Part shown: piece after piece, positions 1 through 32,309 of the stretch
Position numbering within the stretch: the stretch's first letter is position 1
Layout: every line of letters begins with the position of its first letter
Origin: a virus
Virus record (IMG/VR): IMGVR_UViG_3300020183_000288
Coordinates: 1 to 32,309 of that record
Strand: one strand, 5' to 3'
DNA: 32,309 nt
Notes under the pieces: generated by a model
The model's database searches: none
Told to the model about the DNA's origin: nothing
Seen by the model: only the letters and a program-made list of their open reading frames with translations
Translations under genes and position numbers: made by a program

Positions 1-12
1 CACATCGTTACC
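1..12. repeat. Terminal direct repeat, left copy (circular join)
   Basis: The first 12 bases, cacatcgttacc, are repeated exactly as the last 12 bases (32298-32309). A 12-base match at both ends is unlikely by chance and suggests that the sequence closes into a circle, with the overlap kept at both ends. The internal attP supports a circular, non-integrated form. After joining, the region before 96 becomes the upstream region of the ParB-like gene. Confidence 0.6.
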
Positions 13-26
13 CTCTATATCGTTAC
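4..26. repeat. Pair of direct repeats ATCGTTAC upstream of the late operon
   Basis: ATCGTTAC occurs at 4-11 and 19-26, 15 bases apart. If the ends are joined, this pair lies just upstream of the ParB-like gene that heads the late minus-strand genes. It could be an operator or activator site. No convincing -35/-10 pair is visible here. The rest of 1-95 holds an A-run (31-36) and a G-rich tract (48-62) with no gene. Confidence 0.35.
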
Positions 27-95
27 AGTAAAAAAAGATTCCTTACCGGGGGGTGGCGGGGAGTGTCATAATGCGTGTCCTTTTGCGCTCTTGTG

Positions 96-794
96 CTAAA
101 CAAACCTTTTCCAGGTGTCCTCTGCGTATGCAGCCCAGCTTACAGAAGGCTTGATTCCCTCTCTGGCGTCGCTTTCTAGGGCTTGCAACACGCGCAAGGT
201 CTTCTGACCCTGCCCTCGCGCTCGGACGCGCCATTTGCCGCCGTCGTTCGCGCAATCGGCATTCCCTAAAAGCTTCTTCATTCGCGCCATGATCCCTGCC
301 TCGCTGTCGTCGTATCGGTCAACCTCGGCCTCTCGCTCCCCGTCGACTTGAAAGAGCTTTTCCCTTTGAAGCTTTAAAGCCTTAGGAGAAGGAGATGGAG
401 AAGGAGAAGGAGAGCCATCGTTTGCCATACCGTTTGCCATAGGCTGTGCCATCGGTTTGCCATTGGCTGTGCTATGGCTGTGCCATCGGTTTGCTGCCCC
501 GTTCCGGCCAGCGTCCACCCGGCTCTGGCGGAAGGCGGCTTGCTTGGCACGCACGTCCTCAAGCCGAGCGTTCCGCAGCAACCCGTCTTTGCCTTTGATA
601 AACTTGGCCTTGACCCTGGCCAGCGGCGTCTCGCCTCGCCCGTAACTAACAAGCTCGGCATCGTCGTCAGGCAGTCCACCCTCTGCCCATTGAGCGCAAA
701 GGAGGCGCACATATAGCCCAACCTCTGCGTCGGTAAACTTCATTGTTCCCGCCACAAAGTCATCGGCATAGAATTGGAAAGCAGGCGGGTTCAT
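96..794 (-). CDS. DUF1376/YdaU-like phage replication protein
   Basis: The 232-residue protein begins with the typical DUF1376 pattern: PAFQFYADDF near residues 4-13, then GTMKFTDAEVGLYVRLLC. This domain is common in prophage replication proteins of the YdaU type. A low-complexity middle (about 95-140) repeats NG, MAN and SP motifs and separates it from a C-terminal domain rich in charged residues, ending in SWAAYAEDTWKRFV. The ATG at 794 is preceded by an A-rich leader (ataagtaaca) and has no Shine-Dalgarno site. It is the last gene of the early run and follows the recombination genes by 6 bases. The DNA encoding the low-complexity middle carries iteron-like repeats, so the gene may contain the origin. 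Role as initiator or helicase loader is inferred from family and position. Confidence 0.75.
   Translation of the reverse strand: MNPPAFQFYADDFVAGTMKFTDAEVGLYVRLLCAQWAEGGLPDDDAELVSYGRGETPLARVKAKFIKGKDGLLRNARLEDVRAKQAAFRQSRVDAGRNGAANRWHSHSTANGKPMAQPMANGMANDGSPSPSPSPSPKALKLQREKLFQVDGEREAEVDRYDDSEAGIMARMKKLLGNADCANDGGKWRVRARGQGQKTLRVLQALESDAREGIKPSVSWAAYAEDTWKRFV
383..494. other. Candidate replication origin: iterons plus purine tract inside the replication gene
   Basis: A 19-base sequence, GGCTGTGCCATCGGTTTGC, occurs exactly at 442-460 and 476-494 (34 bases apart). Shorter TTTGCCAT copies lie between 419 and 467. Next to them, 383-416 is an almost pure purine tract built from GGAGAA-like hexamers. 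In lambda, the origin iterons lie inside initiator gene O beside an asymmetric A-rich tract, and this arrangement is similar. Alternatively the repeats are just slippage in a low-complexity linker (SP and MAN repeats). Confidence 0.4.
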
Positions 795-800
795 TGTTAC

Positions 801-1724
801 TTATTGAGCTATTGTTTGAGGTTTAGCCTTTCGTGCGGCTTTCACCGCCACGTCAACTCGCTTGAAATCATCGCACGCTGCTTGCACTCTTTCGGGATCC
901 ATCAGGCAGGCTTCGTCTAGGGTAACAAGCGAGTCCTCCATGCCTACCGAGTGAAGATAACCAACAAACTCCTCCTCGGTTATCTTTGTCAAATTAAGCA
1001 ACCCGCGACTGAGTTTGGGCAGGTTGCCAGCCGCAGAATCAACTTCAACAGGCATCGCTGCCACTGGTGCGTTTTCTGTGTGGTCTGTCGGTTTGTCGGC
1101 CAAAAAATTAGGGGCGGCGTACGCCCGCTTTGCCTTGCGAACGGGGTCAGCAACCACTGACGAGATGTCAATTATCTCGTCGTCGCAATGAATCCCCATT
1201 GTTAGATCGGGCGCATAAAGTCGAGCAAACAACGTGGCGGCTCGGTAACGCAGCATCAGTTCAGGCATCGTCTTCCACTTGCTGCCGTTTTTGTTATACC
1301 AGCCCTCGGCTTTTGCCATATCGATAGAAACCATCGGGCCTTCTAATCGCTCGCCTGCTTTGTCAACTGCCCAAGCAACGCAAGAGCGGGAATCGCTGCC
1401 CTTTTCGCCAGTCATCTCGTAACGCAAAGGCGTAAACTTGCCGCTGGCATTGATGCAGGAAATTAGGAACTGGCTCGACCACGCTGGTCGTCCGTGGACA
1501 ATGTAAAGGTTTTGCATAACCGCCAAAGGGTTTGCCCCGATGCGGTTTGCCATTTCGAGCGCAATTACCGTGTCGGCTAAGTTCTCGCGGTAAGTTTGCG
1601 GAACTATCGTGCTGCTAGTAAGCAACTTAGCCATGCGTTGAGCGGTTTCAAAAGCGGCAGGAGAGCTAAACGCCCCGGCACTTTGTACGGCCAGGTTGGT
1701 GTTGGTTTCGGTTTCGAGTTTCAT
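801..1724 (-). CDS. Probable single-strand annealing recombinase (RecT-like role)
   Basis: This 307-residue protein has the core AANRIGANPLAVMQNLYIV-type segment (about residues 60-80 of the mature start), then HGRPAWSSQFLISCIN and a C-terminal basic/hydrophobic region (MLRYRAATLFARLYAPDLTMG). This pattern occurs in phage proteins encoded next to RecE-like exonucleases and often annotated as RecT-like; I recognise the pattern but cannot confirm homology. The upstream neighbour is a PD-(D/E)XK exonuclease, which fits an exonuclease/annealing-protein pair for genome recombination or concatemer formation. ATG 1724 is chosen over an in-frame ATG at 1751 that would overlap the exonuclease stop; the leader before 1724 is A-rich (gaaaaataac). 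Confidence 0.6.
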   Translation of the reverse strand: MKLETETNTNLAVQSAGAFSSPAAFETAQRMAKLLTSSTIVPQTYRENLADTVIALEMANRIGANPLAVMQNLYIVHGRPAWSSQFLISCINASGKFTPLRYEMTGEKGSDSRSCVAWAVDKAGERLEGPMVSIDMAKAEGWYNKNGSKWKTMPELMLRYRAATLFARLYAPDLTMGIHCDDEIIDISSVVADPVRKAKRAYAAPNFLADKPTDHTENAPVAAMPVEVDSAAGNLPKLSRGLLNLTKITEEEFVGYLHSVGMEDSLVTLDEACLMDPERVQAACDDFKRVDVAVKAARKAKPQTIAQ

Positions 1725-1737
1725 GTTATTTTTCGGG

Positions 1738-2562
1738 TTATTCTGCTTCAACGTATTTGGGTAAATTTAGCTGCTTAACTTCCTCGCCGTAGGCCGGCCA
1801 ATGATCCTCGGCTAGGCAACGCGCAAACAAAGCCAGCGTGCGGCTCATGTCGGCGCGGCCTTTAGATAAAAACTCAGGAGAACAATTAAAGACGTTGACT
1901 GCGTGCGGCGGCTTTTGCTCGACGGCAACAAATCTGAACTCGCTGCGCTCCTCGCCAGACAGGGCGTTATACAAGGCCAGATACAAAGCCGCCTGAATGT
2001 GAAACGCAGAATTGTAAGCCGTTCTTGCAAACTCACGCTCGCTTGCGTCGTGGGTTGTTTTTAGATCGCACAAATAATTTTTTGCCGTCGGCACAAAATC
2101 CATGCGGCAACGCACGTCAACGGCGTTGCTGGTGTCGTACCCCACGCACGAAACCTCGGCTTTGCCGTTACTGAAAAGAACGCCCGCCTCCGTGTGTTTT
2201 GCCACGGCTAAAGCCATTCCCATCAGCCCGTTGTATTGATCGGCGGAAACAACTGTTTTGCCTTCTTCTACCTGTTTAGCCCGCCACTCCTTACAAACGG
2301 TGGCGTTGTAGTTCCACGGTTTGCCCGCAGCATATTCGGCTGGCGGCACAACTAAATTGGGCAGCGGTTTTTCTGGTTCGAGGATTAGGGCGTGGGCAAG
2401 CGTCCCCAAACGCATCGCGTCGGTTTCTTCTCGCTCGCCGTCCAAATCGGCTTTCAAGTGTGCCGGGGTAGATTGCCAAAGCTTTCGCAGCCTTGACGCG
2501 CTTGCGCCGGGAAGCGCGTGATATTCCGCTGCTGATAGGTTTGAGTAGATGCCTGGTTTCAT
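1738..2562 (-). CDS. RecE-like PD-(D/E)XK exonuclease (DUF3799 type)
   Basis: The 274-residue protein shows the layout of exonuclease VIII C-terminal domains: an N-terminal SAAEYHALPGASASRLRKL helix, GTLAHALILEP (conserved His), RCRMDF with the acidic metal ligand, CDLKTTHDAS carrying the D-x-K active site, and QAALYLALY (the QxxxY motif). It should degrade one strand of double-stranded DNA and hand the other to the annealing protein encoded 13 bases downstream. ATG 2562 is preceded by ttaaccaacaacaaagacaa, a CAA-rich leader with no Shine-Dalgarno site, so longer upstream starts through a Gly/Arg-rich stretch are rejected. Confidence 0.85.
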   Translation of the reverse strand: MKPGIYSNLSAAEYHALPGASASRLRKLWQSTPAHLKADLDGEREETDAMRLGTLAHALILEPEKPLPNLVVPPAEYAAGKPWNYNATVCKEWRAKQVEEGKTVVSADQYNGLMGMALAVAKHTEAGVLFSNGKAEVSCVGYDTSNAVDVRCRMDFVPTAKNYLCDLKTTHDASEREFARTAYNSAFHIQAALYLALYNALSGEERSEFRFVAVEQKPPHAVNVFNCSPEFLSKGRADMSRTLALFARCLAEDHWPAYGEEVKQLNLPKYVEAE

Positions 2563-2578
2563 TTGTCTTTGTTGTTGG

Positions 2579-2695
2579 TTAATCCGCCTGCCGCCTCCGC
2601 GACCACTGCCCCACCCGCCCCAAGCCAGGTCGCCAGCCGTTGCGGACGGCCCGATCAATCTTGGCGACAATCTTGCGAAGCTGTTTGCGGGTCAT
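2579..2695 (-). CDS. Small basic 38-residue protein, unknown function
   Basis: A short reading frame starts at ATG 2695, overlapping the stop of the methyltransferase-like gene as ATGA, and ends 16 bases before the exonuclease start. The product (MTRKQLRKIVAKIDRAV at its start) is very basic and mostly helical in appearance; about a third of residues are Arg or Lys. Translational coupling and the otherwise unexplained gap support it as real. It could bind nucleic acid, but nothing in it identifies a family. Confidence 0.5.
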   Translation of the reverse strand: MTRKQLRKIVAKIDRAVRNGWRPGLGRVGQWSRRRQAD

Positions 2696-3318
2696 CTGTT
2701 TTGTTCGCTTGGCCGTGTTGCGAGCGTCCACTGGTTTGCCATCGCCTCGGCAACACCGAAAAACGTCCGGCTTCGTTCCTTCCACCTGTCCGCACTTGGC
2801 GGCAGTTTCCAGATTCTTTGCTCGCGGCCTTCCACAATGTTGCTGGGTGTCAGGCGCGGAAGATTCTTGAGCCAGAGGCACGTTGCCTTTGTTTCGCCGT
2901 GACCGTGCTGCCAGGGCTGGATCACTTGGTCAGGCTTGCGGATTTTGCTGCTGATGATGCTTATCGGATTCTCTAGGGCTATGTGCGGGATTGGCGCGGC
3001 GAGTAGCAGTCGCACGAAGTCCAGAGCTTCGGCTTGTTCGCGTTGCTTGGCCGCGAACCACCGCGCCCCACTTACGGCCAGATGCGTGCATGGCGGATGC
3101 GCTACCATGATGTCCCACCCCTCGCGCAAAATGTCGCGCACGTCACCTTGGTAGTGCTGGCCGGGCTTCTCGCTGGGCAGCAGGTCGCATGACCATGCAT
3201 CCCAGCCGTGGCGAGCAAAGGCATCACGAACGCTGCCGCTGTATTCGCACGCCGCCAGAACGCGACCCAACCAAGGCACAAGCTTGGGCTGTTCAAACGT
3301 CAGGATTGTTTTGGTCAT
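2692..3318 (-). CDS. Compact cytosine-C5-methyltransferase-like protein
   Basis: The 208-residue protein has a SAM-binding-like start (GRVLAACEYSGSVRDAF, residues about 18-34, compared with motif I), a D after a short strand (AWSCDLLP), an acidic GDVRDIL turn, and AHPPCTHLAVSG, which resembles the catalytic PPC loop (motif IV) of C5 methyltransferases. LENP near residue 113 resembles motif VI (ENV). No obvious target-recognition domain is present, and the length is well below that of full methyltransferases. It may modify phage DNA for protection from restriction, or be a derived family member. The start overlaps the upstream gene stop as ATGA. Confidence 0.7.
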   Translation of the reverse strand: MTKTILTFEQPKLVPWLGRVLAACEYSGSVRDAFARHGWDAWSCDLLPSEKPGQHYQGDVRDILREGWDIMVAHPPCTHLAVSGARWFAAKQREQAEALDFVRLLLAAPIPHIALENPISIISSKIRKPDQVIQPWQHGHGETKATCLWLKNLPRLTPSNIVEGREQRIWKLPPSADRWKERSRTFFGVAEAMANQWTLATRPSEQNR

Positions 3319-3689
3319 AAAAAAGGCTCCGCACCGGCCATTACCGGGCGGAGTTTTGGCGGCTGTTTCCATACAGCAGCCTCGCAGCCACTGGACGCAT
3401 TACGCGCAACCGTCAAAGTCTCGGGGCCACAATCAGGGCAAAGCGTGTAGCTAACCCGGCAAGCCACCGGCAGGGCTATTTCGCTTTCCTTACGCCATTG
3501 GCGATCTATGCAGCGGATCCGTCGGCAGCGCGGGCATTGAGTGGCCATCAGATCTGGCAGCGTCGGGTTGGTAATCCGTCCGCGCTCAATCCCGCACTGC
3601 TGGTCGGTCACGCCATCGGCGCGAAGCCACAAAAAAAACAGCGTCAGCAGCAGCCCGCCGATGAGTGCAATTAAGGTTTGGTCGCTCAT
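3315..3689 (-). CDS. Membrane-anchored zinc-ribbon-like protein, unknown
   Basis: The 124-residue protein starts with one hydrophobic segment (LIALIGGLLLTLFFLWL, residues about 6-22) and then has CPRCRRIRC (about 52-60) and CPDCG (about 84-88), a four-cysteine pattern suggesting a zinc ribbon facing the cytoplasm or periplasm. It is coupled by ATGA overlaps to both neighbours: the VRR-NUC gene stop upstream and the methyltransferase-like start downstream. No family is recognised. The arrangement inside a DNA-metabolism operon is unusual for a membrane protein. Confidence 0.6.
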   Translation of the reverse strand: MSDQTLIALIGGLLLTLFFLWLRADGVTDQQCGIERGRITNPTLPDLMATQCPRCRRIRCIDRQWRKESEIALPVACRVSYTLCPDCGPETLTVARNASSGCEAAVWKQPPKLRPVMAGAEPFL

Positions 3690-4099
3690 GTTTTCTTGGG
3701 TTCTTTAACAATGGGCGCAAGAGCTAAAACGGCTTCCGAGATTGAGTGAACTACCGCGACCACCGCCCCCGCGAGTTGACAACGTAAAAGTTCGCCAGCC
3801 TGCTCTCGCGTCTCTTTTTTGCCTGGTCGTTTAACTTCCAAAGCGAAAGGCTTGCCCAAAATCCAGCCAGTGAAATCAGGCGTTCCGGCGCGGCACGTTG
3901 TTGGCTTGTCCATTCGATGCCACACGAAATAGCAATCAAGCCCTAGCCCGTTGAGGTACGCCGCGATTGCCTCTTGAATGACCGCCTCGCGCAGCGTTGT
4001 AGCCTTGCGACTGCTTTGCCGAGCTTGTTGCGTTGAAGCTTTAGCTTCTCGCCGTCGCGCTTCATACGCCTCAAGCTCAAATTGGGAAAACCTAACCAT
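3686..4099 (-). CDS. VRR-NUC domain nuclease
   Basis: The 137-residue protein has the PD-(D/E)XK features of the VRR-NUC family: an N-terminal acidic helix (REAVIQEAIAAYLNGLG), GTPDFTGWILGKPFALEVKRPG with the PD and E-x-K active-site residues, then a helix with KKETREQ. VRR-NUC proteins of phages are thought to cut branched DNA such as Holliday junctions. It lies directly after SSB, as in many phage early operons. ATG 4099 is preferred; an in-frame TTG at 4111 overlaps the SSB stop. Confidence 0.8.
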   Translation of the reverse strand: MVRFSQFELEAYEARRREAKASTQQARQSSRKATTLREAVIQEAIAAYLNGLGLDCYFVWHRMDKPTTCRAGTPDFTGWILGKPFALEVKRPGKKETREQAGELLRCQLAGAVVAVVHSISEAVLALAPIVKEPKKT

Positions 4100-4107
4100 G
4101 GCAACAA

Positions 4108-4548
4108 TCAAAACGGAACGTCGTCTTGCGTGGGCTCAACAACAGGCAATGGCGAAGTGATTTGCCTGACTGAACTTGGCCTTGCCACCGGCCCGGTGGA
4201 TTCACCGTCCCGGTTGCCCCCGTCGAGAAAGGTAAAAGACTCCAAAACAACGCCCAGACGACTGCGCTTTTGGCCGGTCTGCTTGTCGTCCCATTGGTCA
4301 AGCTTTAGCCTGCCCTCGACCAGCAACGCCCGACCCTTGCGAAGAAACTTGCCAATGACCTCGGCCTGTTTGCCAAAGGCGTCGACATCCACAAACGTGA
4401 CCTCCTCGCGTTTTTGCCCGTCGCCGTCCGTCCAGTTGCGGTTGAGGGCAAGGCACAGCTTGCAGATAGCCATGCCTTTAGGCGTGGTGCGGCTTTCGGG
4501 ATCGCGGGTAAGATGTCCTGCAAGTATGACTTTGTTTAACGAATGCAT
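4108..4548 (-). CDS. ssb: Single-stranded DNA-binding protein
   Basis: The 146-residue protein has a full OB fold of the bacterial SSB type: NKVILAGHLTRDPESR at the start, FVDVDAFGKQAEVIGKFLRKG in the middle, and EGRLKLDQWDDKQTGQKRSR later. It ends in DDVPF, the acidic tip that recruits partner proteins such as nucleases and helicases. It coats single-stranded DNA during replication and recombination. The leader is a clear CAA repeat (aaccaacaacaacaaaacc) with no Shine-Dalgarno site. The following VRR-NUC gene starts almost at its stop. Confidence 0.95.
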   Translation of the reverse strand: MHSLNKVILAGHLTRDPESRTTPKGMAICKLCLALNRNWTDGDGQKREEVTFVDVDAFGKQAEVIGKFLRKGRALLVEGRLKLDQWDDKQTGQKRSRLGVVLESFTFLDGGNRDGESTGPVARPSSVRQITSPLPVVEPTQDDVPF

Positions 4549-4568
4549 GGTTTTGTTGTTGTTGGTTG

Positions 4569-4874
4569 TTATCTGGCCACGCGCTGTTTGCGTTTATGCT
4601 CGTCGCAAATGTCGGTGAAGATGCTGTATGGCCAATCGTAGACAATCCGCCAAGATGTCTTAGTTCCACATACGTGAGCCGCCCACCCTTCCTCAGGTTC
4701 AATGTCCGGCTGGCGAGCATGGCGACGGCACTGGCCGTAGCTATCGCCCACCAGTTTGGCCCAAGTCTTTCCTGGGTTGCGTTCTTTCCAGTGCCAGTGG
4801 CGACATGATCCACAGCAGTTTCCAAGACTGGCTAACAAGGCTTGGCTTTCAGGTTGTTCGTTGGACTTTTGCAT
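4569..4874 (-). CDS. Cysteine-rich putative zinc-binding protein
   Basis: The 101-residue protein has several cysteine/histidine pairs: CCGSCRHWHW (about residues 20-29), GQCRRHARQ, VCGTKTSW and ICDEH near the end. The spacing suggests one or two zinc sites. C-x-x-C-x-x-W and C-x-x-H patterns are common in small phage proteins of unknown function. The start at 4874 lies 5 bases past the upstream stop; a GTG at 4880 overlapping that stop as GTGA is an alternative. It is followed by 20 bases of CAA-rich leader for ssb. Confidence 0.65.
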   Translation of the reverse strand: MQKSNEQPESQALLASLGNCCGSCRHWHWKERNPGKTWAKLVGDSYGQCRRHARQPDIEPEEGWAAHVCGTKTSWRIVYDWPYSIFTDICDEHKRKQRVAR

Positions 4875-4876
4875 AT

Positions 4877-5215
4877 TCACGATTTGGGTTTGGCTGAGTC
4901 GCTGGCTTCGAGTCGCACCGGTTGTTCAGCTTGGGCGTTAAAATCGGCACTGACGAACACGCCGTTCACCTTCTTTCGCATGGTTTTGTAAGGGGTGTTG
5001 TCCATCAACCAACCGTCCTCGCCAAAAACAGACTTTGCTTGTGCCAGGTCGTAAACGTGGACAACGGGCAAGCCTTCGCAAAGCAGCGGGTGCGAGCAAA
5101 CTAGATCAAACGGAGTGCATTGCTCTTGAATGAAGCTAATGAGTTGTTCTTGAGCGCGGATCGTTGCGCGACAGTCAGCTAACGCTTTGGCAATGTTTTT
5201 TTGCGGTAAGTTCAT
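4877..5215 (-). CDS. Hypothetical early protein with PVVHVYD motif
   Basis: This 112-residue protein starts at ATG 5215, overlapping the stop of the HTH gene as ATGA. The N-terminal 40 residues look like one helix (ALADCRATIRAQEQLISFIQEQ); the centre has PVVHVYDLAQAKSVFG and the C-terminus is charged. The PVVHVYD heptapeptide also occurs in the 167-residue protein at 10498-11001, and the DNA encoding it is also similar. No family is recognised. Confidence 0.6.
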   Translation of the reverse strand: MNLPQKNIAKALADCRATIRAQEQLISFIQEQCTPFDLVCSHPLLCEGLPVVHVYDLAQAKSVFGEDGWLMDNTPYKTMRKKVNGVFVSADFNAQAEQPVRLEASDSAKPKS

Positions 5216-5448
5216 ACGAGCTTGTAAAACGAGTGAACTAGTCCGGCCTCGTCGCGGTGACTTTCTTGCGCGATGTCCAGACCTCTTTTGCGAAGATCGG
5301 AAATGCGCGAATGCACCGCAAACGCCCCCGACGCACGCCACAAGTCGGGCATAGCAACCCATTGGCCGCGACGGGCTTCCAAGGCCGCTTGAATGCGATC
5401 ACACTGGCTGGCTCCTCCGTTGTTCAATGTAAACTCTCCTTGGTTCAT
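5212..5448 (-). CDS. Winged-helix/HTH DNA-binding protein
   Basis: The 78-residue protein resembles small phage helix-turn-helix proteins (HTH_39 type): SQCDRIQAALEARRGQWV, then MPDLWRASGAFAVHSRISDLRKRG as the recognition region, and a wing ending in VHSFYKLV. It probably regulates early genes or takes part in replication initiation. ATG 5448 overlaps the stop of the preceding small gene as ATGA, and its own stop overlaps the next start in the same way. Confidence 0.75.
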   Translation of the reverse strand: MNQGEFTLNNGGASQCDRIQAALEARRGQWVAMPDLWRASGAFAVHSRISDLRKRGLDIAQESHRDEAGLVHSFYKLV

Positions 5449-5624
5449 CGTTTGCGCCTCCCGTTTTTGTAGATAAAAAACCCTGGCATCACGTATGCGC
5501 TCAGGTTTTCAAGTTTTCGCGTGTATCTAGCGGCGGTTTTTTGTGCCTTAAGCAACGAGTCAAACTGCTGCTGAAAAAGCAGCGTTGAGCTTTCAGCGTG
5601 TAGATATGTCACGCAGTAACTCAA
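5445..5624 (-). CDS. Small 59-residue protein, unknown
   Basis: A reading frame fills the gap between the Xis-like gene and the HTH gene. It starts at TTG 5624, overlapping the previous stop as TTGA, with a strong AAGGAGG seven bases upstream; a GTG at 5612 is the alternative. It ends with ATGA overlap into the HTH gene. The product has a helical middle (LLFQQQFDSLLKAQKTAARY) and ends FIYKNGRRKR. Coupling at both ends argues that it is real. No family is recognised. Confidence 0.55.
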   Translation of the reverse strand: MSYCVTYLHAESSTLLFQQQFDSLLKAQKTAARYTRKLENLSAYVMPGFFIYKNGRRKR

Positions 5625-5851
5625 CGCCCGCCTCCTTGCGCTTGGTATTGCGCCAGCAAAGTTGGCAAATGAAACCGAACCGCCTTGCCAAAATTTACTC
5701 CTCTGATCACGCCCGCAGCGTTGAGTTGCTGGACGTAGTTTTTAGACAATCGCAGCGCGGTAGCGGCATCGTCTATCGTTCCGAGGGCAACCCCGTTCGC
5801 TACATCGGGCGCAAGGGTAGGCCACTCGCGGAATTTTCGGGGCTTGCTCAT
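5621..5851 (-). CDS. Excisionase/MerR-like HTH protein
   Basis: The 76-residue protein contains a MerR/Xis-type helix-turn-helix: GTIDDAATALRLSKNYVQQLNAAG, then VIRGVNFGKAVRFHLPTLL. Proteins of this size and pattern act as excisionases or small repressors. The start at 5851 follows the PP-loop gene stop by 4 bases. It is not next to the integrase, so a general regulatory role is also possible. Its last codons (CAAGGAGGC) supply the ribosome-binding site of the following small gene. Confidence 0.6.
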   Translation of the reverse strand: MSKPRKFREWPTLAPDVANGVALGTIDDAATALRLSKNYVQQLNAAGVIRGVNFGKAVRFHLPTLLAQYQAQGGGR

Positions 5852-5855
5852 AAAA

Positions 5856-6704
5856 TTAGCCGTCCACACAACCGCAGGGGATTTCGTGCGGCTCAATGTC
5901 AAGCAGGAGCTTGGCTTGGGCGGCGTCCATCGCCAGCCAGTCTGCCCACTTGTTGCCCTCGCCGCCGAGACCGCGAGCGGGCATCATTCTCGTTTCTGTC
6001 CGCGATGACCCATCCTCCTGCTCGATGGTGACTTCCCGCGTTTGAGGCGTTGCACATTTTGCCTGCCGCTCAATGGCCAGGGCCACATTCAAGAGATCAG
6101 GGTTATCGGATTGGAGTTGCAGCACCTCACTCCGTTTCATAGCAGGGCAGAAGTAGCACGAAGATTTCCCCGGCTGCGGCAGGTTGTTTCGTTTGATAGC
6201 TTCCACGCAGTCGGCCCGCCGCCAGCCCCACTCCACCAATGGAAACCAATTCGTCGCCCACTTCTCGATTGCGGGCTTGACCCGGTGCGCCTCATTGGCA
6301 TCAAAGCCGATGGCCCGAGTAGCAGTCTTGTTCCCTCGCTCCTTCATAAATCGCCGCAGCACGGCATTTTGCGGCTGCGATTTGTATTTGACCGAGCAGG
6401 CTTTTGAGCCGTAAGCCAACGCTGGCAGCTTGTGTCCGCGCAGGCACTCGCCCGCTAACCCCTCAAATTTTCCCGCCCTTAGCGTCCGCACCACGAGTAG
6501 CTCTAAACCCCACCACTCACGCACTTTGTCCTGCATAACTTCAAGATGCTCGTAGGTGTGCGGCATCTCAGCCCCGGTGTCCGCAAACAAGATAAGATCG
6601 GGCTTGATGTCTCGCTCTCGAAAACCGCAGAGCATGGCCGTGGAGTTAGTGCCGCCACCGTAAGCGACGGCGAGCAAGTGCAGGGGTTGTTTCGGCTTGC
6701 TCAC
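5856..6704 (-). CDS. PP-loop ATPase, PAPS-reductase-like
   Basis: The 282-residue protein begins with LLAVAYGGGTNSTAMLCG, a PP-loop nucleotide-binding motif (SGGxxS-like), followed by DLILFADTGAEMPHTYEHL, typical of the PAPS-reductase/DndC group of adenine nucleotide alpha hydrolases. Cysteines at GSKACSVKYK and SSCYFCPAMKRSEV in the second half may bind a metal cluster. Phage members have no proven role; relatives activate substrates by adenylation in tRNA or DNA sulfur modification. GTG 6704 overlaps the upstream stop as GTGA. The nearby methyltransferase-like and the distant Mom-like genes make a DNA or nucleotide modification role plausible but unproven. Confidence 0.8.
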   Translation of the reverse strand: MSKPKQPLHLLAVAYGGGTNSTAMLCGFRERDIKPDLILFADTGAEMPHTYEHLEVMQDKVREWWGLELLVVRTLRAGKFEGLAGECLRGHKLPALAYGSKACSVKYKSQPQNAVLRRFMKERGNKTATRAIGFDANEAHRVKPAIEKWATNWFPLVEWGWRRADCVEAIKRNNLPQPGKSSCYFCPAMKRSEVLQLQSDNPDLLNVALAIERQAKCATPQTREVTIEQEDGSSRTETRMMPARGLGGEGNKWADWLAMDAAQAKLLLDIEPHEIPCGCVDG

Positions 6705-7267
6705 AGCTTGAAGAACAAATGACCGCCGACAACCGCCACAGGAGTTTTCCCCTTCGACCAATACGGCGAGACAGACTTGGTATGGTAGTGATTGGCCAGC
6801 CCAACCGTGGCGACGGCAGCGGGCTTGCTCGCCAGATCAAGTGCCGATTTCCAAGCCGTGCTTGTTTTTGCGCGAGCTACGAGCTGCTCCGGCGTTGTTT
6901 GATTTAGGCAACTAAACTGCTTTTTTGCCGTTACAACTTGCCACTCGGTCTGCCTTCTCTCCACGGCGCGAACCTGTACTACCTCACGCACAGCTCGCAT
7001 TCCCGCAACACCATCGCCAGCGGCCTCGGCCACCAGCACGGCGGCGACTAGCTCTTGACTCGTCGGCTGCGCGGCGTGCGCGTTGCACGCGACAGCGACA
7101 ATGCCAGCGGCGACCTTCAATGCCCGTCGCACCGTCAAGGCCTCCTCTAAGATTCGCGTTCGGGTTTTGCCAAGCCGATCTGATTCCTTGGCCAGCCAAT
7201 CGGCTAGGTCAGGCGGCAGCTTGAATGAGCAGAGACGTTTTAGTTTGCGGTGCTTGTTTAATTTCAC
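6701..7267 (-). CDS. Ribbon-helix-helix domain fused to SleB-like cell-wall hydrolase
   Basis: The 188-residue frame has two parts. Residues about 8-43 (RLCSFKLPPDLADWLAKES, then a helix to EEAL) look like a ribbon-helix-helix DNA-binding domain. A hydrophobic stretch (LKVAAGIVAVACNAHA, about 48-63) like a signal peptide follows, and then a SleB/hydrolase_2 domain: VLVAEAAGDGVAGMRAV with the catalytic Glu, VVTAKKQFSC, and ANHYHTKSVSPYW. SleB enzymes are lytic transglycosylases, so this may be the endolysin. GAGGAGG just before an internal TTG/GTG (about 7139-7133) could start a separate exported hydrolase. GTG 7267 is chosen because an earlier TTG at 7303 would run through the operator. Confidence 0.75.
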   Translation of the reverse strand: MKLNKHRKLKRLCSFKLPPDLADWLAKESDRLGKTRTRILEEALTVRRALKVAAGIVAVACNAHAAQPTSQELVAAVLVAEAAGDGVAGMRAVREVVQVRAVERRQTEWQVVTAKKQFSCLNQTTPEQLVARAKTSTAWKSALDLASKPAAVATVGLANHYHTKSVSPYWSKGKTPVAVVGGHLFFKL

Positions 7268-7276
7268 GCGCAAAGG

Positions 7277-7330
7277 GTTACGTGTATTTACACGTAACGT
7301 CAACTATTTACTTGCAAAGCGTATATACGC
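7277..7330. promoter_or_regulatory. Two palindromic operators in the divergent region
   Basis: The gap between the divergent genes at 7267 (minus) and 7347 (plus) has a perfect inverted repeat at 7277-7298: arm GTTACGTGTA, spacer TT, arm TACACGTAAC. A second perfect palindrome, GCGTATATACGC, lies at 7319-7330. Both contain CGT..TA..ACG half-sites. They are well placed to control the early operon and the plus-strand regulator, and ribbon-helix-helix proteins typically bind such sites. TTGACG on the minus strand at 7298-7303 could be a -35 element. Confidence 0.6.
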
Positions 7331-7346
7331 AGGGCAATTTTAAGCT

Positions 7347-7706
7347 ATGAAAACAGGCGTTTTGTGCAAAAAGAAAATTACGCGAACCTTCCGCTTGTCA
7401 GATGGTGTTCTGGCCTGCTTGCAAGCCGTGTCGCGCCGTTCGGGGATCACTATGACGGCTTTGATTGAAAGGCTGGTGGAAAAGCATTTGCCAGCCGAAG
7501 CCGTCATTATGGCGCAAGAGCGACTGCAAAACCTGAGCGAGCCTAATTTAGCCGCGCAACCTTCCAGTCCACCCGCAACCGACGCGCAGAACGTCGCGCA
7601 GGCCGCGCTTGCAGGGCTTGCGACGAGACGCGAAGCTGCCTCACCCATCGCTCCAACTTTGCCGCCAGCGCGAGCCGGTCAAAAGGCGAAAGCCGTCCGG
7701 CGATGA
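7347..7706 (+). CDS. Ribbon-helix-helix regulator, candidate lysogeny switch
   Basis: The 119-residue protein has a ribbon-helix-helix pattern near its start: KKITRTFRLSDGVLACLQAV, then SRRSGITMTALIERLVEKHL. The second half is rich in Ala, Pro and Gln and looks disordered. It diverges from the early operon, reads toward the integrase, and faces two palindromes. No CI-like repressor is visible in the window, so this is the best candidate for maintaining lysogeny. The DNA for its C-terminal half also encodes the end of a possible minus-strand gene (7543-7755). Confidence 0.65.
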   Translation: MKTGVLCKKKITRTFRLSDGVLACLQAVSRRSGITMTALIERLVEKHLPAEAVIMAQERLQNLSEPNLAAQPSSPPATDAQNVAQAALAGLATRREAASPIAPTLPPARAGQKAKAVRR

Positions 7707-7755
7707 CTTCAAGTTCTGGCTCTAGCAATACACGTTTGCGAGGTTGTTTGTTCAT
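7543..7755 (-). CDS. Possible small basic protein antisense to the regulator tail
   Basis: A 70-residue frame starts at ATG 7755 (MNKQPRKRVLLEPELEVIAG) and continues with RLSPFDRLALAAKLERWVRQL, which reads like a genuine amphipathic helix-rich protein rather than a shadow. Its last 55 codons overlap the plus-strand regulator on the other strand, where both products look disordered. It lies between the regulator and attP and runs convergently with the regulator. It could be a real convergent overlapping gene, or a chance frame. Confidence 0.4.
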   Translation of the reverse strand: MNKQPRKRVLLEPELEVIAGRLSPFDRLALAAKLERWVRQLRVSSQALQARPARRSARRLRVDWKVARLN

Positions 7756-7809
7756 CGTCAAATCGTGCTGCAATAGCTCGGACAAGTGCTGTCCCATTAC
7801 CTAGAATTG

Positions 7810-7831
7810 ACTGCCAACAAAACTGCCAACA
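7810..7831 (+). promoter_or_regulatory. Left pair of integrase arm-type repeats
   Basis: ACTGCCAACA occurs at 7810-7819 and 7822-7831 in the same direction, 12 bases apart. The same pair is found on the other side of the attP core (8053-8062 and 8064-8073). Paired direct repeats flanking the core are typical arm sites for tyrosine integrases. Confidence 0.65.
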
Positions 7832-7875
7832 CGGTATCCGACTTTTGAAAAACCTAGGAAAAACAGCACTTTTGC

Positions 7876-7925
7876 TTACCTTGACACGGTAGGGGTCGCA
7901 GGTTCGAACCCTGCACCGCGCACCA
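7876..7925 (+). other. attP core: 3' part of tRNA-Val(GAC)
   Basis: These 50 bases match the 3' part of a tRNA. The anticodon stem TTACC/GGTAG holds the loop TTGACAC (anticodon GAC, valine). The T-arm GCAGGTTCGAACCCTGC follows, then the acceptor strand ACCGCGC, discriminator A and CCA. No D-arm or 5' acceptor strand precedes it, so it is not a tRNA gene. Phages that integrate into tRNA genes carry such a piece to restore the gene. The core lies upstream of the integrase, and only one copy is present, as expected for an excised genome. Confidence 0.85.
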
Positions 7926-7960
7926 CCCTTTTCTTCTAATGAATCCCCCAAAATGCTTGG

Positions 7961-7981
7961 TTTTTGACGTGTTTTTGACGT
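7961..7981 (+). repeat. Direct repeat pair TTTTTGACGT in attP arm
   Basis: TTTTTGACGT occurs at 7961-7970 and 7972-7981, 11 bases apart (about one helical turn), between the core and the right arm repeats. It may bind an accessory factor such as an excisionase, or a second integrase site class. The remaining bases of 7756-8084 show no gene. Confidence 0.4.
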
Positions 7982-8052
7982 TTTCTTCGAGCGATCTGTT
8001 TTGCCCAAAACCCCACCTTGACCCATGGCAACCCTTGGAATTTAGGAAAAAA

Positions 8053-8073
8053 ACTGCCAACAAACTGCCAACA
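8053..8073 (+). promoter_or_regulatory. Right pair of integrase arm-type repeats
   Basis: ACTGCCAACA occurs at 8053-8062 and 8064-8073, 11 bases apart, just 11 bases before the integrase start. Integrase binding here could also control its own transcription or translation. It matches the left pair at 7810-7831. Confidence 0.65.
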
Positions 8074-8084
8074 GGCTTGCCCAA

Positions 8085-9203
8085 ATGACCACTCGGAAAG
8101 TAATGATTCGCGGCGAGGTTCGCTGGATGGTTCAGTTTTGCCACGGCAAAATTCGTCGTCGTTTCTTTTTCCGGTCAAAAGCCTTGGCGGATCTTAAACT
8201 TGGTCAACTTAGGCAAGACCGCGAAGCGTTTGGTCGGGGTTGGGTTGACTTGGAATCCAGCGAGCGGGTGATGCTGTGCGAGATTTTGACTGAGGCCAAG
8301 GCCAAGGGCGTGTCCCTGCGCGACGTATGGGCAGCTTACAAGGCTGGCAAGGTTGCAGGTGTCACCGGCAGCGTCAGCGTGACAACGGCCCTGCAGCAAC
8401 TTATCGCCGCCAAACGCGCTCGCAATTTGCGGGAAAACTACGTGGCGCACCTAGAGCGTACCGTCCGCCAGTTTGCGGTTGGCAAAATGGAAATGCGCGT
8501 TGACCAGTTCACCGTTGACGACCTGAGAGCATACGTCAGCGGAGTGGCAACTCCTGGCGGTCAAGCCACTAGGCGAGGTCGGTTGCTGGCCTTCTTTGGG
8601 TTTTGCCAAAGCCGCGATTGGCTGGTGGTCAATCCAATGCTAAAAATTGAGCGGCCCAAGATTGACCGCGAGCGGCCTGAGTTTTTGCCGGTTGAAACTT
8701 GCCGCAGGCTGTTAGATTGCTTTTGTCCTCGCTCGCTAGGTTGGCTGGCTCTGGCTTTGTTTGCTGGCATTCGCCCTCAGGAGGCCGCGCAAATAAACTG
8801 GCAACAAATCGACCTTGAAGGCGGAACGGTCAACCTAGACGCAGCCACACATAAGACCCGCAAGCCGCACACGGTCACGTTGACGCCGAGCGCAAAGGCG
8901 TGGCTCGGTCACGCAAGGAAACTAGGAGCAGAATTGCCAGTGGCAAAAACCTCTTTGCGCCGGGACATGAGGCAAGCCCGCGATGCTATGCAGTGGCGCA
9001 GTTGGTCGAAAGACGTGTTGCGGCACACGTTTTGCACTTATGGAGTAGCAAAGTTCGGGCAGGCTTGGACGGCAAGGGAGGCGGATCACAGCGAATCGGT
9101 CTTGCGTCGGCACTATGCCAACCAAGCCAGAGCCAGCGATGCCGAGGCGTTTTTTAGACTGCTGCCGCCACTAGCAAAAACGTCCCCCGATTTAACGCGA
9201 TAA
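8085..9203 (+). CDS. int: Tyrosine recombinase, phage integrase
   Basis: The 372-residue protein has a DNA-binding arm/core region (about 90-190) and a C-terminal catalytic domain. Visible catalytic residues are R230 in LFAGIRPQEA, K257 in ATHKTRK, R313 and H314 in VLRHTFCTY, H335 in ADHSES and the nucleophile Y344 in RRHYANQ. The usual first His of the HxLR box is Asp (D310), a variation seen in some integrases. It integrates and excises the genome at the tRNA-Val site lying 160 bases upstream. There is no Shine-Dalgarno site before ATG 8085. It ends 19 bases from the convergent late gene at 9222; no terminator hairpin is evident. Confidence 0.95.
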   Translation: MTTRKVMIRGEVRWMVQFCHGKIRRRFFFRSKALADLKLGQLRQDREAFGRGWVDLESSERVMLCEILTEAKAKGVSLRDVWAAYKAGKVAGVTGSVSVTTALQQLIAAKRARNLRENYVAHLERTVRQFAVGKMEMRVDQFTVDDLRAYVSGVATPGGQATRRGRLLAFFGFCQSRDWLVVNPMLKIERPKIDRERPEFLPVETCRRLLDCFCPRSLGWLALALFAGIRPQEAAQINWQQIDLEGGTVNLDAATHKTRKPHTVTLTPSAKAWLGHARKLGAELPVAKTSLRRDMRQARDAMQWRSWSKDVLRHTFCTYGVAKFGQAWTAREADHSESVLRRHYANQARASDAEAFFRLLPPLAKTSPDLTR

Positions 9204-9221
9204 AAGGTGGGAAGAATTGCG

Positions 9222-9410
9222 CTAGTGCGTCGCCTCAAAGGTTGCGTTGTGCTGGGCTGCCAGCAAGCGAATCGAGGTTGCCACATCGCGCAAAAAGGCG
9301 TCTCGCGCTTGGCCGTTACGTTTCCATTCGACGGTCATAAACTCAGTCATTCGCTCAGTTTCGCCGCGCTCCGCATCGGCCCAGCCAGTCAGTTGAATGG
9401 TAATTTTCAT
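9222..9410 (-). CDS. Hypothetical 62-residue protein
   Basis: The frame begins MKITIQLTGWADAERGETER with ATG 9410 and contains a probable beta strand, then a helix (DAFLRDVATSIRLLAAQHNA). It lies between the late cluster and the convergent integrase. Coding-like composition and the lack of any other gene here support it. No family is recognised, and it has no visible ribosome-binding site. Confidence 0.5.
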   Translation of the reverse strand: MKITIQLTGWADAERGETERMTEFMTVEWKRNGQARDAFLRDVATSIRLLAAQHNATFEATH

Positions 9411-9475
9411 TTGAAAAAGGGAGATGAAGTTGCCGCAAGAAAAGCGTCGCGCAACTTAAATTTGCCGCTGAGAAA

Positions 9476-9718
9476 CTATTGCTTGACCTCCGCAAAATAG
9501 GCCACCTGCCGGACGCTTACCGAATTAGCACGGCGAATTTTCTGCATTTTCATTATGCCAAATTTAACTGCCCGCTTGCACATCACAAAGGCGGTGTTGC
9601 GTGATCTGTGCCACACCTTTGCCCATTCTTCGGCGTTCTTAAAACCGGCTGGCACTGGCTCCTCTAGCTTTTGCAAGCTCGCGTGCTGGATTCGCTCTAA
9701 GAGTTCGTTCGCTTTCAT
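9476..9718 (-). CDS. Small HTH-like DNA-binding protein
   Basis: The 80-residue protein starts at ATG 9718, overlapping the metallophosphoesterase stop as ATGA. The pattern VPAGFKNAEEWAKVWHRSRN, followed by TAFVMCKRAVKFGIMKMQKIRR and VRQVAYF, resembles small winged-helix phage proteins in which a helix-turn-helix (EEWAKVWHRSRNTAFVMCKRA) precedes a short wing. It is likely a regulator made at the end of the late transcript; target unknown. An ATG at 9733 is an alternative start. Confidence 0.6.
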   Translation of the reverse strand: MKANELLERIQHASLQKLEEPVPAGFKNAEEWAKVWHRSRNTAFVMCKRAVKFGIMKMQKIRRANSVSVRQVAYFAEVKQ

Positions 9719-10455
9719 AGCGGCAAAATCCATTCGGCTTGATTGGCTGGCTGTTCATGCAACCAAAGCACGCTTTGACCGCAGGTCTTGCTCTCGTGGT
9801 AAAAGCCCCACACGAAGCCCTGACTCCACGCCAAGGTTGACCGTCTAGTCTTGGCGTACTCAAGTGCGCCTTTTTTAGTTAGCGTGCCGACACAGTACCC
9901 GGTTGGGCAATCGACACGACGCCCTTTCATTGCTCCGACCTTGTGCGTGTGCGCGAAGATCACGTTGCCATACATCTCGGCCATGTCTCGCGGGCTGTTC
10001 TCGTTGTAGATCGTCCCGTGGGTAAGTGTAACATTGCCGATTTGCCGCTGTTGAAAAACGCCATCATACGGCACAAGCTCGGCTCGCAGCTTGTGGCACG
10101 TTGACGCGATCTGCTTCACAATGTCGTAAGCGGCGTGGGCAATGATGGCGTTGGGCGAATGCTGCAATCGCCAGAGTCGATCCTCGTGGTTGCCGCAAAA
10201 AACCAGCGTCGGCTTTAGCTTTTCAAGAAAGTCCAACCCGCCGTCCACGTCAGGCTGCGGTGCTTCGGCTTGCGCTTGCAAACTGGCCGACGCCATAAAG
10301 CAGGAGAGGTCGGTAAAATCGCCCAGATGAACGCACGCATCCGGTTTGTATGCTTCACGAAATTTCAGCACCGCAGCGATGGCTTTAGGATCGGCATAGA
10401 GGCCATGCGAACAGCCAACGGCCAGCAGCTTCTTCCATTTTTTGCCCACGTTCAT
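9715..10455 (-). CDS. Calcineurin-like metallophosphoesterase
   Basis: The 246-residue protein has the metal-site motifs of this superfamily: GCSHG near residue 14 (usually D-x-H-G, here Ser replaces the Asp), HLGDFTDLS (GDxxD, about 43-51), FCGNHEDRLW (GNHE/D), a later LTHG, and FAHTHKVG (GHTH-like). It should hydrolyse a phosphoester, possibly on nucleotides or nucleic acid. ATG 10455 overlaps the stop of the nested lipoprotein gene as ATGA. The missing first Asp may change metal binding. Its place next to lysis genes is not explained. Confidence 0.85.
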   Translation of the reverse strand: MNVGKKWKKLLAVGCSHGLYADPKAIAAVLKFREAYKPDACVHLGDFTDLSCFMASASLQAQAEAPQPDVDGGLDFLEKLKPTLVFCGNHEDRLWRLQHSPNAIIAHAAYDIVKQIASTCHKLRAELVPYDGVFQQRQIGNVTLTHGTIYNENSPRDMAEMYGNVIFAHTHKVGAMKGRRVDCPTGYCVGTLTKKGALEYAKTRRSTLAWSQGFVWGFYHESKTCGQSVLWLHEQPANQAEWILPL

Positions 10456-10562
10456 CGCGCAACGGGTGGAACCGGCAGCTTTAGATGGTCGGTGGATTTA
10501 CAGCCAGCACTCGCGCAGAGATACGCCGCGAGCAAGAGCGTCGCCCACATTGCAAGTTTCAT
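10452..10562 (-). CDS. Nested 36-residue lipoprotein, Rz1-like o-spanin candidate
   Basis: A short frame starts at ATG 10562 inside the end of the 167-residue gene, in a different frame, and its stop overlaps the metallophosphoesterase start as ATGA. The N-terminus is hydrophobic (WATLLLAAYL) and is followed by ASAGC, a lipobox with Cys at residue 21. The mature part is only about 16 residues and contains KLPVPPVAR. Tiny Pro-containing lipoproteins nested in another gene are typical of the Rz/Rz1 spanin arrangement. The tight coupling on both sides supports it. The inner-membrane partner would be a gene with one membrane segment, such as 10998-11279. Confidence 0.65.
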   Translation of the reverse strand: MKLAMWATLLLAAYLCASAGCKSTDHLKLPVPPVAR

Positions 10563-11001
10563 AGTTGGAATAGTTCAGTTGTGATTCGACAAAGACATAA
10601 CGGTGCGGTTGTCCATTTTTCGTGACCGCAAGAATCGCGTTACGATGTGCGCCATCGCGCACGCCGCAGAGCGAGACGCCGTTGGGAATCAGCACGGACG
10701 ATTCCAACGCAGCGGCTCCCACGTCCTCGTCGCCGTACAGTCGCCGGGTGGACAGAATAAGCTCGGCCACGAATCGCTTGTTGATCTCCTCGCAGTTCCG
10801 GCGCAGCGAGTTGTTGGTCAAGGGCTGCTCTGGCAAAGTGTTCAAGGTGCGTTTTACGTCGCCCCAATACGGCCAGAACTCATCGCGCAACCACGCTTCG
10901 TCGTAAACGTGAACCACGGGCGCAGTCGCCAAGTCTTGCAACCGGCAATCCGGCGCGATGATGGCCAGTCCAAGCTGGAATTCTAGCCACGTGATTTTCA
11001 C
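10498..11001 (-). CDS. Possible papain-like/transglutaminase-like hydrolase, lysis region
   Basis: The 167-residue protein starts at GTG 11001, overlapping the previous stop as GTGA. It has PVVHVYDEAWLRDEFWPYWG near residues 28-47, then RRNCEEINKRF, and later GVRDGAHRNAILAV and VFVESQLNY. The order Cys with acidic neighbours, then His-x-x-N, then E-x-Q resembles the C-H-Q/E layout of papain/transglutaminase-like phage hydrolases. This is inference from motif order only. Its position between the membrane genes and the nested lipoprotein would suit a cell-wall or host-protein hydrolase. It could equally be an uncharacterised virion or host-interaction protein. Confidence 0.5.
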   Translation of the reverse strand: MKITWLEFQLGLAIIAPDCRLQDLATAPVVHVYDEAWLRDEFWPYWGDVKRTLNTLPEQPLTNNSLRRNCEEINKRFVAELILSTRRLYGDEDVGAAALESSVLIPNGVSLCGVRDGAHRNAILAVTKNGQPHRYVFVESQLNYSNYETCNVGDALARGVSLRECWL

Positions 11002-11279
11002 AGTGATCGCCTTTCATCCTCGCAGCGAGTCAAGGCAACGTCGCAACGCGCAAAGGCTTCGGTGTTGCGGGCTAAAGCCTTGTCGAGCTTTTCGGAACAC
11101 TCCTTAAAATTCACGTCGTGCGCGGCGGCAATCTCCTTCAGTGCTGCCAAGCGTTGTGCGCTTTCCTCGAAATACTCGCGGCGTTGCAAACGTATTTCGC
11201 GCAGGAAATAAACCGTGGTGACTATGACCGCTGCCGCCGCGACGTTGCTGCTCAAAAGTTGCTCAATAATCTTTTCCAT
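10998..11279 (-). CDS. Small membrane protein with coiled coil, i-spanin or holin candidate
   Basis: The 93-residue protein begins MEKIIEQLLSSN, has one hydrophobic segment (VAAAAVIVTTVYFL, about 13-26), and then a long charged helix with coiled-coil character (QRREYFEESAQRLAALKEI onward) ending DEERRSL-like. This topology matches inner-membrane spanins of the Rz type and also some holin-associated proteins. ATG 11279 lies just past the lipoprotein gene stop. An earlier start at 11330 would run through that gene and is rejected. Confidence 0.6.
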   Translation of the reverse strand: MEKIIEQLLSSNVAAAAVIVTTVYFLREIRLQRREYFEESAQRLAALKEIAAAHDVNFKECSEKLDKALARNTEAFARCDVALTRCEDERRSL

Positions 11280-11280
11280 A

Positions 11281-11886
11281 TCAGGGTCGCCAATGTTCCG
11301 CCGTTCGTGCCGTCGCCAATCGCAACGCAAAAGCCTCCTCCTGAGTCACGTTCCATTCGGCGGTCTGCTTGGCGGCTTCGCGCACTCGGCTCACCGTGAC
11401 CCAAATTTCGCGGGCTAGATCAATCACAACTGGAACCACGGCCACCCATGAGCCGGTGGACTGCGTTTGGCTCGCGTTAGCCTCGGCCACCAGAGCGTCA
11501 ACGGCTGAAGCCTTGCCAGATCCTGCGGTTGAGGCGGGATTCCACACGCGAATCTCGGCCACTAATGTCTCGGCCACGGCCAGAGCGGTCATCAGGCTGG
11601 CGCGATTCTCTGCCGTGCGGTTCACCTTGAACGCGAGGCGCAGGCGGTTGGCAGTTTCAAACGCTGCCAGGGCTTTAGCTCGCATCTGTGACGCAACGTG
11701 GCGCACTTCTTTAGGCAAATCAGCGCGGCGGCGAAGTTCAACCGATAAGAACGAATCAACCGAGGCCAAGCCGACGGACAGGATTTGCTCGGCACGAATT
11801 ACGGCGGACGTTTCGCCCGGTTGCGTGTGTAGGCATCCGCACAACGCGAGGACGCTGGCCAGCAAAGTAAGCAAGAGACGGCTCAT
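11281..11886 (-). CDS. Predicted lipoprotein of the lysis region
   Basis: The 201-residue protein has a signal peptide (MSRLLLTLLASVLA) and a lipobox LCGC around residues 15-18, so it is likely lipidated and exported. The rest is mostly Ala-rich helix with a more hydrophobic patch near WVAVVPVVIDLAREIWV (about 146-162). It is coupled to both neighbours (ATGA at its start). It may be an outer-membrane partner in lysis or a superinfection-exclusion lipoprotein; the sequence does not decide. Confidence 0.6.
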   Translation of the reverse strand: MSRLLLTLLASVLALCGCLHTQPGETSAVIRAEQILSVGLASVDSFLSVELRRRADLPKEVRHVASQMRAKALAAFETANRLRLAFKVNRTAENRASLMTALAVAETLVAEIRVWNPASTAGSGKASAVDALVAEANASQTQSTGSWVAVVPVVIDLAREIWVTVSRVREAAKQTAEWNVTQEEAFALRLATARTAEHWRP

Positions 11887-12116
11887 GATGGTGGTTGGCT
11901 TAAAGGTTGCGAGCGATTGGAAATTGATTGGTCAATGTAAGCCCGAACTGCGGTCATGCCTGCAATCGCGCTGGCAATGCCGGTTCTTGCCCATTGCATC
12001 GTTGACCAATCGCTGAGTTGGGTAACGTTTTCGGTCTGCGCCAAAAAAGCCGTGCCAGTAGCGATCCAGAAGTAGCACTGGGCGCGGAGGTCAAGAATGA
12101 GGGCGAAGCGGGTCAT
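11883..12116 (-). CDS. Small late membrane-associated protein, holin candidate
   Basis: The 77-residue protein has two moderately hydrophobic stretches, YFWIATGTAFLA (about 15-26) and GIASAIAGMTAVRAYI (about 46-61), separated by a polar loop with SDWSTMQWART, and a polar tail. Two segments in a short late protein beside lipoprotein genes suit a class II holin. The segments are short and polar, so the call is tentative. It is coupled by ATGA overlaps to the secreted repeat gene and to the lipoprotein. Confidence 0.5.
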   Translation of the reverse strand: MTRFALILDLRAQCYFWIATGTAFLAQTENVTQLSDWSTMQWARTGIASAIAGMTAVRAYIDQSISNRSQPLSQPPS

Positions 12117-13174
12117 TGGCCTAACACCTCATAAAAAGAATAAGTCGCGTTGTGGTTTGTGTAGGCAGTGGTGAACACATAGAATCCCATAAAAAGTTCC
12201 CAGCTTGAGGATGTATCTACAAAGCTTGATGCATTGTTGATCAACACAGCCGAGCCTCCTTGGACTTGATTGGTGTAACTGTTCCAATTCTGAAACAAAA
12301 CAGTATTCGGAGCCGTTACTATTTTGCCAACGGACGTTCCTGATCCTCCGCTGCCAGCCGCGCCGTTGGCTAAAAAATTAGTGTTGGAACCGACGTAAAA
12401 CACGTATTGCGGCCCTACCGAGTTGGCATTTGTGCGAATGGAGCTAACCGAGTAAACTACTGTGCTGCTTGTGCTTAACAATGGAGGCATCGTGACCTTA
12501 AATAATTTGGTGACGTTTTCATAGTCCCCGTTGTTAGTCTTGTCGCCAACCACAACGGCAATGGTGGGAATGTAAACATTGGTCGCAAACAACAGCCTTG
12601 TGCCAATTTTGTTTACCGTGAAAAATTTCGCTGCTTCAAATTGATTCGTCCCGTTCAGCAAGGCCAGATTGGTCAAAGCCACCGTCGGCTTGTTGTTTAG
12701 TTGCGTTTGCACGCTGCTGGTCGCGTCGAGGTAGCCAAGGGTTGTGTCTGTCACGGTTGAGTTTGTCAGGTTGCCGTTGGCATCAATTACAGGAACACGC
12801 GAAGCCGTGACTCCGGTAAATCGCATTGGGCCAGAGAACGTGTTGGTTCCGTTCAGCAAGGCCAGATTGGTCAAAGCCACCGTCGGCTTGTTGTTTAGTT
12901 GCGTTTGCACGCTGCTGGTCGCGTCGAGGTAGCCAAGGGTCGTGTCCGTCACGGTTGAGTTTGTCAGGTTGCCGTTGGCATCAATTACCGGAACACGCGA
13001 AGCCGTGACTCCGGTAAGTCGCATTGGGCCAGAGAACGTGTTGGTTCCGTTCAGCAAAGCGAGGTTCGTGACGCCGCCCGTGACCGTCCGGTTGGTCGTG
13101 GTTGACAGCATCGGGAAAGTTTGCGCGTAGCCGTTAATGGCCAGCAGCGCGGCTATGAGCAGCAATGGTTTCAT
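12113..13174 (-). CDS. Secreted or virion repeat protein with signal peptide
   Basis: The 353-residue protein starts with an apparent signal peptide (MKPLLLIAALLAINGYAQ) followed by repeats of 66 residues. TNLALLNGTN recurs at residues 36, 102 and 168; each full unit continues with TFSGPM, VTASRVPVIDANGNLT and YLDATSSVQTQLNNKP. The C-terminal 170 residues are Ser/Thr/Asn-rich beta sequence. Repeats with A-x-SSVQTQLN are typical of trimeric tail fibres, yet a cleavable signal is not expected for virion proteins. It follows the main fibre gene by 7 bases with an AACAAAACC leader. It may be an accessory fibre or an exported surface protein. Confidence 0.65.
   Translation of the reverse strand: MKPLLLIAALLAINGYAQTFPMLSTTTNRTVTGGVTNLALLNGTNTFSGPMRLTGVTASRVPVIDANGNLTNSTVTDTTLGYLDATSSVQTQLNNKPTVALTNLALLNGTNTFSGPMRFTGVTASRVPVIDANGNLTNSTVTDTTLGYLDATSSVQTQLNNKPTVALTNLALLNGTNQFEAAKFFTVNKIGTRLLFATNVYIPTIAVVVGDKTNNGDYENVTKLFKVTMPPLLSTSSTVVYSVSSIRTNANSVGPQYVFYVGSNTNFLANGAAGSGGSGTSVGKIVTAPNTVLFQNWNSYTNQVQGGSAVLINNASSFVDTSSSWELFMGFYVFTTAYTNHNATYSFYEVLGQ
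12644..13069 (-). repeat. 198-bp tandem repeat, two full units plus a partial
   Basis: The DNA for the 66-residue units is nearly identical between copies: two complete units (about 12872-13069 and 12674-12871) and the first 30 bases of a third. High DNA identity points to recent duplication or gene conversion. Confidence 0.85.
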
Positions 13175-13181
13175 GGTTTTG

Positions 13182-16145
13182 TTAGTTGGTGACTTCGGTG
13201 TAATCCAAGGTTAAGGCCCACGCGATGTTGGTTGCCGCCTCGCCGGTTACACGGGCGCGGACGGCTCCGTTGGTTGTGTCAGCGTCGAGGGTGAAGCCCC
13301 AATCAAAAGTGGGAATTGGGTTGATCTGCAATTCGTCGCCGGACGAGACGGTGATAGTGGCTGCGGACGCGCCACGCTCGGCTTTGCCGACAAAATGCAG
13401 GGCTTGGGTTTGTGCGGCTGAAGTTAAACCGGTGGGCACGGTGGTTTGGCCAGCAGTGTTGTCTCCCCACGCCACCACGTTGCCATCCGACTTCAAGGCC
13501 ACGGTGTGATTCCCACCTGCCGCGATGGCCACCACGCCGCTCAGGCCGGCGGGCACGGTGGTTTGGCCACTGCTGTTGCTTCCCCACGCCACCACGGTGC
13601 CATCCGACTTCAAGGCCACGGTGTGACCACCAGCCGCCGCGATGGCCTCCACGCCGCTCAGGCCGGCGGGCACGGTGGTTTGGCCACTGCCGTTGCTTCC
13701 CCACGCCACCACGGTGCCATCCGACTTCAAGGCCACGGTGTGATACACACCCGCCGCGATGGACTCCACGCCGCTCAGTCCAGCGGGCACGTTGGTTTGG
13801 CCTTGAGAGTTGGAACCCCACGCCACCACAGTGCCATCCGACTTCAAGGCCACGGTGTGTAAATCACCTGCCGCGATGGCCACCACGCCGCTCAGTCCGG
13901 CGGGCACGGTGGTTTGGCCAGAGAAGTTCAATCCCCACGCCACCACGGTGCCATCCGACTGCAAGGCCACGGTGTGAAACCCACCCGCCGCGATGGAATC
14001 CACGCCGCTCAGTCCAGCGGGCACGGTGGTTTGGCCTTCGTGGTTCCATCCCCACGCCACCACGGTGCCATCCGACTTCAAGGCCACGGTGTGATTCCCA
14101 CCCGCCGCGATGGCCACCACGCCGCTCAGGCCGGCGGGTACGGTGGTTTGGCCTTGTTCGTTGTGTCCCCACGCGACCACGGTGTCATCCGATTTCAAGG
14201 CCACGGTGTGAAAATCACCACCCGCAACTGCTGTCCAAGTCGCGCCTGCATTTCCTTCTTCAGCTCGCGCTACCAACCGGCCCGCAAACGTCCACGCGCT
14301 TTCGTTTGGCAAGGTCGCTCGCCCGCCCGCGCTGGTAAGCATTTCCGTTTGCGTTGCGTCGGCGGTGTTGGCAACCAGCCGAACGCTGCCGCCCCCGCCT
14401 GCGTCGACGTGTTCGTAGCCAGTCTCGTCGGCTTTCACGGCCAGCAATTTGCCGCCCGCGCCTGCTAAACTTAGCTCTGCCAGCGAGGTTAGTTCGGCGT
14501 CGAGCGGTTGCTTGGCGGCTAAATCACTGGTGAGGTTGGTGATTTGCGACTGGGCCAAGGTCAGCGGATCACTGCCGCCGCTGGCGTGCGAAGCAGCGTG
14601 CGCGGCGTGGTCGGCAGAACAACAAGTATTTGCAATGTAAATTTGACCTAAACCGTGTACCGCAATTAGTTTGTTTCCGCTGGAAGACGAGGCGATGTGA
14701 AACCAGTTGCGAATGCCCGCGCTTATCTGCTCCGTCCAAGTCGCTCCCGAATTTGTCGAAGTATAGATTGCGCCACCAAATAATGCAGCGCACAGTCTTG
14801 TTCCGTTTGCCGACGATGCAACTGTGACGCGAGAGCCAATCGGAATTTGATTTGGCACTCGCGCCGTCCAGGTTACCCCCGAATCTGTCGAAGTGTAAAT
14901 CTGGCCCAAAACTCCCTCGTCTTGTCCCGCAGTAGCCGCTATAAGCTTGGTTCCGTCAGCAGATGAGGCAACAGAAATCCATGGTCGATCAGCATCTGTT
15001 ATTCGTGCTGTCCAGGTCACGCCTGAATCCGTCGAAGTGTAAATCTTGCCGTCACCCACCACTGCCACAAGCCGTGAGCCGTCTGACGACGAGGCGACAC
15101 CTATCCAAAGCCGTGAGCTTTCTCTTTCCGTCCAAGTCACCCCCGAATCTGTCGAGGTGTAAATTTGGCCTGCATACACCACCGCGCAAAGCTTCGAGCC
15201 GTCCGCTGACGAAGCAACGTCACTCCACTGGCGGTTGCTTTCTCTCGCCGTCCACGTCACTCCCGAGTCTGTTGAGGTGTGGATTTGCTCCCCATAAGTC
15301 AATGCAACTATTTTTGAACCGTCCGAAGACGAAGCAATTTCCTTCCAAACGCGGTTTTGTTCTCGCGCTGTCCAAGTTACGCCCGAATCTGTCGAAGTGT
15401 AAATCTGGCCGTTTTCTACTGCGGCAACAAGTTTCGTGCCGTCAGACGAAGATGCAACCGCCACCCAGTTCCGGTTGCTGTCGCGGGCTGTCCACGATAA
15501 ATCAATTACCTCCCCATCGCCCGCTGCGTCAACGTGTTCGTAACCACTCTCGTCAGCTTTCACGGCCAGCAATTTGCCGCCCGCGCCTGTCAAACTTAGC
15601 TCTGCCAGCGAGGTAAGCTCTGCGTCGAGCGGCTGCTTGGTCGCCAATAGACCAAGAAGCAGGCTTTCGTCAACATCTTCGGGCAAGCTGGCTTCCGTGG
15701 TCAAAACCTCGTTGCTGATGGTAATTGGAGCTTGGAAAGTGAACTGCTCCTCGCCTGCGCCTTGGATTAACTCAACTTCAAAGGTCTGGCTGATTTCGTC
15801 GCCCGTGGCGGCATCAAGCGCAGCCACCATTTGCTCGGTGAAGATGTTAAGGACTCCTTCAAAACAGTAGTCGTCGTTATTCCAAGTCAGCGATTGCGCG
15901 GCCAAAATATCCCCACCGGGATCGCCAATGCCGACGCGACAAGAGTAGCCTTCTAGCTCCTCAATCTCCGCTGGCGATCCCAACCCGCCGTTAGGCGTGG
16001 GCGAGAGGAAGAAAATTCTTAGCGACAACTTCGATTCCCTAAACCCCTTCGGCAGTTGGTAGGACGATAGGTTTTTCTCTGACTGAACGAAAGCCCCGGT
16101 CTGATTGGAGGGGCGAAGATTAATGTAAAGGTCGCGTGAGGCCAT
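13182..16145 (-). CDS. Large tail fibre with Asp-box and RCC1-type propellers
   Basis: The 987-residue protein has an N-terminal domain (1-160) likely to attach to the tail, a linker KQPLDAELTSLAELSL (170-185), a region of seven sialidase-like units (about 213-505) with six STDSGVTWT-type Asp-boxes, and ADHAAHAASHASGGSDPLT (511-529), typical of phage fibres. A second copy of the linker (545-560), seven RCC1-like units of 39 residues (VVAWG, GQTTVPAGLSGV, HTVALKSDGT; about 645-903), and a C-terminal beta domain follow. Both repeat sets could form seven-bladed propellers. It is most likely the receptor-binding protein. The leader before ATG 16145 is A/T-rich with no Shine-Dalgarno site. Confidence 0.8.
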   Translation of the reverse strand: MASRDLYINLRPSNQTGAFVQSEKNLSSYQLPKGFRESKLSLRIFFLSPTPNGGLGSPAEIEELEGYSCRVGIGDPGGDILAAQSLTWNNDDYCFEGVLNIFTEQMVAALDAATGDEISQTFEVELIQGAGEEQFTFQAPITISNEVLTTEASLPEDVDESLLLGLLATKQPLDAELTSLAELSLTGAGGKLLAVKADESGYEHVDAAGDGEVIDLSWTARDSNRNWVAVASSSDGTKLVAAVENGQIYTSTDSGVTWTAREQNRVWKEIASSSDGSKIVALTYGEQIHTSTDSGVTWTARESNRQWSDVASSADGSKLCAVVYAGQIYTSTDSGVTWTERESSRLWIGVASSSDGSRLVAVVGDGKIYTSTDSGVTWTARITDADRPWISVASSADGTKLIAATAGQDEGVLGQIYTSTDSGVTWTARVPNQIPIGSRVTVASSANGTRLCAALFGGAIYTSTNSGATWTEQISAGIRNWFHIASSSSGNKLIAVHGLGQIYIANTCCSADHAAHAASHASGGSDPLTLAQSQITNLTSDLAAKQPLDAELTSLAELSLAGAGGKLLAVKADETGYEHVDAGGGGSVRLVANTADATQTEMLTSAGGRATLPNESAWTFAGRLVARAEEGNAGATWTAVAGGDFHTVALKSDDTVVAWGHNEQGQTTVPAGLSGVVAIAAGGNHTVALKSDGTVVAWGWNHEGQTTVPAGLSGVDSIAAGGFHTVALQSDGTVVAWGLNFSGQTTVPAGLSGVVAIAAGDLHTVALKSDGTVVAWGSNSQGQTNVPAGLSGVESIAAGVYHTVALKSDGTVVAWGSNGSGQTTVPAGLSGVEAIAAAGGHTVALKSDGTVVAWGSNSSGQTTVPAGLSGVVAIAAGGNHTVALKSDGNVVAWGDNTAGQTTVPTGLTSAAQTQALHFVGKAERGASAATITVSSGDELQINPIPTFDWGFTLDADTTNGAVRARVTGEAATNIAWALTLDYTEVTN
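13431..14219 (-). repeat. Seven 117-bp tandem units encoding RCC1-like repeats
   Basis: The sequence cacggtggtttggcc (or one-base variants) recurs at 13437, 13554, 13671, 13788, 13905, 14022 and 14139, exactly 117 bases apart. Units are highly similar; differences cluster at the codons after VVAWG and after IAAG. Both strands carry long false reading frames here because the repeat length is a multiple of three. Confidence 0.95.
14400..14519 (-). repeat. Duplicated 120-bp linker, second copy
   Basis: This segment encodes the 40-residue linker with LAELSLAGAGGKLLAVKADE and GYEHVDA. It is a near-copy of 15525-15644. The two copies flank the Asp-box propeller in the fibre. Confidence 0.9.
14631..15509 (-). 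repeat. Seven Asp-box units (about 120 bp each)
   Basis: Units of roughly 39-48 residues carry W..VASSSDG.KL.A, GQIYTSTDSGVTWTAR and similar. There are seven VASSxDG segments but six Asp-boxes; the first unit starts with DLSWTAR and the last ends with GQIYIA, as expected for a circularly closed seven-bladed propeller. DNA identity is lower than in the RCC1 array, so it appears older. Confidence 0.85.
15525..15644 (-). repeat. Duplicated 120-bp linker, first copy
   Basis: First copy of the linker that recurs at 14400-14519, encoding KQPLDAELTSLAELSL and the following GGKLLAVKADESGYEHVDA. Confidence 0.9.
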
Positions 16146-16157
16146 AATGTTAAAGAA

Positions 16158-16961
16158 TTAAATTCTTGGATAGGAAAAGCCAGAGGCGCGATGGATTCCC
16201 GCTTCGTCGTCTAGCACAGTCTCCCAACCGTTGACTTGTGCTTCAGAAACCCACTTGCGAGCGTCAATGTTTAAGTCAATATAAATTCCGCCATCGCCTA
16301 CGTTTTCCAGCAAAGCAACATGGATCGTCGAAGGATTAGCCGGATCCCAACCGCCGCCCAAATTTACCGCAGGCACGATGTAAGGAGGCCACACAACTTC
16401 CAACAGTGGCGACTGATTCAAGGGCGTTTCTCGCGGCAAACCGGTCATAGAATCAGTGGTCAAATAAACATCTCTTGCAGGCGCGTAAATCAGTCGTAAA
16501 CGGCTTTGCATCCCACCAGCAAATCCGTCCACGCTTCTAAAATCAGGATAGGTGGTGGTTCGCATCAAATAATCTTGCGTGAACCAATACAGCCAAGCCG
16601 GATCATGCGGTGTGCCTTGCCCAGTGCTGTAAGCTGAAATGATTGCGGCGTCGTATTCGTGATATCCGGACACATTAAGATCGGGCGGTTTCATCACTGA
16701 AACGACTTCGCCGTTGTAAAGCTCTACCGTCAAACTGTTTGGCTCGACGGAAAGCACCTGCCCAAAACTTATCTCAGAGCCGCCGCCGCCGCCGCTTGCT
16801 TTTCTAGGCAAACGCACCGAACGAACCACTCCGCGAGTCGTGTGTTGCACGGTTTCGCCGGGTGAGCTAATCGGGCGAAGCGAGTTGATAGCTTCCGTTA
16901 GCCGGTCAAACTCCTGGCCGATTTTGCCGCCGAAAATGGATTTGGTAAGCGGAAAGTTCAT
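16158..16961 (-). CDS. Hypothetical tail-tip/baseplate protein
   Basis: The 267-residue protein starts at ATG 16961 (MNFPLTKSIFGGKIGQEFDR), overlapping the previous stop by one base (TGATG). A longer frame to 17072 overlaps that gene and is rejected. A helical N-terminus and a GGGGG linker (about 58-62) lead into a beta-rich segment (QVLSVEPNSLTVELYNGEV) like an OB or carbohydrate-binding fold, then an aromatic-rich region. It lies between the tape-measure-adjacent gene and the fibre, the usual place of tail-tip genes. No family is recognised. Confidence 0.6.
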   Translation of the reverse strand: MNFPLTKSIFGGKIGQEFDRLTEAINSLRPISSPGETVQHTTRGVVRSVRLPRKASGGGGGSEISFGQVLSVEPNSLTVELYNGEVVSVMKPPDLNVSGYHEYDAAIISAYSTGQGTPHDPAWLYWFTQDYLMRTTTYPDFRSVDGFAGGMQSRLRLIYAPARDVYLTTDSMTGLPRETPLNQSPLLEVVWPPYIVPAVNLGGGWDPANPSTIHVALLENVGDGGIYIDLNIDARKWVSEAQVNGWETVLDDEAGIHRASGFSYPRI

Positions 16962-17704
16962 CACGCTATACGCTCGTAAATGGGTGAGATGCGGTCGCCA
17001 TGCCACCATTCCTGATCCAGCGACCACTTGCCGTTGCTTTGCTGCTGCTTGGTTCCGTTGCGAGCCAGCCACTCGCCGCCTGCTGGCATCTCTGATTGCA
17101 CGCCTGCTGGTGGGGCAAAGGCAGCAATCAACTGAGCGCGGGAATAGACCTTGTTGGCCGAGGCCAGAAAAGTGTACGCCGAGTCAAATGCAGAAATAAC
17201 TCGTGTGCGACGGAGGACAATTTGCGAGATGGCAAAGGCAATTTTTCCTTGAGCGATCATCTCTACCATTGCTTTCGCTTGCGGGCTTGAGACTAAATCA
17301 ATGTGCTGCTCGCGGGTTCCGTTTCCGTCCAAAAAGTTTTTTATCAAGTCACGTTCAGTGTCACCGTCTACGCCCGCGCCACCAGGAAGGTCGTCAAAGT
17401 AATCGCTCTCGATTATGCTTTGCTCCAGTTCGTTAGATTGTACTGACCAAGTAGTAATGATTTGCGGCTCCGCAGAACTTGAAGCCCCGTCTTGCGCGTT
17501 GGCATAAGACACCTCAACCACCGCCAGCGGCCCTTCGTCGGGGATGATCCGAATGTTTGACCCGTCGATTAAAAGCGTCGGCACAAACGCATTGACCGCC
17601 TCTTTTGTACCGCGAAAACGGCGCGTCGTTTTCCAGCCGTCGCGCACGCTCCACACGCGCTCGGCCTCTAGCTCGACTACTTGATTGTCGCCAATCGAGA
17701 TCAT
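16961..17704 (-). CDS. Hypothetical tail protein following the tape measure
   Basis: The 247-residue protein begins MISIGDNQVVELEAERVW and contains a beta-rich N-terminus (WKTTRRFRGTKEAV, TLLIDGSNIRIIPDEGPLAVVEVSY), then an acidic middle (SDYFDDLPGGAGVDGDTE) and a helical part (AKAMVEMIAQGKIAFAISQI). Position right after the tape measure gene (ATGA overlap) suggests a distal tail or baseplate role. It matches no family that I recognise. Confidence 0.6.
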   Translation of the reverse strand: MISIGDNQVVELEAERVWSVRDGWKTTRRFRGTKEAVNAFVPTLLIDGSNIRIIPDEGPLAVVEVSYANAQDGASSSAEPQIITTWSVQSNELEQSIIESDYFDDLPGGAGVDGDTERDLIKNFLDGNGTREQHIDLVSSPQAKAMVEMIAQGKIAFAISQIVLRRTRVISAFDSAYTFLASANKVYSRAQLIAAFAPPAGVQSEMPAGGEWLARNGTKQQQSNGKWSLDQEWWHGDRISPIYERIA

Positions 17705-19074
17705 GTGAGTGCGCCAGCGGTTTGCGTGCTGGCCAGTGCGGACTGCGCTCCGAATTTCGCAGTGTCTTTGGTATTCTTGGCGATCTCCTTGAGGAAATTC
17801 TCACCGGCTGGCTGCGCGGATTTCCCAAATGAAAAGCCGATGCGTTCCAAACTGTTGACCAGCGGATCGGCAACCTTGAAGCTGGCCGCAACTTCTGTTT
17901 CGGGTTTTTCCGGTTTTAGTTGAGCCTCGGCGTCCAGTGCGGCGGCTTGCTTGAGGAGCATTTTGCGCTCATTTGCCACGCCGCCTTCCTCACCAAAAAC
18001 AATTTCTGCAAGAGTGGCTTCGCGTCGCAACTTTGCAGCCTTCTCCTCAAGCTTAACGCGCCGCTCGGCGGCAGGCAGCAAATTTAGTTCTTTGTCGGCC
18101 ACTGCGTCGCGAAGCTTTTGAATTTGCTGCTCTGCCCTTATTAGCGCGTTCTGGTTGTCAGGCGCGTTTTGGCCAGCAAGTCGTGCGGCCCGTGCCTCTG
18201 CCTGAGCGCGTTTTTGATCTTCGCGCTGTTGCGTCATTGCAACGCTAGTTTCGTTTGGCTCGGTGAACTGCCGGTAAAGCTCGCGAAAGCCCGCCGTCGG
18301 GTCAAATGGGTTTTCGCGCTGAACTTTTGCGACTTTGAAAGGGTCGAGCGTGGCAAGCTGAGAACCAAGGATGCGAATGGCAAAAATCGCGTCGTCGGCC
18401 ATTTCGGACAAAAAGACAATTGCAGGCGCAAGAGCTGATCGGAGCGTCATCGCCAGCACACTCAGTTTGTGGTCCGCCTCGTCAATGGCTGCAATGTCCT
18501 CCGCTGAGATGATGGGCGCATCTGCGCCGGTTTCCTCCAATCCGGCCTTGAAGGTTGGAATAAGCGCACCCGCGCTTTTGCCGCCAACGTCACGCAACGC
18601 AGGCAATAATGATTGTGCGTTTCCGGCTTGCACGGTGCGGCCAATGATTTTGATTAACTCATCCAGCCGTCGATTTTTTAGGTCGTCCATCGAAACGCCT
18701 AGGCGAGCAAATGATTCGACCATTTTCTCGTTGCCTTCCAAAGCTTCCTCGCGGGCAACAGAAAGTTTTTCTAAAAAGCCGGTCATGGTTTCAAGGTTTG
18801 TTCCCGAAAGTCGCGCAGCGTAGTCCATCCTTTGAAGCTCGTCGGTGGATATGCCAAGTCGGTCGCTCAAATCTGTGATTTGACCGGCGTAGTTTAGGAC
18901 TGCCTTGCCCGCCGTCACCACCGCCGCCACAGAAAACGCTCTTGCTAGTTGCCCTTTAAGTTCTGAGCTAATGCTTTTGCCCAGCCCCTTGGCGGCTGAC
19001 TCTGCCTGCTTGACGCCCGCTTGAAAGCCGGACGAGTCCAAGCCCAACCGCGCCAAAATTGACATGAAGGCCAT
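17701..19074 (-). CDS. Tape measure protein
   Basis: The 457-residue protein starts FMSILARLGLDSSGFQAGVKQAESAAKGLG, the common opening of tape measure proteins, then has a hydrophobic Ala/Gly-rich segment (LARAFSVAAVVTAGKAVLNYAGQI), DLSDRLGISTDELQRMDYAA and long helices including a coiled coil (about 285-400). It sets tail length and is ejected with DNA. At 457 residues it is about half the length of lambda gpH, so a short tail (roughly 70 nm by the usual 1.5 angstrom per residue) is inferred. A second ATG at codon 4 is an alternative start. Confidence 0.85.
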   Translation of the reverse strand: MAFMSILARLGLDSSGFQAGVKQAESAAKGLGKSISSELKGQLARAFSVAAVVTAGKAVLNYAGQITDLSDRLGISTDELQRMDYAARLSGTNLETMTGFLEKLSVAREEALEGNEKMVESFARLGVSMDDLKNRRLDELIKIIGRTVQAGNAQSLLPALRDVGGKSAGALIPTFKAGLEETGADAPIISAEDIAAIDEADHKLSVLAMTLRSALAPAIVFLSEMADDAIFAIRILGSQLATLDPFKVAKVQRENPFDPTAGFRELYRQFTEPNETSVAMTQQREDQKRAQAEARAARLAGQNAPDNQNALIRAEQQIQKLRDAVADKELNLLPAAERRVKLEEKAAKLRREATLAEIVFGEEGGVANERKMLLKQAAALDAEAQLKPEKPETEVAASFKVADPLVNSLERIGFSFGKSAQPAGENFLKEIAKNTKDTAKFGAQSALASTQTAGALT

Positions 19075-19075
19075 G

Positions 19076-19693
19076 CTAGTTTAGGCGGTTGTTGAGGCTA
19101 TGCTCTAGCTCGACGAGTTTGGCACGCAGGGCTTCGTCGTCGGTGGTGTCACAGATTTTGCAATTACCCTCCATGGCGTGGCTGGTAAAATAATCCCAGA
19201 GGCACAAGCCCCAAGGCCGGTCAAGCAGTTCGGCCTCCGAAAAATTTAGCTTGCTCATCAAATAAACCTTAACGGTTTGCACCAGCGGAACGTGCAAGGG
19301 ATCGTTGCTTTTCTTGTCTTGCGGCACAGAAAAGATCGGGAACGAACTGCCAGCGCGAAGGTACTCAACGAACTGCTCTGCGGCTTGCGTTGGGGAAAAA
19401 CCAAGCTCCGGTTTTCGCCCGCCCCACCAATAACGGGGCTGCAAACTGCGTTGCCACTTGCCGACCAGACTTGGCAGCTTGGGATTGTCCATGTCGCGCA
19501 GGGCTTCAGCGTAAGTTTGCGAGCAAATGACAATCCCTTGGATTACATCTTCCAATGCCGGACGACCGCCCATTACAAAGGCGTTGTCAAAACGCGACAG
19601 CAACAGAACGTGGCCAAGCGAATAAGGGCGAAGCCGAATGCCCAAGACGCTGACCGGGGTTGGTATCGCGGCAAAATAGAAATCCGCGCCCAT
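19076..19693 (-). CDS. Probable tail assembly protein (gpG position)
   Basis: The 205-residue protein lies between the tail tube and tape measure genes, where tail assembly chaperones are found. It has SVLGIRLRPYSLGHVLLLSRFDN early, which resembles the opening of phage proteins in this place, a mostly helical middle, and a charged C-terminus (ALRAKLVELEHSLNN). I saw no slippery sequence giving a frameshifted longer form. ATG 19693 is preferred; a TTG at 19702 directly follows the tube stop. Confidence 0.55.
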   Translation of the reverse strand: MGADFYFAAIPTPVSVLGIRLRPYSLGHVLLLSRFDNAFVMGGRPALEDVIQGIVICSQTYAEALRDMDNPKLPSLVGKWQRSLQPRYWWGGRKPELGFSPTQAAEQFVEYLRAGSSFPIFSVPQDKKSNDPLHVPLVQTVKVYLMSKLNFSEAELLDRPWGLCLWDYFTSHAMEGNCKICDTTDDEALRAKLVELEHSLNNRLN

Positions 19694-19702
19694 TTGAAAC
19701 AA

Positions 19703-20080
19703 TCAGGAGAGGTCGATGCCTTCCAACTTCTCTAGCGTAAGCGAAAAAGAAACCACGCCATCAACTCGCTCGTTGATCGACGCCGCCGTGACCATGTATG
19801 AGCTATTGGTCGAGGCCGCATGCGATCCTGCGACGGTAACGGTTGTGCCGATGGCGGGCAAAGTTGCAGCAGCGGTAGGCAGGATTTCAACGGTTAGGGT
19901 AGTCTTGAAATTGTAATAGACCACGTTAACCACCTTGCCGTCCGCGCCTCGGTTGTCGGCACGCTCGGCCTCGTCGCTCCGCTGAATGCTCTGGACAATC
20001 CCTCCAACCACGCCCGTTCCGGATACGGCTGCGTCCGCGAGAATGCCCCATGTAAGTGATGTGCCTTTTTGAACGCTCAT
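19703..20080 (-). CDS. Probable major tail tube protein (gpV position)
   Basis: The 125-residue protein opens with QKGTSLTWGILADAAVSGTG and continues as alternating strands (NVVYYNFKTTLTVEILP, GTTVTVAGS) ending in GVVSFSLTLEKLEGI. A small beta-sandwich rich in Thr/Val just before the tape-measure block fits a tail tube subunit. It is preceded by a 59-base gap with a plausible promoter, suiting strong expression. Confidence 0.6.
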   Translation of the reverse strand: MSVQKGTSLTWGILADAAVSGTGVVGGIVQSIQRSDEAERADNRGADGKVVNVVYYNFKTTLTVEILPTAAATLPAIGTTVTVAGSHAASTNSSYMVTAASINERVDGVVSFSLTLEKLEGIDLS

Positions 20081-20139
20081 AAGATAGAATAAAGTTGCTT
20101 ATCAGTATGCCTAATGCTTGCCCGTTGTCAACTAGGATT
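20081..20139 (-). promoter_or_regulatory. Candidate promoter before the tail tube gene
   Basis: On the minus strand, TTGACA (about 20127-20132) is followed, after 16 bases, by CATACT as a weak -10 and then an A/T-rich leader to ATG 20080. This is one of the few gaps in the late operon and is well placed for an internal promoter. No hairpin terminator is visible. Confidence 0.4.
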
Positions 20140-20571
20140 TTAGATTGAGGCCGGACAGCAAGTGACGCGAAACGAAGCGGAATTTACGTGTGAATCGTCC
20201 TCGACTGATTGGCTCAACTGGCCGAACTCCACCATAAAAGCCTTGAAGTCGCTAATGGCCGCGCTCAAATCGGCGGCGGCGGTGTCGGTGGTGAGCGCGT
20301 CAAATACGGTGGCGCAGCGAAGTTCATGCTGCGCCGGGGTGCTATCGGATTTATTTGAGCGCACGCTGACAACCAGCTCGACTTGTTGGATTCCGGTGAA
20401 CTGCAAACCCTGCGGCGGGCTGGCCGAGGTCGCCTCACAGATCGCGCACGGCAAAGTGATTGCGTCGGTGTCGAGGCCGGTGAAGACGGCAAGGCCGGTT
20501 GACGAGGCAGCGGAAGCGATAACGGCGGCGGCGGCTCGCTCGACCTTGGCTTGTACAGAGGAAAAGGGCAT
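20140..20571 (-). CDS. Probable tail terminator/completion protein (gpU position)
   Basis: The 143-residue protein begins with a helix (SSVQAKVERAAAAVIASAASS), then has strands with GIQQVELVVSVRSNKSD, and ends RVTCCPASI. The size, the alternating helix/strand layout and the position between the gpZ-like and tail tube genes match tail terminators such as lambda gpU. Its start lies 2 bases after the gpZ-like stop. Homology cannot be shown from motifs. Confidence 0.55.
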   Translation of the reverse strand: MPFSSVQAKVERAAAAVIASAASSTGLAVFTGLDTDAITLPCAICEATSASPPQGLQFTGIQQVELVVSVRSNKSDSTPAQHELRCATVFDALTTDTAAADLSAAISDFKAFMVEFGQLSQSVEDDSHVNSASFRVTCCPASI

Positions 20572-20573
20572 GG

Positions 20574-21311
20574 CTATTTAGTTGAGGTTTTGGGCGGGAT
20601 AAATTTGTTGGCCGTCTTTTGCAGCTTGTCAGCGATGTATTTTTGCATCGCTTGAGTTTCAGCATGAAAAGCCTTTCGCAACCCTTCCGTTGCCAGTTCT
20701 TGACCCTTTGCCCGTGCCTTTGAATCGTTCCAACGCACGCCGAGCGTGGCGTTGTTTTCGATTAGCGCAAAAGGGTTAGGCCCAGGCTTGGCCGGGGTAC
20801 ATTGGCCAAGGTTAGCTGATCGACTAACCACGTCGGCGGGTCGTTGATAAGCCTCGCCCACCAGCGACGAAAGCTTTTTAATAGACACAATCCAGCCTGA
20901 CCGCAGAAATCCAATGGAACGCAGTTTGGCGGCAATCCATTTGCGAGCAGCCTTGGCGATTGCTTTGCGGTTTTCAAACGATTGGCCAGAGCTGCGTCCT
21001 GCTTTTGACCGCGCTCCGAGGTATTTTCCAATCGCCTCGTTCTCCGCAAAATCGAATTTGCGCTTAACCTTCTTCTTTTTGGTTTTCTCAGACGTGTATT
21101 CTTTGACGCTCGCGGTTCTCAAGCCAAGATCCTCAATCGCAGAGCGTTCGGCTTTCTTTGTATTTGCCAAGGCTCCGTGAGCGATTCTTAAAGCCTTTCT
21201 GTTGAGAATCTCTGCCTCATCCCTAGAACTCAACTTTACATATTCTTTCAACGCACGATCAAACTCTCGCGTGTCAAAAGTGATGCCTGTGGGTTGATTT
21301 CCCGACGCCAT
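20574..21311 (-). CDS. gpZ/HK97-gp10-like tail connector protein
   Basis: The 245-residue protein opens GITFDTREFDRALKEYVKLS and EILNRKALRIAHGALANTKKA, the pattern of gpZ or gp10-like neck and tail-completion proteins. A basic stretch (KTKKKKVKRK, about 76-85) precedes FAENEAIGKYLGARSKAG, the start of a 34-residue segment (about 88-121) that is nearly identical to the C-terminus of the plus-strand gene at 27467. The C-terminal part (KAFHAETQAMQKYIADKL) is helical. It probably joins tail to head. A promoter-like sequence lies in the 72-base gap upstream. Confidence 0.65.
   Translation of the reverse strand: MASGNQPTGITFDTREFDRALKEYVKLSSRDEAEILNRKALRIAHGALANTKKAERSAIEDLGLRTASVKEYTSEKTKKKKVKRKFDFAENEAIGKYLGARSKAGRSSGQSFENRKAIAKAARKWIAAKLRSIGFLRSGWIVSIKKLSSLVGEAYQRPADVVSRSANLGQCTPAKPGPNPFALIENNATLGVRWNDSKARAKGQELATEGLRKAFHAETQAMQKYIADKLQKTANKFIPPKTSTK
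20950..21050 (-). repeat. 101-nt segment shared with the plus-strand cassette
   Basis: Read on the minus strand, this segment aligns without gaps with 27665-27765 on the plus strand; by eye, 96 of 101 bases match. Both copies are read in the same protein frame. Confidence 0.9.
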
Positions 21312-21321
21312 GCCCGCAAAT

Positions 21322-21356
21322 TAGCATAAGCTAGTCTAATATGCTATGCCAAAAAA
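21322..21356 (-). promoter_or_regulatory. Candidate promoter and operator before the gpZ-like gene
   Basis: On the minus strand TTGGCA (21347-21352) is followed after about 17 bases by TTATGC, close to ATG 21311. The arms TAGCATA (21322-21328) and TATGCTA (21340-21346) form a dyad with an 11-base gap over this promoter. The element ATAAGCTAG here also appears in the gap before the scaffold gene at 24221-24235. Confidence 0.35.
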
Positions 21357-21383
21357 AGCGCAAGAAACCGCCAGCTTTTGCAG

Positions 21384-22091
21384 CTAGCAAGCCTGCCCCT
21401 TGTCAAAGCGAAATCTTACAAATCTGCCGTGCCGGTACTTTCCGGCAGCGGTCAACTGCATGGCTTTAACCTCAATCCATGCGCCGATGCTGGCGGCGGC
21501 TTGGCGAATTTCCACCTCGCCAAAGCCAAAGATTCGGCCAGCGGGAATCTTGCGCCCCTTGACCATGCGCGACACGGCGACGGTCTGCGCGTCCTCGTCC
21601 ACGCTGTCAAGTATCACATCCTCGGTGATTTCGCGCTTGAACCGCAGCCAGTCGTTCGGCTGGTGATAGGTTGAGCGCAAGTCTTTGGCGACTACTCCCT
21701 CGCTCGGTTCTTTGATCGCGTCAGGCGAGGAATAATGCGGAACAATCGCTATTTCGTGCGGCAAATTAAGCGTGGCAAGCTTCGCCAGTCGAGCCGCCAA
21801 AGGTTGCCCGCTCACGTCCTCGCCGTTGAGTTCTAGCAGGTCAAAAGCGCGAAAAGTGTCGCCCACCTTCTCACAGTCAAGCACGGCAGACGTTTCAGAT
21901 TCCAAGCTGATTGGCTTGGACTGCATCGCTCGCCCGTGCCAGGTGCAACCGGAGGGAGACAAGCGAAGCACGGCTCGCTCGCCGTCAATCTTCTCTTGCC
22001 AGATAAAATTTGGGCCAAGGGCAACCGCCGCGCCAGATGCTTGCTCGTAAGCGAAACACCCGGCGAAACCTTTGGGCTCGTAACTCGTCAC
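21384..22091 (-). CDS. Minimal ATP-dependent DNA ligase
   Basis: The 235-residue protein carries the nucleotidyltransferase motifs in order: EKIDGER (motif I, Lys34 as the adenylated residue), TFRAFDLLELNG (motif III, about 79-90), SEGVVAK (motif IV, 130-136), WLRFKRE (motif V, 148-154), then a short OB-like domain ending GRFVRFRFDKGQ (motif VI). It should seal nicks in DNA using ATP, or be an RNA ligase of similar design. It is shorter than Chlorella virus ligase (298 residues). GTG 22091 has AAGG about 6 bases upstream. Finding it among head-tail connector genes instead of the early region is unusual. Confidence 0.85.
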   Translation of the reverse strand: MTSYEPKGFAGCFAYEQASGAAVALGPNFIWQEKIDGERAVLRLSPSGCTWHGRAMQSKPISLESETSAVLDCEKVGDTFRAFDLLELNGEDVSGQPLAARLAKLATLNLPHEIAIVPHYSSPDAIKEPSEGVVAKDLRSTYHQPNDWLRFKREITEDVILDSVDEDAQTVAVSRMVKGRKIPAGRIFGFGEVEIRQAAASIGAWIEVKAMQLTAAGKYRHGRFVRFRFDKGQAC

Positions 22092-22100
22092 GCCCTGACC

Positions 22101-22274
22101 TTAGCGAGAGCGGGCGGGAACTTCAAGCGGTGGAAGGGCCGGAAACAAACTAGAAGCCCAGCTTATTTTCAGCCGGGTCAACGCCAGATCCAGCGGGCGC
22201 AATTCTCGGCGATTGGCAAACCGAATTCGCGCCTTTAACGCTGCCAGTGCCGCCGCCTCGCGTGCGTAAGTCAT
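22101..22274 (-). CDS. Small 57-residue connector-region protein
   Basis: ATG 22274 overlaps the stop of the head-tail joining gene as ATGA. The product is helical and basic at first (YAREAAALAALKARIRFANR) and ends with a Pro-rich tail. It may be a small connector subunit or a chaperone. No family is recognised. Confidence 0.5.
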   Translation of the reverse strand: MTYAREAAALAALKARIRFANRRELRPLDLALTRLKISWASSLFPALPPLEVPARSR

Positions 22275-22582
22275 CGGTTCGTCGCCACGCATTTGAGTCT
22301 GGCTTCGGTGTTAATCTGGCTCAGGTCGATTTGCTCGACCCGATAGGAGCGCGAGCGATGCACCACAACGCTGCCTCGCGCTGGGGCTGGCGTGGGCAAA
22401 TCCAAAACGCGAGCCGAGATCGTCACGTCGAAGTCGTCAAGAAACCCGCCCATGTCGTTTTTGCGGCCAGACGTGCGGAAGGTTACGGAACAAGGAATGG
22501 TGGCCGCGCCAAAGGTAAACGTCTCCCCAAGCTCGGCAAAGATGTAGCTCAGGTCGGCGTTTTGTTCACTGGCCAGGCTCAT
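22271..22582 (-). CDS. Head-tail joining protein candidate (gpFII position)
   Basis: The 103-residue protein is mostly beta: GETFTFGAATIPCSVTFRTSG, DVTISARVLDLPTPAPARGS and SYRVEQIDLSQINTEARLKC. Size, fold pattern and order (capsid, FI-like, this gene) match lambda gpFII-type joining proteins. Its ATG lies inside the end of the AT-hook gene (17-base overlap). Confidence 0.55.
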   Translation of the reverse strand: MSLASEQNADLSYIFAELGETFTFGAATIPCSVTFRTSGRKNDMGGFLDDFDVTISARVLDLPTPAPARGSVVVHRSRSYRVEQIDLSQINTEARLKCVATNR

Positions 22583-22832
22583 TTAATTTTGGTCTGCCCC
22601 GACGTTTGGGAGCAGTTACCGACGGCGCGTCTCCCACCACCGTTACCCGGCGTCGCCACGGCAGCGGCGCACGAAGCATCATGATCTCAACCTCGCCCGA
22701 TAAACCGTTAGCGGCGAGGGCAGCGTCGTCGTGGAAAATCGCGTCTGCCGTTGGCGTTTGTTTCTTGTCGCCTAAAAAAAGGACGGCCAGCTTGCCGCTG
22801 CCGTCCCGTGCTATAGTTGCTGCAATTTTCAT
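22566..22832 (-). CDS. Small head protein with C-terminal AT-hook (gpFI position)
   Basis: The 88-residue protein has a beta-like core (MKIAATIARDGSGKLAVLFLG, then VEIMMLRAPLPWRRRVTVVG) and ends with KRRGRPK, a classical AT-hook core that binds the minor groove of A/T-rich DNA. It sits between the capsid and FII-like genes, the place of lambda FI, which helps DNA packaging. ATG 22832 is preferred over a TTG 12 codons upstream. Confidence 0.55.
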   Translation of the reverse strand: MKIAATIARDGSGKLAVLFLGDKKQTPTADAIFHDDAALAANGLSGEVEIMMLRAPLPWRRRVTVVGDAPSVTAPKRRGRPKLNEPGQ

Positions 22833-22880
22833 TCGGATGGTGTCGTTACGTTGCCCATCCCGGCCCAATGTCAGGCAGGG

Positions 22881-23768
22881 TTATTCAGAAACGATGCGCT
22901 TGATGTTGCCAGCGACGCCCACGGCCACGCCGTAGATGATGCCGACTTCCATGCGGTACTTGCGGTCATCCGCAGAATACCAGCGGCGGAACTGAAGCGA
23001 AAAACCAGACTCGGGATCGGTCACGGTCTCGATTTCGCCGGGGTAATTGGCAGGCGCGGCGGGCAAGCGGGTCGCAACCAGCAGACCTTGGTTAGTGCCG
23101 CACATACCGACGAGGTTTTCGGAGTTGCCGGGAATGTCCGTGTACTCGAAAACCGACAAGCCATGCACGCGAGGAATGCGGTTTTCCAAAATCACCGAGG
23201 GGCTACCGTAAGCGTAGGCTTGCTGCACCGAGGCGTCCTTGGCGAGGTTGGCGTAGTACGATGGGTTGATAAGCAAAAACCGGCCATCTTGAGGCACGTT
23301 GCCAGAGGTCAGCGTGGCGGCGAGGTCGGCGCAGTCATCGGCGTCAAACGTGCCAGCCGCGCCAGTGAAGCCTGCCGCGCCAAAGTTGGCGTTGGTCACT
23401 AGAGCTAGTGCGCTGTCAATGATCGCGTTGGCGATGCCGTTGACGGCGGGCTTGATGAAGACCTCGTTGAGGTTGACGCTGCTTTTGCTCCACTCGCTGT
23501 CGCTAAAAGCGATGCGCGTGCCTTTGTACAGACTCAAAGAAATCGTGCGCGAAGTGGTCGTCGCGTCCTGGTCTGCCGCCGCTGCCGTGAAATCCTGCGC
23601 GGTGGTCGCGGTGGCAACGCGAGTCGTTACGCTCTCACCCTGCGTGGCAACGTCAGAGGAAAAGTCGGTTGCCATCACGCTTCGCAGAAGCGGAAGCTTG
23701 GGCAGCAGGACGTCGAGGGACTGAGCCGCGACAGCAGCTAGGTTGATACCGTTGAGTGAATTTGGCAT
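22881..23768 (-). CDS. Major capsid protein (HK97 fold)
   Basis: The 295-residue protein opens MPNSLNGINLAAVAAQSLD and has a long Ala/Thr-rich segment (VTTRVATATTAQDF), then a probable P-domain (DDCADLAATLTSGNVPQDGRF), LLINPSYYANLAKD and a C-terminal strand (YRMEVGIIYGVAVGVAGNIKRI). The INPSYYANL pattern and final GVAVG-like strand are seen in HK97-fold coat proteins. Size and position after protease and scaffold agree. The leader aaaaacaaaaaccaactgacct is A/CA-rich, without a Shine-Dalgarno site, for what should be the most abundant product. Confidence 0.8.
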   Translation of the reverse strand: MPNSLNGINLAAVAAQSLDVLLPKLPLLRSVMATDFSSDVATQGESVTTRVATATTAQDFTAAAADQDATTTSRTISLSLYKGTRIAFSDSEWSKSSVNLNEVFIKPAVNGIANAIIDSALALVTNANFGAAGFTGAAGTFDADDCADLAATLTSGNVPQDGRFLLINPSYYANLAKDASVQQAYAYGSPSVILENRIPRVHGLSVFEYTDIPGNSENLVGMCGTNQGLLVATRLPAAPANYPGEIETVTDPESGFSLQFRRWYSADDRKYRMEVGIIYGVAVGVAGNIKRIVSE

Positions 23769-23789
23769 AGGTCAGTTGGTTTTTGTTTT

Positions 23790-24200
23790 TTACACTGCGA
23801 AGTGTTTGCGATGTTTCAGAAAGATGGCCCGTTTTCCGGCAGCGTCGGCTTTCGCATAAGCGGCCAGAATGTCGGCTTGGTTAGATTCGGTGGCCGTGGC
23901 AACCTGCAACGGCTTGGCAAGGCCGACGGAAGCGACTTGCTGCACGGCCAATGCCGCTGCGCGGGTTTCGACCTCGGCCTTAAAATCGCGGGCGGCGGTC
24001 TGTGCCTCGGCCAGTTTGGTCGCCAACTCGTTCCGCTCCTGCATGAGTGCGGCCTTTTCAGCGGCCAGCGCGACCATCTCGCCTTGCAGGTCGGCCAAGG
24101 CTTTCGTGCCTTCGGTAATGGCTTGCGAGCGTTCGCCCGCCTCGGCGAAAGCCTTTTCCAAACTAGCCTTGAGGCTGGCAATTTCTTGTAAAGCTGTCAT
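23790..24200 (-). CDS. Probable scaffold protein (coiled coil)
   Basis: The 136-residue protein is one long coiled coil over about residues 5-90 (SLKASLEKAFAEAGERSQAI, then EKAALMQERNELATKLAEAQ), followed by ADILAAYAKADAAGKRAIFL and KHRKHFAV. It lies between the protease and the capsid gene where scaffolds are found, and the charged C-terminus could hold the coat-binding helix. Probably removed by the S49 protease. Confidence 0.65.
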   Translation of the reverse strand: MTALQEIASLKASLEKAFAEAGERSQAITEGTKALADLQGEMVALAAEKAALMQERNELATKLAEAQTAARDFKAEVETRAAALAVQQVASVGLAKPLQVATATESNQADILAAYAKADAAGKRAIFLKHRKHFAV

Positions 24201-24240
24201 AAGTTACGCTAAGACATACTATAAGCCTAGCTTATGTCAA
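24201..24240 (-). promoter_or_regulatory. Gap before scaffold gene with TTGACA and a palindrome
   Basis: TTGACA lies on the minus strand at 24235-24240, overlapping the protease stop. It is followed by a palindrome, ATAAGC CTA GCTTAT on the plus strand (24221-24235), and an A/T-rich leader. No well-spaced -10 is clear. The core ATAAGCTAG is shared with the gap at 21322-21346. Confidence 0.3.
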
Positions 24241-25056
24241 GTCTGCAAGCATTATTTTTTTTGCCCCTGCCAAATCGACCACCACGGCATCACTTAGCTT
24301 GGCAAACGCTGACTCATACCCAAGGAAAGTCTGGCCTTGCATAGCGTCCTCAGACACGCCAGGGCGGTTGCTCATCACGTGCGACTTAAAAATTGCCGCC
24401 AGACTGTCAACCCGCTGCTGGATGTTGCTGGCTTGCTCGTCGCTAAGTGCGGTTCCGGGGACACCCGCGCCTTTGTATTTTCCAGATCGGAAAACGCGCA
24501 CGGCTAAACCCATCATTGAAGCCATCGCGCTTTGGTCAGTGTGCGCGACATAAACTCCAATGCTGCCGACCTCGGCAGAGATTGTTGCGAAAATGGCTCG
24601 CGTTGGTGCGGCTAACCAGTAAGCAGCGGAACAGCACAGGCCAGCCGTGTAAGAGTAGATCGGTTTTTTTTGCGCGGCTTCGGCGATGTAGCTGCCAAGC
24701 TCAGGTGTCCCGGTCACAAAACCTCCTGGGCTGTCAAAATTAAGCAGCACAGCCCGCACTTTGGGATCGGCTAAAGCCGTCTCGATCTGCTCGCGGATTT
24801 TGCCGGTGTCGACAAAGCCAAACGCCGACGCAATCGCAGGGAGGCCGGTTGAGATTGTGCCTTTGATCGGCACAGTTGCGATGCCGTCCTCGCCCACGGT
24901 CATTTGCGGCAAGCAGTCGCCGTAGATGTCGCAATCCTCGTCGTCGTCGTTGGTGAAAGAGTGCGGCAAGCTTGCTTCAGAAACCTCGGCCACTTGAGCG
25001 GCCCAGCGTTTTGGGTCAATCAGCAAAACATCTTGCGAGGCGAGGGCAGCTTTCAT
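24232..25056 (-). CDS. S49-family prohead protease (gpC-like)
   Basis: The 274-residue protein has ATVPIKGTISTG (about 60-71), VRAVLLNFDSPGGFVTGTPEL (the conserved DSPGG oxyanion region), LCCSAAYWLA with the nucleophile Ser, and FRSGKYKGAG with the general-base Lys, all typical of SppA/S49 peptidases such as the N-terminal part of lambda gpC. It should mature the prohead by cutting scaffold. An acidic N-terminal insert (NDDDEDCDIYGDC) is unusual. ATGA overlap couples it to the portal gene. No scaffold fusion is present, as the scaffold is a separate gene. Confidence 0.9.
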   Translation of the reverse strand: MKAALASQDVLLIDPKRWAAQVAEVSEASLPHSFTNDDDEDCDIYGDCLPQMTVGEDGIATVPIKGTISTGLPAIASAFGFVDTGKIREQIETALADPKVRAVLLNFDSPGGFVTGTPELGSYIAEAAQKKPIYSYTAGLCCSAAYWLAAPTRAIFATISAEVGSIGVYVAHTDQSAMASMMGLAVRVFRSGKYKGAGVPGTALSDEQASNIQQRVDSLAAIFKSHVMSNRPGVSEDAMQGQTFLGYESAFAKLSDAVVVDLAGAKKIMLADLT

Positions 25057-26534
25057 TCGGATGGTTCGGGTTCAGTTATGGTTGACGGCGGGTTCGGGCT
25101 GCGTTGTTGCAAGAGCGACAGCGCGGCCTCGATGGTGACGCCGTGCCGAGCGGCGAGAGCTTTTGAGCGTGTGAGCAGGTCGTCGGCCTCGGCCTCCTGC
25201 TGGTCGCGCTCTTCCTCCCACCATTTGCCACGACGGGCGGCAATGTCTTTCAATGTGGTAAAGCCGAGCTTGTATTCCTCGCGGTCAACTTGGCTGGAAT
25301 AGCCCTTGTCAGCGGTCATCTGTTCGGGCGTTTGGTGGGAGATTTTCCACCAGTCGGGATTCTCTGGCAGTTCGCCCTCCTTAATAGCCTTGGCAATCCG
25401 CCACGCATCAATGCGCCTCGCCATGTATTGAGCAACGCACTGATATTCCGCGATGGTGCGTTGCGCGATTTCCATGACCATGCGTAGTGACGCCCCGCCA
25501 ATTTTGGTTGCGTCGTAGCACAGCTCGTAAGGAAAGTTGATTGCAGCAAATCCGTCGCGGGTGATTCGCTCCCAGAATTCCTGCGTGTTCTGCGATGGCC
25601 GCGAGCTTTCAGGGAACTCAATTTTGCTGCCGCTGTTGGCTCGGAAGATTCGCATCGTCGCGCCGTCGGTGCGTTCCTCGTAAACCGAGCCGCCGTTGGC
25701 TCCGCTGCCGCTGGTAACTTCGTCCGCATCTAAATCCAAGCTGCCTTCCTCGGTGTGTTCGACTACGGCAAAGCTGGCTTCCTTCTTCAGCGCGAGCCGC
25801 AGAAACTCAAATGCTTGCTTGCGGTCTTGCCAGTCGCGGATTCCCGCCGCGATTTGCGAAGTGCCACGGGTTTGATCGGCAAAGTCTGGCCGATAATAGA
25901 CTGCCAAATCTGCGGTGGACACGTCGCGGGGCTGGCTGGCTCCGTCGTAAATCCGCCAGCCGATGACCCGGCCAAACGGGTTGAGAATGGCTCCATTGAC
26001 TAGGAGGTTTCCGGCAAATGCCCCGTCTAACACTTCGCTGGCTTCGCCAACCGAGCCGATGCGATGCGCGGGGATTAGTTGGATCTGCGGATATTCGGAC
26101 GACTCGCTGTGCGTAAGTAAAACGCCTACGTCGCCGTCGCGGATAATGCTGATGATGCCAACGCGCAGGACGTTTCGCCAGTCGTACATTCCACCCGACA
26201 CGGTGCAGACCTTGTGCCACTCGTAGAGTAAACTCTCGGCTCGCTCGCCCCAATCGCCCTGTGGCCGTCCATAATATTGGGGAATAAACGCGTCGCCAAT
26301 GGCCGTCGCTGCAATGGTGATGATGGCGTTTTGCAGCGGCGCGACGTTCGCGTAGAGATACCGGCCCAGGCTCATCAACTCCCGGTGGCCACTGCCAGCG
26401 ATGGAGTTGTAATCAGCAGCAGCATTCCACACGCGAGGCGTGCGCGAATCCCAACGAGCCGAATCGTACAGCGTGTTGCCACGGGCAGCGGGTCGTCCGT
26501 AAGCGTCCAGAATGCGAAAGGGTTTTGCAGCCAT
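25053..26534 (-). CDS. Portal protein (lambda gpB type)
   Basis: The 493-residue protein begins MAAKPFRILDAYGRPAARG and has YANVAPLQNAIITIAATAIG, RIYDGASQPRD, IRDWQDRKQAFEFLRLAL, then INFPYELCYDATKIGGASLRM, a hallmark region of lambda-like portals. The C-terminus is acidic and disordered. Twelve copies form the packaging and ejection gate. ATG 26534 lies one base after the gpW-like stop and is preferred to an upstream ATG at 26612. Confidence 0.9.
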   Translation of the reverse strand: MAAKPFRILDAYGRPAARGNTLYDSARWDSRTPRVWNAAADYNSIAGSGHRELMSLGRYLYANVAPLQNAIITIAATAIGDAFIPQYYGRPQGDWGERAESLLYEWHKVCTVSGGMYDWRNVLRVGIISIIRDGDVGVLLTHSESSEYPQIQLIPAHRIGSVGEASEVLDGAFAGNLLVNGAILNPFGRVIGWRIYDGASQPRDVSTADLAVYYRPDFADQTRGTSQIAAGIRDWQDRKQAFEFLRLALKKEASFAVVEHTEEGSLDLDADEVTSGSGANGGSVYEERTDGATMRIFRANSGSKIEFPESSRPSQNTQEFWERITRDGFAAINFPYELCYDATKIGGASLRMVMEIAQRTIAEYQCVAQYMARRIDAWRIAKAIKEGELPENPDWWKISHQTPEQMTADKGYSSQVDREEYKLGFTTLKDIAARRGKWWEEERDQQEAEADDLLTRSKALAARHGVTIEAALSLLQQRSPNPPSTITEPEPSE

Positions 26535-26535
26535 G

Positions 26536-26784
26536 TCAGCGCGAGTTGAAATTGCAAACGGCGCGGGTGACGTGTGCGCCGTAGGTGTCGGGATCAATTT
26601 TTCGCAGGGCATACCGGCACTCCTCCAAAACCTCTTTTACTGGCATGGCAAATTGCTTGCCCGTCGCGGTGTTGCCGCTGCTCCAGGTCATCAAGGTCTT
26701 GCCTTCCGTCACCAAAGCTCGCGCCTGAGTGCGGATTTCCAAAACCTGCGCTGCCGTAAAGTCGGCAAAAATTCCAGAGGCCAC
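26536..26784 (-). CDS. gpW-like head-tail joining protein candidate
   Basis: The 82-residue protein (GTG start 26784) has helix TAAQVLEIRTQARALVTEG, a hairpin region (TLMTWSSGNTATGKQFAMP) and helix VKEVLEECRYALRKI. This helix-hairpin-helix design, small size and position before the portal match lambda gpW, which joins head to tail. A promoter-like TTGCAA with TATGGT 17 bases later lies just upstream of the start and implies a very short leader. In lambda, W directly follows the large terminase; here the plus-strand cassette separates them. Confidence 0.6.
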   Translation of the reverse strand: MASGIFADFTAAQVLEIRTQARALVTEGKTLMTWSSGNTATGKQFAMPVKEVLEECRYALRKIDPDTYGAHVTRAVCNFNSR

Positions 26785-26794
26785 GGGTTGACCA

Positions 26795-26817
26795 TATATT
26801 AGCCGAACTTATTTTGC
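26795..26817 (-). promoter_or_regulatory. Candidate promoter restarting the late operon
   Basis: On the minus strand, TTGCAA (about 26812-26817) is followed, 17 bases later, by TATGGT (about 26789-26794), 4 bases before GTG 26784. This could supply transcription of the structural genes past the opposing cassette. The -10 match is moderate. Confidence 0.35.
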
Positions 26818-26868
26818 AAGCCCTTTGGATTAGCTGCGCTTTAATCGTAAAAAAAGGCGATTTACCTG

Positions 26869-26896
26869 TTGCAACGCAAGCGGCTTGCGCTATTGT
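26869..26896 (+). promoter_or_regulatory. Cassette promoter with operator between -35 and -10
   Basis: TTGCAA (26869-26874) and TATTGT (26891-26896) are 16 bases apart. The spacer holds a perfect inverted repeat CGCAAGC-G-GCTTGCG (26875-26889). The first cassette ATG lies 6 bases after the -10, so its message would be leaderless or almost so. A repressor bound to the repeat would block the promoter. Confidence 0.45.
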
Positions 26897-26902
26897 TTAG
26901 CC

Positions 26903-27109
26903 ATGAAAACGAACAACGCAACGCTGGATTCACTGATTAACTGGGTTCGCTACGAAATGGCGAACGAAACGCCCCGCACGGAAATCGTCAAGATGGTGGC
27001 TGAAAGCCTCAAGAAATCCATCGGCGAGAAAATGCCGGAAGATATGTCAATTCGGCTCGCCGAATACGGCATCACCCAAGCGGAAAAAGAAATCTGCCAA
27101 CTCCAATGA
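26903..27109 (+). CDS. Cassette gene 1: 68-residue hypothetical protein
   Basis: The protein starts MKTNNATLDSLINWVRYEMA and continues with helices (REIVKMVAESLKKSIG-like and RLAEYGITQAEKEIC). It is the first gene of a plus-strand run opposite to the late genes. It has no Shine-Dalgarno site and probably a very short leader. Its stop overlaps the next start as ATGA. No family is recognised; a small helical regulator or host-interaction protein is possible. Confidence 0.6.
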   Translation: MKTNNATLDSLINWVRYEMANETPRTEIVKMVAESLKKSIGEKMPEDMSIRLAEYGITQAEKEICQLQ

Positions 27110-27432
27110 GTGACACTGCGAAGCAATACCTCGCCGCAATCGAGCGGCGGGGCAGATGCCCGCAAAAACAACAAACCAAAAACATGAACACACACACACA
27201 CACACCCGGCCCTTTGCGCAAAATCACCCAGCAGGATGCGGAACTCATAGCCATTGCTTCCCGGCTTCGCCAGTTTTCGTGTGGTAAGTACGACACTAAA
27301 ACTGGCTTCTCCGAGGTCATCTACCACACAATGAATGGCGATTTGCTCGTCGTCATCGAGAAGTTCGGGGCTGAACCTCGGGTATCGTTGGCTCTTGCAG
27401 CCCTTGCCAAGGCGAAAGGAGGCGCGAAGTGA
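27106..27432 (+). CDS. Cassette gene 2: HTHTPGP-containing small protein
   Basis: The full frame is 108 residues. Its first 26 residues (SDTAKQYLAAIERRG) resemble the start of cassette gene 5 (VKQYLAFIGARGG). An internal ATG at 27184 begins MNTHTHTPGPLRK after the leader aaaacaacaaaccaaaaac; phage small proteins often begin HTPGPW, and the same cgcaaaaacaa leader precedes gene 3, so this may be the true start. A CA dinucleotide run lies at 27187-27205. The C-terminus AKAKGGAK is encoded by the shared coupling junction with AAAGGAGG. Confidence 0.6.
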   Translation: MSDTAKQYLAAIERRGRCPQKQQTKNMNTHTHTPGPLRKITQQDAELIAIASRLRQFSCGKYDTKTGFSEVIYHTMNGDLLVVIEKFGAEPRVSLALAALAKAKGGAK

Positions 27433-27433
27433 A
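27391..27433 (+). repeat. Shared coupling junction, copy 1
   Basis: CTTGCAGCCCTTGCCAAGG, then cgaaaggaggcgcgaagtgaa, encodes the LAALAKAKGGAK end and holds AAAGGAGG just before an overlapping GTGA. Copy 4 (28201-28240) differs at three of 40 bases. Here the GTG opens only a nine-codon frame before the stop at 27454. Confidence 0.8.
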
Positions 27434-27466
27434 CCCGCAAAAACAAGAACTACACTAAAACAAAAA

Positions 27467-27784
27467 ATGAAATATCGCCTGATTGACCCCTATTTCCGCT
27501 TGTTTAACGTCACCGTTGAGAACACGCCGCGAGGAATGCGAGATGCCGTCGCACTCGTGTTGGAAAACATGGACATGAACGAAGACCCCACATACCACGT
27601 ACGCCACGGGTCGCTGGTGGTAACGGCAGCCCACCTGCGAATGATTGCGGCGCGTCTAGATAAATTTGCGGAGGACGAGGCAATTGGAAAATACCTCGGA
27701 GCGCGGTCAAAAGCAGGATTCAGCTCTGGTCAATCGTTTGAAAACCGCAAAGCAATCGCCAAGGCGAAAGGAGTCGCGAAGTGA
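27467..27784 (+). CDS. Cassette gene 3: protein ending in a captured gpZ-like segment
   Basis: The 105-residue protein has an N-terminal part of its own (KYRLIDPYFRLFNVTVEN to AHLRMIAARLD) and a C-terminal third (EAIGKYLGARSKAG, SSGQSFENRKAIAKA) that is 32 of 34 residues identical to residues about 88-121 of the minus-strand gpZ-like protein, and at DNA level 96 of 101 bases. It ends KGVAK with the cassette junction. The first part shows no known family. The leader is actaaaacaaaaa. Its stop overlaps gene 4 as GTGA. Confidence 0.7.
   Translation: MKYRLIDPYFRLFNVTVENTPRGMRDAVALVLENMDMNEDPTYHVRHGSLVVTAAHLRMIAARLDKFAEDEAIGKYLGARSKAGFSSGQSFENRKAIAKAKGVAK
27665..27765 (+). repeat. 101-nt segment copied from (or to) the gpZ-like gene
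   Basis: Plus-strand copy of the segment at 20950-21050 (minus strand), in the same reading frame. Five mismatches were counted by eye. Confidence 0.9.
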
Positions 27785-27786
27785 AT
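27755..27786 (+). repeat. Shared coupling junction, copy 2
   Basis: ATCGCCAAGGCGAAAGGAG followed by tcgcgaagtgaattcct ends gene 3 and starts gene 4 at GTG 27781. It differs from copy 1 mainly by GGAGT for GGAGG. Confidence 0.8.
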
Positions 27787-28239
27787 TCCTCAAACGAAAC
27801 GGCTGGGGCAAAAACAATGGTGCGCTTAAATAAGGCGGAACACGCCGCCCTTGTCGCGGTGGCTAAATCGGCTGATGAAATGCACTCGGCCCGCATCATC
27901 AGCAGTTTATGGGATCAAGACGTGGCGTCAGTAAAAATGAGAAAAGCACTTAGAGCTCTCTTCAAAGTTCGCTTGTCCTGGCCTTGGCCTTGCCCGTCCC
28001 GGCCTTGCCGCCACGCGAGGCGCGAAGTGAATTCCTTAAACACAAACGAAACGGCTGGGGCAGAAACAATGGTGTGCTTAAACAAGGCGGAACACGCCGC
28101 CCTTGTCGCGGTGGCTAAATCGGCTGTTGAATTGATCAGCGCACGCTCAATGGGCGGTTTTGTGGATGTAGACGTGGCGGCAGTAAAAATGAAAAAAGCA
28201 CTTGCAGCCCTTACCAAGTCGAAAGGAGGCGCAAAGTGA
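27781..28239 (+). CDS. Cassette gene 4: internally duplicated protein, fused by read-through
   Basis: The 152-residue frame has two copies of one unit: NETAGAKTMVRLNKAEHAAL..(1) and NETAGAETMVCLNKAEHAAL..(2), each continuing VAVAKSA and a VDVAAVKMKKAL-like end. The join between them (about residues 61-82) is FKVRLSWPWPCPSRPCRHAR, out of character with both. That DNA (27967-28015) is an inverted near-copy of part of gene 5. The second unit has its own GTG at 28027 in the same frame and could be made separately. Originally there were probably two genes, each with a stop. No family is recognised. Confidence 0.6.
   Translation: MNSSNETAGAKTMVRLNKAEHAALVAVAKSADEMHSARIISSLWDQDVASVKMRKALRALFKVRLSWPWPCPSRPCRHARREVNSLNTNETAGAETMVCLNKAEHAALVAVAKSAVELISARSMGGFVDVDVAAVKMKKALAALTKSKGGAK
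27967..28015 (-). repeat. Inverted near-copy of part of cassette gene 5
   Basis: Read on the minus strand, this 49-base segment matches 28278-28326 on the plus strand with three mismatches (by eye). It forms the odd linker in gene 4. Confidence 0.85.
28010..28036 (+). repeat. Shared coupling junction, copy 3 (damaged)
   Basis: Only gcgaggcgcgaagtgaattcctt remains. The AAAGGAG part is replaced by the inverted segment, and the TGA is out of frame with the upstream unit, so gene 4 reads through. Confidence 0.7.
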
Positions 28240-28244
28240 ATTCG
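28201..28244 (+). repeat. Shared coupling junction, copy 4
   Basis: CTTGCAGCCCTTACCAAGTC, then gaaaggaggcgcaaagtgaattcg, ends gene 4 (LAALTKSKGGAK) and starts gene 5 at GTG 28236 with a strong AAAGGAGG. Confidence 0.8.
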
Positions 28245-28415
28245 CTGGTTAAACAATATCTTGCGTTCATCGGCGCACGTGGCGGCAAGGCTGGGACAGG
28301 CAAGGCCAAGGCGAGGACAAGCGAACAAGCTCGCAAGGCCGCGCTCGCGGGCGTGGCCAAGCGGCGGGCTAAGGCGCAGGCTTTAGCTCATAATCCTTCG
28401 CCGCCGTCGGAATGA
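28236..28415 (+). CDS. Cassette gene 5: small basic Ala/Lys/Arg-rich protein
   Basis: The 59-residue protein starts VNSLVKQYLAFIGARGGKAG, then has KARTSEQARKAALAGVAKRR, a pattern seen in very small basic phage proteins (RTSEQARKAA.. repeats) presumed to bind nucleic acid. The strong AAAGGAGG of the junction precedes GTG 28236. Its last 47 bases overlap, on the opposite strand, the end of the terminase large subunit gene. No terminator follows, so convergent transcription into the terminase gene is likely. Confidence 0.6.
   Translation: MNSLVKQYLAFIGARGGKAGTGKAKARTSEQARKAALAGVAKRRAKAQALAHNPSPPSE
28278..28326 (+). repeat. Source or partner of the inverted segment
   Basis: Plus-strand partner of 27967-28015, inside gene 5, encoding RGGKAGTGKAKARTSEQ. 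Confidence 0.85.
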
Positions 28416-30210
28416 CCGCGCCCCGGCTGAACGCGCTGGCGTCCATCGCCACCAGTGCCATCAGCAAACAGTCGCCGTAGTGATTGTTGCCCGAGTCGCG
28501 CCAACGCCAGACGGTGTTCCCTCGCGACCCCTTCTCAGGTTCGCGCCGTTCGTCTTGGATCTCTGCTATAAAGTCGCTGCCCACGTCGGCGGGCAGTTCA
28601 AACAACGGCCCTTTGCCTTTGAGTGCGAACAGGTAAAGCCGCCCCTTGTAGCTTTCGTTTGACCACTCAATTCTGGTCACGCCTTTTGTGGCTGCGCCCT
28701 TTGTGCCGATAAACGGATCAACCGAACTTACCCGAAACGGGCGGTGGACGATTCGTTTGCTTGCGTTCTTGTGAGCAAAACCGTCCTGTGCGCTGCCGCG
28801 CATAGCCAGCCAGTTCCAACGCACGCACTCGCGGAGAATTTCGGTCTGCCGGTTGCCGTCGGCAGAGTCGATGAACACGCCGCGATTGGCGACTCCTTTG
28901 GCCGTTTGCAAGGCGCGAAGGTCGTCGAAGTGTGAAAGCTGCCCGTAGTCCACAACGCGAAGCTCGCCGCCCTCGCGCAGTTGGCAGAGGGTGAACCGCA
29001 AGTGATCCTTTTGCACGTCCACGGTGACAATGCGTGTGGCCCGTCGCTGGTCGTTTGCTGGCCAAAATTCGCCGCGATTGTATTTGCCACAGAGTCTGCG
29101 GATTTCGTTCTCGTCCGCCACGTCGCCAATGAGCAGCCACGGTTCACCGAGGGTTTCGCGCACGAAGCTCTTAAGCGGTTCCATCTCGCCGGATTCGGCG
29201 CGTTCTTTCGCGGCTAAAAACTCACACGCCACGTCGTCCCAGCGAACCCAGATTGAGCTTAAGGCATTCCAGAAAAACGATTGCACGTTTGGCTCTGGCG
29301 TCGGGTTGCGATCATAACGCTCCAGGGTTTGCAGCAGCTTGAATTGCTCGCTCTGGTAAATGTTTGCTTCGCACGACTCGCACTGATAACGCACGGTTTT
29401 TCTAAGCTCGGCCCAGTTCCAACGCCCGCTCGGGCGCGTGGTGTCGTTAGTGTCCCACACCAGCCCGCCCTTGTCTCTGGCTTCGGGAAAAACCACCGAC
29501 TTCTCGCGGCCAAAGCGAAACGGCTGGCGGTGTCCACAGTGCGGGCAAGCCCAGTGAAAAAATGTCTGCGTGCCTTGTTCCCACTGCGCATGAACGGTTT
29601 CGCCTGCGTTCATCGGCGTCGAGATCACAACGGTCTTTGAGTGGCTGTATGAGCGAACGCGCTTGCCGACCTTCTCAAAGCTAGACGGAGGCCAGTCGCT
29701 AACTTCGTCGCAAACCAGCCAGCGCACGGGCGTTGACTTAAGTTTCGAGGGCGAGTTTGCCCCGCGAAAATAAACTGGCATGGACGTGAACCGGACGAGG
29801 TTAAGCGTCTTGCCTGAGCGTTCGGCGGGCATCCTTGAAACGACCTCTGGTATTCTTTCCAATAGCGGCATCAACCGCGCTTTTGTGAATTCGTCGCAAG
29901 CCTCCTCGCTCGCCATTACCCAAAACATCGGGCCAGGTGCTTCGCAGATTGCCCAAGCCGCGAAGACCATGAGCGTTTGCGTTTTGCCTGCCTGAGCCGA
30001 TACCATCAAGACGACTTTGCGCGTGCGGCGGTCTTGCAACGCATCAAAAACGGGTCGCACCATTGGCGAAACGTCGGTGCGGTATGGCCCCTCGATTTGC
30101 GAGAGGCCGGTCAAATCAATTTTGGCCTCGGCCCACTGCCACAGCGACAGTTCAGAAGGCGGGGTCAACCAGTCCGCCATCATGCCGTCTAATTTTTCGA
30201 GGCCGGTCAT
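28369..30210 (-). CDS. Terminase large subunit (gpA type)
   Basis: The 613-residue protein has the gpA layout: N-terminal LSLWQWAEAKIDLTG, an ATPase domain with Walker A-like VSAQAGKTQT (about 69-78), MFWVMASEEA and VRWLVCDEVSDWPPSSFEKVG with the Walker B acidic pair. A zinc-ribbon-like pair, CPHCGHRQP and CESCEAN, follows, and then a nuclease domain starting RIVTVDVQKDH with a catalytic Asp, with IDSADGNRQT later. It cuts concatemers and drives packaging. ATGA overlap couples it to the small subunit. Its 3' end overlaps the plus-strand cassette by 47 bases. Confidence 0.95.
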   Translation of the reverse strand: MTGLEKLDGMMADWLTPPSELSLWQWAEAKIDLTGLSQIEGPYRTDVSPMVRPVFDALQDRRTRKVVLMVSAQAGKTQTLMVFAAWAICEAPGPMFWVMASEEACDEFTKARLMPLLERIPEVVSRMPAERSGKTLNLVRFTSMPVYFRGANSPSKLKSTPVRWLVCDEVSDWPPSSFEKVGKRVRSYSHSKTVVISTPMNAGETVHAQWEQGTQTFFHWACPHCGHRQPFRFGREKSVVFPEARDKGGLVWDTNDTTRPSGRWNWAELRKTVRYQCESCEANIYQSEQFKLLQTLERYDRNPTPEPNVQSFFWNALSSIWVRWDDVACEFLAAKERAESGEMEPLKSFVRETLGEPWLLIGDVADENEIRRLCGKYNRGEFWPANDQRRATRIVTVDVQKDHLRFTLCQLREGGELRVVDYGQLSHFDDLRALQTAKGVANRGVFIDSADGNRQTEILRECVRWNWLAMRGSAQDGFAHKNASKRIVHRPFRVSSVDPFIGTKGAATKGVTRIEWSNESYKGRLYLFALKGKGPLFELPADVGSDFIAEIQDERREPEKGSRGNTVWRWRDSGNNHYGDCLLMALVAMDASAFSRGAVIPTAAKDYELKPAP

Positions 30211-30818
30211 TTCGGCTTGGGAACGTGGGGCATACGGGAAATCTCTTTGAGCATTGCCCGCAGCCCGTCGTTGACCCGCCCCGCTACGAAGTCGCCCGGC
30301 TGGTTGTGGCAGATGGACGCCAGCCCGTCGCCAAAGTTGGAAAGCCTCGCGGTGAAGGCAGTCAGCACCGAGCCCATCGTTGCCGAGAGGGTGTCCACGT
30401 CAATCAGCTTGCCCTCCTTTTCGTCAGCTTCCATTTCGGCCAGCCGTGCTTTGGCTTCGCGTTCGCGGAGCTTGGCGGCGTCGAGCGTGCCAGCCTTTAC
30501 CTTGCGAGCGGCAGCTTCGCGGTAGTATTTGACCAAACCGGCAAAGGTCGCTCGCAAATCATAGATGCCGTTATCCGGTGGCGGGAAATATCCCTGCTTG
30601 GCAAGCTGCCGGTGGCGTTTGTCCGTCAACCCGGTGAGGTTGCAAAGCTCCTCCCCGCTGATTTTCTGTGCGCCCTCGGCGGTGGCGTCCGCCTTGGCCC
30701 GCAGCAACACTTCGCGCTCGGCGTTGGAGATGGTTTCACCCGCCGCAACTCGCCGCTGGATGTTTACCAGGTCGCGCTTAAGGACGCGATCAATCAAGGC
30801 ATGGTCTTGAGGTTCCAT
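30207..30818 (-). CDS. Terminase small subunit (Nu1 type)
   Basis: The 203-residue protein has SGEELCNLTGLTDKRHRQLAKQGYFPPPDNGIYDL-like sequence (split here as ISGEELCNLTGLTDKRHRQL and GYFPPPDNGIYDLRATF), the winged-helix start of Nu1-type terminase proteins that recognise the cos site. A coiled coil follows (AAKLREREAKARLAEMEADE). The C-terminal half contacts the large subunit. Its Nu1-like nature suggests a cos-type (cohesive-end) packaging, though the cos site itself was not located. Confidence 0.85.
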   Translation of the reverse strand: MEPQDHALIDRVLKRDLVNIQRRVAAGETISNAEREVLLRAKADATAEGAQKISGEELCNLTGLTDKRHRQLAKQGYFPPPDNGIYDLRATFAGLVKYYREAAARKVKAGTLDAAKLREREAKARLAEMEADEKEGKLIDVDTLSATMGSVLTAFTARLSNFGDGLASICHNQPGDFVAGRVNDGLRAMLKEISRMPHVPKPK

Positions 30819-30821
30819 GTG

Positions 30822-31613
30822 TTAAGGGGACTGGAGCGCGGGGGTCGGTAGTGAGCCGCCCTTTGCAAGCTGGACGCCTGCCGTGTCCAAAGTATCACTT
30901 CCCGCGCGTGACCTTGCCTTTCCCTTATACATTCCCGCGCCGAGCCTGTCAATTTCACTAAACGGCAAGACCGGGACGGTGAGCCGTTCGCGCGCGGTTG
31001 GGTCTAGGAAATAGATGTAGCGGAGTTGGAAGCCGGGAACGAACTTTGCCCCCACGTCAAGAAAGGGCTTCAATGAACACTCTCCACCGATTTTCGCGCC
31101 GTATTTTTTGGCCAGCTCAACACGACGTGGCCGTCGGGCGTCCGTCAAGACAAGCCGGGTTTCTCGCAGACCATCGGGGAACTCAACGATTTGGTCCGAC
31201 TCTTTTATTCCAGAAAGGACAAAGCCACTGGCCCGGTAAATAGTCCCGTCGCCGCACTGCGTCCCGTCCGCAAAAGAAATCACCCACTGCATCCACGGGT
31301 ATGTTTTTTTGAGCCAACGCATCGCAAACCCTATGGCGCGGCTTTCACCGTTGCGCGGCAACCAGTCGGCAAACGCCATGCGGTTCAGTTCAATAAACTC
31401 GTTCCATTTCGTCCCTCTCACAAGCCCTTGAATCTTCCGTTTGTCCAAGCTCGGGCCGAATTGCATCGCGCCGCCGCACTTGCCATCTAGGAACACCCCA
31501 AGGTGAACTTGGGAGTTTTGCACGACTTTCCCGCTGTAATGGAGCGATTTCACGACGCGCGAAGCGTCCGCCGCCGAGATGGGCTTCACCTCAATTCGTT
31601 TCGCGTCACCCAC
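30822..31613 (-). CDS. Mom-like DNA modification acyltransferase
   Basis: The 263-residue protein has SLHYSGKVVQNSQVHLGVF, MQFGPSLDKRKI, EFIELNRMAFADWLPRN, then WVISFADGTQCGDGTIYRASGF, the central pattern of phage Mu Mom-family GNAT-fold enzymes. Mu Mom changes adenine in DNA to a carbamoylmethyl derivative and so blocks many restriction enzymes. GTG 31613 overlaps the ParB-like stop (GTGGGTGA) and has AAAGG seven bases before; a longer frame to 31736 is rejected because it only adds a Ser/Thr/Arg shadow of the upstream gene. The basic C-terminal 60 residues are extra. Confidence 0.8.
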   Translation of the reverse strand: MGDAKRIEVKPISAADASRVVKSLHYSGKVVQNSQVHLGVFLDGKCGGAMQFGPSLDKRKIQGLVRGTKWNEFIELNRMAFADWLPRNGESRAIGFAMRWLKKTYPWMQWVISFADGTQCGDGTIYRASGFVLSGIKESDQIVEFPDGLRETRLVLTDARRPRRVELAKKYGAKIGGECSLKPFLDVGAKFVPGFQLRYIYFLDPTARERLTVPVLPFSEIDRLGAGMYKGKARSRAGSDTLDTAGVQLAKGGSLPTPALQSP

Positions 31614-32244
31614 GGTTGAACCTTTCGCAGATGTGCGCCAGCGCGTTGCCGTTGCTGTTTTCGTTGACCGCAGACTCGCCGCCGCCGTCCTGCTTGGCCT
31701 TTCGCAGCGCGGCTTCAATTTCTTCAAACTGCTCATCGTGAACCGTGAAGGTCATTTGCCGGAACGGAGCGCGGTCTCCGCTGGCAAGCTCAGGCGGCTT
31801 TACCTCTTCCGCATCAAAGACACCCACGGACGCCATGCCCTCGGCGTCAAAACCAACAGCCTCCAGGTCAATCTTGTCGGCAATCTCGCCCAGCAAGGCG
31901 GAAAGCTCTTTGTCGTCCGTTTCGGCCAACTCCGCGATCCGGTTGTCCGCGATGAGGTCGGCCCATTCGTCCGCTTCCGTCGCGTAGTCCTGCCGGTCAA
32001 TCGGCACTTGCTCGACTTGCAAGAGCTTCGCGGCTTCAAGCCTCCCGTGGCCCTTCACCACGAAGCCCGAACGGTTGGAGATCACGACGGGCGAACGCCA
32101 GCCCTGATGCCGGATGATTTTCGCCAGCAGCGCAATCTGTTTGTCGGGATGCTTGTTCGGATTTCGCGGGTTGGGGATAAGTCCCACAACGTCAGCGAGT
32201 TCGGTGTGGCTGCAATGCACGGGGATTGTGGAGGCAGTTGTCAT
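31606..32244 (-). CDS. ParB/Sulfiredoxin-like domain protein
   Basis: The 212-residue protein has the ParB N-terminal pattern: LIPNPRNPNKHPDKQIALLAKIIRHQG (shown as LIPNPRNPNKHPDKQ and ALLAKIIRHQG), WRSPVVIS, GHGRLEAAKLL and VDRQDY-like, ADNRIAELAETDDKELSALL. Phage members carry this domain next to methyltransferases or terminases; nuclease, CTP-binding or DNA-binding roles are known in the family. The C-terminal 60 residues are charged. ATG 32244 is preferred; GTG 32289 gives a longer form. The leader before 32244 is tccttttTccaaaact-like, without a Shine-Dalgarno site. Confidence 0.8.
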   Translation of the reverse strand: MTTASTIPVHCSHTELADVVGLIPNPRNPNKHPDKQIALLAKIIRHQGWRSPVVISNRSGFVVKGHGRLEAAKLLQVEQVPIDRQDYATEADEWADLIADNRIAELAETDDKELSALLGEIADKIDLEAVGFDAEGMASVGVFDAEEVKPPELASGDRAPFRQMTFTVHDEQFEEIEAALRKAKQDGGGESAVNENSNGNALAHICERFNRG

Positions 32245-32297
32245 AGTTTTGGAAAAAGGAAGCGGGTTTTTGAGGGTTGTTAGGGCCACATTCGGCG

Positions 32298-32309
32298 CAC
32301 ATCGTTACC
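32298..32309. repeat. Terminal direct repeat, right copy (circular join)
   Basis: The last 12 bases equal the first 12 (cacatcgttacc). See the left copy. Confidence 0.6.

Follow-up and report, generated by a model that had tools for sequence, protein, structure and literature searches.

Morons and other variable cargo sites of tailed phages consist of optional small genes that lie between structural genes, run against the operon and differ between close relatives. The locus described here resembles them in holding optional, variable small genes, but differs in that its cassette genes are chimeras in their own right.

Exchange at short boundary sequences is already an established proposal for lambdoid phages (Susskind and Botstein 1978; Clark et al. 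2001, on HK620; both as cited in PMC3029335 and PMC2327257). As presented in these citing papers, boundary sequences are short conserved flanks of exchanged modules, for which homologous exchange of non-homologous genes was proposed, and in this respect the present locus is similar. In contrast to boundary sequences so presented, the conserved piece at this locus combines a coding 3' end, that of one gene family, with a coupling signal, and one foreign gene is traced to its parents, with inverted template pieces. The SAS/ESAS of cluster K mycobacteriophages include a 13-bp motif that is spread across the non-structural half of the genome and has a proposed role in translation initiation (PMC3203893). 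They, too, place a Shine-Dalgarno (SD)-containing repeat at the starts of unrelated small genes, sometimes with an upstream stop codon (PMC3203893), whereas the repeat described here is longer, coding and restricted to one cassette; the SAS 13-bp motif that precedes starts, GGGATAGGAGCCC, was not matched, the junction sequence being different. PeSL cassettes of T4-like phages (Arbiol 2010; Comeau 2014; as cited in PMC4503421) are, in that account, promoter and terminator elements that form short regulatory repeats between small genes and were proposed to mediate shuffling, as suggested here; the repeat in our cassette, in contrast, is a translational coupler, with no promoter or terminator evident. 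Finally, Red and RecA need approximately 30 bp of homology (PMC2327257), and Rad52-like phage recombinases tolerate divergence (PMC3945230). The phage analyzed here has in common with such relaxed recombination a RecT-like and a RecE-like protein and joints at short or diverged homology, but its exact joints, of 6-11 nt, are below the reported minimum of about 30 bp (PMC2327257).

How phages come by their many unexplained small genes, and put them together, has long been asked; usually, the joints are unreadable. Here we describe a cassette that is a clear footprint of small-gene assembly, a principle already proposed for other phages, and in which one new gene is resolved to its parents, one of them an otherwise unrelated phage. 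The reading that we prefer, with a probability of about 0.68, is that of a moron-like cargo site in which shared coupling gene ends, namely, the repeated 3' end of a PHROG 1273 gene, serve as joining patches. What appears to be new, besides the captured gene with traceable parents, is that the coding 3' end of one family acts as boundary and coupler at once.

The phage and its cassette

The window, that is, the whole stretch of DNA that was analyzed, is a 32.3-kb virus record and comes from a freshwater virus of bacteria. The structural genes, including those for the small and large terminase subunits, a gene in the gpW position, the portal and an S49 protease, are on the minus strand, and a tyrosine integrase gene (8085-9203, +) suggests a temperate lifestyle. 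Alignment of the terminase large subunit (TerL) with bacterial genomes produced no relative that would point to a host. The features relevant for the following analysis are listed below.

801-1751 (-): RecT-like single-strand annealing protein (PHROG 561, 1.7e-77)
1738-2670 (-): exonuclease VIII/RecE-like nuclease (PHROG 412, 1.2e-78; Pfam DUF3799/PDDEXK)
26536-26784 (-): small gpW-position gene on one flank of the cassette, a neighbor kept in all relatives reaching that far
26785-26902 (+): region upstream of the cassette genes, possibly with a promoter, with an imperfect inverted repeat CGCAAGCGGCTTGCG at 26875-26889
26903-27109 (+): gene 1, 68 aa, the same in relative L008, a different gene in relative L009
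27106-27432 (+): gene 2, 108 aa, with the PHROG 1273 family ends (HTPGP start, AALAKAKGGAK end) around an unrelated body
27391-27433 (+): junction copy 1, last codons, AAAGGAGG and GTGA
27429-27458 (+): 9-codon mini-ORF VNPQKQELH opened by the GTG of junction 1, as read from the sequence
27467-27784 (+): gene 3, 105 aa, three-part chimera
27758-27785 (+): junction copy 2, 27/28 nt identical to copy 1
27781-28239 (+): gene 4, 152 aa, two tandem copies, 4a and 4b, fused in a single open frame
27967-28015 (+): inverted copy of part of gene 5, which overwrote junction 3
28017-28041 (+): what remains of junction copy 3, not in frame and lacking an SD
28198-28240 (+): junction copy 4, 39/43 nt identical to copy 1
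28236-28415 (+): gene 5, 59 aa, basic, the constant right-hand gene
28369-30210 (-): TerL (gpA-like) on the other flank (Pfam GpA_ATPase, 2.1e-45)

Thus placed between the gpW-position gene, which has no family match, and TerL, the five small plus-strand ORFs are as described in an earlier note on this DNA. The final 47 bp of gene 5 overlap the 3' end of TerL. None of the cassette proteins matched a Pfam or NCBIfam family above the cut-off. A further search, in E. coli, gave no match. The same note likened the cassette to a moron with its own promoter. The likeness holds insofar as the cassette is optional, variable and directed against the late operon. As to a promoter, the upstream region is conserved between L008 and L009 (see below), but a consensus promoter scan yielded one weak site, no more than in shuffled sequences. 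Palindromes like that of the upstream region are not above chance elsewhere in the window.

Several other genes of this phage deserve mention. The terminase genes are adjoined by a gene for a Mom-like DNA modification protein (30822-31736, -; Pfam Mom, 1e-50; PHROG 1384). Tail-region genes contain internal tandem repeats, with a unit of about 117 bp present 6.8 times at 13429-14219 and a 198-bp unit present 2.1 times at 12651-13057. Among the tail-region genes there is also a partial ATP-dependent DNA ligase-like gene (21384-22091, -; PHROG 114, 1.9e-15), with the match covering only the C-terminal half of the profile. A phosphoadenosine phosphosulfate reductase-like gene (5856-6761, -; PHROG 424, 3.4e-31) is of the auxiliary metabolic type.

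Occupancy of the site in related phages

The comparison covered 22 TerL relatives, among them, as close relatives, L008 (98% TerL identity to the window) and L009 (91%). The gap between TerL and the gpW-position gene is 1585 bp long in the window, 829 bp in L008, 1151 bp in L009, 239-548 bp in a further group, where it holds other content, and 41-85 bp in the rest, where it contains almost nothing. With a gap that varies from 41 to 1585 bp among relatives, the insertion is optional, as at moron or cargo sites.

L008 carries the same gene 1 and leader as the window (450 bp, 99.8%), followed by a full HTPGPW gene in place of gene 2, the junction and, directly, gene 5. L009 carries a different gene 1, an HTPGPW gene with a differing middle part, the same junction and a gene 5 with another gene fused into it. 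Between L008 and L009, the first 131 bp of the gap are 92% identical, even though the following gene 1 differs; the leader with the first half of the HTPGPW gene (189 bp, 94%), the junction (40 bp, 100%) and gene 5 (192 bp, 94%) are also shared, with non-homologous DNA in between. The junctions thus form islands, of 28/28 nt between copy 1 and L008 as well as between copy 1 and L009, and of 40/40 nt between L008 and L009, that are flanked by non-homologous DNA on both sides, in a backbone that is 92-96% identical. A search of relatives, as the earlier note had suggested, accordingly found different small genes next to a retained junction, the outcome that the note had counted as support, and as with boundary sequences, the same short sequence lies beside different genes at one locus; this junction-bounded variation comes from only three close genomes.

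All these sequences are metagenome contigs and the cassette pieces come from different strands and phages, so that separate phage populations might have been joined artificially by assembly or binning. Such an artefact has a negligible probability in our estimate: the independently assembled contig L007, which ends within the cassette, is 100% identical to the window over 1229 bp of the rearranged region, and the reading frames stay open across the joints. Furthermore, the copied pieces differ by 5-10% from their sources and are therefore not assembly duplicates.

More distant relatives show other arrangements. In a 76% clade, other plus-strand genes occupy the site, with N- and C-modules combined differently in L014, L015 and L027, where the last gene in the gap ends within the 3' end of the terminase gene. 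The 482-bp gap of L016 and L017 contains no clear plus-strand gene and is possibly non-coding.

The junction and its relation to the PHROG 1273 family

Genes 2, 3 and 4 encode proteins with the common C-terminal peptide reported earlier (ALAKAKGGAK, AIAKAKGVAK and ALTKSKGGAK, respectively). As the 3' end of a PHROG 1273 gene (see below), the junction encodes the end of the last helix of that protein and, in the same stretch, carries an SD and an overlapping stop/start (GTGA). The 27-mer GCCAAGGCGAAAGGAGGCGCGAAGTGA occurs three times, at 27406, 27758 and 28213 (0, 1 and 3 mismatches), and nowhere else in the window, with 0 copies expected from 100 shuffles. When all 820 pairings of gene 3' ends in the window are ranked, those within genes 2, 3 and 4 take the first three places, with 33, 28 and 25 of 37 positions identical, compared to 19 for the next best pair and a mean of 9.8 (sd 2.9). 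Copies 1 and 4 are alike at 39 of 43 positions, in agreement with the 3 differences in 40 bases counted previously, an identity that a control with the same peptide and random codons reached with P = 1e-4.

The earlier claim that each junction couples its gene to the next one requires revision. Copies 2 and 4 do so directly, into genes 4 and 5, but copies 1 and 3 do not. The GTG of copy 1 at 27429 opens the mini-ORF, which stops at 27458, and gene 3 begins with the ATG at 27467, about 35 nt past the stop codon of gene 2. The copy placed at 28010 is not a functional junction: its AAAGGAGG was lost to the inverted gene 5 piece and its TGA is out of frame. The view that all these gene ends are copies of one DNA junction holds in part as well, given that copy 2 shares the sequence from GCCAAGGC onward with copy 1, but its 5' part (AIAKA) derives from a tail gene.

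The shared ends could also have arisen by convergence, if AAAGGAGG, a spacer and an overlapping stop/start always give K-G-G-x-K, with no DNA exchanged. The core of AAAGGAGG, spacer and GTGA or ATGA together with KGGAK does end unrelated chromosomal genes: the same 19-24 nt terminate acyl-CoA dehydrogenase-like, xanthine dehydrogenase subunit-like and other genes in unrelated genomes (named by reading of the sequences), and in phage L033 five small genes end in EGGAK, EGGEK, EGDKK, EGGAK and KGGAK. Therefore, the shared peptide alone means little, and the core AAAGGAGG...GTGA with KGGAK also arises independently wherever genes are coupled in this manner. In L033, however, the likeness stops at the core, whereas in our junctions the DNA identity reaches 20-25 nt upstream of the SD, across synonymous sites (36/36 between L008 and L009, besides the codon control for copies 1 and 4), and a joint of gene 3 is traced to two parents (see below). 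Convergence is thus contradicted for copies 1 and 4 and for the relatives, with copy 2 diagnostic in its downstream half only, and we regard it as decidedly unlikely for the cassette. The synonymous-site identity upstream, together with the islands in relatives, indicates a common DNA origin of the junctions. In L033, an unrelated phage, the region 460-1735 contains six copies of an 18-nt SD/stop/start element that end consecutive small genes.

The source of the junction becomes apparent from the relatives. The HTPGPW genes of L008 and L009 belong to PHROG 1273 over nearly their whole length (1.6e-10 and 2.4e-11, respectively). This widespread family starts with HTPGPW, and sampled members end in RAAIAKAKG, often with a stop/start overlap. 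The overlap is present in 41 of 57 members of a sample that is biased because AAIAKAKG was among the scan seeds; in a sample drawn without seeds from genomes of the phylum to which a Verrucomicrobiaceae MAG belongs, it is present in 7 of 10 distinct genes, few of which have the exact AKAKG end. The family profile matches gene 2 at the N-end and C-end only and genes 3 and 4 at the C-end only, the bodies being unmatched. The profile thus identifies the junction as the 3' end of the HTPGPW family, an ordinary gene end that is widespread among phages and no dedicated plug-in element. In the structure that AlphaFold predicts for the L008 protein (mean pLDDT 76), the junction residues lie at the terminus of the last helix and in the coil that trails it. 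A tblastn search with this protein against phage records gave weak partial matches at most.

A dedicated element, such as an integron-like attC, the site of a site-specific recombinase or a diversity-generating retroelement, would superficially account for short repeats between small genes on one strand, and the phage has a tyrosine integrase. Such an element is highly improbable: the junction belongs to the coding sequence of a family that occurs in phages without this site, it folds no better than shuffled sequences (z of 0.60, -1.10 and 0.18, with RNA parameters), no inverted-repeat core was seen, and there is no reverse transcriptase among the scanned proteins. A hairpin or attC-like junction was rejected on this folding result.

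Another possibility is descent without exchange, with genes 2 and 4 being decayed tandem paralogues of one HTPGPW gene. Gene 2 indeed retains both family ends, 4a and 4b are a plain duplication, AEHAALVAVAKSA of gene 4 resembles the middle (NEHAALVAVAEAA) of an HTPGPW-like gene in phage L034, and tandem HTPGPW genes occur in L063 and L128. However, genes 2 and 4 have bodies that score unconvincingly against the family profile (E = 0.43 for 4b without its end), and the body of gene 3 comes from another phage. Moreover, drift cannot produce the middle part of the L008 and L009 genes, which is non-homologous between ends that are 94-100% identical. We consider descent alone unlikely and return to the cargo site with shared gene ends as joining patches.

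Assembly of genes 3 and 4 and possible joining mechanisms

Gene 3 gives the most readable record of such joining. Its third part is the junction; the other two are as follows.

27466-27678 (+): part A, copy of a small gene of phage L140, 89.7% over 213 bp, with homology from the start codon
27665-27765 (+): part B, inverted copy of a tail-region gene of the phage itself, 95% over 101 bp to 20950-21050 (-)
20950-21050 (-): source of part B, inside the tail-region gene 20574-21311

The L140 parent gene is intact, encodes 83 aa and is located between helicase-like and nuclease-like genes (by reading of the translations). L140 is an otherwise unrelated phage, in whose record the remainder of 26765-32309 finds no comparable match; tblastn with the L140 gene found no match in phage records. 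Part B is also 95% identical to the L009 tail gene. The first joint, between A and B, is located in a diverged shared stretch, TTTGCG..GACGA, and the second in the 11 nt ATCGCCAAGGC that are common to the tail gene and the L008-type junction, so that only one of the two joints is within the junction. By sequence similarity, then, the parents of gene 3 are the L140 gene and the phage's own tail gene, with the junction as the third part.

Gene 4 is a duplication (27771-27959 versus 28017-28211, 83% over 195 bp). The two halves are separated by 27967-28015, an inverted copy (94%) of 28278-28326 in gene 5; this 49-nt piece matches the L008 allele of gene 5 at 49/49 positions and the gene 5 of the window itself at 46/49. 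Because the TGA of junction 3 is out of frame, 27781-28239 forms one fused ORF. With 17% divergence, 4a and 4b are older than the split between the window and L008, hence at least part of the array either arrived pre-built or has disappeared from L008. For gene 4b, viral contigs contain no relatives outside the clade of the window. The DNA of gene 5 is about 92-96% identical to that of L008 and L009, and tblastn with gene 5 against phage records gave no match.

Taken as a whole, the small genes of the cassette appear to have been repeatedly rebuilt from pieces. Annealing or template switching at short matches may have linked incoming or misplaced DNA to the cassette, and the RecT/RecE-like pair and the replication machinery probably took part. 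Joints within the junction would be favored, either by homology or by selection, because a gene joined there would automatically have an in-frame end and would supply the gene after it with a ribosome-binding site and a start, so that the joint would survive. The duplication of gene 4 could result from exchange between two junction copies. The requirement of Red and RecA for about 30 bp corresponds approximately to the length of the junction, which counts in favor of the joining-patch reading. The exactly readable joints, though, comprise 6-11 nt of exact match, and because this is below the 30-bp minimum, they are compatible with template switching or illegitimate joining no less than with homologous exchange. 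A simple exchange between junction copies in direct orientation would not be expected to yield inverted pieces, and other breakpoints are outside the junction, within the HTPGP codons and inside gene 5. Together, the inverted pieces and the 6-11 nt matches point to template switching or single-strand annealing, not to classical homologous exchange alone.

The proposal of the earlier note, that repeated junctions let genes be swapped by homologous recombination while staying translationally coupled, therefore has to be amended. The islands in relatives and the gene 3 joint inside the junction are in line with a modular exchange site, but a dedicated site is not, and several rearrangements had their breaks at other places or involved inverted copies. 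There is no proof of a general plug-in system.

A broader version, in which the HTPGPW 3' end is a phage-wide adapter and the family a hub at which small genes originate and are exchanged in many unrelated phages, is conceivable but doubtful. The idea is that foreign coding sequence joined to this end, which is conserved in its DNA and brings the signals to translate the following gene, would at once become a closed, translationally coupled gene; if true, this would account for the immediate expression of captured coding pieces as part of an operon. The junction, defined to 28-43 nt, provides a testable unit. Tandem HTPGPW genes of L063, evaluated as an independent recurrence, were rejected as plain paralogues. 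In the unrelated phage L034, a 45-nt direct repeat (98%; 4016-4060 and 5017-5061) is located at two gene 3' ends, one of an HTPGPW-like gene and one of an unrelated gene, an event that resembles the one in the window and speaks for the preferred reading, with generality not established. The L140 phage, in turn, encodes two HTPGPW-family genes, one of which is the C-half of an HTPGPW gene fused to a foreign N-part.
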